Shown one piece after another: positions 1 through 64,000 of a stretch of 64,000 nucleotides of DNA. The notes below the pieces were generated by a model, which ran no database searches, was not told the origin of the DNA, and saw nothing but the letters and a program-made list of their open reading frames with translations. The DNA lies in the NCBI RefSeq assembly GCF_002205675.1, contig NZ_NISK01000001.1, positions 925,054-989,053 on the forward strand, read 5' to 3'. The DNA is from Sphingopyxis bauzanensis (GTDB taxonomy: Bacteria; Pseudomonadota; Alphaproteobacteria; Sphingomonadales; Sphingomonadaceae). How positions within the stretch are numbered: position 1 is the first letter of the stretch; the number at the start of each line of letters is the position of its first letter. The translations under genes were made by a program, and so were the position numbers.

Positions 1-328
1 GGGCGTGCGCGCCGCTGATCGTCAGGTGCAGCGTCCCGCCCGCCTTGGCGCCGACCGGAAAGCGGATCATCGCGGGCTGGGTGACGTCGGCAAGCCGGTC
101 GCCGACAATCTCGCGCCAGCGACTGACAACCGAGCTCTGGATAAATCCGAATTTACGAAAGGCGGCGCGGCCGATTTCGGGGACAAGGTCGGAGATCGCG
201 CGCGCCTCGCCGCCGCGCGGGCGTTCATAGACGCGCACCGGCGCCTTGGGCTTTTTCGCCCCTGCCTTCGCCGCCGCCTTTTTGGCGGGCGGGCCGTCAC
301 CGCTGTCTTTCGTCATCGCGGGTGCCAT
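1..328 (-). CDS. DciA-like DUF721 protein, C-terminus cut by window edge
   Basis: The minus strand reads open from an ATG at 328 to the left edge (about 109 residues visible). The protein opens with a Lys/Ala/Pro-rich linker (residues 5-30) and then a DUF721-type domain with the phrase VVSRWREIVGDRLA near residues 67-80. DUF721 includes DciA, the helicase-loading factor that replaces DnaC in most bacteria. The gene lies head to head with mutY, with start regions overlapping by a few bases or separated by about 15, an arrangement I recall from other alphaproteobacteria. A second in-frame ATG at 316 is possible; neither start has a clear ribosome binding site. The stop lies outside the window, so this is a partial gene by position, not by mutation. 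Confidence 0.7.
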   Translation of the reverse strand, partial: MAPAMTKDSGDGPPAKKAAAKAGAKKPKAPVRVYERPRGGEARAISDLVPEIGRAAFRKFGFIQSSVVSRWREIVGDRLADVTQPAMIRFPVGAKAGGTLHLTISGAHA

Positions 329-342
329 GCCATAGACGGGGG

Positions 343-1383
343 GTGAGCGTCCAGACTTCCGACATCGATGAGCATATCGTTCGCGACTTCGCGCCGCGCG
401 TCCTGGCGTGGTACGACGCCTCGGCGCGGGTGCTGCCGTGGCGGATTGCGCCGGGCAGCGACGCTGTGCCCGATCCCTATCGCATCTGGCTGGCCGAGGT
501 CATGTTGCAGCAGACGACGGTCGCCGCGGTCGCGGGCTATTTTGCGCGCTTTACCGAATGCTGGCCGACGGTCGCCGATCTGGCGGCGGCCGAGGATGCC
601 GATGTCATGGCCGCGTGGGCCGGGCTGGGCTATTATGCCCGCGCCCGCAATCTGCTCGCCTGCGCGCGCGCCGTGGTCGCGGAGCATGGCGGGCGCTTTC
701 CCGAGAGCGAGGCGGCTTTGCGCGCGCTGCCGGGGATCGGCGACTATACTGCGGCGTCTGTCGCTGCGATCGCGTTTGGCCGACCGGCGGTCGTCGTCGA
801 TGCCAATATCGAAAGAGTCATGGCGCGCCACCGCCTGATCGCGACCCCGCTGCCACTCGCCAAGCGCGAAATTCGCGCAGCGCTGATGCCGCTGGTACCG
901 CAGGATCGACCGGGCGATTTCGCACAGGCGCTGATGGACCTTGGCGCGACGATTTGCACCCCGCGCAGCCCCGTCTGCGCAATCTGTCCGCTGATGGCCG
1001 ACTGCCGCGCGCGCGGGCGACCCGATATCGAGCGGCTGCCGGTCAAACCGCCGAAGAAAGCCAAGCCGCGCCGCCACGGGCTGGCGCACTGGATCGTCCG
1101 TGAGGAGCGGGTCTGGCTTGTCCGCCGCCCCGGCAAAGGCATGCTCGGCGGGATGCGCGCGCTGCCCGGCGGTGACTGGACCGATACCCGCCCGACCGAG
1201 TCGGGCGTCGCAGAGGTCAATCATGGCTTCACCCATTTCGATCTGACGCTGAAACTCGTGCATCGCGAATCCCACGATGCCGCAGCGGAAGGCGAATGGT
1301 GGCCGATCTCAGACCTTGACGCGGCGGGGCTGCCGACGCTCTATCGCAAATTGATCGACAAGATGCTGGAGAGAGACGGATGA
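343..1383 (+). CDS. mutY: A/G-specific adenine DNA glycosylase MutY
   Basis: A 346-residue base-excision-repair glycosylase that removes adenine mispaired with 8-oxoguanine. Visible landmarks are the N-terminal WLAEVMLQQTTV segment with the catalytic Glu, the helix-hairpin-helix LPGIGDYTAASV followed by VVDANIERV with the catalytic Asp, and the iron-sulfur cluster loop with spacing C-x6-C-x2-C-x5-C ending in PLMADC. A short Nudix-like C-terminal domain that recognises 8-oxoG follows. I chose the GTG at 343 because the upstream GTG at 322 would run into the divergent dciA start. Length is normal for the family. The stop overlaps the next start (ATGA at 1380). Confidence 0.95.
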   Translation: MSVQTSDIDEHIVRDFAPRVLAWYDASARVLPWRIAPGSDAVPDPYRIWLAEVMLQQTTVAAVAGYFARFTECWPTVADLAAAEDADVMAAWAGLGYYARARNLLACARAVVAEHGGRFPESEAALRALPGIGDYTAASVAAIAFGRPAVVVDANIERVMARHRLIATPLPLAKREIRAALMPLVPQDRPGDFAQALMDLGATICTPRSPVCAICPLMADCRARGRPDIERLPVKPPKKAKPRRHGLAHWIVREERVWLVRRPGKGMLGGMRALPGGDWTDTRPTESGVAEVNHGFTHFDLTLKLVHRESHDAAAEGEWWPISDLDAAGLPTLYRKLIDKMLERDG

Positions 1384-2666
1384 ACATGATGGTTTCGCGC
1401 CGCGCGCTGCTCGGTGGTCTGGCGCTGGGTGGCAGTGCCGCGCTCCTGCCGCGCGCTGCGTTCGCATTCAGGGAAAGCGGGGCGCAGCTTTACCCCGCGA
1501 CCCACGCATTCATCAAAGGCTTCGTCGACCGCCGCGAACTCGCCGGTACCCTCGCCGCGATCGGCAAGGGGCAGGGAACGGCCGAATTTTTCGGCGCCGG
1601 GGTGCAATCGCTGAGCGACCCCGTGCCGGTCGGTCCCGACACACTGTGGCGGCTCTATTCGATGACCAAGCCAGTGACGGGCATCGCGGCGATGCTGCTG
1701 ATCGAAGACGGCAAGATGAAGCTCGACCAGCCGATCGCCGATTTCCTGCCAGGCTTTGCCCGGATGCAGGTCCAGAACACCCCAGACGGGTCGATCACCG
1801 ACCTGCGTCCGGCGAACACCCAGATTACCGTGCGACACCTGCTCACCCATACCGCAGGGCTCGGCTATAATATCATCCAGAAGGGGCCGATCAAAAAGGC
1901 CTATGACGATGCCGGTATCGTCGGCGGTTCGGCGAGCCGTTTGCCGATCCCCGGCATGGCGCCGGTGACGCCCGCGCCCAGTCTGGCGGCGATGGCCGAC
2001 CGCCTCGCTGCGCTGCCGCTGATCTATGAACCCGGCACCCAGTGGAGCTATTCGATCAGCCTCGACCTGCTCGGCCGGGTGATCGAGGTTGCTGCCGGGC
2101 AGCCGTTCGACGCGTTCCTGAAAGCGCGGCTGTTCGATCCGCTCGGCATGACCAGCACGAGTTTCCAGGTCGGTGCCAAAGACGTGGGACGCTTTACCAC
2201 CAACTATGCACCCTATGGCGGTGCGCTGATTCCGTTCGATCCGGCGACCAGCTCGATTTATCTCGATCCGCCGCCCTATCCGTTCGGCGGCGGCGGGCTG
2301 GTGTCGAGTGCGCGTGATTATGACCGTTTCCTCGCGATGCTGCTCGGCGAGGGTGCGACCGGCGGGAAACGCGTGATGAAAGTGGAAACGGCACGGCTCG
2401 CGATGTCAAACCTGATTGATGACAGCGTGAACCGCAAAGGGACCTTTATCGACGGTCAGGGCTTTGGTGCGGGCGGGCGCGTGTCGCTGCCGAGTTCGCC
2501 GGGCGGCGCCGGCATTTTTGGCTGGGCGGGCGCCGCCGGAACGATCGGCTTTGTCCACCGCGGGCTGGGTTATCGCGCCGCGGCCTATGCGCAATATATG
2601 CCGTCGGGCGCGCTGCCGTTTCAGGAGAAGTTCGGCGAGACCTTCTTCAAGGACGTGATGGCCTGA
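1380..2666 (+). CDS. Serine hydrolase, class C beta-lactamase / S12 family, Tat-exported
   Basis: A 428-residue beta-lactamase-fold hydrolase. The N-terminus has a Tat-like signal (SRRALLGG then a hydrophobic stretch ending near AAFA, residue 29), so it probably acts in the periplasm. The SxxK nucleophile is Ser94-Met-Thr-Lys97, and the tyrosine motif is seen in QWSYSISLD. Family members include D-alanyl-D-alanine carboxypeptidases, D-aminopeptidases and esterases (EstB type); the substrate cannot be told from sequence. It overlaps mutY by 4 bp and nudC by 1 bp, so the three are probably co-transcribed, although no functional link is evident. Confidence 0.88.
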   Translation: MNMMVSRRALLGGLALGGSAALLPRAAFAFRESGAQLYPATHAFIKGFVDRRELAGTLAAIGKGQGTAEFFGAGVQSLSDPVPVGPDTLWRLYSMTKPVTGIAAMLLIEDGKMKLDQPIADFLPGFARMQVQNTPDGSITDLRPANTQITVRHLLTHTAGLGYNIIQKGPIKKAYDDAGIVGGSASRLPIPGMAPVTPAPSLAAMADRLAALPLIYEPGTQWSYSISLDLLGRVIEVAAGQPFDAFLKARLFDPLGMTSTSFQVGAKDVGRFTTNYAPYGGALIPFDPATSSIYLDPPPYPFGGGGLVSSARDYDRFLAMLLGEGATGGKRVMKVETARLAMSNLIDDSVNRKGTFIDGQGFGAGGRVSLPSSPGGAGIFGWAGAAGTIGFVHRGLGYRAAAYAQYMPSGALPFQEKFGETFFKDVMA

Positions 2667-3535
2667 TGCCGTTGCCGCTGGGCTTTACCGGCGCGCGGCT
2701 CGACCGCGCCGACCAACTGCGCAGCGATTCCGCCCGCTTTGGCGCGGCGCGGGCCGACCCGCGCGCGCGCTGCTTGCTGCTCGACGGGATCGATTGTGTG
2801 CCGGGCGAGGGCGGTGGGTTGTGCTGGGAACCGCTCGATCCTGCCGATGACCGCGCGCTGATGCTGCTCGGCCTCGACGATGCCGGTATCCCCCATTTTG
2901 TCCGCGAAGCCGCACCCGGGGCGCGCATCGACGCACGCTCGCGCACCGTCATGCGCCTGCTGCCGCTGCTGTCGGCCGAGGAAGTGGCGTTGTACGGCGG
3001 CGCGCGCAGTCTGGTCGACTGGCACGCGCGGCATCGTTTCTGCGCCGTATGCGGTACGCCGACCGAGGTGTTCCGCGCCGGTTGGGGGCGTCGCTGCGGC
3101 AGCTGCAATGCCGAACATTTCCCGCGCGTCGATCCGGTCGTCATCATGCTTGCCGAATGCGATGGGCGGGTGCTGATCGGACGGCAGGGCGGGTTTCCGC
3201 CCGGCTTCTTCTCGGCGCTGGCGGGGTTCGTCGAGCCCGGCGAATCGCTGGAGGAGGCGGTGGCGCGCGAATTGTTCGAAGAGGCAGGCATCCGCGTTTC
3301 CGACGTAACCTATGTGGCGAGCCAGCCCTGGCCCTTCCCGTCGTCCCTGATGATCGGCTGCCGCGCCGTCGCGACCGATCCGGCGCTGACCCTCGACACC
3401 ACCGAGATCGAGGCGGCGATGTGGGTCGACAAGGCCGAGGTGCGCGCCGCGCTCGCGGGCGACATGGGCGCGCCGTTTCTGGCCCCGCCGCCACTGGCGA
3501 TCGCGCGTTACTTGCTCGAGGATTGGGCGGGGTAG
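2666..3535 (+). CDS. nudC: NAD(+)/NADH diphosphatase NudC
   Basis: A 289-residue Nudix hydrolase that cleaves NADH, and in some bacteria NAD-capped RNA, to NMN(H) and AMP. A four-cysteine zinc ribbon (CAVCGTPTE then CGSCN) lies at residues about 125-150, followed by the Nudix box, seen as GFVEPGESLEEAVARE then LFEEAGI at about 187-209. The SQPWPFPSS segment, which is diagnostic of NudC, follows. Length and domain order are typical. The start overlaps the preceding stop as TGATG. Confidence 0.94.
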   Translation: MPLPLGFTGARLDRADQLRSDSARFGAARADPRARCLLLDGIDCVPGEGGGLCWEPLDPADDRALMLLGLDDAGIPHFVREAAPGARIDARSRTVMRLLPLLSAEEVALYGGARSLVDWHARHRFCAVCGTPTEVFRAGWGRRCGSCNAEHFPRVDPVVIMLAECDGRVLIGRQGGFPPGFFSALAGFVEPGESLEEAVARELFEEAGIRVSDVTYVASQPWPFPSSLMIGCRAVATDPALTLDTTEIEAAMWVDKAEVRAALAGDMGAPFLAPPPLAIARYLLEDWAG

Positions 3536-3536
3536 C

Positions 3537-3713
3537 TCCTCCCTTTCGCGCAGCGATGGGGAGGGACCGTTCGCGAAGCGAATGGTGGCGGGGCCGCAAC
3601 CTTCGCGCCAAAGCCCCTCCGTCAGCGCTGCGCCTCCGGCGCAGTTTATCACGAGCGCCGGCAAGGCAGTCGAAGGGCGCTGCCACCTCCCCATGGCTTC
3701 GCCACCGGGAGGA
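3537..3713 (+). repeat. Dispersed sphingomonad repeat, copy 1
   Basis: A 177-bp non-coding element between the convergent nudC and popZ genes. Its ends form an imperfect inverted repeat: TCCTCCCTTTCGCGCAGCGA with GGGGAGGG near 3560 at the left, and CCTCCCCATGGCTTCGCCAC then GGGAGGA at the right. The inside contains the phrase GGTGGCGGGGCCGCAACC. A related copy lies inverted at 63107-63243 and a one-sided remnant at 52237-52266. It may also act as a two-way terminator here, which is inference. Confidence 0.8.
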
Positions 3714-3721
3714 TTATGAGA

Positions 3722-4144
3722 TCAAATCCGCCGCCCGGTAATCCGGCCGATTTCCTTCGCTACCATCGCTTCGACCAGCGACGGCAAATTGCTGTCGAGC
3801 CAGTCTTTCAGCATCGGGCGCAGCGCGTCGAGCACGACGTCCTCCATCGTGCGGCCCGCAGCGGCAGGCGCCGCAACCGTCGCGGCGGCAACTGCGGGTG
3901 CGATCGCGGCGGTTAACGCCTCGAGTGATTGGCGCGCCGCATCGGCGCTGGCTTCGGAAACCAGTTCGTCAGCCGCGGGCGCAGCTTCGGCGCCGTCATC
4001 TTCTTCGTCGTGCAGATCGAGAATATCTTCGGCGACCGCGGGCGTGATTTCGCGCGCCGCACCGGGGGCTTCATCGCGTGCGATCACGCGCCTGATCGAC
4101 GACAATATATCTTCCATCGATGGTTCCCGCGACATATCGCCCAT
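3722..4144 (-). CDS. popZ: PopZ-type polar organizing protein (DUF2497)
   Basis: A 140-residue protein with the two conserved ends of the PopZ/DUF2497 family. The N-terminal helix SREPSMEDILSSIRRVIARD binds client proteins. The C-terminal helices, beginning LDALRPMLKDWLDSNLPSLV, drive self-assembly. The middle is a low-complexity acidic and Ala-rich linker, as in Caulobacter PopZ, which builds a polar matrix that anchors the parS-ParB complex and cell-cycle regulators. The ATG at 4144 is preceded by AGGGGG about 6 bases upstream, so I prefer it over a TTG at 4150. It lies downstream of tolC on the same strand with a gap of about 77 bp. Confidence 0.88.
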   Translation of the reverse strand: MGDMSREPSMEDILSSIRRVIARDEAPGAAREITPAVAEDILDLHDEEDDGAEAAPAADELVSEASADAARQSLEALTAAIAPAVAAATVAAPAAAGRTMEDVVLDALRPMLKDWLDSNLPSLVEAMVAKEIGRITGRRI

Positions 4145-4221
4145 AACCAACCCCCTAAACCACCGCGATTACCGGATGGTTAACTATGCTCTTACCGATT
4201 TGGGGCGAGTTTTGCCAAGCT

Positions 4222-5709
4222 TTATTGTCGCGGCAGTGCGGGCGGTCCAACCGGAACGCTGGCGGTTGCCGCCGGGACGGCGCGGGTGTCGGTCGCCTGC
4301 TGCTGCGGCGCTGGGTCGTCGGCCCAGTCGAAGATCTGGCCTTGGACGCGCTGGTAATTGACCTCAGGGTCATAAAGCGCGCCGCCCTCGATCCCCAGAT
4401 CGCGCGCTTCGGCCTTGCCCATCGCGGCGAGCACCGAGAAGGCGGCGACATAGCTGTTACGCTGCGCCGACACCAGCTGGACCTGGGTGTTCAGATATTC
4501 CTGTTCGGCATTCAAAATGTCGAGGATCGAACGCGTGCCGACGCTGTTTTCGGCGCGCACGCCCTCCAGCGACAGGCCGTTGGCGCTCACGGCCTGCTGC
4601 GTCGCGGCGATGATCTGCTCGTTTGCGCGCCAGGCGGCATAGGCGCCGCGGGTCTGGGCGATGACGCTGCGTTCAACCTCGACGTAATTTTCGATCGCCT
4701 GGCTGGTACGCGACTGCGCCTGGCGCACCTGCGCCGACGGACGTCCGCCCTGAAAGATCGGGATCGTCAGCGACAGCCCGGCCGCTGCGCTTTTCGTGGT
4801 ATTTTCGGACGTCGGATCGTTCACCGAATTCAGGTTGTTGTTGTACCCGCCGCTGGTCGTCGCTGAGAGTTTGGGTAGCCGGGTCGCGCGCGCGACGCCG
4901 ATGTCGGCGCGGCTGGCATTAACCGCCTGATTCGCCGCTTCGATGTCGGGATTGCTGGTCAGCGCGATCGCGACGGCTTCGTCGGGGGAGGCTGGCAGGT
5001 TCGGCAACTGCGGCGGCTGCTCAAGGTCAACCGGTGCTTCGCCGACCAGCCGGACATAGGATTCCCGGCTGGCAATCAGGTTCGCTTCGGCGGTCCGAAG
5101 ATCACCCTCGGCCAGCGCGAGCCGCGCCTCCGATTGCGCAACGTCGGTGCGGGTCAGGTCGCCGATTTCGAAGCGGTCGCTTGTCGCCTGCAAATTGGTG
5201 CGCAGCACCGCTACATTCTTCTGGTTCAGCTGTACGATCGCCTGATCGCGGATGACGTCCATATAGGCGCCGACGGTCTGGGCAAAAATGCTCGCCTCGG
5301 TGGCGCGCAGGTCGGCCTGACCCGCCTCCACGCGAAATTTGGCGGCCTTGACCGCATTACGCACCGCGCCGCCCTGATAGATCGGCACCGACAGCTGCCC
5401 GCCGACACTGACAAAGCGCTTGGGCGAGAAAAAACTGTTGCCGGGCAGCACCAGATTTTCCTGATAGTCGACGCCGACGCCAACATTGGGCAGGCCGCCC
5501 GATTTCTGGATCGGGACATTTTCGTCGTTGGCGCGCTGTCCGGCGCGCGCCGCGGTCAGCGTCGGATTGTTTTCATAGGCTTTTGCCAGCGCCTCCTGCA
5601 AAGTTTCGGCGTGCGCCGCCGACGACAGCGCCAAGGCGCCGACGGCGAGACCGGCGAGCCATCGGGCGCGGGGGAGAGGCCGTTTCTTATCGGTATCGAG
5701 CATCGTCAT
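4222..5709 (-). CDS. tolC: TolC family outer membrane efflux/secretion channel
   Basis: A 495-residue outer membrane factor. It has a signal peptide (hydrophobic LAGLAVGALALSSAAHA, cleaved before ETLQEAL) followed by two internally repeated OEP halves rich in coiled-coil heptads, such as the stretches around NNPTLTAARAGQRA and NPDIEAANQAVNASRADIGV. TolC trimers form the outer membrane exit duct for type I secretion and RND pumps. The C-terminal tail is Pro/Ala-rich. The ATG at 5709 has an AGG 6-8 bases upstream; an ATG at 5703 and a TTG at 5724 are alternatives. It follows the PIMT-like gene with a 30-bp gap and is probably one operon with it. No inner-membrane pump partner is adjacent. Confidence 0.93.
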   Translation of the reverse strand: MTMLDTDKKRPLPRARWLAGLAVGALALSSAAHAETLQEALAKAYENNPTLTAARAGQRANDENVPIQKSGGLPNVGVGVDYQENLVLPGNSFFSPKRFVSVGGQLSVPIYQGGAVRNAVKAAKFRVEAGQADLRATEASIFAQTVGAYMDVIRDQAIVQLNQKNVAVLRTNLQATSDRFEIGDLTRTDVAQSEARLALAEGDLRTAEANLIASRESYVRLVGEAPVDLEQPPQLPNLPASPDEAVAIALTSNPDIEAANQAVNASRADIGVARATRLPKLSATTSGGYNNNLNSVNDPTSENTTKSAAAGLSLTIPIFQGGRPSAQVRQAQSRTSQAIENYVEVERSVIAQTRGAYAAWRANEQIIAATQQAVSANGLSLEGVRAENSVGTRSILDILNAEQEYLNTQVQLVSAQRNSYVAAFSVLAAMGKAEARDLGIEGGALYDPEVNYQRVQGQIFDWADDPAPQQQATDTRAVPAATASVPVGPPALPRQ

Positions 5710-5739
5710 GTCAGCCTGAAACAAGGAGGGATGTGGCTT

Positions 5740-6402
5740 TTAGAATGTGAAGCCCGCCGGGGCGGCAAAACCGGGTAGCGGCGCGACGTCCATGTCAGCA
5801 AAGCTGCGCAGCGCGATGGTGCCGCCCGCCTTCACCCCCTGGACCAGCCGCGTCACCGCGCCGTCGGGGCGCGCTGTGACCAGGCGACCGCCGTCGGCCA
5901 GCTGTCCGACCAGCGTGTCGGGCAGTGTTTCGATCGCGCCTTCCACGATGATGCGGTCGAACGGGGCAGCGTTTGGCGCACCTGCGCTCAGTGTTCCGGC
6001 GACCCAATGGATATTCGCTTCGCTGGTCGCCGCCTGCGCGATCGCCATCAGCTCGGCCCGTTCCTCGACCGCATGGACCTCGGCGCCGAGCCGCGCCAGC
6101 ACCGCGGCCGTATAGCCCGTCGCACTGCCGATCAGCAGCACCCGCTGGCCGGGGCGGATCGCGGCGGCGACGAGCATGCGGCCGGTGACCAGCGGCGCGT
6201 TGAGTGCGCGCCCGTGGCCCAGCGCAATCGCGCGGTCGGTATAGGCAACACTCGCCAGATGGGCGGGCACATGCGCTTCGCGCGGCGCCGCCGCCATCGC
6301 GCCGACCACCGCCGCGTCGATGACGTCGTTGGTGCGCAACTGGCTGTCGATCATGGCAGCGCGCATGTCCGCCGCGGTGATTTCGCTAAACTTCGTCGCC
6401 AT
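5740..6402 (-). CDS. Protein-L-isoaspartate O-methyltransferase family protein
   Basis: A 220-residue SAM-dependent methyltransferase-fold protein of the PCMT family. Canonical members repair isoaspartyl residues. The N-terminus carries a family-type segment (MRAAMIDSQLRTNDVID), and the SAM-binding motif I region is VLLIGSATGYTAAVLARLG. That loop reads G-S-A-T-G instead of the more usual G-(T/S)-G-S-G. I read the FDRIIVEGAIETLPD segment as motif II. The divergent SAM loop means the repair activity is not assured. ATG 6402 follows AAGGCTG. The gene heads a likely operon with tolC. Confidence 0.85.
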   Translation of the reverse strand: MATKFSEITAADMRAAMIDSQLRTNDVIDAAVVGAMAAAPREAHVPAHLASVAYTDRAIALGHGRALNAPLVTGRMLVAAAIRPGQRVLLIGSATGYTAAVLARLGAEVHAVEERAELMAIAQAATSEANIHWVAGTLSAGAPNAAPFDRIIVEGAIETLPDTLVGQLADGGRLVTARPDGAVTRLVQGVKAGGTIALRSFADMDVAPLPGFAAPAGFTF

Positions 6403-6461
6403 CAGCCTTTTCCGATTCCCTGGGGCCATGAACCTGTGCGGGCAGCTCTAGCCCAACCAAT

Positions 6462-6485
6462 GCTGTATTGCAATAGTAATACAGC
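6462..6485 (-). promoter_or_regulatory. Dyad operator-like site upstream of the PIMT-tolC operon
   Basis: A perfect 8-bp inverted repeat GCTGTATT / AATACAGC separated by 8 bp. Read on the minus strand, a candidate -35 (TTGCAA) lies inside it, 17 bp before a weak TAGAGC -10. The dyad starts about 60 bp upstream of the methyltransferase start. The shape is that of a TetR- or MarR-type operator; no cognate regulator is adjacent. Confidence 0.4.
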
Positions 6486-6651
6486 CTCTGTCCGCATAGA
6501 CGCGCATAGCTCGCAACACGAGTGCCGCCAACCCCGCATCATGGGGTGCGCGGGTGTGCGGGCGAATCCTTGACAAGGCAGCGAAACCCCCTCACTAGCG
6601 GCGCCGTCCAACACCCGGCCCATCCCTCTGGGATGCGGTTACTTGGCATGA

Positions 6652-6725
6652 GGCCCGATGGCGGAGTGGTGACGCAGCGGATTGCAAATCCGTGCACGCC
6701 GGTTCGATTCCGGCTCGGGCCTCCA
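6652..6725 (+). tRNA. tRNA-Cys (anticodon GCA)
   Basis: A 74-nt cloverleaf. The acceptor stem pairs GGCCCGA (6652-6658) with TCGGGCC (6715-6721), followed by discriminator U and an encoded CCA. The anticodon arm is CGGAT-TGCAAAT-CCG with GCA at the anticodon, and the T arm contains the standard GGTTCGATTCC. U at position 73 fits tRNA-Cys. A TTGACA hexamer at 6570 may be its -35, but no convincing -10 follows. The stretch 6726-6862 after it is relatively A/T-rich and holds no gene I can see. Confidence 0.97.
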
Positions 6726-6862
6726 CCGAGTTTTACCTTTAAAATCAAAACTTAGCTCTTGGGAATTGCTCCCCGCATTCCCGCGGGTTACGGCGATACA
6801 GTCGGCCCGATTCCAACCTAAGAGACTGGATTTCCAACTAAAATTGGTCCCATATCAGGGGC

Positions 6863-7213
6863 TTAAAGGGCGGAGTATCTGCCGCTGCAATGCATGTGGG
6901 GATTTGATTTTATGATAATCGCTCCGGCCGGCGGCCAACGGTAACGCTCACAAGCGATGCCATCGCCCTCGCCATCGCCGTCCATGCCTTCTCGATTGCT
7001 GGGCTCGCCGCGATGGATTGGAGCGGTGCCTGCGGCCCGAGCATCGTTGCATCCCGACCAATGGTCGCCCTCCCGCGGCGCGCGCTCCCCCACGGCGCCG
7101 GTCGCCACTGCAACCTGCTTTGCAGTCGATACAGCGGCGGCTCGCTGTTCGGGGCTTGCGAATGCCCAACCTCCGACGGCGGCAGCGCTGATCAGTCCCA
7201 ACCCGACAAGCAC
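6863..7213 (-). CDS. Excalibur calcium-binding domain protein, membrane-anchored
   Basis: A 116-residue protein with one N-terminal hydrophobic segment (LVGLGLISAAAVGGWAFA) and a C-terminal Excalibur domain: SGCNDARAAGTAPIHRGEP, then the DxDxDGxxCE-type signature MDGDGEGDGIACE. The domain has an EF-hand-like loop and often sits on cell-surface proteins and nucleases. The only start codon available after the in-frame upstream stop is GTG at 7213. After the Excalibur signature there is a tail of about 28 residues with no recognisable motif. It lies 45 bp downstream of dctD on the same strand. Confidence 0.75.
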   Translation of the reverse strand: MLVGLGLISAAAVGGWAFASPEQRAAAVSTAKQVAVATGAVGERAPREGDHWSGCNDARAAGTAPIHRGEPSNREGMDGDGEGDGIACERYRWPPAGAIIIKSNPHMHCSGRYSAL

Positions 7214-7258
7214 GCTACCCGACGCCGACGCCTCGATCGTCGCCGGGCCGCCGATCGT

Positions 7259-8584
7259 TCACGACCGAAAGTTGCGCGCCTGAAGCCCGTATTTGGCAAG
7301 CTTATCGTACAAGGTTTTGCGAGGAATATTCAGATTTCGCTGAATTTCGGCGACGCTTCCGCCAGTACGTCGCATCGCATCTTCGAGAAGCGTTCGCTCG
7401 AAGTTTGCGACCAGAGCATGAAGACTTGCTCCCTCCGCACCCTGCGTAGCGGGTTGCGCCAGGCGCGTAAGTCCGAGCACGAAATTCTGCGCAAATGTTC
7501 GCAATTCGCGCAGATTGCCGGGCCAGTCGTGGCTGACGAGATGGTGCCACTCGACCTCGGTGAGATCAGCAGCTGATCGTTCGAGACTGCGTTCGAATTC
7601 TGCCACGAACATGCGGAAGAGTTCTGGTATGTCGTCACGCCTCTCGAAGAGCCGAGGCAATGTGACGGTTATGCCGCTCAGCCGGTCTTCCAGCCCGCGA
7701 TCGCGAGCCGGAACGTCATCGTCTTCCGCACGGCGTGTTGTCGTGGTCCCGATTATCCGGATATCGACATTCCGGGGGCGGTCGGCACCAAGGGCGATGA
7801 AATTCCGGTGATCCACAAGACTAATCAGACGCGGCCGGTCGCGTGCGGGAATATTTTCCACGGCTTCGATGACCAGCGTCCCGCCACTTGCCCGCTCGAT
7901 TATCCCCGATCGCGACAGCGCAACTGACGGATCGCGGCCATAGACCAGGACATTGGCTTCCTCGTTGGCGAATACGCCCGGATCGAGGACGACGAACGGA
8001 CGATTCCGGCGCGGGCTGAGATCATGCACCAGGCGTGCGACATGGCTCTTGCCGGTGCCCGGCGCACCGCTGACCAGCAGGTCGGCATCGGTCTGCGCCA
8101 CTTCGCGCACGATCCGCTCAGTGCGGCTTGCGACGGCGGACGATCCCATCCAGCCCGCGCGTGTGCTGCCTTCGAGTTGCGAGCGCAGTCGGCGGTTCTC
8201 CAGCAACAGCTTGCGCCGGTCAGCTGCCTGGCGCACCGACCGGGCGAGCCGCTCGATCGCATAGGGTTTGGTGAAGAAGTCCGCCGCGCCTTCCTTCATG
8301 GAATTGACGGCCATCGACACGTCGCCGTGCGCGGTGGTGAAGATCACCGGGATATCGGGGTCGATTTGGCGAATCCGGGCAAAGAACTCGATCCCGTCGA
8401 GGACAGGCAGGCGAACATCGCTGACCACCACGCCATCAAAGTCGGAATTGATCTCGCGCAAGGCGGCCGTCGCGGCCGGAAACGCCGCCACGGCAAACCC
8501 CTCCAGCTGTAGTGCCTGGACCGTGCCCGCCCGCAGCCTGTCGTCATCCTCGACGAAGACGACCGATATGCTACCCTCGATCAT
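7259..8584 (-). CDS. dctD: DctD-like response regulator with degenerate AAA+ domain
   Basis: A 441-residue NtrC-class regulator. The receiver domain (1-120) keeps EDD near residues 12-14, the phospho-acceptor Asp in VVVSDVRLP, and the Lys of FFTKPY. The central AAA+ domain has an intact Walker A (GAPGTGKS), but the GAFTGA loop that contacts sigma54 is missing (the aligned stretch reads YGRDPSVALSRSG), and the Walker B acidic pair is replaced (LVIEAV in place of LFLDEI). The Fis-type helix-turn-helix at the C-terminus is well preserved (GSVAEIQRNLNIPRKTLYDK). It overlaps dctB by 4 bp. By homology it should respond to C4-dicarboxylates and control the divergent dctA operon, but it is unlikely to act through sigma54. 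Confidence 0.88.
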   Translation of the reverse strand: MIEGSISVVFVEDDDRLRAGTVQALQLEGFAVAAFPAATAALREINSDFDGVVVSDVRLPVLDGIEFFARIRQIDPDIPVIFTTAHGDVSMAVNSMKEGAADFFTKPYAIERLARSVRQAADRRKLLLENRRLRSQLEGSTRAGWMGSSAVASRTERIVREVAQTDADLLVSGAPGTGKSHVARLVHDLSPRRNRPFVVLDPGVFANEEANVLVYGRDPSVALSRSGIIERASGGTLVIEAVENIPARDRPRLISLVDHRNFIALGADRPRNVDIRIIGTTTTRRAEDDDVPARDRGLEDRLSGITVTLPRLFERRDDIPELFRMFVAEFERSLERSAADLTEVEWHHLVSHDWPGNLRELRTFAQNFVLGLTRLAQPATQGAEGASLHALVANFERTLLEDAMRRTGGSVAEIQRNLNIPRKTLYDKLAKYGLQARNFRS

Positions 8585-10278
8585 TTTGTCCGGGGAATGA
8601 TCATGGTGAAACAGGTCTGCTTGGCGTCGGGTTCGAAAACGAGGTCACCGCCCAGATCGCGCATGATGTCGCGCGAAATGACCAGGCCGAGCCCGAGACC
8701 GTCCGGCTTTGTGGTGGCAAAGGGCTGAAATAGCTGGGCGACCTCGTGGGCGCCGATGCCGGGGCCGCTATCGCACAGGCGCACGCGGATATCGTTTTCG
8801 TTGCGGATCACCTCGATAGTAACCGCGCCAGCTTCGCCGACGGCGTCCAGTGCGTTCTGGAGCAGATTGACCAGCACCTGTTCCAGACGCACGTGCTCGG
8901 CGGCAACGGCTATATCGAGATCATCCGCCGACGGCATCTGCAGCGCCACATCCATCGACACGATCCGATCGCGGAGCAGAAGGAGTGCCCCATCGACGAT
9001 CTCGCCGATTCTCACCAGGCGCCGGGGGCCGGGCTGGCGGCGGCTGAATCGCCTTAGCTCCCCCGTGATCAAGCCGAGCCGATCCGCCAGGCCGACAATC
9101 TCGCGGAAATTTGCCGACGCCTCTTCGGCGCGTCCGCGCGCAATGAGCTTCTCGCCATTCTCTGCAAACACCCGCATGGCCGCAACGGGTTGCCCGATCT
9201 CGTGGCCGACTCCTGCCGAGATCTGACCCAGCGTTGCGAGGCGGTTTGCCTGGGACAGTTGATCGCGCAGGGTGCGCGTGCGCTGGGCGACCATCTCCTC
9301 CTGCAAGGCCTGACGTCGCCGCCGCACGAAGAACAAGGCGAACGCGAGCGCGATCGTGCTGGCCAGTGCCAGCGCCACGGCCAGCCTACCGCTAGCGACC
9401 GCGGCTGCTGCGCGCGGCCCCGGGTCGACCAGCAAGTGCAATATCCATCCATCGGGCGAGATCGGCTGCAAGGTGTCGAACAGCGGCGCTTCGACGGTCG
9501 CACGCTCACCCGCGCCTCGAACCCGCATGATCGCCAGCGGCTCGAGTCTGGCCAAGCCGAAGCGTTGTTCGTCCTGCACGGCGCCGCGCGCGCGGGCGAC
9601 GCCTTCTCCGGTCAGCCGGAACCGCCACCCTGCGTCGGTTGCCAAAAGCACGACACCGGTCCCGTCGGTGACATAAACGCCGTCAGTTGTCTTGCGCCAG
9701 CTTGCCTCGAGCGCGTCGAACTCGATCTTGACGGCGACGACGCCTTGCGGGCTGGCCGCCGAACCTGCCCTGTGCGCGATATACAGCCCCGGCCTGCGGC
9801 TGACTGTGCCAAGCGCAAACTCGGTCGAGGTTCCTGCGTTCAGGGCTTGCCGGAAATAGCGGCGGAAGGCGTAGTTCGACCCCACAAAACTGGCAGGCTG
9901 TTTCCAGTTGCTCGCCGCAAGGGTGAGGCCGTTCTTGTCCATGACATAGATGGCCGCGGCACCCGATTGGCGGGCGAGGTTCTCCAACCGGGTATCCAGC
10001 TGCCTGGTCTGGCTGGTATCGCCCTCGAGCAGCTCGCGCACTTGCAGGTCTCCGGCCAGCGTGATCGGCAGCAGGCTGACCTTGTCGAGTTCGCTTCGGA
10101 GACCGGCGGCGAGGATCGCTGCATCGTCGCGCGCAACCTCCTTTTCCTGGGCAAGGGCGCGCGCGTACATCACGCGGTCGACGGACAGAACTAATCCGAC
10201 CAGCAGGACGATGACGACCACCGCTGGCAGAATCAGGCGACGGCGATCACGAACCATAATGTCTGTCCAACCAGCCAT
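8581..10278 (-). CDS. dctB: DctB-like sensor histidine kinase
   Basis: A 565-residue membrane kinase. A first transmembrane helix (LILPAVVVIVLLVGLVLSV) is followed by a periplasmic double-PAS/dCache-like sensor of about 260 residues with DctB-type phrases (YVMDKNGLTLAASNW, SNYAFRRYFRQAL, GLYIAHRAG). A second helix (ALALASTIALAFALFFV), a coiled coil, the H-box GVGHEIGQP and an HATPase_c domain (NLLQNALDAV, DSGPGIG, GLGLGLVIS) follow. Rhizobial DctB senses succinate, fumarate and malate. I chose ATG 10278; ATG 10257 is an alternative and TTG-type starts further up would overlap the regulatory boxes at 10287-10336. Confidence 0.9.
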   Translation of the reverse strand: MAGWTDIMVRDRRRLILPAVVVIVLLVGLVLSVDRVMYARALAQEKEVARDDAAILAAGLRSELDKVSLLPITLAGDLQVRELLEGDTSQTRQLDTRLENLARQSGAAAIYVMDKNGLTLAASNWKQPASFVGSNYAFRRYFRQALNAGTSTEFALGTVSRRPGLYIAHRAGSAASPQGVVAVKIEFDALEASWRKTTDGVYVTDGTGVVLLATDAGWRFRLTGEGVARARGAVQDEQRFGLARLEPLAIMRVRGAGERATVEAPLFDTLQPISPDGWILHLLVDPGPRAAAAVASGRLAVALALASTIALAFALFFVRRRRQALQEEMVAQRTRTLRDQLSQANRLATLGQISAGVGHEIGQPVAAMRVFAENGEKLIARGRAEEASANFREIVGLADRLGLITGELRRFSRRQPGPRRLVRIGEIVDGALLLLRDRIVSMDVALQMPSADDLDIAVAAEHVRLEQVLVNLLQNALDAVGEAGAVTIEVIRNENDIRVRLCDSGPGIGAHEVAQLFQPFATTKPDGLGLGLVISRDIMRDLGGDLVFEPDAKQTCFTMIIPRTK

Positions 10279-10286
10279 CCAAGCAT

Positions 10287-10336
10287 TGTGCGGTTTTCCG
10301 CATAATGTGCAACCTGAATGTGTGAAAAGCCGCACA
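10287..10336 (+). promoter_or_regulatory. Twin 18-bp DctD-box-like sites in the dctB-dctA intergenic region
   Basis: Two related dyads: TGTGCGGTTTTCCGCATA at 10287-10304 and TGTGTGAAAAGCCGCACA at 10319-10336. Both fit TGTGYG-N6-CCGCAYA, and their centres are 32 bp apart (about three helical turns). The first contains a perfect TGCGG-TTTT-CCGCA palindrome. Placement between divergent dctB and dctA, and the tandem layout, match the upstream activating sites known for DctD in rhizobia. Binding by this DctD is inference. Confidence 0.6.
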
Positions 10337-10402
10337 AATCTGACCGGGAATTTGAATTAAAGCATTGAATATAAATCACAATTGAAAATAGACCTCCAAC
10401 GT

Positions 10403-10430
10403 TTCACACGGTTCGATCGCGATTTATAGT
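10403..10430 (+). promoter_or_regulatory. Candidate sigma70-type promoter of dctA
   Basis: A TTCACA -35 (10403-10408) and a TATAGT -10 (10425-10430) are separated by 16 bp; each matches its consensus at 5 of 6 positions. The predicted transcription start is about 30 bp before the dctA ATG. I found no GG-N10-GC sigma54 element between the boxes and the start codon, in keeping with the loss of GAFTGA in the regulator. Confidence 0.5.
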
Positions 10431-10467
10431 GCCCGTAAGGCAAAGCTGCCGTGGGAGAGGATTGGCG

Positions 10468-11853
10468 ATGGGATTGGCAGCGGCCACTGGCGATACGAGC
10501 GTGTCCGCTCGCAAATTGCCATTCTATCGGCATCTCTATGTCCAGGTGTTGAGCGCGATCGCGCTCGGGGCGCTGGTGGGACATCTTTATCCCGCTTTCG
10601 GCGCCTCGTTAAAGCCCCTCGGCGACGGCTTCATCGCGCTGGTCAAGATGATCATCGCCCCGGTGATTTTCCTGACCGTTGCGACCGGCATCGCCGGAAT
10701 GAAGGACATGACGGCCGTCGGCAGTGTCGCCGGCAAGGCGTTCGTCTATTTCCTGTTCTTCTCCACCCTCGCACTCGTCATCGGGCTGGTCGTCGCCAAC
10801 GTGGTGCAGCCGGGTGCGGGCCTGAACATCGATCCAGCCTCGCTCGATACTACGGCCGTTGCGGCATATGCGGAGACTGCCGAAAAACAGACCATTTCGG
10901 CCTTCCTGCTGGGCATGATTCCCACGACGCTGTTCAGCGCTTTGACCAGCGGATCGATTCTTCAGGTGCTGCTGGTCGCGATCTTGACCGGTGTCGCGAT
11001 TGCCACGACGAGACCGCACAGCGACCTCGTGCTCGACGTGATGGGGTCCTTCAATCAGGTCATCTTCAAGCTCGTTCACATGCTGATGAGGTTCGCCCCG
11101 ATCGGCGCATTCGGGGCGATAGCCTTCACCATCGGCGAATTCGGAATCGGGTCGCTGGCCAGCCTCGCTGCGCTGATCGCGACATTCTACCTCACCTCGC
11201 TGCTGTTCGTGCTCGTGGTGCTCGGTCTCGTGGCAAGGCTGGCAGGTTTCACCATCCTCGGCCTCATCAAATATCTGCGCGAGGAGCTGCTGCTCGTTCT
11301 CGGCACCTCCTCGTCCGAGGCCGCGCTGCCCAGCCTGATGGAGAAAATGGAGATTGCCGGCTGTCGCAAGACGGTGGTCGGACTGGTGGTGCCGACCGGT
11401 TATTCCTTCAATCTGGATGGCACCAACATCTACATGACGCTCGCCGCACTGTTCATTGCGCAGGCCGTGGGCATCGATCTGTCCTTGGGCGAGCAATTGA
11501 CCCTGGTGCTGGTTGCGATGGTCAGCTCAAAGGGTGCGGCAGGCGTCACCGGGGCGGGCTTCGTCATCCTCGCTGCAACGCTGTCGGTCGTCCCCTCGGT
11601 TCCGGTGGCCGGCATGGCCCTGATCCTGGGCATCGACCGGTTCATGAGCGAGTGCCGCGCACTCACCAATTTTATCGGCAATGCGGTCGCCACGATCGTG
11701 GTCGCCAAGTGGGAGAACGCGCTCGACACCCAGCGCCTCGCCGCGGCGATGGCGGGCAGCCCGATGCCGCTTCCGGAAGCCGACATCGAACATCACGAAC
11801 GCACCGGGCCCTATAGCGAAGGCGTGGCGGCGGCGATCGGAGAGACGCCATGA
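10468..11853 (+). CDS. dctA: C4-dicarboxylate/cation symporter DctA
   Basis: A 461-residue inner-membrane carrier of the DAACS family that imports succinate, fumarate, malate or aspartate with protons or sodium. It has about eight hydrophobic segments. The family signatures are visible: the serine-rich hairpin region [15 protein letters not shown] and the substrate-site motif [21 protein letters not shown] 10468 follows GGGAGAGG with 7 bp spacing. The stop overlaps the next start (ATGA at 11850), and a TonB receptor follows that gene, so the carrier is embedded in an uptake operon. Confidence 0.93.
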
Positions 11854-12809
11854 TCGCCCGCCGCACACTGATCTCGGGCGCTGCTACCCTGCTCGCCGCA
11901 TCGACCTTGCTGGGCAGCGCTGCGCTGAACGCGCAGGATTTCGAGGAAATCCCCCTGTGGCCGGGCAAGCCGCCGGGCAAGGGCGACGTCAGTGGACCGG
12001 AGCTGATCGGAAGCAAGGGAGCGGGCTTTGGCGCGGTGTCCAATGTTTCTAACCCGCGCTTGCGGGTCTATCGCCCCAACCACCCCAATGGCCGGGCGGT
12101 GCTGGTCATCGGCGGGGGCGGGTATTTTCGCATCCAGCTTTGGAAGGAAAGCACACCCGCGGCGCGATGGCTGCAGCGCAACGGCTACACCGTCTTCGAG
12201 CTCATCCACCGCCTGCCGGGCGATGGGTGGGAAGCTGCAGCCCCGTTCATGGATGCGCAGCGCGCGATGAAGATCGTTCGCCATCGTGCCGACGAGTTCG
12301 GCATCCGCCCCGACCGCATCGGTATCCTGGGATTTTCGGCCGGCGGGCATCTGGCTGGCTATACTGCGCTGAAGCCCGACCAGGCGTTCTACGCGGGGAC
12401 CGACAAGTTCGAAACGGCGTCCGCGCGGCCAGACTTCGCCGTGCTGCTTTTCCCGGTGGTCACGCTGCGCAAGCCATACGACACGACCCGCACCAGGCGC
12501 GAGATCGTCGGCCGCGAGCCGAGCCTCGCCGCACAGGAACTGTGGTCGCTCGACACGCACGCGTCGAAGAATGCGCCGCCGATGATCCTGTTTTCCTCGG
12601 CCGACGACCAGACGACGCCCCCCGGCCACAACATCGCGCTGTTCGAGGCGCTCAACCGGGTGGGCGCGAGTGTCGAGATGCACATCTTTTCAGCCGGGGG
12701 CCACGGATGGGGTCTCGGCACGCCTGACCAGACCCTGAGCCAATGGCCGACGCTGTTCACCGCCTGGCTCGATACGCAAATTACCCAGCCAATTACCCAA
12801 AAGAAATGA
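11850..12809 (+). CDS. Alpha/beta hydrolase (BD-FAE / Aes-like esterase), exported
   Basis: A 319-residue alpha/beta hydrolase. It has a signal peptide ([16 protein letters not shown], Tat-like, ending near NAQD at residues 28-31). The oxyanion-hole region is [14 protein letters not shown], the nucleophile elbow is [11 protein letters not shown], an acid candidate lies in [10 protein letters not shown] and the catalytic His in AGGHGWG. The fold resembles acetyl-xylan and feruloyl esterases, so an ester substrate in the periplasm is likely. It is translationally coupled to dctA and lies 17 bp before the TonB receptor. One reading is that it frees an acid from an imported ester for DctA to carry; this is inference. 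Confidence 0.85.
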
Positions 12810-12826
12810 TCGGGAGGATCACCAAC

Positions 12827-15800
12827 ATGCGCATCACCGCAACCATTGTCAGACTGGCGCTTCTGGGCGGCACGAGCCTGCTCGCTACCTCCATCGCCTC
12901 GGCTCAGGATCAGGCCGCGGCCGGGTCTCAGCCGGGTGCTGCGGACGTGACCGCTTCAGCCCCCGTTGCCGAACCAGAGATCGTCGTGACCGGAACGCAA
13001 ATCCAGGGCGCGCAGATCAACGACGTTTTGCCCGTGACCGTGATCGACGAACAGTCGATCGAGAACAGCGGCGCATCGTCGGGCGACGAGATGTTCCGCG
13101 CCATCCCGCAGGCGGGGACCGTCGCCTTCAACGAGCAGAACGCGACGACCCAGAACAATGTGCGCGGCGATGTCGGCTCGATCAATCTGCGCGACCTGGG
13201 CACCGGCAACACGCTCTTGCTGATCAACGGCCGCCGCATGAACCTGCACCCCGGCTTCCAGACCGAACTGCTGGTGCCGGTCGTCTCTCCCGACACCAAC
13301 GAGATCGCGCCCGGGAGCGTCAGGCGGATCGAGGTCCTGCGTGATGGCGCGTCGGCCCTTTATGGCGCCGATGCCGTGGCGGGCGTGGTCAATACGGTCC
13401 TCAGGGGTGGTATGAAAGGCGGCTTCATCGAAGGCGACTACCGTATGTCCGACGGGACGAGCCTGTACAGCTATACATTGACCGGCGGCTACGGGTTCGA
13501 CTTTGGCGGCGGCCGCGGCAATCTTACCGTGTACGGCAGCTACTTCCACGAAAACGGCCTTCCCGTCACCGCGCGCGATTACGCGCGGGACGACAATCGC
13601 CTGCCATTGGTCGAGGGGACCGATTTCGAGGGCGATGCTTCGTTCAACAACCGCAATACATTTGGCCCGTTCGGTCAGTTCGATATCCAGGCGCCTTCCA
13701 ACCGCACCCCGATCGCCGACGACGACTTCTACCTTCAGCCGAGCACGTTCGCCGGCTGCCGTCTCCAATTCGGCGGCGGCATCTGTGCCCGAAACGGCGA
13801 GACGCCGGTCGCTGCCGTTCGTTACAACACGATATTCGGCAACAGCCTGATCAGCAAAAAGGATCGCTACAATGCGATGGCGCTGCTCAGCTACGAACTG
13901 ACCGACAATATCGAGGCTTATTTCGAGGGGAGCTATTATCGGTCGGAAAGTGTACGGAATTTCGATCCGTCGGCAATCCTCAGCGCGGTCCCCGTCGGTA
14001 TCTCGCGCAACGCCTATTACAACCCGTTCGGCCCCATCACGCGAAACGGCCAGCCAAACCCCCAGCGTTTGCCGGGCACCACGATTGCGGCTGATGGCGC
14101 CGACCTGATCATGGAACGGTACCGCTTCGTCGATGTCGGCAACCGGATCATCGATGTCGAGAAAGAAAGCTACCGGCTCGTCGCAGGATTGCGCGGCAAC
14201 TTCGGCGCGTGGGACTTCGACTCGGGCTTCGTCTATTCAGAAGCCGACACGGTCGACCTTGAACGCAACCGGGTTTCGCTCACGGCCATGCAGCGTCAGA
14301 TCAACCTGACCACGCCCGATGCATATAATCCGTTCAACGGCGGCTGTCTCGACGATCCGGGCCTCGGCGATTGCACGCCCAACCCGGCCGCCTCGATCGA
14401 GCCGTTCCGGATCGACGTGTTCCGCAAGGGCGGCACGAGCCTGGCGCTCGCCGACTTCAAGATCAGCCGCGATGACCTGTTCACCCTTCCGGGCGGTAAT
14501 GTCGGCATTGCCGCCGGCGTGGAGTGGCGGCGTGAGACCTTCTACGACGACCGCGATCCGCGGATCGACGGGACCATCACCTTCACCGACAGCGTTACCG
14601 GCGTGTTTAACGGCAGCGACGTCGCTGGCACCAGCGAATCTCCAGATTCGGACGGCGTCCGCAACGTCTATTCGGCATTCACCGAGCTGTTCGTTCCCCT
14701 GGTCAGCCCGGAGATGGACATTCCGCTGGTCGAGGCGTTCAATGTCCAGCTTGCGGGCCGGATCGAGCGCTTCGCCGACATCAGCGCAACCGCCAAGGTG
14801 CCGCGGATCGCGGCATCGTGGACGACCATCCCGGGCGTCACGTTCCGCGGCGCCTGGTCGCAGGGTTTCCGCGCACCCAACCTGGTGCAGGTGAACGACG
14901 ACGGCACCACGCGGTCGAACACCCGGGACGACTTCGTGGTCTGCCAGGCACAGGTCGAGAAGGGCATCATCGCCAGCCTCGCCGCCTGCCCCGGCGCGGG
15001 CGTGATCAGCTTCCGCTCGGGCGCACGCAACCTGCGGCCGGAAGACAGCGAAAGCATCAATCTTGGCATCGTGCTGGAGCCGGGGTTCCTGCCCGGCCTG
15101 ACGGTCACGGCAGACTATTGGCGGGTCAAGCAGACCGGCCTCGTCGGCACGTTCGGCGATGACAACGCCATCGCGCTCGACCTGCTGCGCCGCCTGGCCG
15201 GAAGCACCAACCCCAACGTCATCCGCCAGGCGCCGACAGCCGACGATATTGCCCTGTTCGCGGGAACCGGCCTGGCCCCGGCGGGCCGGATCGAACGCGT
15301 AATCGACCCCTACGTGAACCTCGACAGTCGCGTTTCGAAAGGGTGGGATTTCGGGCTTGTCTATCGCGTACCCGACTTCGGAGCCGGGGACTTTCGGATC
15401 CGGCTGAACGCCGCACGGCTCGACAGCTTCGTCCAGAGCGCCGGTTCCGATGGACAGGAAATCGTCGATGCGATCGCGGCAGGAACGCTGCCGCTCGACG
15501 TTACCGTCGGCGGGCTTGGCGAACTCCTTGAGGTGGACGGCCGGCCCAAATGGCGCGCCAGCGGTTCGATCAACTGGGAAAAGGGACCGGTCTCGGTCGG
15601 CCTGTTCGGCAGCTATGTCGGCAAGTTCTACGACACCAGCGTGGTTCGCGACATCCTGATCGTATCGGACGATCCCAACGCCAACTTCTTCCCCGTCGAT
15701 GACGTCTTCACGATGAACGTGTCGGTTGCCTATACGATCAATAACGACACCGCGCTCGACGGAACCCGTCTGCGGTTCGCGATCAACAACCTGTTCGACA

Positions 15801-15898
15801 CCGACCCGCCGCTCGCCGACGAGACCTATGGCTTCTACAGCGACCTGCACAGTGCGCGCGGCCGCCAGTTCGCCATTGAAATCAGGAAGAAGTTCTGA
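12827..15898 (+). CDS. TonB-dependent receptor (dct operon)
   Basis: A 1023-residue outer membrane receptor. The signal peptide ends near SIASAQ. The plug domain starts at PEIVVTGTQIQGAQINDVLP and contains VRRIEVLRDGASALYGADAV, typical of the large sphingomonad and Caulobacter receptors for sugars, aromatics and peptides. A 22-strand-type barrel follows, ending in the terminal Phe of FAIEIRKKF that the BAM machinery recognises. ATG 12827 follows GGGAGGA with about 8 bp spacing. It lies in an operon with dctA and an esterase, so the ligand is more likely an organic acid ester or conjugate than a siderophore. Confidence 0.93.
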   Translation: MRITATIVRLALLGGTSLLATSIASAQDQAAAGSQPGAADVTASAPVAEPEIVVTGTQIQGAQINDVLPVTVIDEQSIENSGASSGDEMFRAIPQAGTVAFNEQNATTQNNVRGDVGSINLRDLGTGNTLLLINGRRMNLHPGFQTELLVPVVSPDTNEIAPGSVRRIEVLRDGASALYGADAVAGVVNTVLRGGMKGGFIEGDYRMSDGTSLYSYTLTGGYGFDFGGGRGNLTVYGSYFHENGLPVTARDYARDDNRLPLVEGTDFEGDASFNNRNTFGPFGQFDIQAPSNRTPIADDDFYLQPSTFAGCRLQFGGGICARNGETPVAAVRYNTIFGNSLISKKDRYNAMALLSYELTDNIEAYFEGSYYRSESVRNFDPSAILSAVPVGISRNAYYNPFGPITRNGQPNPQRLPGTTIAADGADLIMERYRFVDVGNRIIDVEKESYRLVAGLRGNFGAWDFDSGFVYSEADTVDLERNRVSLTAMQRQINLTTPDAYNPFNGGCLDDPGLGDCTPNPAASIEPFRIDVFRKGGTSLALADFKISRDDLFTLPGGNVGIAAGVEWRRETFYDDRDPRIDGTITFTDSVTGVFNGSDVAGTSESPDSDGVRNVYSAFTELFVPLVSPEMDIPLVEAFNVQLAGRIERFADISATAKVPRIAASWTTIPGVTFRGAWSQGFRAPNLVQVNDDGTTRSNTRDDFVVCQAQVEKGIIASLAACPGAGVISFRSGARNLRPEDSESINLGIVLEPGFLPGLTVTADYWRVKQTGLVGTFGDDNAIALDLLRRLAGSTNPNVIRQAPTADDIALFAGTGLAPAGRIERVIDPYVNLDSRVSKGWDFGLVYRVPDFGAGDFRIRLNAARLDSFVQSAGSDGQEIVDAIAAGTLPLDVTVGGLGELLEVDGRPKWRASGSINWEKGPVSVGLFGSYVGKFYDTSVVRDILIVSDDPNANFFPVDDVFTMNVSVAYTINNDTALDGTRLRFAINNLFDTDPPLADETYGFYSDLHSARGRQFAIEIRKKF

Positions 15899-15909
15899 CC
15901 CTGTGAGAT

Positions 15910-15999
15910 TGCACCGGGTCCCGGCTGTCGTTTGGGGGCGCGCTCCTTGCCCTCGGGGCGTGCGCGCAGGTACCGCCCCTCGACCCCGGGACCGGTGCA
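15910..15999. repeat. Inverted repeat flanking a broken lipoprotein start
   Basis: TGCACCGGGTCCCGG (15910-15924) and CCCGGGACCGGTGCA (15985-15999) are near-perfect inverted copies 60 bp apart. Between them, one frame reads GALLALGACAQVPPLDPGTG, which looks like a lipoprotein signal with a lipobox Cys, but it has no in-frame start and stops shortly after. It may be the shifted 5' end of a former gene of the dct operon, cut by the transposase debris that follows. No strong terminator T-run is present. Confidence 0.35.
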
Positions 16000-16018
16000 G
16001 CTTTGTCCAGCTGCTCCA

Positions 16019-16210
16019 GCGCATGAGATCTTCTACTCGCTCCCCGAGGCCCGGATCCTGATCGAAGCCTGGCGGCGGCATTCCAACACCGTTCGGCCGC
16101 ACAGCTCGCTGGGACGTCGGCCACCGGCGCCGGACGCCGTTCCCTCGCCAGTTTTGTCCTCGGGTTCCGCCCCTGCGGCCAACACGGGCAGGGGGGCTTC
16201 AATGCACTAG
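16019..16210 (+). pseudogene. C-terminal fragment of an IS3-family transposase (rve domain)
   Basis: The frame encodes HEIFYSLPEARILIEAWRRH followed by SNTVRPHSSLGRRPPAP. This is the C-terminal end of IS3-type OrfB transposases, which carry an EIFY-LIEAWR-YNT-RPHSSLGYRPP pattern. Only the last 60 or so residues remain and the catalytic DDE core is absent. It is therefore a dead relic. I see no terminal inverted repeats that would bound an element. Confidence 0.75.
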
Positions 16211-16314
16211 CAATCCACCGGGACCACTCGGTAGGGGCCGGTCAACCGAGCTTAACGAACTGATGACCGTATCGCGGCGCCCACGCGTTGCGCCCCTCGC
16301 GACGGGCGACGAGA

Positions 16315-16455
16315 TTGCAAACTCCGGTCGCGCAACTCGCGAAGCGGGGCGGGGTCAACCAGAGGACCGTGATCAAATGGCGAGGTAGGCAGTCGGTCGA
16401 GGGCATGCCCACAAGGCATAGTCTTCGCCGACAAGACATTGGACGGGCATTTTGA
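16315..16455 (+). pseudogene. N-terminal helix-turn-helix fragment of a second transposase
   Basis: One frame reads TPVAQLAKRGGVNQRTVIKW then SVEGMPTRHSLRR and stops at 16455. The pattern of an alanine-leucine helix, then a GVN-TV-KW turn, then a MPTG-like link resembles the N-terminal helix-turn-helix of IS481-like integrase transposases. The expected upstream start segment appears in another frame, so there is at least one frameshift, and the rest of the gene is missing. The whole stretch 15899-16506 holds no intact gene. Confidence 0.45.
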
Positions 16456-16506
16456 TTTTACGCTAATGGTTACGCGCTCGGGCATGAGCGCGGCACGGGG
16501 GAAACG

Positions 16507-17634
16507 ATGATATTGAGCAAGGCGATTGCCGCACTAGGCCTGCTGGCGGCGGCATCCGCCACACCCCCGGCCGAGCGCGCCCGCGAAGCCGGCGTGGTTA
16601 TCGGCGTCCTTCCTCCCGGCCCGCTCAATGCCATCACCGATGTTGACGGGGTCGAAATTGGCCACGTCACGATCGACGAAGGCAAAAACGTCCATACCGG
16701 CGTCACCGCAATCCTGCCGCACGGCGGCAACGTCTTTCGCTCGCGCGTTCCCGCCGGTTTTGTCGCCTTTAATGCGTTCGGGAAGTTTGCCGGTTCGACG
16801 CAGGTCGTCGAACTCGGTGAGATCGAGACGCCTATCCTGCTGACCAACACGCTCAACGTCCCCGAAGCCGCGGCTGGCGCGGTCGAATGGACGCTGACCC
16901 AGCCGGGCAATGAGACGGTCCGATCGGTCAACGCCGTCGTCGGCGAAACGAACGACGGTGTCCTCAACGACATCCGTCGCCGCCGCGTCACCGTCGCCGA
17001 TGCCCGGCGCGCGATCGAAGTGGCGAAAGGCGGCGCGGTCGAGGAAGGCTCGGTCGGCGCGGGTACCGGAACGGTGGCCTTCGGTTTTAAAGGCGGGATC
17101 GGCACGGCATCGCGCAGGCTGCCCAGTTCGCAGGGAGGATGGACCCTGGGGGTGCTGGTCCAGAGCAACTACGGCGGCGTCCTCAACATTGCCGGGGTGC
17201 CGGTCGGTATCAAACTGGGCCGCCACGCCTTCGCCGAGCGCGGCGATCGTGACACCGCGGATGGCTCGGTCGTCGTGGTGATCGCCACCGACGCGCCGCT
17301 GTCCGATCGCAACCTGCGCCGCATTGCCGAGCGGGCGTTCATCGGCATCGGCCGGACCGGATCGTCCTTTTCCAACGGATCGGGCGACTATGCGATTGCT
17401 TTTTCGACCAGCCCCGCGGTGCGCCGCGAAGAGGGCAGCGTGGCGATGGTGCAAATCGCCGATCTGCGCAACGAGGCGGTGTCGCTACTGTTTCAGGCGG
17501 TTGCCGAAGCAACCGAGGAAGCGGTCGTCAACTCGCTGTTCGCCGGAAAGACCGTCGAGGGGCATCGCGGCACCATCGAGCGGTTGCCGGTCGAAACGAT
17601 ATTGCCCTGGCTGGTTGCTGGCGAAAAAAAATAA
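16507..17634 (+). CDS. P1 family (DmpA-like, S58) self-processing aminopeptidase
   Basis: A 375-residue N-terminal-nucleophile hydrolase of the DmpA/BapA family (L-aminopeptidase D-Ala-esterase/amidase, beta-peptidyl aminopeptidases). A short signal-like N-terminus precedes AITDVDGVEIGHVTI. The conserved ATDAPL element follows DGSVVVVIATDAPL; by homology the chain should cleave itself between Gly253 and Ser254, making Ser254 the nucleophile. GRTGSSFSNGSGDYAIAFST near the end is another family signature. DmpA-type enzymes tolerate D- or beta-residues. ATG 16507 follows GGGGGAAAC. It converges on the D-aminoacylase-like gene, supporting a shared role in unusual peptides. Confidence 0.9.
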   Translation: MILSKAIAALGLLAAASATPPAERAREAGVVIGVLPPGPLNAITDVDGVEIGHVTIDEGKNVHTGVTAILPHGGNVFRSRVPAGFVAFNAFGKFAGSTQVVELGEIETPILLTNTLNVPEAAAGAVEWTLTQPGNETVRSVNAVVGETNDGVLNDIRRRRVTVADARRAIEVAKGGAVEEGSVGAGTGTVAFGFKGGIGTASRRLPSSQGGWTLGVLVQSNYGGVLNIAGVPVGIKLGRHAFAERGDRDTADGSVVVVIATDAPLSDRNLRRIAERAFIGIGRTGSSFSNGSGDYAIAFSTSPAVRREEGSVAMVQIADLRNEAVSLLFQAVAEATEEAVVNSLFAGKTVEGHRGTIERLPVETILPWLVAGEKK

Positions 17635-17675
17635 CGGCCCAGCCGACCTGACAGTTACAATTCTCCCGAATCTGG

Positions 17676-19229
17676 TCAGGACACCTTGGCCGCGCGCAGC
17701 AGGCGACCGGGAGCGCCCACACGCTCACCGCCTTCAAAGGCTACCCGTCCGTTCACCATGACCATGTCAAATCCTTGTGCCTGGGCAAAGGGGTCGAGGT
17801 AGGTCGAGCGCGCTTTCACGCGGTCGGGAGCGAACAGGATGAGGTCCGCCTTCATGCCCGGTCTCACCGTTCCGCGATCGGGGAGGCGCAGGATTTGCGC
17901 CGGGAGCGCAGTCGCCTTGCGGACGGCCTGCTCGATCGGGAGCCGACCGCCGTTCACGACATATTGTTCGATCAGTTTAGCATAGGTTCCGGTGGCCCGC
18001 GGGTGGCGCATCCCCGGACCCCCGTCGGTCGAGATCGCAACATCGGCATCGAGTACGAGCATATCTTGCAGCGCGTCGTCCATGGTGAAATGCGCGCCCG
18101 AGGCGCCGCCCGGACCGATCTTGATCAGGAAATCGGCATAGTGGAGCCCTGCTTCGTCCGCGGCTTGGGCCAATGTTTTTCCGGCATAAGGCGCGGTGCC
18201 GATCAGGAGCGCCGCTGGCCCGCCGCGCCGGTTCATGCGCGCGATCAGATGATCGCGCAGTTCCTGCCGTCGGCCTGCGACGATGGCGCCGTAGTTGCTG
18301 GGCGGCAAAGCCCATTCGGGGAAGAGCAGCGCAATCCCGGTATAGCCAGCGCTGTACGGATAAGCGTCCGCGGTCAGATCGATACCGGCACGGCGTTTGG
18401 CGGCAATATAGTCGAGCAGCTGGCGGGCGCGGGCTTCGCCTTTGCCAAACACTATTTTCAGGTGCGAGATGTGGGGCCGACCGGGGCGCGCAGACGCAAT
18501 CAGTTCCTCGATCGAGGCCTCGATCTCGTCGTCATTTTCGGACCGCATGTGGCTCATGACCACGCCGTCGTGGCGAGCGACGGTTTGGGCGAGGCTGGCG
18601 AGTTCGGCGCTTTCGGCATAAATGCCCGGAACATATTCCAGCCCGTAAGAGATCCCGAAGGCGCCAGCGGTCAGCTCCCAGTCAAGCTGCGCCGCCATCC
18701 GGGCGAGCGCGGCATCGTCAGGCTGGCGCACCGCGTCCGGGATGCCAGCGGCGCGGCGCAGCGTGCCGTGGCTTGCGAGCGCGGCGACATTCAGCGGCAG
18801 CGCGGCGCGATCGGCGGCCGAGAGCCACGTTCGCAGATCCCGATCGTCCCCGATGCGGGGGCCACTGCCGTCTACCCCCAGCAAAATGGTGGTCACCCCC
18901 ATGGCGAGGAAGGCATCATAGGATTGTTCCAGCGGATCGCCATGCGTGTGGGTATCGATAAATCCGGGCGCAAGGACGCGCCCTTCTCCCGGTACAAGGC
19001 GCGCGCCATCGGGGACCGACCCGCCCGGCGGCAAAATGGCAGCAACATGTTCACCGACAACGGTGACGTCGGCGCGGCAAGGCAGACTCCCGGTCCCATC
19101 GACCAACAGGACATCGCGAAAATAGGTTGGTGCGTCGGCCTGGGCAGCGGCCAGCATCGGCAGGGTTGCCAGCGTGGTAAAGGCAACAGCGCCGCCAGCG
19201 AGCTGGCGACGCGTCAAGTCACGCGGCAT
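17676..19229 (-). CDS. N-acyl-D-amino-acid deacylase family amidohydrolase, Tat-exported
   Basis: A 517-residue metal-dependent amidohydrolase. A Tat signal (TRRQLAGGAVAF, ending near AAAQA) precedes the TIM barrel. The metal site begins with APGFIDTHTHGDP, other ligand regions are MSHMRSEND and HISHLKIVFG, and the late Asp lies in ISTDGGPGMRHPRA. D-aminoacylases of this family free D-amino acids from N-acyl forms, and relatives act on D-Glu or D-Asp derivatives. The start at 19229 has an AGAGG site upstream; a longer upstream reading lacks one. If the neighbouring dgcN/dgcA pathway acts, a deacylase is expected, but the export signal argues that this one works outside the cytoplasm. Confidence 0.87.
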   Translation of the reverse strand: MPRDLTRRQLAGGAVAFTTLATLPMLAAAQADAPTYFRDVLLVDGTGSLPCRADVTVVGEHVAAILPPGGSVPDGARLVPGEGRVLAPGFIDTHTHGDPLEQSYDAFLAMGVTTILLGVDGSGPRIGDDRDLRTWLSAADRAALPLNVAALASHGTLRRAAGIPDAVRQPDDAALARMAAQLDWELTAGAFGISYGLEYVPGIYAESAELASLAQTVARHDGVVMSHMRSENDDEIEASIEELIASARPGRPHISHLKIVFGKGEARARQLLDYIAAKRRAGIDLTADAYPYSAGYTGIALLFPEWALPPSNYGAIVAGRRQELRDHLIARMNRRGGPAALLIGTAPYAGKTLAQAADEAGLHYADFLIKIGPGGASGAHFTMDDALQDMLVLDADVAISTDGGPGMRHPRATGTYAKLIEQYVVNGGRLPIEQAVRKATALPAQILRLPDRGTVRPGMKADLILFAPDRVKARSTYLDPFAQAQGFDMVMVNGRVAFEGGERVGAPGRLLRAAKVS

Positions 19230-19239
19230 ACAAACCTCT

Positions 19240-19277
19240 CTTGTCCATAACGGCGGAACGATGCCCAAATGGACAAG
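19240..19277 (-). promoter_or_regulatory. 9-bp inverted repeat upstream of the deacylase gene
   Basis: CTTGTCCAT (19240-19248) and ATGGACAAG (19269-19277) form a perfect dyad separated by 20 bp, directly in front of the deacylase start. The half-site resembles the TGTCC-TAT and AGGACAAT elements in the promoters at 20.1 and 23.2 kb. The rest of the gap up to 19455 holds nothing I recognise. Confidence 0.4.
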
Positions 19278-19455
19278 TGAATGCAATTGGACGTGGGTCC
19301 AAATTCCTGCAGAGAATGTCGAAAAGGCACGAGCGGATCCAAGCCTGTCACCGGTGTCGACCTTGGCGCACGGTTGACCTTTTTGTGGGGTCCGGTGCGG
19401 TCGCCAGGCTGGCCCGGATGGCTAGAGCCGAACGGTCGGACGTGGTGGAAAGACG

Positions 19456-20091
19456 TCAACCGTGCAGGCTCATCAGCGAATCCATCAGTCCGTCGTCGGC
19501 GCTCGAACAGACTCCCAGCACGAGCGCTTCTTCGAACCCCTCGGCGACCACATAGGCGTGGCCCATCGACGAATCGAGATAGATGCCCTGACCGGTCTTC
19601 AGCGCTACGGGGTCGTAAAATTCGGTGTGAATCTCGATCTCGCCTTCCAGCACGTAGATGAATTCCTCGCCCTGATGGCGGACGAGCTCGCCGAACTCGC
19701 TCGCGCTGTGGGCGCGGATCCGGGTGATGATCGGGATCATCCGTTTCTGGCGCAGGTCTGTACATAGATAGTGATAGTCGTAGTTGTCGGTGGTGACGCG
19801 CACCGCCTGGTCGATCGTCCCGACGCTGCGGCGGCCGGTGACACGCGGCGCGCTGTCGCTCTCATCTTCGGCGAAGAGGTCCGCCATGCGGATGCTGAGT
19901 CGCTGGCTGAGCTGCTGCAGCTTGTCATAACTCAGCGTCAGCCGGTCATGCTCGACCTTGGACAAGGTCGAAACCGGGATGCCCGATTTCGCGCTCATCT
20001 CCTTGAGCGTCCAGCCGTTTCGCGAGCGAATGCTCTTCATCACGGTGCCGAGTGTGGGCGGGGCTGCGCGAGCCGCCATCAATTTTTCCAT
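19456..20091 (-). CDS. XRE-family transcriptional regulator with C-terminal cupin
   Basis: A 211-residue regulator. Residues about 14-70 form an XRE helix-turn-helix (GWTLKEMSAKSGIPVSTLSK, then VEHDRLTLSYDKLQQLSQRL). Residues about 125-205 form a cupin_2 barrel (GEEFIYVLEGEIEIHTE, LDSSMGHAYV) that in relatives senses a small ligand such as an amino acid or polyamine. It is divergent from the serine hydrolase-dgcA operon, with the shared promoter blocks at 20099-20143 between them. I take it as the local regulator of the cluster. ATG 20091 is preceded by a weak ACATGGA. Confidence 0.88.
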   Translation of the reverse strand: MEKLMAARAAPPTLGTVMKSIRSRNGWTLKEMSAKSGIPVSTLSKVEHDRLTLSYDKLQQLSQRLSIRMADLFAEDESDSAPRVTGRRSVGTIDQAVRVTTDNYDYHYLCTDLRQKRMIPIITRIRAHSASEFGELVRHQGEEFIYVLEGEIEIHTEFYDPVALKTGQGIYLDSSMGHAYVVAEGFEEALVLGVCSSADDGLMDSLMSLHG

Positions 20092-20098
20092 TCCATGT

Positions 20099-20143
20099 TT
20101 GACAATTTTCTAATCAGGATCATTATGTCCCTATTGGGTTAAC
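20099..20143 (+). promoter_or_regulatory. Promoter/operator block 1 of the D-amino-acid cluster
   Basis: TTGACAATTTTCTAATCAGG starts at 20099 and ATGTCCCTATTGGGTTAAC at 20125. Both pieces recur, in swapped order, at 23216-23250. TTGACA could be the -35 of the rightward operon. The block sits in the divergent region between the XRE-cupin gene and the hydrolase gene, the natural place for its operator. Confidence 0.6.
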
Positions 20144-20220
20144 GATTGTTGACCCTTGGTAAGGCGTCGCGCGGCTTGCTGCAAGGTCAGACAGGGCGGG
20201 CCAGACAAAAGGGGAAAGTG

Positions 20221-22200
20221 ATGCGTTTCATCCGCAAGGCGATGATCGGACTGGCGGCGCTCGCCGCGCTGCCACTCGCGGCGCAGGGGCCGCTGCCCGC
20301 GCCGACGGCGAAGGAAGTGGAAACTGCTGCGGCGACCGCACCCGCGGCGCCGACTAGCCCGGTGACGCTCGACGCCGCCGACCTTGAGGCGTGGATGGAC
20401 GGCTATCTGCCCTACGCGCTCGAGCGCGCGCGCATCCCCGGTGCGGTTGTTGTGGTCGTGCGCGGCAATGAGGTCGTGCTGCAAAAGGGCTATGGCTTTG
20501 CCGATGTTGCCAAGCGTGCGCCGGTGCTGCCCGAAACGACGATGTTCCGACCCGGTTCGGTGTCGAAACTGCTGACCTGGACCGCGGTGATGCAGCAGGT
20601 CGAGGCGGGCAAGATCGATCTCGACAAGGATGTGAACGCCTATCTCGATTTCAAGATTCCGGCCTATCAGGGCAAGCCGGTCACGATGCGTAACATCATG
20701 ACGCATACTGCGGGGTTCGAGGAATCGGTGCGTCACCTGATCAGCAGCGACCCCAAGGCGGTGTTGACGTTGAAGCAGCAGATGCCGATGGCGTTGCCGC
20801 AGCGTGTTTTTGTGCCGGGGACGACCCCCGCTTACTCCAATTACGCCACCGCGCTCGCGGGCTATATCGTCGAGCGCGTCAGCGGCGAGCCGTTCGACAA
20901 TTATATTGAAAATCATATTTTTACACCGCTTGGTATGACGCATTCGACCTTCCGCCAGCCGCTGCCTGCACGCCTCGCGCCGCATATGGCCAAGGGCTAT
21001 CCCGACGTGACGCAAAAGGCGAAACCGTTCGAGATCGTCATCCCGGGACCGGCGGGAAGCCTGTCGGCGAGTGGCGCCGACATGGGTAAATTCATGATCG
21101 CGCATCTGAACGAGGGGGCCGGGCTTTTGAAGCCCGAGACCGCAAAACAGATGCACGATTTCAAGGCGCCCGGCGTTGGCCCGCTCAACAGCATGGCGCT
21201 TGGTTTCTACGAACAATGGGTCAACGGTCGGCGCGCGATCGCGCATGGCGGCGATACCGTCTGGTTCCACTCCTATCTGTGGCTGTTCCCCGAGGATGAC
21301 ATCGGCGTTTATGTGTCGATGAACAGCGCCGGGACGCAGGGCGATGCGGGGGCGGTGCGTAGTGCGCTGTTCCATAAATTTGCCGATCGTTACCTCCCCG
21401 GCGAAGACAAGACAGGAACCGTAGACGCCAAGACCGCCGCTCAACATGCGCAGATGATGGTCGGCAATTATGTCAGCAGCCGGGGGTCGTTCACCAACTT
21501 CATGAGCCTGCTCGGGCTGTTGGGGCAGGCGACCATCTCGCTGACCGAAGACGGCAAGATCAGCTTCCCGGCGCTCGACGGCTTGGGTGCCGGGGCGCGC
21601 GACTGGGTCGAAGTCGAGCCGTTCGTGTGGCGCGACCGCGGCACGGGCGAGCGCCTCGCGGCCGAGGTCAAGGACGGCCGCGTCGTGCGCTTCAGCGTCG
21701 ATGCCGGTTCGCCGTTCATGGTGTTCGAACCCGCGCCTGCCAGCGTCAATGCGGCATGGCTTAATCCGGCGCTGATTGCGGCGCTCGGCATCGTTCTGCT
21801 CGCCGCGCTGGCGTGGCCGGTACGCGCGCTGGTACGGCGCAGCTTCAAGGCCGATTTCGCGCTCGAAGGTAAATCGCGCCGCGTCTATCGGCTTTCGCGG
21901 ATGTTCGCCTGGCTGGTGCTGGCGGCGCTGGCGGGCTGGCTCGGCCTGATCGCCGCTTTCTCGGCCGATATAGGTAGCTTGGGCGGCCCGCTCGACTGGC
22001 TGATCCATCTGTTGCGTGTCCTGACCCCGGTGGCGTCCTTCGGCTTGCTGGCGACGGCGGGCTGGCACTTGTGGCTGACGATCAAGGACAAGCGCCGCTG
22101 GACGATGAAGCTCGGCGCGGTGCTGCTGGTGCTCGCGGCGCTGGTGCTGGTGTGGGTGACACTCGCCTTCAACCTCTATGGCTTTGGAATGGTTTATTGA
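20221..22200 (+). CDS. S12 serine hydrolase with C-terminal membrane domain
   Basis: A 659-residue two-part protein. After a signal peptide (residues 1-20) comes a beta-lactamase-fold domain with Ser113-Val-Ser-Lys116 (SxxK), a Tyr-Ser-Asn motif in TPAYSNYATA and an HGG triad in IAHGGDTVWF. From about residue 515 there are four or five hydrophobic helices, including LIAALGIVLLAALAWPV and LGAVLLVLAALVLVWVTLAF. The catalytic part should face the periplasm while the tail sits in the inner membrane. S12 enzymes include D-aminopeptidases and D,D-carboxypeptidases. ATG 20221 follows GGGGAAAG. Its stop overlaps the dgcA start by 1 bp. Confidence 0.88.
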   Translation: MRFIRKAMIGLAALAALPLAAQGPLPAPTAKEVETAAATAPAAPTSPVTLDAADLEAWMDGYLPYALERARIPGAVVVVVRGNEVVLQKGYGFADVAKRAPVLPETTMFRPGSVSKLLTWTAVMQQVEAGKIDLDKDVNAYLDFKIPAYQGKPVTMRNIMTHTAGFEESVRHLISSDPKAVLTLKQQMPMALPQRVFVPGTTPAYSNYATALAGYIVERVSGEPFDNYIENHIFTPLGMTHSTFRQPLPARLAPHMAKGYPDVTQKAKPFEIVIPGPAGSLSASGADMGKFMIAHLNEGAGLLKPETAKQMHDFKAPGVGPLNSMALGFYEQWVNGRRAIAHGGDTVWFHSYLWLFPEDDIGVYVSMNSAGTQGDAGAVRSALFHKFADRYLPGEDKTGTVDAKTAAQHAQMMVGNYVSSRGSFTNFMSLLGLLGQATISLTEDGKISFPALDGLGAGARDWVEVEPFVWRDRGTGERLAAEVKDGRVVRFSVDAGSPFMVFEPAPASVNAAWLNPALIAALGIVLLAALAWPVRALVRRSFKADFALEGKSRRVYRLSRMFAWLVLAALAGWLGLIAAFSADIGSLGGPLDWLIHLLRVLTPVASFGLLATAGWHLWLTIKDKRRWTMKLGAVLLVLAALVLVWVTLAFNLYGFGMVY

Positions 22201-23204
22201 TGGCGGCGCAAATGACGCAAGAACTGACGCTCGACCTGCGGGTCGAGCGTTTTCCCTACCACCAGCCGTTCCGTATTTCGGGGCATGTCTTCACCGAAAC
22301 CGCGCTGCTCGTCGCCGAACTGTCCGACGGCACCCATGTCGGGCGCGGCGAGGGGGCGGGGGTCTATTATCTGGGTGATGACATCGGCCATATGCTGGCC
22401 GAAGCGACGCGCGTCCGTAACGCAATCGAGCGCGGCGCAGCGCGCGCGGATTTGCAGCAATTGCTGCCGCCGGGCGGCGCACGCAATGCGCTCGACTGTG
22501 CCTATTGGGATCTGGAGGCGAAGCAGGCGGGACGGCCGGTGTGGGAGCTGGCGGGATTAAAGCCGCCGCGCGCGCTGCGTTCAACCTTGACGCTTGGCGC
22601 CGATAGTGCGGGCAATATGGCGAAGGCGGCGCTGGCGATCGATCCCGAGGCACCGATCAAGGTCAAGCTGACCGGTGATCTGAGTGACGACATCGCCCGT
22701 GTCGTCGCGATCCGCACTGCACGGCCGCATGCGTGGATCGGGGTCGATGCCAATCAGGGCTATGACATTGCCACGCTGGCGAAGTTGCTGCCGGTGCTGG
22801 TCGATACCAAGGTTGCGCAGCTTGAACAGCCGCTCAAGCGCGGGCGCGAAGCCGATCTCGACGGACTGAAACGTCCGCTGCCCTTTGTCGCCGACGAAAG
22901 CGCGGTGACGCTCGCCGACACCGCGACGCTCGTCGGGCGCTTCGATGTGGTCAACATCAAGCTCGATAAATGCGGCGGGCTGACCGAGGGGCTGGCGATC
23001 GCGCGGCAGGCTCGGAAACTCGGGCTCGAGGTGATGGTCGGCAACATGATGGGGACGAGCCTGTCGATGGCGCCGTCGTTCGTGTTGGGCCAGCTGTGCG
23101 ACATCGTTGATCTCGATGGACCGACCTTCCTGGCGCGCGATCGGGTGCCGGCCGTCGAATATCGGGGCGGGATGATACATTGCCCCGCAGAAATTTGGGG
23201 ATAG
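22200..23204 (+). CDS. dgcA: N-acetyl-D-Glu racemase DgcA-like (enolase superfamily, dipeptide epimerase type)
   Basis: A 334-residue enolase-superfamily enzyme. Catalytic features are the K-x-K pair at 154/156 (IKVKLTGD), metal ligands in GVDANQGYD (Asp183), QLEQP and VADESAV, and the second base Lys in VNIKLDKCGG. The family covers L-Ala-D/L-Glu epimerases, used for peptidoglycan salvage, and DgcA, which racemises N-acetyl-D-Glu to N-acetyl-L-Glu. The presence of a DgcN homologue 3.4 kb downstream makes me favour the DgcA role; dipeptide epimerase remains the alternative. It is translationally coupled to the S12 hydrolase upstream. No signal peptide, so cytoplasmic. Confidence 0.85.
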   Translation: MAAQMTQELTLDLRVERFPYHQPFRISGHVFTETALLVAELSDGTHVGRGEGAGVYYLGDDIGHMLAEATRVRNAIERGAARADLQQLLPPGGARNALDCAYWDLEAKQAGRPVWELAGLKPPRALRSTLTLGADSAGNMAKAALAIDPEAPIKVKLTGDLSDDIARVVAIRTARPHAWIGVDANQGYDIATLAKLLPVLVDTKVAQLEQPLKRGREADLDGLKRPLPFVADESAVTLADTATLVGRFDVVNIKLDKCGGLTEGLAIARQARKLGLEVMVGNMMGTSLSMAPSFVLGQLCDIVDLDGPTFLARDRVPAVEYRGGMIHCPAEIWG

Positions 23205-23215
23205 ATGACAATTAT

Positions 23216-23250
23216 ATGTCCTATATGGGTTGACAATTTTCTGATTAGGA
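23216..23250 (+). promoter_or_regulatory. Promoter/operator block 2 of the D-amino-acid cluster
   Basis: ATGTCCTATATGGGTTGAC (23216-23234) runs directly into TTGACAATTTTCTGATTAGG (from 23230). Each matches its counterpart at 20099-20143 at nearly all positions, but the two elements are in reverse order and overlap here. A downstream AGGACAAT is the inverse of the TGTCCTAT type half-site. TTGACA may be the -35 for the dipeptidase-to-dipeptidase operon starting at 23293. Confidence 0.6.
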
Positions 23251-23292
23251 CAATAGTCGTCATATTGTAACTTGGTTGAGAGGGAGGCTGGG

Positions 23293-24435
23293 ATGACCGG
23301 GTCATTCGCAGTAACGCGCCGTGCGATCATCGCGGGCGCGGTCGGCGCCGCCTTGTCTGCGCCAATGGTGAACAAGGGAAGCTATGCGTTTGCCGCGGCG
23401 CCAGGGCGCGCCTATTCGCGCCGCGCAGTCGATCTGGTTGCCTCGTCGCTCGTCATCGACATGCTGGCGCCGCTCAAGATCACGCTGTCGGCCGACTATA
23501 TCACCCACCGTTTGACCGATGCCGAGGCGGCCGAGTTCAAGGCCAGCGGCATCACCGGCTTTCACAACGCCTATGGTCTCGGCGGTCCCGGTGCAAAAGA
23601 GCAGGCGCTGACCTTTCTCGCGGGTTGGCAGGGCTTTGCCGGGCGCAATAGCCATGTGTTCACGCTGGTCGATGGCGTTGCCGATCTCGACCGCGCCAAG
23701 GCTGATAAGAAATGCGCGGTCATCATGGGCATCCAGAATGCTGAGCATTTCGAGAAGGTCGAGGATGTCGCGCTGTTCCGCCGCCTCGGCCTGCGCTGCG
23801 CGCAACTAACGTACAACAGCCAGAATTTAATCGGTTCGGGCAGCACCGAACGGATCGACGGCGGCGTGAGCGACTATGGCGCGGCGATCATCGCCGAGAT
23901 GGAAAAGCAGCACATGCTCGTTGACGTCTCGCATTGCGGCGACCAGACAACGCTCGATGCCATCGCGATCGCCAAGGGGCCGATCGCGATCACCCACAGC
24001 AACGTGCGCGCACTGGTCGATCATCCGCGGGTCAAGACCGACGCAGCGATCAAGGCGCTTGCGGCCAAGGGCGGGGTGATGGGGATAACCGGCGTCCGCA
24101 TGTTCGTAAGCACCACCGATCCGACCAATGTCGGGCATATGGCCGACCATATCGACCATGTCGCCAAGCTCGTCGGGATCGATCATGTCGGGATCGGATC
24201 GGACGCCGATTTGCATGGCTACGATGACATGAAGCCCGACGAATATGCGCTGCTCAAGGGCGCCTACAAGGGCAGCTACGCCTTTCGCGACAAGATCGAC
24301 ATCGACGGTTTCGACCATCCTTTGAAGGTCTTTGACCTGACCGAGGAACTGATCCGCCGAGGATATTCAAACGACAACATCACGGCCGTGTTAGGGGGCA
24401 ATTTCCGCCGCCTGCTGGCGCAAGTCTGGGGGTAA
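23293..24435 (+). CDS. M19 (renal/membrane dipeptidase) family protein lacking the HxD motif, Tat signal
   Basis: A 380-residue dipeptidase-family protein with a Tat-like signal (VTRRAIIAGAVGAAL). Conserved M19 phrases are QLTYNSQNLIGSG, DVSHCGDQTTLDA, ITHSNVRALVDHPR and DHVGIGSDAD. The usual first metal motif D-x-H-x-D is not seen: the strand reads LVIDMLAPLK. The bridging Glu region also reads GIQNAEHFE. Half of the binuclear zinc site therefore appears altered, unlike in the paralogue at 30391. It may use one metal, bind another substrate or be inactive. ATG 23293 follows GAGGGAGGC. It leads the second operon, 4 bp before the TonB receptor. Confidence 0.85.
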   Translation: MTGSFAVTRRAIIAGAVGAALSAPMVNKGSYAFAAAPGRAYSRRAVDLVASSLVIDMLAPLKITLSADYITHRLTDAEAAEFKASGITGFHNAYGLGGPGAKEQALTFLAGWQGFAGRNSHVFTLVDGVADLDRAKADKKCAVIMGIQNAEHFEKVEDVALFRRLGLRCAQLTYNSQNLIGSGSTERIDGGVSDYGAAIIAEMEKQHMLVDVSHCGDQTTLDAIAIAKGPIAITHSNVRALVDHPRVKTDAAIKALAAKGGVMGITGVRMFVSTTDPTNVGHMADHIDHVAKLVGIDHVGIGSDADLHGYDDMKPDEYALLKGAYKGSYAFRDKIDIDGFDHPLKVFDLTEELIRRGYSNDNITAVLGGNFRRLLAQVWG

Positions 24436-24439
24436 GACA

Positions 24440-26626
24440 ATGAACAAGGGACTTTATTTCGCGGCAAGCATGGCCGCATTGATCGCCGCAATGCCGGCGC
24501 AGGCGCAGGAACCGGGTGCGGTTGAGGCGGCGGGCGAAATCGTCGTCACCGCGCAAAAGCGCGTCCAGAATGTCCAGGACGTGCCGATCTCGATCGCCGT
24601 TGTGAATGGTGAAGAGCTGCAACAACAGGGGTCGGCATCGCTGGTCGACTATGCGGGTTACGTCCCCGGCATGAATGTCAGCAATAGCGGCACGCCCGGT
24701 CAGACGACGATCACGCTGCGCGGTGTCGCACCGCTGAACTCCAGCCAGACCGTCGGCATCTATCTCGACGACGCGCCAGTGGGCTCCAGCGCGATCTACA
24801 ACCGCGCTGGGGCGTTCACGATCGACCTGATGCCCTATGACCTGGAACGGATCGAAGTGCTCAAGGGGCCGCAGGGCACGCTCTATGGCGCCAGCTCGAT
24901 CGGCGGGCTGGTGAAATATGTCACCGTTCAGCCGAACACCAATGCGTTCAGCGTCAAGGCGGGGGTCGAAGGCTTCGCGATCAAAGGCGGTGACGGGCTT
25001 GGCTGGGGCGCGCAGGTGATGGTCAATGTGCCGATCGTGCAGGACAAGCTGGCGGTCAGCGGCAGCTTTGCCTGGCGCAGCACCCCGGGCTGGGTCGACA
25101 GCATCAACAATGCCGCGCTGAAGGATCAGAATGATTATGAACAGCGCGGCGGCCGTGCGGCGCTGCTGTGGACACCGACGCCCGAATTCAGCGTGAAGCT
25201 CGCCGGGATTTGGCAGTCGCTCGATTCCGACGGCAATGGTCTTTACGCCGCCGATCTGACCGGCGCGCGGCTCGGCGACGGACGTTCGTTCAACAATTTT
25301 GTCCCCGAATCTTACGACGTCGATCTCGACTATTATTCGGCAACGCTCGATTATGATTTCGGCGCGGCGACGCTGACCTCGGCGACGACTTACAGCAAGA
25401 CGCAGAGCGCACAGGTGCAGGATGCGAGCTACGCCTTTGGCGTGCTCTTCCCATTCCTTACCAACCCCCCGATCGCGCCGGGCATCACGCCTTTCTTGCT
25501 TGATCTGGGCTTGAAAAAATGGACGCAGGAAGTGCGGCTTGCGTCGCCGAGTGGCGGACGGTTCGAATGGTTGATCGGCGGTTTCTTCACCGATGAAACG
25601 ACCAGCAACGCGCAGTTGGTCCGCTCGTTCGACATGGCGGGCAATCCGATCCCCGGTCTTGATCCGCTGGCGATCGTCGGCCTGCCCGCGACTTACAAGG
25701 AATATGCGATTTTTGGCAACGGCACCTTCAAGCTCAGCGAGCACTTCGAAATCACCGGCGGCCTGCGCTGGGCCCGCAACAAGCAGTCCTTCCGCCAGAT
25801 CAGCTCGGGCGCGATCGTGCCGCAGGCCGACGATCCCGGCAAATCGGCCGAAAGCGTGTTCACTTACTCGATCAGCCCGCAATTCCACATCAATGATGAC
25901 GCGATGCTCTATGCGCGCCTCGCAACCGGTTATCGCCCCGGCGGACCGAACGTCATTGTTCCCAACGTCCCGCCGACGGTCGATGCCGACCGGATGAAGA
26001 ACTATGAAATCGGGCTGAAGGCCGACTTTGCCGATCGTTTGGTTTCGGTCGATGTCGCGCTCTTCCTGATGGACTGGACCGACATCCAGGTTGTGCGTTC
26101 GTTCGGCGGCGTATCGGGCGGGGCGAACGGCGGCAAGGCGCGGAGCAAAGGGATCGAGGGCAGCTTTGCGCTACGTCCGACCCCCGGCCTGACGATCAGC
26201 GCCACCGGCAGCTACACCGACGCCACGCTCAGCGAGGATGTGCCCGACATCAGCGGCGCCGATGGCGACCGCCTGCCCGCCGTACCGAAGTTCAGCGGCG
26301 CGCTGCGCGCCGATTATGAATTCGAACTGGGCGGGGGCAACAAGGGCAGTTTTGGCGCCGGTGTCCGCCACGCCAGCAACCGCCTGTCGCTGGTCGAAAG
26401 CGATCCGCTAGTCGCTACGGCCAAGCCTTACACATCGGTCGATCTCAACGCCTCGATCACCTTCAACGATCATTGGACATTGCGCGCCTATGCTCGCAAC
26501 CTGCTCGACAATCAGGGTGAGATGGCGCGCTCGACCTTCGCCAACGGGCTCAATCAGCCGAGCTTCCTTGGCATTTCGCCGCTCCAGCCGCGCACGGTGG
26601 GTGTCGCACTCGACCTGGCCTTTTGA
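24440..26626 (+). CDS. TonB-dependent receptor (D-amino-acid/peptide cluster)
   Basis: A 728-residue outer membrane receptor. The signal peptide ends at PAQAQ, the plug starts at EIVVTAQKRVQNVQDVPISI and includes YDLERIEVLKGPQGTLYGAS, and the barrel ends in LQPRTVGVALDLAF with a terminal Phe. The type is close to sphingomonad receptors for organic compounds. Its place among dipeptidases and D-Glu enzymes suggests a ligand made of peptides or muropeptide fragments, which is inference. It lies 4 bp after the dipeptidase and 20 bp before dgcN. Confidence 0.92.
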   Translation: MNKGLYFAASMAALIAAMPAQAQEPGAVEAAGEIVVTAQKRVQNVQDVPISIAVVNGEELQQQGSASLVDYAGYVPGMNVSNSGTPGQTTITLRGVAPLNSSQTVGIYLDDAPVGSSAIYNRAGAFTIDLMPYDLERIEVLKGPQGTLYGASSIGGLVKYVTVQPNTNAFSVKAGVEGFAIKGGDGLGWGAQVMVNVPIVQDKLAVSGSFAWRSTPGWVDSINNAALKDQNDYEQRGGRAALLWTPTPEFSVKLAGIWQSLDSDGNGLYAADLTGARLGDGRSFNNFVPESYDVDLDYYSATLDYDFGAATLTSATTYSKTQSAQVQDASYAFGVLFPFLTNPPIAPGITPFLLDLGLKKWTQEVRLASPSGGRFEWLIGGFFTDETTSNAQLVRSFDMAGNPIPGLDPLAIVGLPATYKEYAIFGNGTFKLSEHFEITGGLRWARNKQSFRQISSGAIVPQADDPGKSAESVFTYSISPQFHINDDAMLYARLATGYRPGGPNVIVPNVPPTVDADRMKNYEIGLKADFADRLVSVDVALFLMDWTDIQVVRSFGGVSGGANGGKARSKGIEGSFALRPTPGLTISATGSYTDATLSEDVPDISGADGDRLPAVPKFSGALRADYEFELGGGNKGSFGAGVRHASNRLSLVESDPLVATAKPYTSVDLNASITFNDHWTLRAYARNLLDNQGEMARSTFANGLNQPSFLGISPLQPRTVGVALDLAF

Positions 26627-26646
26627 GCGGATTGGAGTTGGAAACG

Positions 26647-27687
26647 ATGAACGCGCCCACCGGCAGGCTGGAGAGCAGCCTGACCCTGCCGCAGCCCTAT
26701 CTACTGTTCCTCGGCGACACGACCGAGGCGGGTTATGCCAAGACCGCCTTCGGTCTGGCCGACTGGGCGGCGGATCGCTGCGTTGGCGAGCTGGCGATCG
26801 GCGGCTGCACCGTCACCACCGGCCTGCCGCCGATGTCGCCCGCGCAGGCGCGGGCGGCGGGGGCGCGGTCGCTGGTGATCGGAGTGGCCAACCAGGGCGG
26901 GGTGATTGGCGACAGCTGGATCGCCGCGCTGGTCGAGGCGATGGAGGCGGGTCTCGACATCGTCAGCGGGCTGCACGTCCGGCTGGCGAGCCTGCCTGCG
27001 CTGGCCGAGGCGGCAAAGCGCACCGGGCAGCGGCTCATCGACGTGCGGACGCCGCCGCCGTCGATTCCGATCGGCAACGGCCGCAAGCGCAGCGGCAAAC
27101 GGTTGCTGACCGTCGGCACCGACTGCGCGCTCGGCAAGAAATATACCGCGCTGGCGCTGCATCGCGCGTTCGTCGAACGCGGCATCGATGCCGACTTTCG
27201 CGCCACCGGACAGACGGGCATCATGATTGCAGGCGGCGGGATGCCGATGGACGCGGTCGTTTCGGATTTCGAGGCAGGAGCGGCGGAAATCCTCAGTCCC
27301 GATGCGCCTGCTGACCATTGGGATTTGATCGAGGGGCAGGGGTCGATCTTCAACCCGGCTTATGCCGCGGTATCGCTCGGTTTGCTGCACGGCAGCCAGC
27401 CCGATGTGTTTGTCGTGTGCCACGACCCGACGCGCAAGGTGATCCTGGGCATGGAGAGCTTTGCGCTGCCGTCGATCGAGGAGGTTATCGACCTGACGAT
27501 CCGCCTCGGCAGCCGGACCAATCCGGCGATCCGCTGCGGCGGGGTCAGCCTCAACACGTCGAGCTATGACGCCGAAGCTGCCGAAGCGCTGATGGCGGGG
27601 GAGCGCCGGCGGCTCGGCCTGCCGGTCACCGATCCGATCCGCGGCGGCGCATCATTCGACGCGCTTGTCGAAAATATTCTCGCGTGA
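26647..27687 (+). CDS. dgcN: D-Glu N-acetyltransferase DgcN-like (DUF1611)
   Basis: A 346-residue DUF1611 protein. The N-terminal half has a Rossmann-like region ending in RLIDVRTPPPSIPIGNGRK; the second half has a P-loop-like GTDCALGKKYTAL and the conserved GQTGIMIAGGG. DUF1611 proteins named DgcN are reported to acetylate D-glutamate as the first step of D-Glu catabolism together with DgcA. The start at ATG 26647 has GGAG and GGAAAC upstream; a TTG at 26623 overlapping the receptor stop is less likely. Its stop overlaps the permease GTG start. No signal peptide, so cytoplasmic. Confidence 0.87.
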   Translation: MNAPTGRLESSLTLPQPYLLFLGDTTEAGYAKTAFGLADWAADRCVGELAIGGCTVTTGLPPMSPAQARAAGARSLVIGVANQGGVIGDSWIAALVEAMEAGLDIVSGLHVRLASLPALAEAAKRTGQRLIDVRTPPPSIPIGNGRKRSGKRLLTVGTDCALGKKYTALALHRAFVERGIDADFRATGQTGIMIAGGGMPMDAVVSDFEAGAAEILSPDAPADHWDLIEGQGSIFNPAYAAVSLGLLHGSQPDVFVVCHDPTRKVILGMESFALPSIEEVIDLTIRLGSRTNPAIRCGGVSLNTSSYDAEAAEALMAGERRRLGLPVTDPIRGGASFDALVENILA

Positions 27688-28820
27688 GTGTGGGCGAGAC
27701 GGGGAGGAGGTCGAGCTGGTTCCAGCGCTTCCTGCTGCCCGGACTGGCGCTGAAAGCGGTGATCATCGGCGGCGGCTATGCCACTGGCCGCGAACTCGCC
27801 GAATATTTTGTGCCATCGGGTCCGTGGGGCGGGCTGTCAGCGATGCTGATGGCGACCTTGATCTGGAGCGTCGTCGCCGCGGTCACCTTCGCTCTGGCGC
27901 GCAAGATGAGCGCCTATGACTATCGTGCCTTTTTTCAGGGGCTGCTTGGCCCGGGATGGGTCGCGTTCGAGCTGGCCTATCTGATCTTCGTCATCCTGAT
28001 CCTTGCCGTGTTCGGCGCCGCGGCCGGCGCGATCGGCGCCGCGACCTTTGGCTGGCCCGAACTTGCCGGTTCCATAGTGCTTGCGATCAGCATCATCGCT
28101 TTCACGGCGTTCGGCACCGACACCGTCGAGACATTGTTCAAATATGCCTCGATGCTGATCTATGCGGTTTATGCGCTGTTCTTGGTCTTCGCACTGAGCA
28201 GTTTCGGCGGTCTGATTGCTGTGGGGTTTGCCAATGCGCCGCCGCCGTCGGGCAATTGGGTTGCGGGCGGATTGACCTATGCCAGTTATAACATCGTCGG
28301 CGCGGTGATCATTCTGCCGGTGCTGCGCCACCTGACCAGCCAGCGCGATGCGGTGGTTGCGGGGATCATCGCCGGACCGCTGACGATGCTGCCCGCGATC
28401 CTGTTCTTTGTCGCGATGATGGCCTTTTATCCAGCGATCGGTGCCGAGACGCTGCCGTCCGATTTCCTGCTCCGCCAGATGGCAGTGCCGGGGTTCCACA
28501 TCCTGTTCCAGCTGATGATTTTTGCCGCGTTGCTTGAAAGCGGGGTCGGCGCGATCCATGCGATCAACGAGCGGGTGTCGGGGGTCGTCGAAGCACGTGG
28601 TCGCCCGCCGCTCGGCACCAGCGCGCGCGCCGCGATCGGCGGCGTCATTTTAATCGGCTGCATGTACGTCGCGGCGCGCATTGGCCTCGTCGATCTGATC
28701 GCCAGCGGGTACCGTTTCCTCGCTTGGCTGTTCCTGATCGTCTTTGTCGCGCCCTTGCTGACCATCGGCGTCTGGCGCCTGTTGCGCCCTGCTCCCGTTC
28801 GAATGGAGACCGTCCCATGA
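27684..28820 (+). CDS. YkvI-like multi-spanning membrane permease
   Basis: A 378-residue protein with about ten transmembrane helices. The N-terminal GLALKAVIIGGGYATGRELAEYF is characteristic of YkvI-type proteins, distant relatives of the APC amino-acid transporters. It begins with GTG overlapping the dgcN stop (GTGA), and its own stop overlaps the next gene (ATGA), so it belongs firmly to the operon. As the only inner-membrane carrier in the cluster it is the best candidate to move the amino acid or dipeptide into the cytoplasm. Its substrate is not known from sequence. Confidence 0.82.
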   Translation: MSVGETGRRSSWFQRFLLPGLALKAVIIGGGYATGRELAEYFVPSGPWGGLSAMLMATLIWSVVAAVTFALARKMSAYDYRAFFQGLLGPGWVAFELAYLIFVILILAVFGAAAGAIGAATFGWPELAGSIVLAISIIAFTAFGTDTVETLFKYASMLIYAVYALFLVFALSSFGGLIAVGFANAPPPSGNWVAGGLTYASYNIVGAVIILPVLRHLTSQRDAVVAGIIAGPLTMLPAILFFVAMMAFYPAIGAETLPSDFLLRQMAVPGFHILFQLMIFAALLESGVGAIHAINERVSGVVEARGRPPLGTSARAAIGGVILIGCMYVAARIGLVDLIASGYRFLAWLFLIVFVAPLLTIGVWRLLRPAPVRMETVP

Positions 28821-30394
28821 AAGCCGTCCGCCTGCTTGCTCTCTCATTGATGCTGTCGGTTGCCGCACCCGCCTGGGCTGACCCGCCCACGGACATCGTC
28901 GAAACGGTCGAAACCTTGCGCCAGAAGATCGGCGCGCCCGGCGTATCGATCGCGATCGTCGAGGATGGCGAGACGACGCTCTCGCGCGGCTGGGGCGTCC
29001 GCAAGATTGGCGAGCGTGCGCCGGTCGACAAACAAACATTGTTCCAGACCGGATCGACCGGAAAGGCGATGACAGCGGCGGCGCTGGCGATCCTCGTCGA
29101 CGAAGGCAAGATCGCATGGGACGATCCGGTCATCAAACATATGCCGTGGTTTCGCATGCATGACGCGTGGGTGACGCGCGAGATCACGATCCGCGACCTG
29201 CTCGTTCACCGCAGCGGGCTGGGGCTGGGGCAGGGCGATCTGATGTTCGTGCCGCGCACCAACCTCACGCGCAAGCAGACCGTGGAACGTGTCGCTTACC
29301 TCAAGCCGCAAACCAGTTTTCGCTCGGCTTATGCCTATGACAACATCCTCTATGCGGTCGCGGGGCAGTTGATCGAGGAGGTCACCGGCAAGACATGGGA
29401 AGTGTTCATGCGCGAACGCCTCCTGCGCCCCGGCGGGATGAAGGACGGGACGACCGACAGCGAGGACCGTTTCCGCATTCCCAACCGGTCATGGCCGCAC
29501 GCGCGACTGTCGGGGCCGCTGCGCGGTCTCGGCCCGCAGCAGGCGCTGAACGAACGCGACGAGCTGGGCCGGAATGGTGCGCCCGCGGGCGGGCTCGCGC
29601 TGAGCGCCGACGACATGGCGGCGTGGCTCAAGATCCAGCTTGCGCACGGCGCGCTACCCAATAGCAAACGGCTCTTCAGCGAAGCGCAAGCCAAGCAAAT
29701 GTGGGCACCCGTCACGCCGATGCCCATCTCTTCGCTCCCCGACAGTCTGAAACCTGCGCAGCCGAACCAGCAGGCCTATGCGCTGGGTTGGAACGTCCAG
29801 GATTATCGCGGCCACCGCATCATTCAACACGGCGGCGGGGTGTTCGGATCGATCACCCGCGTCGTGATGATCCCCGACAAAAATGTCGGCTTTGCGATCA
29901 TGATGAACAGCGAGGACAGCGGCATGCTGCTTGGGCTGACCTATGAGCTCCTCGATCATTATCTCGATCAGCCGGATTTTGGCTGGATCGCCAAATGGGA
30001 GGATTGGTACCAATCGCGGCTCGCGGGCGGGGTCGAATATCTAAAACAGACGCAGGCCGCGCCGGTGAAGTCAGGACCGTCGCTGGCGCTGTCGGGCTAT
30101 GCCGGGCGCTACCGCGATCCCTGGTATGGCGATGTCGTGATCGGGTCGGCGACAACCGGCCTGACGATCGACTTTACCTCGACACCGCGGATGGCGGGGC
30201 GGCTCAAACATTGGCAATATGACAGCTTCGTCACCGATTTCGACGATCCTGCCATCGAACCCGCTTATGTAACGTTCGCGCTCGATGCGGAGGGCAAGAT
30301 CATCGGGGTGACAATGAAGGCGGTCAGCAAGATTGCCGATTTCAGCTGGGATTATCACGATCTCGACCTGAAGCCGGTGAAGGACAAGAAGTGA
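28817..30394 (+). CDS. S12 serine hydrolase, secreted
   Basis: A 525-residue beta-lactamase-fold hydrolase with a signal peptide ending at PAWA (residue 20). The nucleophile motif is Ser80-Thr-Gly-Lys83, the second motif is Tyr-Asp-Asn in YAYDNILYAVAG, and the third is IIQHGGGVFG. A C-terminal domain of about 130 residues (from GYAGRYRDPWYGDV) resembles the extra beta domain of DUF3471-type or D-aminopeptidase-like S12 proteins. Unlike the first S12 gene of the cluster it has no membrane tail. It overlaps both neighbours by 4 bp. Confidence 0.88.
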   Translation: MKAVRLLALSLMLSVAAPAWADPPTDIVETVETLRQKIGAPGVSIAIVEDGETTLSRGWGVRKIGERAPVDKQTLFQTGSTGKAMTAAALAILVDEGKIAWDDPVIKHMPWFRMHDAWVTREITIRDLLVHRSGLGLGQGDLMFVPRTNLTRKQTVERVAYLKPQTSFRSAYAYDNILYAVAGQLIEEVTGKTWEVFMRERLLRPGGMKDGTTDSEDRFRIPNRSWPHARLSGPLRGLGPQQALNERDELGRNGAPAGGLALSADDMAAWLKIQLAHGALPNSKRLFSEAQAKQMWAPVTPMPISSLPDSLKPAQPNQQAYALGWNVQDYRGHRIIQHGGGVFGSITRVVMIPDKNVGFAIMMNSEDSGMLLGLTYELLDHYLDQPDFGWIAKWEDWYQSRLAGGVEYLKQTQAAPVKSGPSLALSGYAGRYRDPWYGDVVIGSATTGLTIDFTSTPRMAGRLKHWQYDSFVTDFDDPAIEPAYVTFALDAEGKIIGVTMKAVSKIADFSWDYHDLDLKPVKDKK

Positions 30395-31569
30395 AGCACC
30401 TCGCAATCCTGCTGGCTGCCACCGCGCTATCCGCCTGTTCGACCGGCGAACAAGCGGCGAAAGCTCCCGAGGCACCGCTGCACAGCCGGATGCTCGTGCT
30501 CGACACGCACCTCGACACCCCGCTGCATTTCGAGCGGCAGGGGTGGAGCTTTGCCGACCGCCACGGCCTGATCGACGACATGGTCCAACTCGATATCCCG
30601 CGGATGAAGGACGGCAATCTCGATGGCGGTTTCTTTGTCATCTACACCGAGCAGGGCGCGCTCGACGCAAAAGGATATGCCGATGCCCTGGCGTTCGCCC
30701 GCGCGCGGTCGGACCTGATCGACGCGACGATCACCAAGCATGGCGATGCCATCGGTGCTGCGCGGACCGTCGCCGACGCCCGGACGCTGAGCAAGGCTGG
30801 TAAGCTCATCGCGTATAAGTCGATGGAAAACAGCTATCCGCTTGGCGAGGATGTCACGCTGCTCGCCGAGTTCCACCAAAAAGGCGTCCGCATGGCGGGG
30901 CCGGTGCATTCAAAGACCAACCAGTTCGCCGACAGCGCGACCGGAGAGGCGCGGTGGAAAGGCCTCAGCCCGCTCGGCAAGCAGTGGGTGGCCGAAATGA
31001 ACCGGCTGGGCATCGTCATCGACGCCAGCCATGCGTCCGATGCCGCGTTCGATCAGCTGCTGGCGTTGTCGAAATATCCGATCATCCTGTCGCATTCGAG
31101 CCTGCGCTCAGCCAACGATCATCCGCGCAACCTGGATGAGGGGCGGCTGAAAGCACTGGCGGCGAAGGGCGGCGCGATGTGCATTTCGACGATCTTCATG
31201 TCGGATATGAACATGACCCCGGCGCGCGGCGAATTGTTCGGCCAATATGAGCGTATTGGCACCTTGTCGCCCGCGCAGCAGGCCGAGCTCAATCGCAAGT
31301 GGCGCGAACTCGACAAGACCGAGCCGCTGTGGGCGGCTGATTTCGAGCAATATATGGCAATGGTGCTGCGCGCGATCGAAGTCGGCGGCGTCGATCATAT
31401 CTGCTTTGGCGCCGACTGGGACGGCGGCGGCGGGCTGGCCGGGATCGAGGATATTTCGGCGCTGCCCAAGGTTACCGAGCGCTTGAAGTCTGCGGGTTAC
31501 TCCGACGCCGATATCGAAAAGATGTGGAGCGGCAATATCCTGAGGGTGCTGGCGGCGCAGCGCGGATAG
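30391..31569 (+). CDS. M19 membrane dipeptidase, lipoprotein
   Basis: A 392-residue dipeptidase. The N-terminus is a lipoprotein signal with lipobox LSAC (Cys16), so it is anchored to a membrane facing the periplasm. The metal site is complete: VLDTHLDTPLH, the SMENSYPLG Glu region, DASHASDAAFD, ILSHSSLRSANDHPR and CFGADWDG. Bacterial M19 enzymes split L-D dipeptides, including types found in peptidoglycan stems. It ends the operon; 31570-31669 is a plain intergenic gap. The GTG start overlaps the previous stop. Confidence 0.9.
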   Translation: MKHLAILLAATALSACSTGEQAAKAPEAPLHSRMLVLDTHLDTPLHFERQGWSFADRHGLIDDMVQLDIPRMKDGNLDGGFFVIYTEQGALDAKGYADALAFARARSDLIDATITKHGDAIGAARTVADARTLSKAGKLIAYKSMENSYPLGEDVTLLAEFHQKGVRMAGPVHSKTNQFADSATGEARWKGLSPLGKQWVAEMNRLGIVIDASHASDAAFDQLLALSKYPIILSHSSLRSANDHPRNLDEGRLKALAAKGGAMCISTIFMSDMNMTPARGELFGQYERIGTLSPAQQAELNRKWRELDKTEPLWAADFEQYMAMVLRAIEVGGVDHICFGADWDGGGGLAGIEDISALPKVTERLKSAGYSDADIEKMWSGNILRVLAAQRG

Positions 31570-31653
31570 CATTGCGATCCTGGGTTTGCGGCACTGCGGT
31601 TGAGGCTTTCGCACCCGCTTCCCGGGGAGACTGGACATTTGCCGCATCGCAAT

Positions 31654-31672
31654 TTATATACCACCCGTTATG
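31654..31672 (+). promoter_or_regulatory. Operator-like sequence at the tetR start
   Basis: TTATATACCACCCGTTATG spans the tetR ATG. It partly resembles the inverse of the two operator-like repeats downstream of the gene (shared TTAT-TACC and GT-A elements), which would allow autoregulation. The match is imperfect. Confidence 0.3.
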
Positions 31673-32281
31673 GAAATCGAAGCCGCCACCGTTTCAAAAG
31701 GTCGCCCGCGCGAGTTTTGCGTCGATGCCGCGCTGGCGGCGGCGCTGCGGGTCTTTTGGTCCAAGGGCTATGAGGGCGCGTCGATGGCTGACCTCACCGA
31801 AGCGATGGGGATCACCAAGCCCAGCCTTTACGCTGCGTTCGGCAACAAGGAGGCGCTGTTTAACAAGGCGCTCGACCTCTATGAGCGCGAAAAGACCGAT
31901 TATATGCGCGCCGCGCTCGACGCGCCGACCGCGCGCGGGGTCGCCGAACGGCTGATGTACGGCGCGCTCGATATGTACAGCTGTCCCGAAAATCCCAATG
32001 GCTGTCTCGGCGTGATCAGCTCGGTCGCTTGCGGGGCCGAGGCCGAATGTATTCGCGAGGCCGTTGTGGCGCGCAGCGCGACGGCGAAGCAGGCGATGCT
32101 TGAGCGTTTTACGCGGGCGAAAGACGAGGGTGATTTTCCGGATGATGTCGATCCGGCCGGCCTCGCGGCTTTCTTGACTGCAATGAACCAGGGCATGGCG
32201 GTGCAGGCGGGGGCGGGTGCGACGCGCGCCGAGCTCGAGCGGCTCGTCGAAACCGGACTGAAGCTCTGGCCCGGGCGCTAG
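31670..32281 (+). CDS. TetR/AcrR family transcriptional regulator
   Basis: A 203-residue regulator. The N-terminal helix-turn-helix reads GYEGASMADLTEAMGITKPS followed by LYAAFGNKEALF, the classic TetR signature. The ligand domain has two nearby Cys residues (YSCPENPNGCLG), as in the TetR_C_16/AefR-like subgroup that often controls RND efflux or oxidoreductases. No such target is adjacent: the next gene is a PAS protein. The operator-like repeats at 32290-32355 suggest it acts on the promoter just downstream. Confidence 0.9.
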   Translation: MEIEAATVSKGRPREFCVDAALAAALRVFWSKGYEGASMADLTEAMGITKPSLYAAFGNKEALFNKALDLYEREKTDYMRAALDAPTARGVAERLMYGALDMYSCPENPNGCLGVISSVACGAEAECIREAVVARSATAKQAMLERFTRAKDEGDFPDDVDPAGLAAFLTAMNQGMAVQAGAGATRAELERLVETGLKLWPGR

Positions 32282-32289
32282 AAGATTAA

Positions 32290-32355
32290 GTTTACTGAAC
32301 GGTACAGAATGCGCTTGACCCAGCGCACACACTTTGTATACTTACCGGTACATAA
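32290..32355 (+). promoter_or_regulatory. Promoter framed by two TetR-operator-like repeats
   Basis: GTTTACTGAACGGTACAGAA (32290-32309) and GTATACTTACCGGTACATAA (32336-32355) match at 16 of 20 positions. Between and into them lies a strong sigma70 promoter: -35 TTGACC (32315-32320), 16-bp spacer, -10 TATACT (32337-32342), the -10 being inside the second repeat. A repressor bound here would block transcription. The target would be the short hairpin RNA region at 32374-32409 and then the PAS gene at 32538. Confidence 0.55.
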
Positions 32356-32373
32356 ACTGGCTCTCCCCCCGGA

Positions 32374-32409
32374 CCGGCCGCCGCGTGACGAAGATCGCGC
32401 GGCGGCCGG
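32374..32409 (+). other. Strong 12-bp hairpin just after the predicted transcription start
   Basis: CCGGCCGCCGCG (32374-32385) pairs perfectly with CGCGGCGGCCGG (32398-32409) over a 12-nt loop. It begins about 25 nt after the predicted start of the TetR-framed promoter. No run of T follows, so it is not a textbook terminator; it could be an attenuator, a leader stem or part of a small RNA. The remainder of the 256-bp gap up to 32537 shows no supported gene. Confidence 0.4.
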
Positions 32410-32537
32410 AACCCTTTGCATGCGCCAAGCGACACCCGTTGTGGCACCGCCGATGCCGCGCCTATCTTTGCCATCGTTTACGCGGCTTTTACCACTTCTG
32501 GTGCATGACATCCCCCGATGTGTTTGGCTGGGGATAA

Positions 32538-33887
32538 ATGATGGACAGCATGCGCGGACTGCTTTCGGGCAGCCACGACCAGGACGACGGGGCAATCGAT
32601 CCGCCCGCGTCGGTCGGTGCCGACGAGCGGCGGATGCAGGTGCGCGCCTATAATTACTGGGCGTCGCTGCTTTCCGATCGCGCTTATCCGTCGGTCGAAG
32701 ACCTCGATCTGGAGCGCGCGGATTTCGGGTCTCATTCGGTGCTGCTCGACTTCACTGCCGGAGTCGAGAATCCCGGTATCGCCTTTGTCGGCGACCGGCT
32801 GCGCGAAGAATCGCAGATCGACGAGGATGTCCATTACATCAGCCAGATTCCCGGCCGCTCGCTGCTGTCGCGGCTGACCGACCATTATCTTCAGATCATC
32901 GCCAACCGCGCCCCGATCGGCTTTGAGGCCGAATTCGTCAACGATCGCGGCGTCACCATCATGTATCGTGGCATCTTGCTGCCCTTTTCGTCCGACGACG
33001 ACACGATCGATTTCATCATGGGCGTGATCAACTGGAAAGAAGCGGCGCCTGCCGATCAGGCCGCCGAATTGTTGCTGTCGGTTGAACAGGCGCTGCGCAG
33101 CGCCGCGCCGCTGACCGCGCCGGTGCCGGTGTGGGCCGACGGTCCCGACAGCGAACATCTTGACGATGACGGCGATGGGGATGCGACCCCCGGCTTTGGC
33201 GCTTTGATCGACAATAGCGACGTGCCGATCGTCGCCGCGCCCAATGCCGACGAGGTGTTTGAGAACGACCGCGACCCCGGCGCCGACGCCGAACTCGCCG
33301 ACTGGCTCGCGCTCGCGCGCGAAACCGCCGAGCGCGCGATTGCCGCCGACAGTCGCAGCCGCGGCGCGCTGTATCAGGCGGTCGCTAAAGCATGGGATTT
33401 CGCGCTGGTCGCAGAGCAGCAGCCCGGCGCCTTTGCCGCCCTGCTCGACGATGCCGGACTTGCGGTGCAGGACCGCGCCCCGATGACGCCGGTCGTAAAG
33501 CTGGTGTTCGGCGCGACTTATGACAAAACCCGCCTTGCCGAATATGCCTGTGTACTGGGCCATGCCAAGGATGAAGGCATCGGCCGCGGCGAACTCGCCG
33601 CTTATCTCGACTGCTATCCGGGCGGCCTCAAAGGCTTGGTCAAGGACGCGCGCGCGCGTCGTAAACCCGAGCGTGATACCGAGCCGAAAGCCGACGAAAA
33701 CCTCGCCGCTTTGCGCACCGCGCATCCGGCGATCATCCTCGAGCATGACGCAGGTGACGCCGAATTTGTCGTGCTGATCGCGCGCGCGATGCCGGGCGGG
33801 CATATCGGCATCGTCGCCAAAGCGGCGGATGATCCGGCGCTGATCGCCAAGCTGGCGCGCAAGGCGGTGCCGATTACAGGCGGCTAA
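32538..33887 (+). CDS. PAS-domain (PAS_5-like) protein of unknown function
   Basis: A 449-residue soluble protein. Residues about 30-170 resemble a PAS_5 domain (YWASLLSDRAYPSVEDLDLE, then RSLLSRLTDHYLQIIANRAP, and VTIMYRGILLPFSSDDDTID). The middle is acidic and disordered-looking (DDDGDGDATPG). The last 170 residues are helical, with no HTH, kinase or cyclase motif that I can see. GGGGAT precedes the ATG by 6 bp. It lies upstream of the NAD-GDH gene on the same strand with a 150-bp gap, so a metabolic or stress-sensing role is possible but unproved. Confidence 0.72.
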   Translation: MMDSMRGLLSGSHDQDDGAIDPPASVGADERRMQVRAYNYWASLLSDRAYPSVEDLDLERADFGSHSVLLDFTAGVENPGIAFVGDRLREESQIDEDVHYISQIPGRSLLSRLTDHYLQIIANRAPIGFEAEFVNDRGVTIMYRGILLPFSSDDDTIDFIMGVINWKEAAPADQAAELLLSVEQALRSAAPLTAPVPVWADGPDSEHLDDDGDGDATPGFGALIDNSDVPIVAAPNADEVFENDRDPGADAELADWLALARETAERAIAADSRSRGALYQAVAKAWDFALVAEQQPGAFAALLDDAGLAVQDRAPMTPVVKLVFGATYDKTRLAEYACVLGHAKDEGIGRGELAAYLDCYPGGLKGLVKDARARRKPERDTEPKADENLAALRTAHPAIILEHDAGDAEFVVLIARAMPGGHIGIVAKAADDPALIAKLARKAVPITGG

Positions 33888-34039
33888 CGGCGCTTGCGCA
33901 ACAGTCGATCCGAAACGTGAAATATTTTAACGTGGGCGCGCGAACGAGGTCTTGAGCCGCGCGCGCCACAGGCGCATAGGGTGGGGAGCGAACGGGCCCC
34001 CGCCGATCGTCGGCAGGGATCCCCATCTTTTGGTTCGGG

Positions 34040-37000
34040 ATGCTGCACTTTATGCCTCAAAATTCGTCCGACATGCCGGAAACGGACACGCCCACCGCCA
34101 CCACCGCCAAAGTCCCCGCCAAAATTGCCGCCGCCTATCTGGCGGCGCTGCATGGCAGCGCGCTGCCGGGCGAGGGTGACGATATGGACAAGGCGGCGCT
34201 GGCCGACGCCAGCCAGTTCGCCGGGCGCGCTTCGCTCGACCGCACTGCCGACACCCCGTCGCTGCTGCTCGAACCAATGGCCGCCGACGGCACCGACCGC
34301 CGCATGCGGCTCGTCATCGTCAACGACGACATGCCCTTCCTCGTCGATTCGACCTCGCAGATGGTCGCGGCGCAGGGGCTTGCCGTTCACCGCATCCTCC
34401 ACCCTGTCGTCGCCGTGAAGCGCGATGCCAAGGGACAACTGCTCGAAGCGGGTGAAGGACCGGCGCGCGAGTCGGTGATCTATATGGAGCTGGAGCGCGG
34501 CGACGCCCGCGCCCGCCGCCGCCTGCTCGACGCACTCGAAGCGGCGCTACGCGATGTCCGCGCCGCGGTGCGCGACTGGCGTGCGATGCGCGCCGCGATG
34601 CTCGCCGATGCCGCGATGCGCGTCGACGGCGAGGCGGCCGAACTGCTCCGGTGGTTCGAAGGCGGGGCGATGACCCAGCTCGGCCATGAATGGCGCACCC
34701 GCGACGGCAAGGTGCAGGATCCGCTCGGGGTCAGCGAAAGCAGCGAGAGCCAGCTCTTGTCCCCCGCCGCACTAGATGCGGCGTTCGCCTGGTTCGATGG
34801 CGGTGGCCAGGCGCCGCTTCTCATCAAGTCGAACCGACTGTCGGCGGTCCATCGCCGCGTCCTGCTCGACCTTGTCATTGTTCCCGAAATGAAGGGCAAA
34901 AAGGTCGACCGCCTGTCGATCCACGCCGGTCTGTGGACCAGCGCGGCGCTGTCGGCGCGCCCCGACAAGGTGCCCGTGCTGCGCGCGCAGCTCGACGCGC
35001 TGATGACCAAATTCGGCTTTGATCCCGCGGGTCATGCCGGCAAGGCGCTCGCGCACGCGCTTACCGCGCTGCCGCACGACCTGTTGATCGCCTTCGACGC
35101 GGCGTCGCTCGAAGCGCTGGTGCTGACGTCGATGTCGATCACCGACCGCCCGCGCCCGAAACTGGTGACGGTGCGCAGCGCCCTTGGCCGCCATCTGTTC
35201 GTGTTCGTCTGGCTGCCGCGTGACGAGGTGTCGACCGGTCGCCGCATCGCGGTCGAAGCGATGCTGGTGCGCGAGGCGAAAGCCGGTGTGATCGGCTGGA
35301 CGATGGTACTCGAAGACGGCGGCGCGGCTCTGCTGCGCTACACGCTCGACCTGCGCAGCGGCGGGGTCGTTCCCGACACCGACGCGCTCAATACCCAGCT
35401 CGAACAGATGGTGCGCGGCTGGCAGCCCGAGGTCGAAGCGGCGCTGGCGAAGCGCGGCGATCCCGGACGCGCCGCGGCGCTCGCGGCACGCTTTGCCCCG
35501 ACGTTCCCGCCCAATTACCGCAACCTCTATAATCCCGAGGAAGCCGCGCGCGATATCCTGCGCCTGCGCGATCTCGACGCCGAAAATCCGCGCAGCGTGC
35601 GGCTGGCGAAGAAGAGCCTCGATGGCGACGACCGGCTGCGGCTGAAAGTGTACAGCGCCGTGGGGCCGCTCGCCTTGTCCGACGTTGTTCCTGCGCTTGA
35701 ACATTTCGGTTTCGAAGTGCTCGAAGAAATCCCGACCGCGCTCGGCCAGAGCCGTGCGCCGGGGATGGAGGCCGACGACGAACAGCCGATCGTCATCCAC
35801 GATTTCACGCTGCGCCTGCCCGCCAATGTCGATGAACTTGCGCTGCTGCCCTACGCCGAAGTGATCGAAGGCGCGATCGCCGCGGTGCTCGGCGGAAAGG
35901 CCGAGAATGACGCGTTCAACGAACTGGTGCTGACCAACCAGACCGATCCGCGCGCCATCGTGTGGCTGCGCGCCTGGTTCCGTTACCTGCGTCAGGGCGG
36001 CTCGGCCTATGGCATGGACACGGTTGTCAGCGCGCTCCGCCATGCGCCCGCGCTCACCGGGGCGCTGATCGAGCGCTTCCGCGCCCTCCACGATCCCAAG
36101 GCACGCGATGCGAAGCGCGCCGAAGCGCTGGAAGCCGACATTCTTGCGGGCTTTGCCGACATCAAATCAATCGACGAGGATCGCATCCTCCGCCTGTTCC
36201 ATGCCGTGATCGGCGCGACGCTGCGCACCAATGCCTTTGCTCCCGCGGCAGCGGAAGCGCTGGCGTTCAAGATCGATAGCAGCAAAGTCCCGGGCCTGCC
36301 CAAACCGCTACCGTGGCGCGAAGTGTGGGTCTACTCGCCGCGCGTCGAGGGCATTCACCTGCGCGCTGGTCCGGTCGCGCGCGGCGGCCTCCGCTGGTCC
36401 GATCGCCGCGACGACTTCCGTACCGAGATCCTCGGGCTGATGAAGGCGCAGCGCGTCAAGAATGCCGTCATCGTGCCGACCGGCGCGAAAGGCGGTTTCT
36501 ATCCCAAGGCGCTGCCCGACGTGTCGCTCGACCGCGATGCGTGGTTTGCCGAGGGCACCGAATGCTACCGCATCTTCATCCGCTCCTTGCTGTCGATCAC
36601 CGACAATCTGGTCGCGGGCAAAGTCGTGCATCCCAAGGGCGTCGTGATCCACGACGGCGACGATGCCTATTTCGTCGTCGCCGCCGACAAGGGCACCGCG
36701 ACCTTCTCCGACGTCGCCAATGCGCTCGCGATGGAACGCGATTTCTGGCTCGGCGATGCGTTCGCGAGCGGTGGGTCGAACGGCTATGACCACAAGGCGA
36801 TGGGCATCACCGCCAAGGGCGCGTGGCTGTCGGTTCAGCGCCACTTCGCCGAAATGAGCATCGATGTGCAGAGCGACACGATCCGCGTCGTCGGCTGCGG
36901 CGATATGTCGGGTGACGTGTTCGGCAATGGCATGCTGCTGTCGAAAGCAATCCAGTTGGTCGCGGCATTCGACCATCGCCACATCTTCCTCGACCCCAAT

Positions 37001-38758
37001 CCCGATCCGGCGAAAAGCTGGAGAGAACGCGAGCGGATGTTCAACCTGCCGCGCTCATCCTGGGCAGATTATAACGCCAAGCTGATCTCGAAGGGCGGCG
37101 GCATCTTTCCGCGCAGCCAGAAAAGCATCCCCTTGAGCTCCGAAGTCCAGGCGCTGCTCGGGCTGTCGGTAGCCGAAATCGACCCCGGTTCGCTGATCTC
37201 GGCGATCCTGAAGGCGCCCGCCGATCTGCTGTGGTTCGGCGGCATCGGTACCTATGTGAAGGCGGCGAGCCAGAATAATGCCGAGGTCGGCGATCCAGCC
37301 AACGACGCGCTGCGCGTCGATGCGGAGGATCTGCGCGTGAAAGCGGTGGGCGAGGGCGCGAACCTGGGCACCACGCAGGCCGCACGCATCGCTTTTTCGG
37401 CGAAGGGCGGACGGATCAACACCGACTTCATCGACAACAGCGCCGGCGTCGATTGTTCGGATAATGAGGTCAATATCAAGATCGCACTGAACCGCGAGAT
37501 GGCCGAAGGACGGCTGGCGCAAGAGACGCGCGACGCGCTGCTCGTGCGGATGACCGACGATGTCGCCGAACTGGTGCTCGAGGATAACCGCCTTCAGGCG
37601 CTGGCGCTGTCGATCGCTGAAAAAGGCGGCTCTGCGGCGGTGGCTTCCTATGTCCGGCTGATGGAGACGTTCGAGGCGTCGGGCCGGCTCGATCGCAAGG
37701 TCGAAGGTCTGGCGGCGAACGACGAGCTGCTCCGCCGCGCCGCCGAAGGGCGTGGGCTGACGCGTCCCGAACTCGCGGTACTGTTGTCGACCGCCAAGCT
37801 CGCGTTGCAGGAAGCGATCGAGAAGAGCAGCCTGCCCGACGATCCGGCGCTGGCAAGCGACCTTGCGGCGGCGTTTCCGGCCGAAATGCAGCGCAATTTT
37901 GCGGCGGCGATCGCCGATCACCAGCTGCGCCGCGAAATCATTGCGACGAAGATCGCCAACCGGATCATCAACCGCATGGGCATCGTCCATCCGTTCGAAC
38001 TGGTCGAGGAAGAGGGCTGCGCGCTCGGTGATATCGCTGCAGCATTTGTCGCGGTCGAGCGCCTGCTCGGCATGCCCGCGATCTGGACCGCGCTGGACGA
38101 TGCCAAGATTGCTGAGAGCGTGCGCTTGTCGCTATTTGCCCAAGCGGCGTCGGCGATGACCTCCCAGATGGCCGATCTGCTGCGCGTGACGCAGACCTTG
38201 TCGCAGGCCGGGCCGGTCGTCGCGCGGCTCGAACCCGGGGTCGATCGCCTCAATGCCAGCGTCGACGGACTGCTCAGCCCCTCGGTCAAGCGACAGTGGG
38301 ACATGCTGACCCAGCAATTGCTCGACGCCGGCGCGCCCGAGGCGCTGACCGAGGCGGTCGTCCGTCTGTTCAAGACCGACGGCGCGATCGGCATCGTCGA
38401 CCTGGCCGAACGGCGCGGCGACGACGAGGTCGCGGTAACCAGCGCCTTCACCCATTTGGGCGAAGCGCTCGGGCTCGACTGGGCGCAGACGCTGGCGGCG
38501 CATATGAGCCCCGGCGATCCGTGGGAACGCCTGCTGGTCAACAGCCTGGCGCGCGATTTCCAGCAGATGCGGCTGGGCTTCCTCGCGGGGCTTCCCAAGG
38601 GCGACCTCGACGCGGCGGTGACCAAATGGCTCGCCGACCATGCCCCGCGCGTCGAACAGTTCCGCACGACGGTTGAGCGTGCGCGGACGATCCCGAACCC
38701 CAACGGCGCGATGCTGTCGCACATTGCGGGGCAGGCGCGCGGGCTTTTGGGGAGGTAA
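34040..38758 (+). CDS. gdhB: NAD-specific glutamate dehydrogenase, large (180-kDa class)
   Basis: A 1572-residue enzyme that oxidises L-glutamate to 2-oxoglutarate and ammonia with NAD+. Its size, and a dehydrogenase core in the second half, mark the large GDH class first seen in Streptomyces and Caulobacter. Landmarks are LVIVNDDMPFLVDS near the N-terminus (ACT-like), RGGLRWSDRRDDFRTEILGL then VPTGAKGGFYPK around residues 780-825, GCGDMSGDVFGNGML near 955, and the C-terminal helical region. Start choice is uncertain (ATG 34040, 34052 or 34073; none has a strong ribosome site). The stop overlaps the next start (TAATG). It would be the natural sink for L-Glu made by the D-Glu cluster, but sphingomonads also keep it as a housekeeping gene. 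Confidence 0.93.
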   Translation: MLHFMPQNSSDMPETDTPTATTAKVPAKIAAAYLAALHGSALPGEGDDMDKAALADASQFAGRASLDRTADTPSLLLEPMAADGTDRRMRLVIVNDDMPFLVDSTSQMVAAQGLAVHRILHPVVAVKRDAKGQLLEAGEGPARESVIYMELERGDARARRRLLDALEAALRDVRAAVRDWRAMRAAMLADAAMRVDGEAAELLRWFEGGAMTQLGHEWRTRDGKVQDPLGVSESSESQLLSPAALDAAFAWFDGGGQAPLLIKSNRLSAVHRRVLLDLVIVPEMKGKKVDRLSIHAGLWTSAALSARPDKVPVLRAQLDALMTKFGFDPAGHAGKALAHALTALPHDLLIAFDAASLEALVLTSMSITDRPRPKLVTVRSALGRHLFVFVWLPRDEVSTGRRIAVEAMLVREAKAGVIGWTMVLEDGGAALLRYTLDLRSGGVVPDTDALNTQLEQMVRGWQPEVEAALAKRGDPGRAAALAARFAPTFPPNYRNLYNPEEAARDILRLRDLDAENPRSVRLAKKSLDGDDRLRLKVYSAVGPLALSDVVPALEHFGFEVLEEIPTALGQSRAPGMEADDEQPIVIHDFTLRLPANVDELALLPYAEVIEGAIAAVLGGKAENDAFNELVLTNQTDPRAIVWLRAWFRYLRQGGSAYGMDTVVSALRHAPALTGALIERFRALHDPKARDAKRAEALEADILAGFADIKSIDEDRILRLFHAVIGATLRTNAFAPAAAEALAFKIDSSKVPGLPKPLPWREVWVYSPRVEGIHLRAGPVARGGLRWSDRRDDFRTEILGLMKAQRVKNAVIVPTGAKGGFYPKALPDVSLDRDAWFAEGTECYRIFIRSLLSITDNLVAGKVVHPKGVVIHDGDDAYFVVAADKGTATFSDVANALAMERDFWLGDAFASGGSNGYDHKAMGITAKGAWLSVQRHFAEMSIDVQSDTIRVVGCGDMSGDVFGNGMLLSKAIQLVAAFDHRHIFLDPNPDPAKSWRERERMFNLPRSSWADYNAKLISKGGGIFPRSQKSIPLSSEVQALLGLSVAEIDPGSLISAILKAPADLLWFGGIGTYVKAASQNNAEVGDPANDALRVDAEDLRVKAVGEGANLGTTQAARIAFSAKGGRINTDFIDNSAGVDCSDNEVNIKIALNREMAEGRLAQETRDALLVRMTDDVAELVLEDNRLQALALSIAEKGGSAAVASYVRLMETFEASGRLDRKVEGLAANDELLRRAAEGRGLTRPELAVLLSTAKLALQEAIEKSSLPDDPALASDLAAAFPAEMQRNFAAAIADHQLRREIIATKIANRIINRMGIVHPFELVEEEGCALGDIAAAFVAVERLLGMPAIWTALDDAKIAESVRLSLFAQAASAMTSQMADLLRVTQTLSQAGPVVARLEPGVDRLNASVDGLLSPSVKRQWDMLTQQLLDAGAPEALTEAVVRLFKTDGAIGIVDLAERRGDDEVAVTSAFTHLGEALGLDWAQTLAAHMSPGDPWERLLVNSLARDFQQMRLGFLAGLPKGDLDAAVTKWLADHAPRVEQFRTTVERARTIPNPNGAMLSHIAGQARGLLGR

Positions 38759-39615
38759 TGCCTTTCCAGCCCCGCGTCGTGATGCTCGTGCCGGCGCCCA
38801 ACTATACCGAAAACTGGCAGCCTGCCTTAGCCCGCAAGGTGGCGGCGCTGACCGGCGCCGGGCTGATCGTCGAACAGCGCGTGTGGACCGACCCGGGCGA
38901 CCTGTCGGGCTATGACCTGATCCTGCCGCTCTTTGCCTGGGGGTATCAGCGCGATGTCGAAGCTTGGTACGCGCTGCTTGACCGGCTGGAGACCGAGGAA
39001 TTGCCGGTCGCCAATCCGGTGCCGGTACTGCGCTGGAACAGCGACAAAGCGTACCTATCCGACCTCGGCACCAAGGGTGTCGCGGTGGTGCCGACGGTCG
39101 AGGTTGCGGCGCTGGACGATGCCAGCCTCAGCAATGCCCGCGCCAAACTTGGCGTCGAGGAAGTCGTGATCAAACCCGCGATTTCGGGCGGCGCCGACGG
39201 CACTCACCGCATCGCGGCGCTCGGCGCGATTTCGCTCGACGCACTCGGCCAGCGCCGCCTCGTCCAGCCGCTGATGCCCGGCATCCTGACCGATGGCGAA
39301 TATTCGCTGTTCTTCTTCGCGGGCAATTTCAGCCACGCCATCGTCAAACGGCCCGCGGCGGGCGACTTTCGTGTCCAGGAACAATTTGGCGGGCGCGAGT
39401 CGGGGTGGGATGCGAGTGCCGATGCGCAAGCGCTGGCAGAAGCGGCACTGGCTGCGGCTCCCGCACCGCCAGTTTACGCGCGCGTTGATATGGTCGGCGA
39501 CGCAGCAGGCAAGCTCCACATCATGGAACTCGAACTGATCGAACCCTCGCTGTTCCTGCATCATGCCCCCGACAAGGGGGCGGCGTTCGGGCATGCGGTG
39601 TACGCCGCGATCTAA
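38758..39615 (+). CDS. ATP-grasp domain protein
   Basis: A 285-residue protein of the ATP-grasp superfamily, close to the prokaryotic glutathione-synthetase-like group. Visible are a pre-ATP-grasp segment ending in PVLRWNSDKAYLSDL, the ATP-binding KPAISGGADGTHRI, and metal-site residues in ARVDMVGDAAGKLHIMELEL then IEPSLFLHHA. Such enzymes join a carboxylate to an amine or thiol; the partners here are unknown. It overlaps the GDH stop, so the two are co-expressed, which may point to glutamate-derived substrates, but this is a guess. Confidence 0.82.
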   Translation: MPFQPRVVMLVPAPNYTENWQPALARKVAALTGAGLIVEQRVWTDPGDLSGYDLILPLFAWGYQRDVEAWYALLDRLETEELPVANPVPVLRWNSDKAYLSDLGTKGVAVVPTVEVAALDDASLSNARAKLGVEEVVIKPAISGGADGTHRIAALGAISLDALGQRRLVQPLMPGILTDGEYSLFFFAGNFSHAIVKRPAAGDFRVQEQFGGRESGWDASADAQALAEAALAAAPAPPVYARVDMVGDAAGKLHIMELELIEPSLFLHHAPDKGAAFGHAVYAAI

Positions 39616-39848
39616 TCGGCGATCCGCCGCCGCCACAACCATTGCCGGATCGCCGAGGTCAGGTTCGGCGGATCGTCGGCCTCCATCCGCGCGACGTCGA
39701 TCCGCGCGACGAGCGCGTTGACGGGCAGCGCCTGCCGCGCCGCCTCGGCCTCCAGCGCGTCCCAGAACAGCGGCTCGAGGCTGATCGAGGTCGGGTGACC
39801 GGCGATGGTGACCGAGCGTTTGACGGGAGGGTGCAAGGGCGGGGTCAT
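39612..39848 (-). CDS. Ribbon-helix-helix (RHH_4) small protein
   Basis: A 78-residue protein of the RHH_4 type common in alphaproteobacteria. The strand-helix-helix unit runs KRSVTIAGHPTSISLEPLFW followed by LEAEAARQALPVNALVARI. RHH proteins usually bind DNA as dimers; this subgroup has no known target that I can name. ATG 39848 follows a GGAG about 8 bases upstream. Its 3' end overlaps the ATP-grasp gene by 4 bp, tail to tail. In the 39849-40013 gap a perfect 9-bp inverted repeat (GGCGACGGC at 39865, loop AAA, GCCGTCGCC) lies just upstream. Confidence 0.75.
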   Translation of the reverse strand: MTPPLHPPVKRSVTIAGHPTSISLEPLFWDALEAEAARQALPVNALVARIDVARMEADDPPNLTSAIRQWLWRRRIAD

Positions 39849-40013
39849 CGATCGGGGCTCCAGTGGCGACGGCAAAGCCGTCGCCTGCCGTCAGACGAGT
39901 TCGGCGATCTTTTGGGATCGCCGCCCCGCTGGCCGTGCCGGGCCGTGGCTGCGTCACCGGTTGCAAGCTCGCCGTTTGCTGACGCGAACGCCATCGCTAG
40001 CGCCCTCGGCCCG

Positions 40014-40736
40014 TCAATACATATGTTGCCCGCCATTGATCGACATCGTCGACCCGGTCACAAATCCGGCATCCTCGCTGCACAGGAACGCGACGCCGCG
40101 CGCGATTTCATCGGCCTGGCCCAGCCGCCCTACCGGGATCTTGGCGACAATTTTTTCCAACACCTGCGGCGGCACCGCGGCGACCATGTCGGTGTCGATA
40201 TAGCCTGGCGCGATCGCGTTGACGGTCACGCCCTTCTTGGCGCCTTCCTGCGCCAGCGCTTTCGTAAAGCCGTGGATGCCCGATTTCGCCGCGGCATAAT
40301 TGACCTGGCCGTACTGGCCTGCCTGTCCGTTGATCGACCCGATGTTGACGATCCGGCCCCAGCCGCGCTCGACCATGCCGCCAAACGTCGCCTTCGCCAT
40401 GTTGAAACAGCCGCCCAGATTGACGCGCATCACATCGTCCCAATCGTCGTAGCTCATTCGAGCGAGCGTGCCGTCGCGGGTGATCCCGGCGTTGTTGACG
40501 ACGATGTCGACCGGGCCAAATTCCTCGGCAATCCGCGCGCAGCTATCGAGGCACGCCTGATGGTCGCCGACGTCCCATTTCCTCGCGGCGATGCCGGTGC
40601 GGTCGGTGAACGCCTTCGCCTTTTCGTCATTGCCGCCATAGTTGGCGACGACGGTGACGCCCTGTTCCTGCAATTTAAGGCTGATCGCCTCCCCGATACC
40701 CCGGCTGCCGCCGGTGACGATTGCTACGCGTGCCAT
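40014..40736 (-). CDS. phbB: Acetoacetyl-CoA reductase PhbB
   Basis: A 240-residue short-chain dehydrogenase that reduces acetoacetyl-CoA to (R)-3-hydroxybutyryl-CoA with NADPH for polyhydroxybutyrate synthesis. The nucleotide motif TGGSRGIGEA, the NNAG motif, the catalytic Ser in IGSINGQAGQYGQ and the YxxxK in NYAAAKSG are all present. The phrase GQAGQYGQVNYAAAKSGIHG is typical of PhaB rather than FabG. No phaA or phaC lies in the window. Confidence 0.92.
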   Translation of the reverse strand: MARVAIVTGGSRGIGEAISLKLQEQGVTVVANYGGNDEKAKAFTDRTGIAARKWDVGDHQACLDSCARIAEEFGPVDIVVNNAGITRDGTLARMSYDDWDDVMRVNLGGCFNMAKATFGGMVERGWGRIVNIGSINGQAGQYGQVNYAAAKSGIHGFTKALAQEGAKKGVTVNAIAPGYIDTDMVAAVPPQVLEKIVAKIPVGRLGQADEIARGVAFLCSEDAGFVTGSTMSINGGQHMY

Positions 40737-40847
40737 GAATCAAGCTCTCCCACACAGTTATGGTGCCAGACTAGGGCGCGGGGCGAGGCGTCGCAAGTTT
40801 ACCGGAACGTCAATCGCAAAGCTATTCAGGGGGCTGGGGTCAGGACC

Positions 40848-42410
40848 CTAGTTGCTCACCTGGACGCGCAGCCGGGAAAAGTCGCCGATAGCGAGGTCGG
40901 CCTTGTCGATCGTCACCACCAGATTGTCGCAGTCGCCGAACATCCGGCTCATCAACCCACTGGTCGGCAGTTCGAGCAAGACGGCGTCGCGATCCTCGTC
41001 ATAATCATGGACATGGCGGAAGGGTTCATGCCCGATCGCCGCCATTTCGCACGCGGCAAGGTCGCGCCAATAGGGCTCGTAAAACGCGCGCATCGGCACC
41101 GACAGGCTGTCCGGGTCGGCGCACCACGCATGTTTGGCGCGGTCGAACAGGATCGTCTGATAGTCATGGACCCACAGATTGGCGTCGGCGCGGTGCGTGG
41201 TCAGCGGCAGGGTGAGGGTGTCGCGCACCTCTGCGCCGGTTTCGGGGTCGATGCGGTGAACCGCTTTTGCCCAATGGATCGCGTGCAGCGCGGACATGAC
41301 GGCCGTTGCGTCGCTCGCCGAAAAGGCTTCCTTGGCTGGGCTTTCGTGGACGATGGCGACGATCTCGTCGGCGCGGATGCGCGCCTCGCGGTTGATCGCG
41401 GCGCACTGCTCCAATGCGACAATGTCCTCGGCGCTCGCGCCCGGGGCTGGTGTCGCGTCGGTCGTCAACCGGTCGAGCCGCATTTCCAGAATGGCGATCA
41501 TCGCCGTCATGCTGCCCCAGTCGAAAGGGTGGAGGGCGGGGTCGGCAATATCGTAGCTGCGGCTATACAGCATCGCGCCAATGTCGTTCGGATCGCCCTC
41601 GACCCGCGGATCGGCGTCGCCCGGCCCTACCGCGACCAGATCGACCGGCCATTCCGGAAACGCGCGTACCGCAAAGGGCTCGAGGTCGCCAAAGCGCAGC
41701 CCGCCATGCGGGCCGAACCATCCGCCTTGATCGTCGAGCGCCAGCGGCGGCGACACCGCCACATCGGTATCGCGCAGATGCAGCACCTGCATATGATAGC
41801 CGCGGCGATGGATGAAAAAGGCAAGCGCGCCGTCGCGCGGCCCCAGCCCGTTCCACAGCGCGGGGGGCAGACTGGCGCAATCGATCTGGGCCAGGAAGTC
41901 GGCGGGTTCGCCGTCGATTTGCGGCCATTCGGTGCCGACGGGCAGGCGCGGGCAACCGCCGAGCCAGCTGTTGGTTGAAATGGCATCGCGCAGCGGGATT
42001 TGCGGCACGAGGCGTAGCGTAACGGCTTCGGTTTCGATCTCGGCGCTTGCGATTCGATGCGCTTCGTCTTCGACCTCGGACGCCAGCGCTTCGAGCGTCG
42101 CATCGACCGCAGCGGCCTCGCCATCGGGGGCGGGGACTTGCCGATAATCATAGTCGGTCTCAGCCTGCGGCTGGAGCGGCGCCTTGCCGCTGACGCGCGC
42201 GAGTCGCGATGCGGAGATTTCGACGACTTCGGCCTCGGGCTTCGCCTTGCGCGACAGTTTGGGCATTCGGCTTTCACCTGGCGCGCGCGGAGCCCGCGGC
42301 GGGGCGGGGGCGGTGCGCGGACGGCGCAGCCACCAGATGGCAAAGATGAGCCCCACAAAGGCCAGCGTGATCCCGGCGAGCATGAGCGCTGCCGATTGGA
42401 TCTGGTTCAT
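40848..42410 (-). CDS. DUF1963 (YwqG-like) membrane-anchored protein
   Basis: A 520-residue protein. One N-terminal transmembrane helix (SAALMLAGITLAFVGLIFAI) is followed by a Pro/Ala-rich linker and a long DUF1963 domain with the hallmark PRLPVGTEWPQIDGEPADFL and AQIDCASLP. A second similar module may lie in the C-terminal part (HVHDYDEDRDAVLLELPTSG and the GDCDNLVVTI end). DUF1963 proteins have no settled function. The topology puts the domain in the cytoplasm if the anchor is N-out. Neighbours phbB and hemH give no functional clue. Confidence 0.82.
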   Translation of the reverse strand: MNQIQSAALMLAGITLAFVGLIFAIWWLRRPRTAPAPPRAPRAPGESRMPKLSRKAKPEAEVVEISASRLARVSGKAPLQPQAETDYDYRQVPAPDGEAAAVDATLEALASEVEDEAHRIASAEIETEAVTLRLVPQIPLRDAISTNSWLGGCPRLPVGTEWPQIDGEPADFLAQIDCASLPPALWNGLGPRDGALAFFIHRRGYHMQVLHLRDTDVAVSPPLALDDQGGWFGPHGGLRFGDLEPFAVRAFPEWPVDLVAVGPGDADPRVEGDPNDIGAMLYSRSYDIADPALHPFDWGSMTAMIAILEMRLDRLTTDATPAPGASAEDIVALEQCAAINREARIRADEIVAIVHESPAKEAFSASDATAVMSALHAIHWAKAVHRIDPETGAEVRDTLTLPLTTHRADANLWVHDYQTILFDRAKHAWCADPDSLSVPMRAFYEPYWRDLAACEMAAIGHEPFRHVHDYDEDRDAVLLELPTSGLMSRMFGDCDNLVVTIDKADLAIGDFSRLRVQVSN

Positions 42411-42502
42411 TGCGAATCTCCAAATTGCCGCGACCGGACCGTTTCGGTGCCGCGTCGGAGCAATCTAGTGCATGGACCTAAATAGTTGGTAAGCGCCGGA
42501 GA

Positions 42503-43498
42503 TTAAAGCCAGCCCGCCAGCTCGCGGCGCATCAGCGTCTCGAGCATCGCCATCCCGGGGGTGTCGGCATTCAGGCACGGCAGATAGGCAAAGCGACCAC
42601 CGCCCGCAGCCTCAAACTGCTCCTTGCCACGGATCGCCAGCTCTTCGAGCGTTTCCAGGCAATCGGCCGAAAAGCCGGGGGCAAAAATCGCGACGCTCTG
42701 GCCCGCCCTGCCGAACGTTTCGAGCTGGGTGTCGGTCGCGGGTTCGAGCCATTTGGCGCGGCCAAAGCGCGACTGGAACGCGACCTCGATCGGGCGGCCC
42801 ATCGCTTCGGACAGCAGCCGCGCGGTCTTGCGGCACTGGCAATGATAGGGATCGCCCAGATGGAGCGTGCGTTCGGGCATGCCGTGGAAGCTCGCGAGCA
42901 AGACATCAGGGGTGAAATCGAGCGCCGCCAGTCCCGCATCGACTGACGCCTTCAGCGCGCCGATATAGGCGGCATCGTCATGATAAGGCGGCAGATAGCG
43001 CAGCGCCGGTTGCCAGCGCAGCGTCTTCAGATGCTCACCCACCGCGTCGACCACGGTCGCGGTCGTTGCTGCGCAATATTGCGGATACATCGGCGCGATC
43101 AGGATGCGTTGGCACCCGGCGGCCATCAGCGCGTCGATTGCCGGGCCGATCGCGGGCTTGCCGTAGCGCATTGCATAAGCAACCTGCACCGCATCGCCGA
43201 ACAACGGTGGCAATGCCTCACTTTGCGCGTGGGTGATCGCGGCGAGCGGCGATCCGTTCTCGGTCCACACCTGCGCATAGGCATGGGCCGATTTTTTGGG
43301 CCGGGTGGTCAGGATAATCCCGCGCAGGATCGGCTGCCACAATATCTGCGGGATTTCGACGACGCGGCGGTCGGACAGGAACTCGGCCAGATAGCGCCGG
43401 ACCGACGGCGCATCGGGCGCGTCGGGCGTGCCAAGGTTGACGAGCAGCACGCCGATGCGGGGCGCGGCGACGGGCGGATGATTGGGGGGCAGGGTCAT
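42503..43498 (-). CDS. hemH: Ferrochelatase HemH
   Basis: A roughly 331-residue enzyme that inserts Fe2+ into protoporphyrin IX, the last step of heme synthesis. The N-terminal GVLLVNLGTPDAPDAPSVRR, the catalytic His in LLASFHGMPERTLHLGDPYH and the catalytic Glu region FQSRFGRAKWLEPATD then LAIRGKEQFEAAGG are clear. An alternative GTG start at 43522 overlaps the upstream gene stop as GTGA; neither start has an obvious ribosome site. The downstream gap 42411-42502 holds nothing notable. Confidence 0.93.
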   Translation of the reverse strand: MTLPPNHPPVAAPRIGVLLVNLGTPDAPDAPSVRRYLAEFLSDRRVVEIPQILWQPILRGIILTTRPKKSAHAYAQVWTENGSPLAAITHAQSEALPPLFGDAVQVAYAMRYGKPAIGPAIDALMAAGCQRILIAPMYPQYCAATTATVVDAVGEHLKTLRWQPALRYLPPYHDDAAYIGALKASVDAGLAALDFTPDVLLASFHGMPERTLHLGDPYHCQCRKTARLLSEAMGRPIEVAFQSRFGRAKWLEPATDTQLETFGRAGQSVAIFAPGFSADCLETLEELAIRGKEQFEAAGGGRFAYLPCLNADTPGMAMLETLMRRELAGWL

Positions 43499-43518
43499 AA
43501 GCGGTGCGCCGACGTCCG

Positions 43519-45807
43519 TCACAGCGGCTGCGCCGACAGGGGCAGGCGGCGGATGCGGCGGCCGGTCGCGGCGAACATCGCATTGGCAATCGCGGGCGCG
43601 ACGACGGGGACGGCGATTTCGCCCAGCCCGCCGGGTTCGCGGTCGCTGTCGACAAATTCGACCAATATCTGTGGGGTCTGCGACAGGCGCGGCAGGCCAA
43701 GCTGGCCCAGCTTGCGCGCGGTTGCGACGCCGCCTTCATAATCCGTGGTCGCACCGACCGCGGCGGCGAGGCCAAAGATCAGCCCACCCTCGATCTGTTG
43801 CCGCGCGACCCCCGGATTGACGAGGCGCCCGGCATCGACGACCGCGACCAGTTGTTCGACCTGCAACCCCTTGTCGCTTTGCCGCGCCGTCGCCATCAGC
43901 GCGATATGGCTGCCGCGCATGCTGTGGCATGCCAGTCCCTGCGCCGCCCCTGACAGACCGCCCTCCCAGCCGCCAAGGCTGGTCGCGGTGAGCAGGCAGC
44001 GCGCGAGCAGCGGCGCGTCGCCCAGCATCGCGATCCGGTAGGACAAGCCATCGGTCCCGGCGCGCGCCGCCATTTCATCGACGAAGCACTCGGTGAAAAA
44101 GGCGGTGTAGCTGTCGGCATTGCCGCGCCAGCGCCCGGTGGGCAGCCCGATGTCAGCGGGGCAATGGTCGACCGCGTGGTGCGGAATCGTATAGCTGCTC
44201 GCGGCGCCCTCGACCGCGGCGGCGTCGGCGCTACCGGCCGCGTCGCGCTGCGCGACATCGGCGGGGGTGTTGTCGAACAGCCGCGCGCGCACCTCGTGAC
44301 TGGTCGGCGGCACCGCGATCCGCGTCACCAGCGCGTCGATCCCGCCCGCAACATTCAATGTCGCGCTCAGCCGCGCCCGCGCCGGCGGGCGCGGCGGCAG
44401 GCGCATGATTTCTTCGGCGCGCGACCAGGCGAGCTGGATCGGGCGTTTGATCTGCAACGCGATGATCGCGGCCTGCACCGCGGCGCTATGATCCAGGCAT
44501 GCGTCGAACGATCCGCCCGCCATCATCGGGAACAGGATGACGTCGCTTGCCGCCAGCCCGGTCGCTTGAGCGATCGCATCGCGGCATTGCGCGGGCGCCT
44601 GCGTCGCGACCCAAACCCGCAGCCGCCCGCCGTCGGGGGCCGCGGTAGCGCTGCGCGTTTCGATCGGTGCATGCAGCGCGGGCGCGACGGCATATTCGAC
44701 CGCGATTCTGGTCCGCCCGGTCATCGCCTCGGCAACGTCGCCCTTGTGCGATATGCGATAGCCGCCGTCCTTCAGCGCCTGTTTCAGCGCCGCGTCGATC
44801 CGTTCGGTCGAAATCTGCGTCCCGGTGCTTTCGAACACCGGGGCAAAGCGGTCGAGCGCGCGGTTCGCCGCCCACCAGTTGCGCGCCACGGTGGCAACCC
44901 AGCGCTCGTGCGTGACGACATGGAGCAAGCCGGGCGTCGCCATGCCCGCCTTGCGATCGATGCTTTTCAGCCGCGTCGCGCCGAGCGGTCCTTGCCGGAT
45001 TGCCGCGAAAACCATGTCGGGCAGGCGGATGTCGCCGGCATAGTTGGCCGACCCGTCAATCTTGGCGGGCAGGTCGAGCCGCGTCAGTTCCTTGCCGAAA
45101 AGCGGGTCGCCGCTGCTGGCGCGATAGACGGGATCAGCGGGCGGTTCGAGCAATGCCGCGGCGGCGGCAACTTCACCGAAGCGCAGCTTTTTCTTGCCGA
45201 GGATGACGAAACCGTCCTGCGTGTCGCAGTCTTCCCAATCGGCGTCCCAGCGCGCTGCCGCGGCCATCATTAAAAGCGCGCGCGCCTGCGCCGCTGCCGC
45301 GCGGCACGGTCCCTCGAACATTCGCACCGACGAGCTGTTCGCGGTCAGCATCACCGCGTGGCGTACCGCCCACTCGCGCCGCGCCCAACTGCGCACGTCG
45401 GACACGAAATCGGGGACACCGGCGCGCGGCATGAACACCGCGCTATTCTCGTCAATCAGCAGCGTGTTGGTATAGAGCGGGCTGATCGGCGCGGTTTCGA
45501 CCGCGATTGTGCGCCAGTCGGCGCCCAGCTCGTCGGCCATAATCTGCGGGAGCAGGGTGGTGACGCCCTGGCCCATCTCGCATTGCGGGACGATGGCGCT
45601 GATATGCCCGTCGTCGCCGATCTTCAGAAAGGCATTGAAGACATGCTCGTCGGGCGCCGCGGTGACGTTCGGTTGATAATCGCGCGGCCACAGGTTCCAC
45701 GCGATCGCCAGCCCGCCCGCGGCGGTAGCGCCGACCAGCATCTGGCGGCGGCTGACATGGGGCAGCCGCGATCTATTTTTCCCAACCGTGTCGCGAATGC
45801 CCACCAT
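43519..45807 (-). CDS. Molybdopterin-binding subunit of a xanthine dehydrogenase/IorB-type oxidoreductase, Tat-exported
   Basis: A 762-residue large subunit of the molybdenum hydroxylase family, closest in layout to isoquinoline 1-oxidoreductase beta or membrane aldehyde oxidoreductases. It has a Tat signal (SRRQMLVGATAAGG), the first MPT-binding region IVPQCEMGQGVTTLLPQIMA, a central domain with LDLPAKIDGSANYAGDIRLP, and near the C-terminus the catalytic Glu in EPGGLGEIAVPVVAPAI. The usual partner, a small [2Fe-2S] subunit, and a c-type cytochrome are not adjacent, so it is an orphan here. ATG 45807 is chosen; a longer reading lacks support. Confidence 0.88.
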   Translation of the reverse strand: MVGIRDTVGKNRSRLPHVSRRQMLVGATAAGGLAIAWNLWPRDYQPNVTAAPDEHVFNAFLKIGDDGHISAIVPQCEMGQGVTTLLPQIMADELGADWRTIAVETAPISPLYTNTLLIDENSAVFMPRAGVPDFVSDVRSWARREWAVRHAVMLTANSSSVRMFEGPCRAAAAQARALLMMAAAARWDADWEDCDTQDGFVILGKKKLRFGEVAAAAALLEPPADPVYRASSGDPLFGKELTRLDLPAKIDGSANYAGDIRLPDMVFAAIRQGPLGATRLKSIDRKAGMATPGLLHVVTHERWVATVARNWWAANRALDRFAPVFESTGTQISTERIDAALKQALKDGGYRISHKGDVAEAMTGRTRIAVEYAVAPALHAPIETRSATAAPDGGRLRVWVATQAPAQCRDAIAQATGLAASDVILFPMMAGGSFDACLDHSAAVQAAIIALQIKRPIQLAWSRAEEIMRLPPRPPARARLSATLNVAGGIDALVTRIAVPPTSHEVRARLFDNTPADVAQRDAAGSADAAAVEGAASSYTIPHHAVDHCPADIGLPTGRWRGNADSYTAFFTECFVDEMAARAGTDGLSYRIAMLGDAPLLARCLLTATSLGGWEGGLSGAAQGLACHSMRGSHIALMATARQSDKGLQVEQLVAVVDAGRLVNPGVARQQIEGGLIFGLAAAVGATTDYEGGVATARKLGQLGLPRLSQTPQILVEFVDSDREPGGLGEIAVPVVAPAIANAMFAATGRRIRRLPLSAQPL

Positions 45808-45879
45808 CGCCGACGCTGATAAGCGGGGCGAGTCGCGAGGGCAAAGGCTTTTGGTGGATATCGAAGCCCAACCCCCTTT

Positions 45880-45964
45880 CGTCATTGCGAGCGTAGCGAA
45901 GCAATCCAGGGCGGTTTACGCAGGCTCTCGATTGTCGCGTTGCCTTCGGCTCCTCGCAATGACG
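45880..45964. repeat. REP-like palindromic element (CGTCATTGCGAG type)
   Basis: An 85-bp intergenic element bounded by a perfect 12-bp inverted repeat, CGTCATTGCGAG and CTCGCAATGACG. Inside is GCGTAGCGAAGCAATCCAGG and GTTGCCTTCGGCTCCTCGC. This belongs to a widespread short repeat family in bacterial genomes. Its cruciform potential could separate the transcripts on either side. Confidence 0.85.
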
Positions 45965-45974
45965 TGGTTAAGGC

Positions 45975-46571
45975 CTACCACCCCCAGGGCGCCGGTGGCG
46001 GGGCAACCGGCTGGCGGTAATCGAAGGTCACGCGAAAATCGCGGCCGTCGCGGCTCAGGCCGTAGGTAAAACCGTCGGGCGTTGTTTGGACCGACCAAAT
46101 GTTGGTGTTCGACACGCTGCGTCCGGTGCGGGTGAACAGCGCGATCGATTCGGCGTCGACGGGGAAGGTCTGGCGCGCCGCCGTCCCCGCGTCGGCGGTA
46201 TCGCCGCCGTACATCGTCAGCTCGTCCTTGCTGCCGTCGGTGTGGCGATGGTCGTGCTTGAGGCGCAGGCCGGTGGCGGTGCGGGTGATGATCCAGGTTC
46301 GCGAGCGGTCCCAGCTGCCATCGGGGCCGAGGCCGTCGATGTGAAAGGGAATTTCGATGCGGTCGGGCGTACAGCTGCGGACGTGCATAACCATCGCTTT
46401 GCCGCGCATATCGGCATCGGCCTCCTGCGAACTGGCCAGTTTACCCGCGTAAGCCTTGCCGCAGTGGGCGGTCAGCGCGGCAAAAAACGCATCCTGCGGG
46501 CCGCTGGCGGCGGGGGTCGTCGCGCAGCCCGTCAGGGTGATCGCAGCGACAAAGGTCAGCGCGGTCTTCAT
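45975..46571 (-). CDS. Small lipoprotein of unknown function
   Basis: A 198-residue protein with a lipoprotein signal (FVAAITLTGC, Cys at residue 15). A conserved-looking body contains FFAALTAHCGKAYAGKL, SCTPDRIEIPFHIDGLGPDG, TATGLRLKHDHRHTDGSKD and FDYRQPVAPPPAPWGW. I do not recognise a family function. The start at 46571 overlaps the CoA-binding protein stop (ATGA), so the two are transcribed together. The final PPPAPWGW tail is typical of secreted sphingomonad proteins that I cannot name. Confidence 0.78.
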   Translation of the reverse strand: MKTALTFVAAITLTGCATTPAASGPQDAFFAALTAHCGKAYAGKLASSQEADADMRGKAMVMHVRSCTPDRIEIPFHIDGLGPDGSWDRSRTWIITRTATGLRLKHDHRHTDGSKDELTMYGGDTADAGTAARQTFPVDAESIALFTRTGRSVSNTNIWSVQTTPDGFTYGLSRDGRDFRVTFDYRQPVAPPPAPWGW

Positions 46572-46990
46572 TTCAGTAGCCCCAGGCGCGGAATTTCGAT
46601 CTTCGGACAGCGGTCCATGACCACCACCAGCCCCGCTGAATCGGCGCGCTTCGCGGCGGCGTGGTTGATCACGCCCAGCTGCATCCACACGGCCTTGGCA
46701 CCATGGACGATCGCTTCGTCGACCGCCGTCCCGGCATCCTCGCTGTTGCGGAAGATATCGATGAGTTCGGCGGGCGGTTCGACATCGGCGAGGGTCGCGA
46801 CGACTGGGGCGCCATGGATCGTCGCGCCGGCATGGCCCGGATTGACCGCGATCACATTATGACCCTGCGCGACCAGAAAGGCGAGGACGCCGTTCGATGC
46901 GCGCGCCGGGTTGGGCGAGGCGCCGACCACCGCGATGCGCCGTTTTTCCCCCAGCAGCTCGCGAATTTCGCCTTCGTTGTTGATCGCCAT
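46568..46990 (-). CDS. CoA-binding domain protein (YccU family)
   Basis: A 140-residue Rossmann-fold protein. The nucleotide loop reads IAVVGASPNPARASNG, followed by GHNVIAVNPGHAGATIHGAP and the end WMQLGVINHAAAKRADSAGL then VVVMDRCPKIE. The fold is that of the CoA-binding domain of succinyl-CoA synthetase; the stand-alone YccU family has no fixed role. It is 6 bp downstream of the mrp/apbC gene and overlaps the lipoprotein gene, forming a three-gene minus-strand operon. Confidence 0.88.
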   Translation of the reverse strand: MAINNEGEIRELLGEKRRIAVVGASPNPARASNGVLAFLVAQGHNVIAVNPGHAGATIHGAPVVATLADVEPPAELIDIFRNSEDAGTAVDEAIVHGAKAVWMQLGVINHAAAKRADSAGLVVVMDRCPKIEIPRLGLLK

Positions 46991-46996
46991 ATCCTG

Positions 46997-47986
46997 TTAC
47001 CCCTGTTTGCGCGCGTGCAGCCAATCGCCGACTTTTGCCGCTATCGCATGGAACGGCTCGCCCGCCGGGTCGGTTCCGGCGGCGGGCGGCACCCCGCCGT
47101 CGCTCGCCAGCCGGATGCCCATCGATAGTGGGACGCGGCCGAGGAAGTCGAGGCCCATCGTCTGGGCCGCCGCCTCGGCGCCGCCGCTGCCGAACGGATC
47201 GCTGACTTCACCGCAATGCGGGCAGGCATAGCCCGCCATATTCTCGACCAGCCCGATGATCGGCACGTCGGCCTGTTCGAACAGGCTGATCGCGCGCGTC
47301 GCGTCCATCAACGCCAGATCCTGCGGCGTCGATACGATCACCGCGCCCGCGGGCTTGTGCTTCTGGATCATGGTCAGCTGGACGTCGCCGGTGCCCGGCG
47401 GCAGGTCAACGATCAGCGTGTCGATCTCGCCCCAGCTGGCATCGACCAATTGCTCCAGCGCCTTGCCCGCCATCGGCCCGCGCCAGGCGATCGCCTGCCC
47501 GGGCGCCGCGATCTGCCCGGTCGACAGCATCGGCACGCCATAAGCATTGGGAACGGGGATCAGTTTCGATCCGCGCGATTCGGGTTTGACGCCTTCGCTG
47601 TCCATCAGGCGGGGCTGCGACGGGCCATAGATATCGGCGTCGACCAGCCCGACCTTGACCCCGCGCCGCTGCAGCGCGACCGCGAGGTTGGCGGCGAGGG
47701 TCGATTTGCCGACCCCGCCCTTGCCGCTGCCGACCGCGATGATCGTCATCGTCTTTTTCTCGGCGGTCATCGCGATGCGAACCTCGCTGACCCCCGCTAC
47801 GGCGAGCAGGCCGGCGCGCAATTTGTCCCCGAGCGGTTGGCGATCCTCGACCGCCAGCCCCGACACGTCGAGCACCACCGCCAACAGTCCGTTATCGTCG
47901 AGCAATCGCAACCCCGATGTCCGGCCATCGCTCAGCGTGGCGGCGGCGGCGGTCAGGCGGGCGATGTCGGTGCTTTGGTCGGTCAT
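46997..47986 (-). CDS. apbC: Mrp/ApbC-type iron-sulfur cluster carrier ATPase
   Basis: A 329-residue P-loop protein of the Mrp/NBP35 family that delivers iron-sulfur clusters to target proteins. A short N-terminal MIP18-like (DUF59-type) region precedes the deviant Walker A GSGKGGVGKSTLAANLAVAL. DADIYGPSQPRLM, LIVDLPPGTGDVQLTM and the CxxC pair in GYACPHCGEVS complete the signature. ATG 47986 begins MTDQSTDIARL; an upstream start is possible but adds an unconvincing leader. Confidence 0.92.
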   Translation of the reverse strand: MTDQSTDIARLTAAAATLSDGRTSGLRLLDDNGLLAVVLDVSGLAVEDRQPLGDKLRAGLLAVAGVSEVRIAMTAEKKTMTIIAVGSGKGGVGKSTLAANLAVALQRRGVKVGLVDADIYGPSQPRLMDSEGVKPESRGSKLIPVPNAYGVPMLSTGQIAAPGQAIAWRGPMAGKALEQLVDASWGEIDTLIVDLPPGTGDVQLTMIQKHKPAGAVIVSTPQDLALMDATRAISLFEQADVPIIGLVENMAGYACPHCGEVSDPFGSGGAEAAAQTMGLDFLGRVPLSMGIRLASDGGVPPAAGTDPAGEPFHAIAAKVGDWLHARKQG

Positions 47987-48077
47987 GTCCGCGGCAGATA
48001 GGCATGCGCGGATCAATTGCCACCCATTTTCGCGCGCACCCCCTGTTAATCGCGCGCGCCGCCCCTATAAAAGCCTT

Positions 48078-49241
48078 ATGAACGATAATATCGACGGCAA
48101 CATCGGACGCCGCAGCCCGAGAGGATTGCGGCAATTTTTCGAGGCGATCAGCCTGATGGCGAACAGCCCGTGGGGCAATGGCCCCAAGGGCGGTGACGGT
48201 GACGGTTCGGGGGATGGCAAAAAGCCTGGCCCGCGCAACCCGTGGGTCACCCCCGACCCGATCGACATCAACCGCGGGCGCAAGCCGCGCGGTCCTTCGG
48301 CGCTCGACGAGCTGCTGCGCAAGGGTCGGGGCGGCTTCGGCGGCGGCGGATCCGGCGGCGGCAGCCAGTTCGATCTGGGCGATTCGGCGAAATTCTGGAA
48401 ATGGGGCGTGCTCGCGGCGGCCGTGCTGTGGGTGATCTTTTCCTCCTTCCACATCGTGCCGCCGGAAAAGGAAGGCGTGATTACCCGCCTCGGCAGCTAT
48501 TCGCGCACCGCCGGTCCGGGCGTAAAGCTGACCTGGCCGGCGCCGATCGAGCGCATCCGGCTGGAAGACGTTCGCGCCATCCGCACCATGGCGGTCGGTT
48601 CGCCCAATGCGACCGACGAGAATTTCGTGCTGACCCGCGATCAGAGCCTGATCGATCTTGCTTATGAAGTGCGCTGGTCGGTGCGCGATCCCGAGCTATT
48701 CTTTTTCCAGCTGTCCGATCCCGAAGGCACGATCCGCGAAGTCGCCGAAAGTTCGATGCGCGCGACCGTTGCCAACTTCAACCTGACCGACGCGATTGGT
48801 CCGGGCCGTGTCGAGATCGAGGCGCAGGTGCAGCAACGTATGCAGGATCTGCTCAACCAGTATCGCGCCGGCGTGTCGATTCAGGGCATCGCGATCCGCC
48901 AAGCCGATCCGCCGAGCCAGGTCGACGAAGCGTTCAAGGAAGTCACCGCCGCGCTGCAGGAACGCGAATCGGCGATCAACCTGTCGCGCGCTTATCAGCA
49001 GCAGGTGCTGGAACGCGCCCGCGGCGATACCGCGGCGTTCGACCAGATTTACGAACAATATCGGCTGGCGCCGGGGGTGACCCGCAAGCGGCTTTATTAT
49101 GAAACGATGGAGAATGTGTTGTCGAATGTCGACAAGACCGTCGTCGAAGCGCGCGGGGTAACTCCCTATCTGCCGCTCAACGAGGTCCAGAAACGGATTC
49201 CCGCCACCCCGCCCGCTGCGGCGACGAAGGGAGGCGAATGA
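48078..49241 (+). CDS. hflK: FtsH protease modulator HflK
   Basis: A 387-residue SPFH-domain membrane protein that, with HflC, forms the cage around FtsH. A Gly/Asp/Lys-rich N-terminal tail precedes one transmembrane helix (WGVLAAAVLWVIFSSFHIV), then the SPFH domain starting PPEKEGVITRLGSYSRTAGP and a coiled-coil region. The typical MANSPWGNG start lies at 48156; the upstream ATG 48078 extends it by 26 residues. A TATAAA about 10 bp upstream of 48078 may be a -10, in which case the start at 48156 would be more likely. The stop overlaps hflC. Confidence 0.92.
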   Translation: MNDNIDGNIGRRSPRGLRQFFEAISLMANSPWGNGPKGGDGDGSGDGKKPGPRNPWVTPDPIDINRGRKPRGPSALDELLRKGRGGFGGGGSGGGSQFDLGDSAKFWKWGVLAAAVLWVIFSSFHIVPPEKEGVITRLGSYSRTAGPGVKLTWPAPIERIRLEDVRAIRTMAVGSPNATDENFVLTRDQSLIDLAYEVRWSVRDPELFFFQLSDPEGTIREVAESSMRATVANFNLTDAIGPGRVEIEAQVQQRMQDLLNQYRAGVSIQGIAIRQADPPSQVDEAFKEVTAALQERESAINLSRAYQQQVLERARGDTAAFDQIYEQYRLAPGVTRKRLYYETMENVLSNVDKTVVEARGVTPYLPLNEVQKRIPATPPAAATKGGE

Positions 49242-50092
49242 TGTTTAGTTCGCTTACGCAGAACCCGGTGCGCCTGCTCGTTGGGGCCGTCGCGCTGCTC
49301 GTCATTCTGTCGCAGTCGCTGGCGATCGTCCCCGAGGACCGGCAGGCGCTGATCCTGCGCTTCGGTGAAATCGAGCGCACCGTGAACCGTTACAAGCCGA
49401 ACGAAGAGTTCGGCAGCTCGGGCGCCGGCCTCGTGCTGCGCGTGCCGTTCACCGACGGCATCCAATATATCGACAAGCGGATCATGGGCGTGAACATGGA
49501 ACGCCAGCAGGTGCTGTCGACCGACCAGCAGCGCTTGCAGGTCGACGCCTTTGCGCGCTTCCGCATCACCAACCCGGTGCGTATGTACACCGCGATCCGC
49601 ACCGAGGAGCGGTTGCAGCAACAGCTCGCGACGATCCTGGGTTCGTCGCTGCGCAACGAGCTCGGCAAGCGCACCTTTGCCACCCTGCTCTCGCCCGAGC
49701 GCGGCGCGGTGATGGATAATATCCAGGTCGCGCTCAACCGTGAGGCGAATAAATATGGCGCCGAGGTCATCGACGTGCGGATCAAGCGCGCCGACCTGCC
49801 CGAAGGCGCGACGCTTGAGGCCGCGTACAACCGCATGCGCACGGCGCGTCAGCAGGAAGCGACCGCGATCCGTGCCGAAGGGCAAAAGGAAGCGCAGATC
49901 ATCCGCGGTAACGCCGATGGTGAAGCCGCGCGAATCTATGCCGCCAGCTTTGGCAAGGATCCCGAATTCTACGACTTCTATCGCGCCATGCAAAGCTATC
50001 GCCAGACCTTCCTGGGCGAAAACAACCAGGGCGGGACGTCGATTATCATGTCGCCCGACAATGAATATCTGAAGCGTTTCAGCGGCGGTTGA
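49238..50092 (+). CDS. hflC: FtsH protease modulator HflC
   Basis: A 284-residue partner of HflK. It has an N-terminal transmembrane helix (VRLLVGAVALLVILSQSLAI), an SPFH domain (VPEDRQALILRFGEIERTVN, GIQYIDKRIMGVNMERQQVL) and an Arg/Glu-rich coiled coil ending with GTSIIMSPDNEYLKRFSGG. GGGAGG precedes the paired ATGs at 49238 and 49241. It overlaps hflK by 4 bp, and degP follows, grouping three membrane-quality-control genes. Confidence 0.94.
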   Translation: MMFSSLTQNPVRLLVGAVALLVILSQSLAIVPEDRQALILRFGEIERTVNRYKPNEEFGSSGAGLVLRVPFTDGIQYIDKRIMGVNMERQQVLSTDQQRLQVDAFARFRITNPVRMYTAIRTEERLQQQLATILGSSLRNELGKRTFATLLSPERGAVMDNIQVALNREANKYGAEVIDVRIKRADLPEGATLEAAYNRMRTARQQEATAIRAEGQKEAQIIRGNADGEAARIYAASFGKDPEFYDFYRAMQSYRQTFLGENNQGGTSIIMSPDNEYLKRFSGG

Positions 50093-50219
50093 TACGATCC
50101 GGCGCGCCGGTGAATGGAACCGAAAGCGCCCGTTCATGTTCAATTGGCGTTCAGCCGCCTCGCCGCAGACAATCGCGGCCGGGGTAGTGAGTTTTTCGAA
50201 GAGAAGAGGATTTTCGATC

Positions 50220-51713
50220 GTGCGTTATGTTTATGGCATCACTTCGGCCTTGCTGGCGGGTGGCACCGCGCTGGCGCTGGTCACCCAATCCCCTGTTGGC
50301 GCACAGGTCGCGCAGAACGAGCAGAGCGAAATTGCCAAGGTTGTGCCGCGTTCGGGGGCGCCCGAAAGCTTTGCCGATCTGGTCGAACAGCTGCAGCCCG
50401 CGGTGGTCAATATCTCGACCAAGCAGAATGTCACGCTGGGTGTCCGACTCAACCCCTTTGCCGGGACGCGCGAACCGATCACGCAGGAACAGCAGGGCGG
50501 CGGCTCGGGCTTCCTGATCTCGGCCGACGGCTATATCGTCACCAACAACCATGTGATTTCGGGCGGCCCGCGCGGCGAGGCCGTCAACGAAGTCACGGTG
50601 ATCCTGACCAATCAGAAGGAATATCGCGCGACGATCGTTGGCCGCGACGCCGCGTCCGATCTCGCGTTGCTCAAGATCGACGCGACCCGTTTGCCGTTCG
50701 TTAAGTTCGCCGACGGTGGCACCGCGCGCGTCGGCGATTGGGTGGTGGCGATCGGTAACCCGCTGGGCCTCGGCTCGACCGTGACCGCGGGCATCATCTC
50801 GGCTTTGCAGCGCAACATCGGCCAAGGCGGCGCTTATGACCGTTATATCCAGACCGATACGGCGATCAATCGTGGTAACTCGGGCGGGCCATTGTTCGAT
50901 TTGCAGGGCAATGTCGTCGGCATCAACAATATGCTGATCTCGCCTGTCGGCGCCAATATCGGCGTCAACTTCGCGATCCCCGCCGACGCGGCGATTCCGG
51001 TGATCAACGCGTTGCGTGCGGGCGAAAAGGTTCAGCGCGGCTATCTCGGCATCGGCATCGCGCCGGTCGACGAGGATCTGGCGGCTGCGCTCGGCCTCCC
51101 CAAGGATCGCGGCGAGTTCATCCAGCGCGTCGAACCCGGTCAGGCGGGCGAAAAGGCGGGCCTCAAGCGCGGCGACGTCGTGACCAAGGTCAATGGCCGC
51201 GAAGTCACGCCGCAGCAGACTTTGTCCTATATCGTGTCGAACACCAAGCCGGGGACGCGCATCCCGCTCGAGATCATTCGCGACGGCAAGCCGATGACGC
51301 TCAACGTCCTGGTTGGCACCCGTCCGCCCGAGGAAGAACTGGCCGGCAGTACCTTTGACCCTGAAGCGGAGCAGACCGAGCCCGAGGATCCGACTGGCGC
51401 CGCCGACAAGGCGATCCAGGAATCGCTCGGCCTCGCGGTGCAGGTCGTCACCCCCGACATCGCGCGCGCGGTCGGGGTCGATGCCGGAACCAAAGGACTG
51501 GTGATCGGCGCTGCGTCGGCGAACAGCGACGCGGGCCGCAAAGGCCTGCGCCGCGGCGACGTCATCCTCAGCGCCAACCGCACGCCGGTGGCGACCAGCG
51601 AAGCGCTAGCCAAGGCCGTTGCCGATGCGAAGCGGGCAGGCCGCGACGCGGTGCTGCTTGAAATTTTGCGTCGTGGTAATCCGTCGGCGTTTATCGCGGT
51701 CCGGTTGAAATAA
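50220..51713 (+). CDS. degP: Do-family periplasmic serine endoprotease (DegP/HtrA type)
   Basis: A 497-residue trypsin-like protease and chaperone for misfolded envelope proteins. A signal-like segment (GITSALLAGGTALALVTQ) is followed by the protease domain with His111 in VTNNHVIS, Asp in ASDLALLKID and Ser in GNSGGPLFD. Two PDZ domains follow (RGYLGIGIAPVDEDLAAALG, and from QVVTPDIARAVGVDAGTKG). I chose GTG 50220, which has AGAAGAGGA upstream; an ATG at 50136 would add 28 residues before the signal. Its neighbours hflK/hflC work on membrane protein turnover. Confidence 0.93.
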   Translation: MRYVYGITSALLAGGTALALVTQSPVGAQVAQNEQSEIAKVVPRSGAPESFADLVEQLQPAVVNISTKQNVTLGVRLNPFAGTREPITQEQQGGGSGFLISADGYIVTNNHVISGGPRGEAVNEVTVILTNQKEYRATIVGRDAASDLALLKIDATRLPFVKFADGGTARVGDWVVAIGNPLGLGSTVTAGIISALQRNIGQGGAYDRYIQTDTAINRGNSGGPLFDLQGNVVGINNMLISPVGANIGVNFAIPADAAIPVINALRAGEKVQRGYLGIGIAPVDEDLAAALGLPKDRGEFIQRVEPGQAGEKAGLKRGDVVTKVNGREVTPQQTLSYIVSNTKPGTRIPLEIIRDGKPMTLNVLVGTRPPEEELAGSTFDPEAEQTEPEDPTGAADKAIQESLGLAVQVVTPDIARAVGVDAGTKGLVIGAASANSDAGRKGLRRGDVILSANRTPVATSEALAKAVADAKRAGRDAVLLEILRRGNPSAFIAVRLK

Positions 51714-51739
51714 GCCTCGGCATCTTTGCTTCTCGAAAG

Positions 51740-51775
51740 GGCGCCGCGACCACCCGGTCCGGCGCGCTTTTTATT
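51740..51775 (+). terminator. Rho-independent terminator after degP
   Basis: GCGCCG (51741-51746) pairs with CGGCGC (51760-51765), extended inside by GACC/GGTC with one bulged C, and is followed by GCTTTTTATTT. This is the clearest terminator in the window and closes the hflK-hflC-degP unit. Confidence 0.75.
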
Positions 51776-51832
51776 TGCGCGCTGCCGCATATGTTCCTAT
51801 TTTGTTCTTACCTTAATGAGTCGGGAGGATGA

Positions 51833-52204
51833 ATGATGATCGGTTATGTGACCCTGGGCACCAACGATCTGGCGAAAGCCGCGGTGTTCTACGACGCGAT
51901 CGCTGCGGAACTCGACACCCCGCGGATGATGGAATTCGACGGCTTTATCGCTTGGGGAAAGCCGGATGGCGCGGCCGGCATCGGGCTGACCAAGCCGTTC
52001 GACGGCAATGCTGCCAGCGTCGGCAATGGTGTGATGGTGGCGTTGGCAGCCAAGGACAAGGACCAGGTCCAGCGCCTCTACGACATCGCGCTCGCCAACG
52101 GCGGCACCTGCGAAGGCCCCCCGGGACCGCGCGGAGAGGGCTTCTACGCCGGCTATTTCCGTGATCCGGATGGCAACAAGCTCAACGCATTCATCATGGG
52201 GTGA
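51833..52204 (+). CDS. VOC family (glyoxalase/bleomycin-resistance fold) protein
   Basis: A 123-residue single-domain protein of the vicinal oxygen chelate fold. It begins YVTLGTNDLAKAAVFYDAIA and ends GFYAGYFRDPDGNKLNAFIM, the standard frame of glyoxalase-like proteins. The first metal-binding His is not seen at the usual place (Thr in VTLGTND), so metal use is doubtful. GGGAGGATGA precedes the start. No linked gene suggests a substrate. Confidence 0.9.
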   Translation: MMIGYVTLGTNDLAKAAVFYDAIAAELDTPRMMEFDGFIAWGKPDGAAGIGLTKPFDGNAASVGNGVMVALAAKDKDQVQRLYDIALANGGTCEGPPGPRGEGFYAGYFRDPDGNKLNAFIMG

Positions 52205-52236
52205 TGGGTTGGCGCTGACGTCGGATGATTAGAAAA

Positions 52237-52266
52237 TCCTCCCTGTCGCGCAGCGATGGGGAGGGG
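52237..52266 (+). repeat. Dispersed sphingomonad repeat, one-ended remnant (copy 2)
   Basis: TCCTCCCTGTCGCGCAGCGA then TGGGGAGGGG matches the left end of the elements at 3537 and 63107, but the right end is missing. The following 300 bp to 52566 carry no gene. They do hold a near-perfect 11-bp inverted repeat, CAAGGGAGACA (52354-52364) and TGTCTCCTTTG (52390-52400), of unknown meaning. Confidence 0.65.
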
Positions 52267-52566
52267 TATCGTCCGTGCAGATGCCCGATGACGCAGCCGC
52301 TTCCCCCATACGCTTCTCCCGGAACCCCGGCACGCGCCACTATTTTATAGCGACAAGGGAGACAGTTCGGCGGCCACATCCGTATCTTTTGTCTCCTTTG
52401 GGCATCGGCACAGCTATCGCTCGTCGCGATTTGCGAGTGAGGTTGCGCAGGTTTCTGCCGTTCCTTCCTCAACCGGCCACCGCCGCCACTTCCGGGTTTG
52501 CCGATTGCCTGACTCGCCACGCCGCTCTAGATCGATGGAGAGGTGCCCAAGTGGAGGAAAAGCACA

Positions 52567-54162
52567 GTGAGTGACGGCAGCACGGCGAGCGAAATCTATA
52601 TCGGCCTGGGTGGCGGTGGCGCCGCCGATGGCCCGCGTCAGTCGCTGGTGCTCAAGCGCGCCAACCGCCACGGGCTGATCGCTGGCGCGACCGGCACCGG
52701 CAAGACGGTAACCTTGCAGGGGCTCGCCGAAGGCTTTTCGGCGGTCGGCGTCCCGGTGTTCGTCGCCGACGTCAAGGGCGACCTTGCCGGCATGGCGATG
52801 GCGGGCAGCGCGATGGCCAAGGTCCACGAACCCTTTTCGAAACGCGCCGCTGAAATCGGCGACACCGAATGGACGTATCGCGACAATCCGGTCATTTTCT
52901 GGGATTTGTTCGGCGAACAGGGCCACCCGATCCGCACGACGATTTCCGAAATGGGGCCGCTGCTACTGGCGCGGCTGATGGGGCTCAACGAGGTGCAGGA
53001 GGGTGTGCTCGCCATTGCCTTCCGCGTCGCCGACGAACAGAATCTGCTGCTGCTCGACCTCGGCGATTTGCAGGCGATGCTGGTGTGGTGCGCCCAAAAC
53101 GCCGACGAACTGACGACCAAATATGGCAATGTGTCCAAAGCGACCGTCGGCACGATCCAGCGCCAGTTGCTGACCCTCGAAAGCCAGGGCGGCGCGCATT
53201 TCTTTGGCGAACCCGCGCTCGACATCCACGACATGATCCGCTGCGACGACAATGGCCGCGGCTATGTCAACATCCTCGCCGCCGACAAGCTGATGGCAAG
53301 CCCCAAGCTCTATGCGACCTTCCTGCTCTGGCTGCTCAGCGAGTTGTTCGAAACGCTGCCCGAGATCGGCGATCCCGACAAACCCAAGCTCGTCTTCTTC
53401 TTTGACGAGGCGCACCTGCTGTTCGACGACGCCCCGCCCGCACTGACCGAAAAGATCGAGCAAGTCGTGCGCCTGATCCGATCCAAAGGCGTCGGGGTGT
53501 ATTTCGTGACGCAAAATCCGATCGACATTCCCGAGGACGTCGCAGGCCAGCTCGGCAACCGCGTCCAGCATGCGCTGCGCGCCTTCACCCCGCGCGACCA
53601 GAAGGCGGTCAAGGCTGCGGCCGACACGTTCCGCCCTAATCCCGAGATCGATGTCGCGCGCGAGATTACCGAGCTCAAGGTCGGCGAGGCACTGGTGTCG
53701 CTGCTGATGCCCGACGGCGCACCGTCGCCGGTCGAACGCACGCTGATCAAGCCGCCCTGCTCGCGCGCCGGTCCGCTCGACGCCAAGGAGCGCGCCATCA
53801 TCAAATCGATTTCGCCGGTCGACGGCAAATATGACACCGCGGTCGACCGCGAGAGCGCCGAGGAACTGCTCGCGATGAAGGCCGACCAGGCGCAGGCCGC
53901 GGCGATCGAAGCCAAGGCGCAGGCCGAAGCCGACAAGCAGGCGGCGATCGCCGCCAAAGAAGCGGCGAAGGTGAAGGCTGCCGAGGAGCGTGAGCGCTTG
54001 CGGCTCGAAAAAGCGGCGGCGCGCGAGGCGGCGAAGCCGTCGATGACGGAGAAGATGGTGCAATCGGCCGCACGCTCGGCAGCGACGAGCATCGGGCGGC
54101 AGGTCGCGGGCAAGTTTGGTGGCCAGCTGATGCGCGGGATATTGGGCAGCCTGTTCAAATGA
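52567..54162 (+). CDS. HerA-like helicase/ATPase, DUF853 (YjgR family)
   Basis: A 531-residue P-loop ATPase. Walker A is [17 protein letters not shown] (residues about 40-56) and Walker [17 protein letters not shown]. The C-terminal quarter is an Ala/Lys/Glu coiled coil and the end reads [17 protein letters not shown]. The family resembles HerA/VirB4-like translocation motors but its role is not settled. GTG 52567 follows GGAGGAAAA by about 9 bp; a longer frame to 52543 would run through that ribosome site. The stop overlaps the globin-like gene start (ATGA). Confidence 0.9.
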
Positions 54163-54599
54163 GCGACGCCGATGCCGCGCTGATGGAGGCGAGCCTCACC
54201 GCCGTCGCCGACGCGGGCATCGACATCCGCCACACGCTGTTCGAGCGCTTCTTCACCGCCTATCCCGAGCGGCGCGCCAGCTTCATTTCTGTCGATGCCG
54301 CGTCGCGGCGGATGACCGACGAAACGCTCCAGATGATGTTCGGACTGGCCGGCGCTGAGGAGTGGGTGTGGCCGCTCGTCGCCGAACTGGTGTTCACGCA
54401 TCGCAGCTATGGCGCACTGCCGATCGCCGAATATGACGCTTTCATCGATATGACGGTCGCGGAATTGGGCTTGGCGGCGGGACCGGCGTGGAGCGTACCG
54501 GTCGCGGCAGCTTGGCAGCGACAAGCTGACGCGCTGAAGGCGATGATCCGCAAGGCGCGCGTCGAATGGGCAAGCGCGATGCCCGCAGGGGCGTCGTAA
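54159..54599 (+). CDS. Globin-like protein
   Basis: A 146-residue all-helical protein. The segment [17 protein letters not shown] matches the B-C-CD region of bacterial single-domain globins, with Phe at the CD1 position, and [15 protein letters not shown] supplies the proximal His81 with the expected spacing. Heme binding is therefore likely, with a role in oxygen or NO handling, but similarity is modest and a heme-free sensor-globin role is possible. It overlaps the ATPase stop by 4 bp and precedes a P450 gene by about 67 bp. Confidence 0.7.
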
Positions 54600-54666
54600 G
54601 TCGCTTGGCGATTGGCCGGCGTCTAAACCCTCGACTCCCACCGCGAATCGCGGCAGCATAGGTTGC

Positions 54667-55953
54667 ATGACAAAACCGATATTGCCTCAAGAGGTGGCTT
54701 CCGCCGTTGTCGACCCCGTCGCATACGGCCAATGGGAAACGCTGCACGAGCAGCTGAGTTGGGCGCGCGCCAATGCGCCGCTGGCGGTGGCCGAGAACCA
54801 CGATCACGACCCGTTCTGGCTCGTCACCCGCCACGCCGACATCATGGCGATCAGCCGCGATCCGCAACGCTTTGCCAACGGCATCCGCCCGACGGTGCTG
54901 ACCAACCGCGACGGCGAGGCACTGGCGCGCGCCGCCACCCCGAACAATGACGGCCACCTGATCCGCTCGCTGGTCCAGATGGACGCCCCCGACCATATGA
55001 AATACCGGCTGCTGACCCAGAGCTGGTTCATGCCGAAGAACCTGAAGATCGTTGAAGAGCGCATCCGGCAGATCGCCCGCGAAACCGTCGATCAGATGCT
55101 GGCGCAGGGCGGAGCGTGCGACTTCGCGCGCGACGTGGCGGCGCATTATCCGCTGCGCGTTATCATGGACATTTTGGGGGTGCCTCCTGAGGATGAGTCG
55201 CGGATGCTGATGCTGACCCAGCAATTGTTCGGGCCGACCGACCCCGAACTGAACCGCAGCCGCGAGGCGATTACCAGTGCCGAGCAGGCGATCGCGATGC
55301 TCAACTATGTCATCGCCGATTTCGAAAATTACTTCGGCGCTCTCACCGCAGAACGCCGCGCCAACCCGCGCGAGGACATCGCGACGGTGATCGCCAGCGC
55401 GACGATCAACGGCGAACAAATCCCCGACCGCGAAATGTCGGGCTATTATATGATCGTCGCGACCGCGGGGCACGACACGACGAGCGCCTCGACCGCCGGG
55501 GCGATCATGGAACTGGCCAAGAATCCGGCGCTGTTCGAACGCTTTCGCGACGCGGCGACTGACAAGGCTGGACTGATCGAGGAAGCGATCCGCTGGACCA
55601 CCCCGGTGCAGCACTTCATGCGCAGTGCGAAAGAAGATGTCGCAATCGGCGGCCAGAAGATCCGCGAAGGCGACTGGTTGATGCTCAACTATGTCTCGGC
55701 CAACCGCGACGAGGACGTGTTCGGTGATCCGTTCGCGTTCAACCCCGATCGCGAAAAGAACCAGCAGATCGCCTTCGGCTTCGGCGCGCATGTGTGCCTT
55801 GGCCAGCATCTGGCGCGGATGGAAATGCGGATTTTGATGGAGGAACTGCTGCCCAGGGTCAAAAGCCTCGCACTGGCTGGCGAGCCCGCGCGCGTCGAAT
55901 CGGTGTTCGTCGGCGGGCTGAAACGCCTGCCGATCCGATTCGAGGCGGCATGA
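54667..55953 (+). CDS. Cytochrome P450
   Basis: A 428-residue soluble bacterial P450 monooxygenase. The I-helix oxygen-activation motif is TAGHDTTSAS, the ExxR pair lies in IEEAIRWTTP, and the heme loop FGFGAHVCLGQHLAR carries the Cys ligand at residue 377. Phrases such as MDAPDHMKYRLLTQSWF fit class I bacterial P450s, which need a ferredoxin and reductase; neither is nearby. Substrate unknown. The stop overlaps the HEAT-repeat gene start (ATGA). Confidence 0.93.
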   Translation: MTKPILPQEVASAVVDPVAYGQWETLHEQLSWARANAPLAVAENHDHDPFWLVTRHADIMAISRDPQRFANGIRPTVLTNRDGEALARAATPNNDGHLIRSLVQMDAPDHMKYRLLTQSWFMPKNLKIVEERIRQIARETVDQMLAQGGACDFARDVAAHYPLRVIMDILGVPPEDESRMLMLTQQLFGPTDPELNRSREAITSAEQAIAMLNYVIADFENYFGALTAERRANPREDIATVIASATINGEQIPDREMSGYYMIVATAGHDTTSASTAGAIMELAKNPALFERFRDAATDKAGLIEEAIRWTTPVQHFMRSAKEDVAIGGQKIREGDWLMLNYVSANRDEDVFGDPFAFNPDREKNQQIAFGFGAHVCLGQHLARMEMRILMEELLPRVKSLALAGEPARVESVFVGGLKRLPIRFEAA

Positions 55954-56360
55954 CCGAAAGCTACGAGCCGCCGTCCGATTTTCTCAAGGGCGTCATAAAT
56001 GAGTGCGTGCCATTAGGTGGCAGTTCATTCGGGCAGGCCAATCGGGTTCGACTGATCGAAATGACGAGCGATGCCAATGTTGCCAACCGCGATTGGGCGA
56101 CTTTTTTGCTGGCGCAGGCCGATTTTGACGATGATGTGGTTCGGGGAGCCCTGCGAACGGCGGCTGACGACAGTGATTCTGTCGTGCGGGCAGAGGCCAT
56201 ATTGGGACTCACCAACCGATCGGCGCCTGAGGCCCTTTCGCTTGTGCAGCGCGAACTGGCAGGTGAGGTGGCGAGCATACCGATTATGGAGGCGGCTGAA
56301 GAACTCGCAGATCCCCGATTGATCGAGGCTGTTCGTGTCTTTGCGGAAGGTGACGACTGA
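55950..56360 (+). CDS. Small HEAT-repeat-like protein
   Basis: A 136-residue alpha-helical protein with two or three HEAT-type repeats, for example ANRDWATFLLAQADFDDDVV and SDSVVRAEAILGLTNRSAPE. Such proteins act as binding platforms. Base composition is less G+C-rich than its neighbours. It starts inside the P450 stop, so it is co-expressed, but no functional tie is evident. Confidence 0.72.
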   Translation: MTESYEPPSDFLKGVINECVPLGGSSFGQANRVRLIEMTSDANVANRDWATFLLAQADFDDDVVRGALRTAADDSDSVVRAEAILGLTNRSAPEALSLVQRELAGEVASIPIMEAAEELADPRLIEAVRVFAEGDD

Positions 56361-56419
56361 ATCGCAGAAGCCGCACGCCGCGCAATGGAAGCGTGCTCGC
56401 GCGGCGCAGCCGCAGCTGT

Positions 56420-56830
56420 CTAGACCTTCTCACCCGGAAAGAAGCGCGCGATCACATCGCTTGCCAGCCGGGCGGGGCGCAGCGTTTCTGCGTCGACGCA
56501 GCACCAGCTCGACTTTACTTCCGCCAGCACATCCTCGCCGCGCTTGATGATCGTTTCATAGAAAGCGCGGGCGCCCTGCACCTTTTCCAGGATGACAGTC
56601 GCGATGACCTGGTCGTCGAGGAAGGCGGGGCGGCGGTAGGTGATTTCGTGCTTCAGGGCGACCCACAGATGCGCCGCCACTGCGTCGGGCGGCGCGATAT
56701 GGCGCCAGTGCGACAGCACCGCTTCCTGCACCCAGCTCAGATAGTGGGCGTTATTGACGTGCCCCATGAAATCGATCTGGTCGGAACGGACGGCGATAGG
56801 GTGGTCGTGCGGGAGTGAGGCTGCGGTCAT
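56420..56830 (-). CDS. Acyl-CoA thioesterase (4HBT hot-dog fold)
   Basis: A 136-residue hot-dog-fold thioesterase. The catalytic segment SDQIDFMGHVNNAHYLSWVQ carries the Asp of the 4-hydroxybenzoyl-CoA thioesterase/YbgC family, and ALKHEITYRRPAFLDDQVIA is also typical. It hydrolyses acyl-CoA esters; chain length is unknown. It converges with the HEAT-repeat gene and has a 45-bp gap to queF on the same strand. Confidence 0.88.
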   Translation of the reverse strand: MTAASLPHDHPIAVRSDQIDFMGHVNNAHYLSWVQEAVLSHWRHIAPPDAVAAHLWVALKHEITYRRPAFLDDQVIATVILEKVQGARAFYETIIKRGEDVLAEVKSSWCCVDAETLRPARLASDVIARFFPGEKV

Positions 56831-56875
56831 GTCGTTTACACTAGTGTCAACAAATTGTGACGGAAAGATGAAATA

Positions 56876-57346
56876 TCAACCGCGCCCGCGATAAGGGGCG
56901 ACGCCCTGATCGGGCAGCCACAGGTCGGCGGGCGGCGCGCCCGACTGCCAGAAGACATCGATTGGAATGCCGCCGCGCGGATACCAGTAGCCGCCGATCC
57001 GCAGCCATTGGGGCTGCATCTCGTCGAACAGGCGGCGCCCGATGCCGACGGTGCAATCTTCGTGAAAGCCCGCATGGTTGCGGAACGAACCTAGGAACAG
57101 CTTCAAGCTTTTCGATTCGACGATTGTCTCGCCCGGCGCATAGTCGATGACAAGATGCGCGAAATCGGGCTGGCCGGTCACCGGACAGAGCGAGGTAAAT
57201 TCGGGCGCGGCAAAGCGCACCAGATATAATTCGCCTGCGCGCGGATTGGGGACGTAATCGAGGACCGCAGCCTCGGGCGCGGCAGGAAGGTCGCTCGACT
57301 GGCCAAGATGTTTCGGCGCGAGCGGGGGATGGCTGGAATCACTCAT
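56876..57346 (-). CDS. queF: NADPH-dependent 7-cyano-7-deazaguanine reductase QueF
   Basis: A 156-residue T-fold enzyme that reduces preQ0 to preQ1 in queuosine biosynthesis. The nucleophile Cys54 lies in [16 protein letters not shown] and the family signature [21 protein letters not shown] follows in two adjoining parts around residues 77-97. Length fits the short YkvM-type (unimodular) QueF. I saw no preQ1 riboswitch upstream, and no queC/D/E in the window. Confidence 0.95.
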
Positions 57347-57463
57347 GGAAACCGTCTAGGGCGCAGCGCGGCCTTTGTCACCGACGGGATGGGACATGGG
57401 CCGGGTTCAGCGCCAATTCAGCGGCGCCGACCATGATTGAACAATTCGGGATCGCAGATCATA

Positions 57464-58774
57464 ATGACGGACAGGATTTTCGGCCAAAGCAGCAGTGCGG
57501 CGCGATTGCCGCTGTTTGCGCTGGTGCTCGCGCTGATGGGAACCGCGACCGTGCGCGCGCAGGACGCGGAAACGCCGACCCCGGCGCCGTCGTCGATCTT
57601 CCGCCTCCCGCCCGCCGACGATGGTCGCGCCCCCGGGGTGCAGGGACCGTCCGACAACGGCCTGCCGCCGGTCGCGCCGAACGAACGGCGCGGTTCGCCG
57701 CAACCCGCGCCGAATCCGGTGCCCCCGCCGACCCCTGCGCCGCCGCGCGTGGCGCCGACCCAACCGCCAACGACCACCATCCCATCACCCGCACCGGCCC
57801 GCCGCGAAACCGCGGCCCCGGACACGCCGCGTGCGGCGCCCGCGACCTCGGCCGCCGCGCCCGATTCGGCGGGGCAGACCGGTACCGATCTGCCGCCGCT
57901 GCAAACGGACACGCCCGAGGTTGCGGCGCCGACGGTGGCCGCCGCGCCCGCATCCGACGCCACGCCGATCGCGGCAACGCCGGGTGAGACGCCCTCGGGC
58001 ACGCCGCTCTGGGCCTGGATTCTCGCGGTGCTCGCCGCGCTCGGCGCCGGGCTGTGGTATTGGCGCCGCCGTCCGGCGCTGGCGGGTCCGGCCGACGACC
58101 CAGTGGCCGGCGCACCGCGTCCCGCGGTCCCGCCACCCGCTCCGCGCGCAGCGACGTCACCTGCGCCGCGCCCTGCACCTGCGCCGGAGCCTGCTCGGCC
58201 GACGCTGCCCGCCGGACCGCGCGCCGCATCCCCGCTGGTCAACCGCGCGGCGGGCGAGCGCCGCGCGGTGGTTGGTATGGCGCTCGACATTCGCGGCATC
58301 CGCTTTGCACCCGATCATGTCGTGGTCGCATTCTCGCTCCACCTCATCAATCAGGGCATTTTGCCCGCGACCGGACTGATGGTCCGCATCGCGCTCAATC
58401 AGGGATCGGCGATGCCCGAAGCCGTGCTCGGCCGCTTCTTCGACGGGGCAGGGGGCAGCGTGCTGCGCGACGATATGAGGCTCGATGCAGGCGCGGGTGA
58501 GGAATTGACGACCGAAGTCATGCTGCCGCGCGCCGCGATCGAGCCGCTGATGATCGGCGGCAAGCCGATGCTGGTGCCGGTGATTGCGCTCGACGTCACC
58601 TATCATTGGGACGGCGAAGGTGAGGCTTTTGGCCAGAATGCCGGCAGTTTTGTGCTCGGCCGCGAGCAGGGCGCAAGCGGCAGCGACAAGCTGGCGCCGC
58701 TGGCGCTCGATCGCGCCGCCTATCTGGTCGACCGCCCCGGCGCGCGCGCCACGGCGATCAAGCGCGCGCAATAG
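57464..58774 (+). CDS. Proline-rich membrane protein of unknown function
   Basis: A 436-residue protein. A signal-like helix (ARLPLFALVLALMGTATVRA) is followed by about 150 residues very rich in Pro and Ala, a transmembrane helix (LWAWILAVLAALGAGLWYW) near residue 185, a second Pro/Ala linker, and a folded C-terminal domain of 170 residues (from VVGMALDIRGIRFAPDHVVV to the AYLVDRPGARATAIK end) that looks like a beta-sandwich. If the linker is periplasmic the C-domain is cytoplasmic. I recognise no family. ATG 57464 is chosen over a TTG at 57437; neither has a strong ribosome site. The gap 58775-58958 contains a 7-bp hairpin (CCGTGCT / AGCACGG) but no gene. Confidence 0.7.
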   Translation: MTDRIFGQSSSAARLPLFALVLALMGTATVRAQDAETPTPAPSSIFRLPPADDGRAPGVQGPSDNGLPPVAPNERRGSPQPAPNPVPPPTPAPPRVAPTQPPTTTIPSPAPARRETAAPDTPRAAPATSAAAPDSAGQTGTDLPPLQTDTPEVAAPTVAAAPASDATPIAATPGETPSGTPLWAWILAVLAALGAGLWYWRRRPALAGPADDPVAGAPRPAVPPPAPRAATSPAPRPAPAPEPARPTLPAGPRAASPLVNRAAGERRAVVGMALDIRGIRFAPDHVVVAFSLHLINQGILPATGLMVRIALNQGSAMPEAVLGRFFDGAGGSVLRDDMRLDAGAGEELTTEVMLPRAAIEPLMIGGKPMLVPVIALDVTYHWDGEGEAFGQNAGSFVLGREQGASGSDKLAPLALDRAAYLVDRPGARATAIKRAQ

Positions 58775-58958
58775 CTTCGGCGCGTCCCGCGCGAAAAACG
58801 AGAGGTTTTTGTTGCGGCGCAGCATTGGCTGAGGCACAGCGCCACCGTGCTTGAAAAAGAGCACGGCGGGGCATAGGCTTGCTTTCCCCGGAAAGAACAG
58901 CGCAGGATGACCGGCGAAGGGACAACAAGGTTCCGATCGGTCGCAACAGGAGCATGAC

Positions 58959-59801
58959 ATGGACGCCTTGGTCTCAACCGACTGGCTGGAACGCGAACTG
59001 GGGGCGTCGGACCTGCGGGTCGTTGACGCGACGAAATTCTTGGGCGACTCCGGGCGCGACGCACGCGCCGAATATGAAGCGGGGCATATCCCCGGCGCGG
59101 TGTTCATGGACCTGGCCGAACTGACCGACCCGTCGAGCGACATTGACAATATGGCACCGCAGGCCGAAAAATTCGCCAGCCGCATGCAATCGTTGGGCCT
59201 TGGCGACGGCAGCCGCATCGTGCTCTACGACGACAGCCCGCTGAAAAGCGCGGCGCGCGCCTGGTGGCTCCTGAAACTGTTCGGCGCACACGATGTGGCG
59301 CTGCTCGACGGCGGCCTCGCCAAATGGAAAGCCGAAGGCCGGGCGCTCGAAATGGGTAAGCAGACGCTGCGCCACCGCCACTTCACCGTGTGGCGCGATG
59401 CCAAGGCGGTGCGGACCAAGGACCAGATGCTCGCCAATGTCGACAGCGCCGCCGAACAGGTCGTCGATGCGCGTCCCGCGGCGCGCTTTACTGGCGAAGA
59501 ACGCGACCCGCGCCCGGGCCTCGCCCCCGGCCACATCCCGAATTCGCGCAGTTTGCCGCATAGCGCGCTGTTCAACGCCGACGGCACCTGGAAACAGGGC
59601 GACGATCTGAAGGCCGCGTTCGATGCCGCCGGGATCGACCTCGACAGGCCGCTGGTGACCACCTGCGGCAGCGGCATGACCGCGACCGTCGTGGCCTTTG
59701 GCGCGCATTTGCTCGGGAAAGAGGATGTCGCGGTTTATGACGGCAGCTGGACCGAATGGGGCGCCGACCCGGCGACGCCGAAGGCAACCGGCGCGGCTTG
59801 A
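58959..59801 (+). CDS. sseA: 3-mercaptopyruvate sulfurtransferase SseA (two rhodanese domains)
   Basis: A 280-residue tandem rhodanese. The first, inactive domain runs from LVSTDWLERELGASDLRVVD and includes YEAGHIPGAVFMD; the second carries the active Cys236 in the loop CGSGMTA, the sequence form that marks mercaptopyruvate rather than thiosulfate sulfurtransferases. AACAGGAGC precedes the ATG. metC lies downstream on the same strand, so both neighbours deal with sulfur amino acids. Confidence 0.93.
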   Translation: MDALVSTDWLERELGASDLRVVDATKFLGDSGRDARAEYEAGHIPGAVFMDLAELTDPSSDIDNMAPQAEKFASRMQSLGLGDGSRIVLYDDSPLKSAARAWWLLKLFGAHDVALLDGGLAKWKAEGRALEMGKQTLRHRHFTVWRDAKAVRTKDQMLANVDSAAEQVVDARPAARFTGEERDPRPGLAPGHIPNSRSLPHSALFNADGTWKQGDDLKAAFDAAGIDLDRPLVTTCGSGMTATVVAFGAHLLGKEDVAVYDGSWTEWGADPATPKATGAA

Positions 59802-59930
59802 AACTTATGGCGTGTCGCGCGGGGTAGTCCATCTCCCTGCGCGTAGCGCTGTTTTGACTCACAACGGCCCGCTGCGCGGGCGTAGGTCCCAGCCACTGGA
59901 TTTTGCTCCCTGCTCCGCTAACAAGGGTCG

Positions 59931-61133
59931 ATGAGCAAAAGCGACGACGAGAACCTCCGCCCTGCCACCAAGCTGGTGCAAGGCGGGCGGCGGCCCGAGT
60001 GGACCGGCGATCCGCGGCTGGGCGGCAGCGTCGTCAATCCGCCGGTGTGGCGCGCCTCGACGATCCTTTACGACAATATCGCCGACCTCGAGGCGCGCGG
60101 ACACGCAACGCACGACAAGCTGTATTACGGTCGCCGCGGTACCCCGACGGTATGGGCGCTCGCCGATGCGCTGACCGGCATGGAAGCGGGCGCGGCGGGG
60201 ACGTTGCTCTATCCGTCGGGGGTTGCGGCCAATTCGGCGGGGCTGCTCGCGCTGCTCGCGCCCGGTGACCATCTGTTGATGGTCGACAGTGCTTATGAAC
60301 CGACGCGTGCCTTTTGCGATGGTTTGCTTGCGCGCTATGGCGTGACGACGTCCTATTATGATCCGCTGATCGGGGCGGCCATCGCCGACCTGATCACCCC
60401 GCAAACCAAGTTGATCTTCCTCGAATCGCCGGGCAGCCTGACCTTCGAGGTGCAGGATATTCCCGCAATCACCCGGGTCGCGCGCGACCGCGGCGTGCTG
60501 ACGATGCTCGACAACACCTGGGCGACACCGCTGTTGTTCCCCGCGTTGGCGCACGGCGTCGATGTGACGATGATGAGCCTCACCAAATATGTTGGCGGCC
60601 ACAGCGACGCGATGATGGGGTCGCTCACCGCCACGAAAGCGATGTGGCCGCGGCTGCGCAGCGCGGCGTATCAGCTGGGGCAGGCGGTATCGCCCGACGA
60701 TTGCGCGCTGATGCTGCGCGGGCTCAGGACGCTTGATGTTCGCATGCAGCGGCACGGCGAAAACGGCATGGCAGTCGCCAACTGGCTCGCAGCGCGGCCG
60801 GAAGTCGGGCGTGTTCTCCATCCCGGGCGCGAGGGCGACCCCGGCCATGCAATCTGGTCGCGCGACTTTGGCGGCACCAGCGGGCTGTTCGGCTTCACCC
60901 TGAGCGGCGCCGCCGCCGCCGCGCGCACGCGCTTCATCGACGCACTGTCGCTGTTCGGCATCGGGTTCAGCTGGGGCGGTTATGAAAGTCTGGTCGTACC
61001 CAGCAATCCCATCCGCACTGCGACGCCGCGCAACGATCCAGACCCGCTCGTCCGCCTGTCGATCGGGCTCGAAGATCCCGTCGACTTGATCGCCGATCTC
61101 GAAAAGGGCTTCGGCGCAATGACCGCGCCATGA
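59931..61133 (+). CDS. metC: Cystathionine beta-lyase
   Basis: A 400-residue PLP enzyme of the Cys/Met metabolism family that splits cystathionine into homocysteine, pyruvate and ammonia. KLYYGRRGTPTVWALADALT and SLTKYVGGHSDAMMG (PLP Lys219) are diagnostic, and the C-terminal FGIGFSWGGYESLV with the WGGYES phrase is typical of MetC. The 59802-59930 gap shows no riboswitch I can support. The stop overlaps the mechanosensitive channel start (ATGA). Confidence 0.93.
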   Translation: MSKSDDENLRPATKLVQGGRRPEWTGDPRLGGSVVNPPVWRASTILYDNIADLEARGHATHDKLYYGRRGTPTVWALADALTGMEAGAAGTLLYPSGVAANSAGLLALLAPGDHLLMVDSAYEPTRAFCDGLLARYGVTTSYYDPLIGAAIADLITPQTKLIFLESPGSLTFEVQDIPAITRVARDRGVLTMLDNTWATPLLFPALAHGVDVTMMSLTKYVGGHSDAMMGSLTATKAMWPRLRSAAYQLGQAVSPDDCALMLRGLRTLDVRMQRHGENGMAVANWLAARPEVGRVLHPGREGDPGHAIWSRDFGGTSGLFGFTLSGAAAAARTRFIDALSLFGIGFSWGGYESLVVPSNPIRTATPRNDPDPLVRLSIGLEDPVDLIADLEKGFGAMTAP

Positions 61134-62497
61134 TGAGCATCGACGAACTTGCCGCCCGGATGGGCTTTCCTTCGCTCGCCGACGCGCGGCTGGCCGAACT
61201 CGCGATCGCTGCGGCGCTCGGCGCACTGGCGCTCGGCATCGGCTGGCTGGTCAAGCGGCGCCTCGGCACGCGGCTCGCTGACTGGCTGCACGGGCAGGAA
61301 TTTGGTGCGCCCGGGCCGCTGACTGCACGCGCCGCAGCGATGGTTGGCTGGCTGGCCGCGCTGTTGTTTGTCGGCATCGTCATCGCTGCGTGGCCATGGG
61401 ACCCATTTGCGCTGCTGCTGCTCGATATTGTGCTCGCGATCAGCATTGCGGTGCTGATCCGCAACATTCTGGTCGGGGTCGGGCTGGGCGACGGGATCGC
61501 GCTCGCGGGTGCCTTTGTCGCGCTCGTCGTGATGCTGTCGCGCGCGGTCGGCGGGCTTGAAATGCTGCAGGCACGCCTGGACAGCGTCGGCTTCTCGGTC
61601 GGCGCGCGCCATTTCTCCTTGCTGTCGGCGATCAACATCCTGCTGACCGTCGTCATCCTGTTTACGATCGTCCGCGTCGCCAACCGCGTGCTGCGCCGGA
61701 TGATCAAGGGCAGCGACAAATTCGATCCGACGCAGCGGCTGCTGATCGAAAAGATTTCAGGCGTGGTGATCATCGTCGCGGCGTTTTTCGTCGGCATCGA
61801 CATGCTCGGCATCGACCTCACCGCATTCGCGGTGTTCTCGGGCGCGCTGGGACTGGCGATCGGCTTCGGGCTCCAGAAAACCGTCGGCAATCTGATCGCC
61901 GGCATCATCCTGCTGATGGACCGGTCGATCAAACCGGGCGACGTGATTGTTGTTGGCGACAGTTTCGGTTGGGTCAACAAGATCGGGGTGCGCGCCGTGT
62001 CGGTGATCACGCGCGAGGGCAAGGAGCATCTGATTCCCAATGAGAATCTGATGACCCAGGAGGTCGAAAACTGGAGCTATTCCAGCCGCGCGGTGCGCGT
62101 GAAGATCGAAGTCGGGGTCGCCTATGACACCGACCTCCGCCTCGCGCAGCGCCTGATGATCGAGGCCGCGAAGGAATCGAAGCGTGTGCTGGAAGAACCG
62201 GCGCCCGTCTGCTGGATCACGGGTTTTGGCGACAGCAGCGTCGACCATCAACTGCGCTTCTGGATTACCGATCCCGAGGGCGGGGTCGGCAATATCAAGG
62301 GCGGCGTGTTCTTGAGCATCTGGGACAAATTTCAGGAAGCCGGGATCGAAATCCCGTTCCCGCAGCGCGACCTTCATGTCCGCGACCGGCCCGAAGCGGC
62401 GACCAAGCCGGTGGCTGCCTCCAAGCCCAAGTCAGCAACTGAGCCGCAAAAGGCGGCCCGCGGCCCCCGCCGTCGCGGGGGCGACGATCCTCAGTAA
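61130..62497 (+). CDS. MscS-family mechanosensitive ion channel
   Basis: A 455-residue channel. About five transmembrane helices lead to the pore helix and beta domain: FSGALGLAIGFGLQKTVGNL, then GIILLMDRSIKPGDVIVVGD, as in MscS TM3 and its following beta domain. The cytoplasmic part includes LIPNENLMTQEVENWSYSS. A basic, Lys/Pro/Ala-rich tail (from residue about 420) ends the protein. It opens in response to membrane tension to release solutes. Paired ATGs at 61130 and 61133 overlap the metC stop. Confidence 0.93.
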   Translation: MMSIDELAARMGFPSLADARLAELAIAAALGALALGIGWLVKRRLGTRLADWLHGQEFGAPGPLTARAAAMVGWLAALLFVGIVIAAWPWDPFALLLLDIVLAISIAVLIRNILVGVGLGDGIALAGAFVALVVMLSRAVGGLEMLQARLDSVGFSVGARHFSLLSAINILLTVVILFTIVRVANRVLRRMIKGSDKFDPTQRLLIEKISGVVIIVAAFFVGIDMLGIDLTAFAVFSGALGLAIGFGLQKTVGNLIAGIILLMDRSIKPGDVIVVGDSFGWVNKIGVRAVSVITREGKEHLIPNENLMTQEVENWSYSSRAVRVKIEVGVAYDTDLRLAQRLMIEAAKESKRVLEEPAPVCWITGFGDSSVDHQLRFWITDPEGGVGNIKGGVFLSIWDKFQEAGIEIPFPQRDLHVRDRPEAATKPVAASKPKSATEPQKAARGPRRRGGDDPQ

Positions 62498-63027
62498 CCG
62501 GCCTGCTTGGCGCGTTCGACGCATTCGACGATGATGCGCTTGGCTTCGTCAACGTCGCCCCAGCCGTTGAGCTTCGCCCATTTGCCGGGTTCAAGGTCTT
62601 TGTAGTGGGTGAAGAAATGCTCGATCTGTTGCAGAACGATCGGCGGCATATCGGTGTAGCTTGCGACATCGGCATAGTAGGGGAAAGTCTTGTTGACCGG
62701 GACGCAGAGCAGTTTCTCGTCGCCGCCAGCGTCATCTTCCATGAGCAGCACGCCGATCGGACGGCACTTTACGACGGCGCCAGCGACGATCGGCGAGCGC
62801 GCGACGACGAGCGCGTCAAGCGGATCGCCGTCTTCGCCCAGCGTGTGCGGCACAAATCCGTAATTGGCGGGATAGCGCATCGGGGTGTGGAGGAAACGAT
62901 CGACGAACAGGGCGCCCGACGCCTTGTCGAATTCATACTTCACCGGCTCGCCGCCGATCGGCACTTCGATCAGGACGTTCAGGCTATCGGGTGGGCTGTC
63001 GCCGGCGGGGATCAGGTCGATGCGCAT
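62491..63027 (-). CDS. ppa: Inorganic pyrophosphatase
   Basis: A 178-residue family I soluble pyrophosphatase. The metal-binding signature EDGDPLDALVVAR is present, together with the N-terminal VLIEVPIGGEPVKYEFDKAS and the end KRIIVECVERAKQ. It hydrolyses PPi to drive biosynthesis. Its 3' end overlaps the MscS gene by 7 bp, tail to tail. Confidence 0.96.
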   Translation of the reverse strand: MRIDLIPAGDSPPDSLNVLIEVPIGGEPVKYEFDKASGALFVDRFLHTPMRYPANYGFVPHTLGEDGDPLDALVVARSPIVAGAVVKCRPIGVLLMEDDAGGDEKLLCVPVNKTFPYYADVASYTDMPPIVLQQIEHFFTHYKDLEPGKWAKLNGWGDVDEAKRIIVECVERAKQAGY

Positions 63028-63106
63028 GGGAGAGTGGAGTCCTTTTGTTTTTTGAGTCGGGCGCCCCTTAGCGCCGGAAAGCGCGAAAAGTCGAGGGTGA
63101 AGGGAG

Positions 63107-63243
63107 TCTCTCCCTGTGGCCGCAGGTCATGGCGAGGTGGCAGCGCAACCGCTGACAGAGGGGCTATGGCGCGACGCCGCGGCCCCTCCACCAACGCGCT
63201 ACGGGCGCGGTCCCCTTCCCCATCGCTTCGCGACAGGGAGGAC
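63107..63243 (-). repeat. Dispersed sphingomonad repeat, copy 3 (inverted)
   Basis: Read on the minus strand this element starts GTCCTCCCTGTCGCGAAGCG and ends near GCCACAGGGAGAG, matching copy 1 over both ends and the internal GGTGG-GGGGCCGC and AGCCCCTC-GTCAGCG segments. It ends directly beside the stop codon of the M61 peptidase gene and lies between it and ppa. Confidence 0.78.
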
Positions 63244-64000
63244 TTATAGCGCCCGTTTCGGCGCGAACAGCCGGTCGAACCAGTCCGGCCCGCTGCCGAC
63301 CTTTTCGATATGCGGCCAGCGCAGCCCGCCGTGATAGGCGAGGTCGATCTGACGATAACGCCCGCCGCGCTCGACGAGCAGCCGCACCGGGGTCTTGCCG
63401 TCGGTTGCGGCGCGGATCGCGGTCTCCAGCCGGTCTTTACTGTAACTCATGCCGTCAACGGCGACGATCTTGGTGCCGTTGACGATGTCCGCCTTGAACG
63501 CCGGACCGTCCCACAGGACCGCGCTCGCGTCACCGTCTTTGTTAAGCGTCATCCCGAGCGAGTGGGTCAGGTCGTAATTTTTTGCCTGCGCCATGCGGTC
63601 GCGGTCGAAGACGTTGGGCGCATCGCGCCACACCAGCCGGTATCCCGCGCGCTCGATGCCACGAACCGGCGCGCCTTGCCCCGGCGCCTGCAACCGGTCG
63701 CGCAGGAAACGCGCCCAGTCATTGGGATGTACCGCATTCAGCGCCGCGACGACATCGTCGAAATTATAGCTGTCCTGCCCCCAATCCCCCTCACGCCCGC
63801 CGAAAAAAGCGCGCGCGAAATCGTCTAGGCTTTTGGCGTCGTTCGTCGCCTGGCGGATCAGCAGGTCGGCCTCGAGCCAAGTCAGCGATCCCTCATTGTA
63901 ATAATCCTCGCCGCGCGACCAGCTGGCAAAGGGCTTGGGTTTGCGCGCGCCGATGACCGGGTCCAGCGTCGTATCCTCGACCGATCGCCATTCACGCCCC
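63244..64000 (-). CDS. M61 glycyl-aminopeptidase family protein with PDZ domain, N-terminus cut by window edge
   Basis: The minus strand is open from the right edge to the stop at 63244 (about 251 residues of the C-terminal part). Visible segments are SWSRGEDYYNEGSLTWLEAD followed by LLIRQAT, SLDDFARAFFGG, FDDVVAALNAVHPNDWARFL, and a PDZ-like domain from GYRLVWRDAPNVFD through LTHSLGMTLNKDG, IVNGTKIVAVDGMSYSKDR and LLVERGGRYRQIDL. This is the C-terminal layout of M61 peptidases; the HExxH metal site would lie outside the window. The protein is likely periplasmic. Confidence 0.85.
   Translation of the reverse strand, partial: GREWRSVEDTTLDPVIGARKPKPFASWSRGEDYYNEGSLTWLEADLLIRQATNDAKSLDDFARAFFGGREGDWGQDSYNFDDVVAALNAVHPNDWARFLRDRLQAPGQGAPVRGIERAGYRLVWRDAPNVFDRDRMAQAKNYDLTHSLGMTLNKDGDASAVLWDGPAFKADIVNGTKIVAVDGMSYSKDRLETAIRAATDGKTPVRLLVERGGRYRQIDLAYHGGLRWPHIEKVGSGPDWFDRLFAPKRAL

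Follow-up and report, generated by a model that had tools for sequence, protein, structure and literature searches.

A conserved operon of Sphingopyxis bauzanensis with relatives of DgcN and DgcA is predicted to reclaim a D-amino acid that is probably not D-glutamate

The bacterial DgcN/DgcA pathway (EC 2.3.1.312 and 5.1.1.25) acts by N-acetylation followed by racemisation and, to our knowledge, is known only for D-glutamate. Three other described systems are relevant to the locus presented here. In the recycling of peptidoglycan peptides by YcjG (PDB 1jpd), a homologous epimerase lies amid hydrolase and uptake genes. The S12 peptidase ClbP has an S12 domain with C-terminal membrane segments. 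The third is the dipeptide epimerase of Thermotoga maritima (2zad), for which we know of no DgcN partner. According to PMC13338154, that enzyme accepts dipeptides with hydrophobic C-terminal residues. Among the matches listed in a search of the open-access literature, the portions seen described neither the operon reported here nor a DgcN/DgcA pair with a substrate other than D-glutamate.

The operon lies on the + strand of a 64,000-nucleotide stretch of Sphingopyxis bauzanensis DNA (the window). Its first two genes encode S12a, an S12 (beta-lactamase-like) serine hydrolase (20221-22200; PF00144, 215.8 bits), and a type II DgcA-like enolase-superfamily racemase/epimerase (22200-23204). These are followed by genes for M19a, a membrane-dipeptidase-family protein (23293-24435; PF01244, 241.8 bits), a TonB-dependent outer-membrane receptor (24440-26626; PF00593, PF07715), a type II DgcN-like (DUF1611) protein (from a TTG at 26623 or an ATG at 26647 to 27687; PF07755/PF17396), a permease (27684-28820), S12b, an S12 serine hydrolase with DUF3471 (28817-30394; PF00144, PF11954), and M19b, a lipoprotein-type M19 dipeptidase (30391-31569; PF01244, 286.5 bits). 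Divergent to these is an XRE-cupin gene (19456-20091, - strand; PF01381/PF07883 above cut-off). The tight coupling described in the initial annotation holds for most joins: the S12a and DgcA-like genes overlap by 1 bp, M19a is 4 bp from the receptor gene, and the DgcN/permease, permease/S12b and S12b/M19b joins are 4-bp overlaps, as is receptor/DgcN, although only with the TTG start. The DgcA-like and M19a genes, however, are uncoupled, being separated by an 88-bp gap that contains a second promoter-like motif.

All genes named in the initial annotation were found in 16507-31569, but that interval is not a single regulon. Whereas the units of 20221-31569 are preceded by a shared motif, the S58 (DmpA-like aminopeptidase) gene (16507-17634, + strand) and the D-aminoacylase-like amidohydrolase gene (17676-19229, - strand) are without it and are outside the conserved operon. 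We rejected both as members, as they adjoin the operon only in the source genome and in one of 29 relatives, the near-identical G010, with 3 of the 29 relative stretches stopping before the S58 position; in G021 the S58 orthologue (92%) is on a different contig from the operon. The block S12–DgcA–(M19)–receptor–DgcN–permease–S12–M19 was recovered from 29 of the 35 Sphingopyxis relatives, far above chance, and also from Altererythrobacter, Blastomonas, Sphingomonas and others; in the gammaproteobacteria Rudaea, Luteimonas and Steroidobacter it was reduced or rearranged. These data indicate that the genes form a real, widely conserved operon, with borders that differ from those first assigned.

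The shared motif occurs exactly twice in the 4.26 Mb genome (up to 3 mismatches), and its reversed control gave 0 matches. The first copy, the promoter/operator-like P1 (TTGACAATTTTCTAATCAGGATCATTATG, 20099-20127, + strand), precedes S12a, and the second, P2 (TTGACAATTTTCTGATTAGGACAAT, 23230-23254, + strand), precedes M19a as part of an element at 23217-23254 with inverted-repeat arms at 23217-23224 and 23245-23252. Of 62 other A-type loci, 60 carry the 25-base core of P1 (up to 3 mismatches) ahead of S12a, 55 a P2 copy between S12a and the receptor gene, and 54 both; P1 was alignable across Sphingomonadales and Steroidobacter. The XRE-cupin gene was at the same place in 26 of the 29 Sphingopyxis loci, and one of the other three is a truncated contig. 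Its product is a putative regulator that would sense an inducer and control P1 (S12a and the DgcA-like gene) and P2 (M19a to M19b).

The operon pair resembles the D-glutamate pathway in that the same two families are encoded in one operon, the catalytic motifs of DgcA are kept, and N-acetylation would presumably again precede racemisation. The initial annotation was right at the family level in calling the genes dgcN-like and dgcA-like, but both proteins fall under the curated equivalog cut-offs. The DgcN-like protein scored 450.5-450.7 bits against NF041892 (cut-off 480) and the DgcA-like protein 357.6 bits against NF042940 (cut-off 400). The same genome holds a separate canonical pair, accompanied by an SDF-family (glutamate/dicarboxylate-type) symporter, and both of its proteins are above these cut-offs, at 518.6 and 407.8 bits. 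The alignments also revealed differences at specific residues. R29 and R255 (7xrj numbering), present in 28 of 28 canonical DgcN rows, are replaced by A49 and L275 in the operon protein, and its clade (n = 120) has Ala at 29 in 119 members and Leu at 255 in 110, the rest having I, M or V. In the DgcA-like protein (E. coli YcjG numbering) we found G21, F24 and the loop GVYYLGD, whereas the 30 best-scoring canonical rows have R21 with R or K24 in every case and a P-Y-x-R-Y loop in 29. The protein is nonetheless an enolase-superfamily member of the muconate-cycloisomerase type, with PF13378/PF02746, KxK, the D-E-D ligands and the second Lys. A loop arginine presumably has a role in L-Ala-D/L-Glu epimerases, and R29/R255 of DgcN and R21/R24 of DgcA may contact the glutamate side chain. 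Because the operon enzymes have lost these arginines, the D-amino acid that they handle is probably not D-glutamate. As a side observation, the loop of an orphan DgcA-like gene in the source genome (G000:C23) is mixed (AKT / TPVYYLGED), and a DgcN homologue was absent among the matches in the surrounding 19-kb stretch.

To compare the two enzymes across genomes we took 274 DgcN matches, 212 of which had a readable nearest DgcA, and kept 177 pairs, leaving out pairs more than 6.5 kb apart, identical pairs and matches with internal stops. Counting Lys as charged, both partners were charged in 60 pairs, neither in 116 (one row having a gap at the DgcA position) and one pair was discordant, so that 176 of 177 agreed. 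Among the 88 pairs with the operon DgcN type, DgcA had G21 in 87 and F24 in 85. In this wider set it is position 255, and not 29, that separates the DgcN types: R29 occurs without R or K at 255 in 17 of the 177 pairs, and two canonical pairs carry His or Val at 29. The naive Fisher p of 6e-47 for the R/K match is not counted as evidence because the rows are related, and a sign test is powerless, since a 108-row DgcN tree has only three charge changes, one of them forced by supported branches. The match arises mostly from one old divergence. Nine pairs have an acidic residue at DgcN 255, and in five of these the DgcA loop contains one too, vs 1 of the 168 others (p 5e-7, likewise naive). The idea that these residues mark enzymes for basic D-amino acids was rejected, as only one of three supported independent contrasts agreed and the other two showed no difference, but it was kept as a lead, with locus L080 adjoining an AA_permease/AA_permease_C transporter.

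The genes around the two types were also compared, with profiles (E ≤1e-5) that bias the test toward type II because they were built from genes like those of the operon. Among the 80 type II and 18 type I representatives, respectively, S12 genes were nearby in 58 and 1, M19 genes in 34 and 0, and the operon-type permease in 45 and 0. The one type I representative with S12 nearby is the canonical pair of the source genome itself (S12 2.3 kb downstream), and a tblastn count placed S12 near 0 of the 18.

Both S12 proteins have signal-like N-termini and the motifs of their family (SxxK 113, YxN 205 and HxG 342 in S12a; SxxK 80, YxN 174 and HxG 338 in S12b). S12a, like ClbP, ends in at least three membrane segments by hydropathy, but its PDB matches are to other S12 proteins, including D-Ala-D-Ala carboxypeptidases, the best being 2qmi and 7spn. 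S12b matched D-peptidases and ClbP chains (ClbP E 6e-22). Matches of class C beta-lactamase families to S12a and S12b were far below the family cut-offs. Of the two dipeptidases in the initial annotation, both are PF01244 matches, but only one keeps the metal motif. M19b has an LSAC lipobox-like leader, matches 2rag at 392.6 bits and belongs to the M19 family with HxD intact in 56 of 56 rows (LDTHLDTP in 52). M19a, which has a Tat-like leader and 2i5g as its nearest PDB entry, has lost the HxD metal ligands, with IDMLAPLK replacing LDTHLDTP in 42 of 45 rows and Gln aligning with the Glu of M19b in its commonest rows, so its status as a dipeptidase is uncertain. The permease, earlier termed YkvI-like, gave no match to Pfam or NCBIfam profiles; its structure was confidently predicted to be a LeuT/APC-type transporter fold, which is common to metal (NRAMP) and other transporters too. 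The receptor gene is an exchanged slot between otherwise similar operons: of 189 pairs of loci with DgcN proteins at least 90% identical, 84 had receptors of below 60% identity. Since the core stays constant while the receptor changes, one D-amino-acid route may be supplied by different peptides or by different receptor alleles.

One conserved locus with a receptor, hydrolases, a permease and a DgcN/DgcA-type pair fits the scavenging of D-amino-acid peptides, as first proposed. We hold, with moderate confidence and on the basis of sequence comparison, that the operon likely imports such peptides and that its enzymes would turn a neutral, probably hydrophobic, D-amino acid into the L-form via N-acetylation and racemisation. 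The receptor would carry the peptide into the periplasm, where the S12 and M19 hydrolases, with their export-type leaders, may release a D-amino acid or an L-D dipeptide for the permease to move inward. The DgcN relative would then acetylate the D-amino acid and the DgcA relative racemise the N-acetyl-D-amino acid. The L-amino acid would be freed by a deacetylase encoded elsewhere, as the operon has no deacetylase gene.

The substrate named in the initial annotation was D-glutamate, from peptides such as peptidoglycan stem fragments, which the pair would turn into L-glutamate, here by means of a pocket of different construction. In favour of this, the top-scoring NCBIfam families are DgcN and DgcA, M19 is a dipeptidase family, and D-glutamate is the substrate of the pair in PMC10845958 and PMC11747546. 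Set against this are the loss of basic residues at four positions of the canonical pair, the replaced P-Y-x-R-Y loop, the two missed cut-offs, and the canonical pair present in the same genome. In addition, the operon is without the NlpC/P60 or MpaA-type (M14) domain suited to the gamma-D-Glu-DAP bond, in which it differs from YcjG recycling, as it does in having a DUF1611 homologue and a DgcA-like protein without the loop arginines and PYPRYGE. A glutamate dehydrogenase gene at 34040-38758 would suit D-glutamate, but among the loci compared it was near the operon only in the near-identical relative, and it was rejected as a functional partner. Overall we consider D-glutamate an unlikely substrate.

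It is less probable still that the enolase-superfamily protein is a hydrophobic-dipeptide epimerase instead of an N-acetyl-amino-acid racemase, with the DgcN relative acting on something else. Its second-best family is indeed the L-Ala-D/L-Glu epimerase (PRK15129; 236 bits, below the cut-off of 343), and its substrate loop resembles that of the T. maritima enzyme, being arginine-free and in the same frame (PFHITGSVSSES in 2zad, PFRISGHVFTET here), although overall it is less similar to 2zad (76 bits) than to 1jpd (198.5 bits). The DxD motif is kept, but this is not decisive because canonical DgcA has DxD too. Against such an epimerase, the two genes are at most 6.5 kb apart in 116 non-canonical pairs, as in the canonical N-acetyl-D-glutamate pathway. 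A resistance or competition system, in which the receptor and the S12 and M19 hydrolases import and destroy non-ribosomal peptides with D-residues and catabolism is secondary, seems very improbable: ClbP-type peptidases are among the S12 relatives in the PDB and an exchanged receptor slot would be expected under peptide, phage or bacteriocin selection, but catabolism is the better fit for an operon in which one motif also stands before a DgcN/DgcA-type pair and a permease with an amino-acid-transporter fold, and the class C beta-lactamase matches of the S12 proteins are poor.

Returning to the reading of a neutral D-amino acid as substrate, we hypothesize, as a proposal for which we see the case as evenly balanced, that DgcN/DgcA is one branch of a larger acetylate-then-racemise class. 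Matching residues in the two enzymes would tell the side chain, with Arg/Lys for D-glutamate, aliphatic or aromatic residues for neutral or hydrophobic D-amino acids (as in this operon) and acidic residues for basic ones, and sphingomonads would carry several branches, each with its own receptor and D-specific hydrolases. If this is true, the DgcN/DgcA-type pathway would be a general bacterial route to reclaim D-amino acids, and new, subtype-based names would be needed for many genes now called "N-acetyl-D-Glu racemase" or DUF1611. The operon would then also offer a way to learn what the TonB receptors in the exchanged slot import.

The gene cluster in the window is a real, conserved, two-unit operon. 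All of the genes named in the initial annotation were found in their places. Of the seven joins in the plus-strand block, five are tight, with overlaps or gaps of only 1–4 bp. A sixth, into the DgcN-like gene (26623–27687), is tight only given a start at the TTG at 26623, and the exception is a gap of 88 bp between the DgcA-like gene (22200–23204) and the first M19-family gene (M19a, 23293–24435). A phylogenetic footprint, TTGACAATTYTCYAATCAGGATCATTATG, was observed upstream of the first S12 hydrolase gene (footprint, 20099–20127; S12a, 20221–22200), and a second copy (23230–23254, or 23217–23254 with the arms of an inverted repeat, TGTCCTA/TTAGGACA) lies within the DgcA–M19a gap. The common pattern has exactly two matches in the 4.26-Mb genome at ≤3 mismatches, and the reversed control has none. 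In the 62 other loci resembling the window operon (A-type loci), the motif was found upstream of S12a in 60, between S12a and the receptor gene in 55 and at both places in 54, with one extra match across these loci and none in 20 shuffled loci. Several A-type loci without M19a also retain the second copy upstream. Because the motif copies sit before S12a and in the DgcA–M19a gap, we infer that 20221–31569 is one unit made of two transcription units, with the XRE-cupin gene (19456–20091, minus strand) as the obvious candidate regulator.

The regulon was originally drawn wider, at 16507–31569. The S58 and amidohydrolase genes at its upstream end were considered as members and fall outside, as they adjoin the operon only in G010 among 29 relatives (3 of the 29 stretches stop before the place of S58). 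In many other Sphingopyxis the slot of the window amidohydrolase holds a different amidohydrolase, about 30% identical. Upstream, at 10468–15898, an SDF symporter, an S9/alpha-beta hydrolase and a second TonB receptor form another peptide-uptake-like set.

A DgcN homologue was present in 44 of the 60 relatives searched and, at an identity of at least 84%, in 29 of 35 relatives from the same genus. The permease (27684–28820) and second S12 hydrolase (S12b, 28817–30394) genes accompany DgcN in 29/29 Sphingopyxis loci, and the order is XRE-cupin (minus strand), S12a, DgcA, M19a, receptor, DgcN, permease, S12b and the second M19 gene (M19b, 30391–31569). Exceptions were counted in the loci other than that of G018, whose contig ends upstream of DgcN; no XRE-cupin gene was found in L069 and L072, no DgcA in L035 and L065, no M19a in L038 and L041, and no M19b in L035, a stretch terminating at a contig end. 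Named records place the operon also in Altererythrobacter, Pelagerythrobacter, Blastomonas, Sphingomonas and Sphingosinicella and, reduced or rearranged, in Rudaea, Luteimonas and Steroidobacter.

The window genome has three DUF1611 (DgcN-type) genes. The pair on its contig C22, which neighbours genes for a LysR regulator and for an SDF symporter, exceeds both NCBIfam cut-offs (DgcN 518.6/480, DgcA 407.8/400), and the window pair lies under both (450.5/480 and 357.6/400), as do two other non-canonical DgcN tested (434 and 461.1) and one other non-canonical DgcA (378.7). A class-wide search found DgcA over the cut-off in 48/142 genomes. In the best 30 of these 48, R21 and R/K24 (E. coli YcjG numbering) were present in 30/30 DgcA and a P-Y-x-R-Y loop in 29 (the remaining one has VPNTRY), with DgcN adjacent in 28; R29 and R255 (7xrj numbering) were found in 28/28 canonical DgcN rows. 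The window DgcA has G21, F24 and the loop GVYYL, with its catalytic motifs retained. Of the 120 DgcN rows in the window clade, 119 carry Ala at position 29; at position 255, 110 have Leu and the others Ile, Met or Val. A further 101 positions are conserved and identical between the two groups. By the curated cut-offs or the arginine signature, the window proteins are not members of the canonical family; the operon would work like the DgcN/DgcA route, with a pair from a divergent branch.

The changes in the two enzymes match. In 177 distinct DgcN/DgcA pairs with genes within 6.5 kb, R/K was present at both DgcN 255 and DgcA 24 in 60 and at neither in 116 (Lys at DgcN 255, in two pairs, was scored as charged, and one "neither" row has a gap); the sole discordant pair has Ser at DgcA 24 and the loop KPTPRY. 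Where DgcN has Ala29 and Leu/Ile/Met255 (88 pairs), DgcA carries G21 in 87 pairs and F24 in 85 (two Ile, one gap). Position 29 of DgcN is less telling, with R29 occurring without R/K255 in 17 pairs and His or Val in two canonical pairs. The match is consistent but based on few independent events, because on a DgcN tree (108 rows, columns 29 and 255 left out) 53 rows form a single large non-R/K clade (SH-aLRT 93) and three further non-R/K rows lie on the canonical side, each with a non-R/K DgcA.

Other loci with DgcN or DgcA genes were also observed. A third DgcN module in the window genome (L055, C21:802001–822000) carries an S15 peptidase, M19, a DgcN 69% identical to that of the window, two S12-like genes, an amidohydrolase and an aminotransferase; a DgcA match was not found in this 20-kb stretch. 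An orphan DgcA-like gene on contig C23 (L312:9089–10081) has a loop of mixed character (K24 together with TPVYYLGED), and a DgcN match was not found in the stretch around it. Another module type occurs within Sphingopyxis (L047, L048, L052, L053), ordered in L047 as XRE-cupin, S12, DgcN, permease, alpha/beta hydrolase, amidohydrolase, S12, DgcA, an Xaa-Pro-dipeptidase-like amidohydrolase (scoring under its family cut-off) and S12. In L080 and L084, DgcN has Asp at position 255 and the partner DgcA has the loop AGVDYL; L080 adjoins an amino acid permease with AA_permease_C, and L084 a DAO-family FAD oxidoreductase and an ornithine-cyclodeaminase-family gene, and the two are possibly a basic D-amino acid branch. 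One genome of the same family (G143) has seven DgcN homologues (L232–L238).

The TonB receptor gene (24440–26626) is swapped among otherwise similar operons (A-type loci within L034–L169). The 63 A-type loci gave 189 locus pairs with DgcN at least 90% identical, and in 84 of these the receptors were <60% identical or lacked any long match. By the same <60% criterion, the counts were 2/189 for S12a, 0/181 for DgcA, 0/151 for M19a, 0/189 for the permease, 0/186 for S12b and 4/186 for M19b. Grouped at 70% identity, the receptors of the 63 loci make up 12 clusters. Such exchange would be expected if the receptors serve different ligands, and equally if they evade phages or bacteriocins. In M19a the HxD metal ligands are gone in 42/45 rows, with mostly Gln at the position of the Glu of M19b; most rows still carry both His residues and the final Asp motif.

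The initial annotation proposed scavenging of D-Glu or D-amino-acid peptides. In the L-Ala-D/L-Glu epimerases of E. coli and B. subtilis, the Glu side chain is bound by an arginine of the corresponding loop. The loop of the T. maritima epimerase is arginine-free, in the same frame as that of the window DgcA-like protein, and this enzyme is reported (PMC13338154) to act on dipeptides whose C-terminal residue is hydrophobic. In this light, the replacement of conserved basic residues in both enzymes would make D-Glu the less likely substrate and suggests instead that the operon handles a D-amino acid that is neutral and probably hydrophobic. The operon is best read as serving the scavenging of D-amino-acid peptides via a divergent DgcN/DgcA branch.
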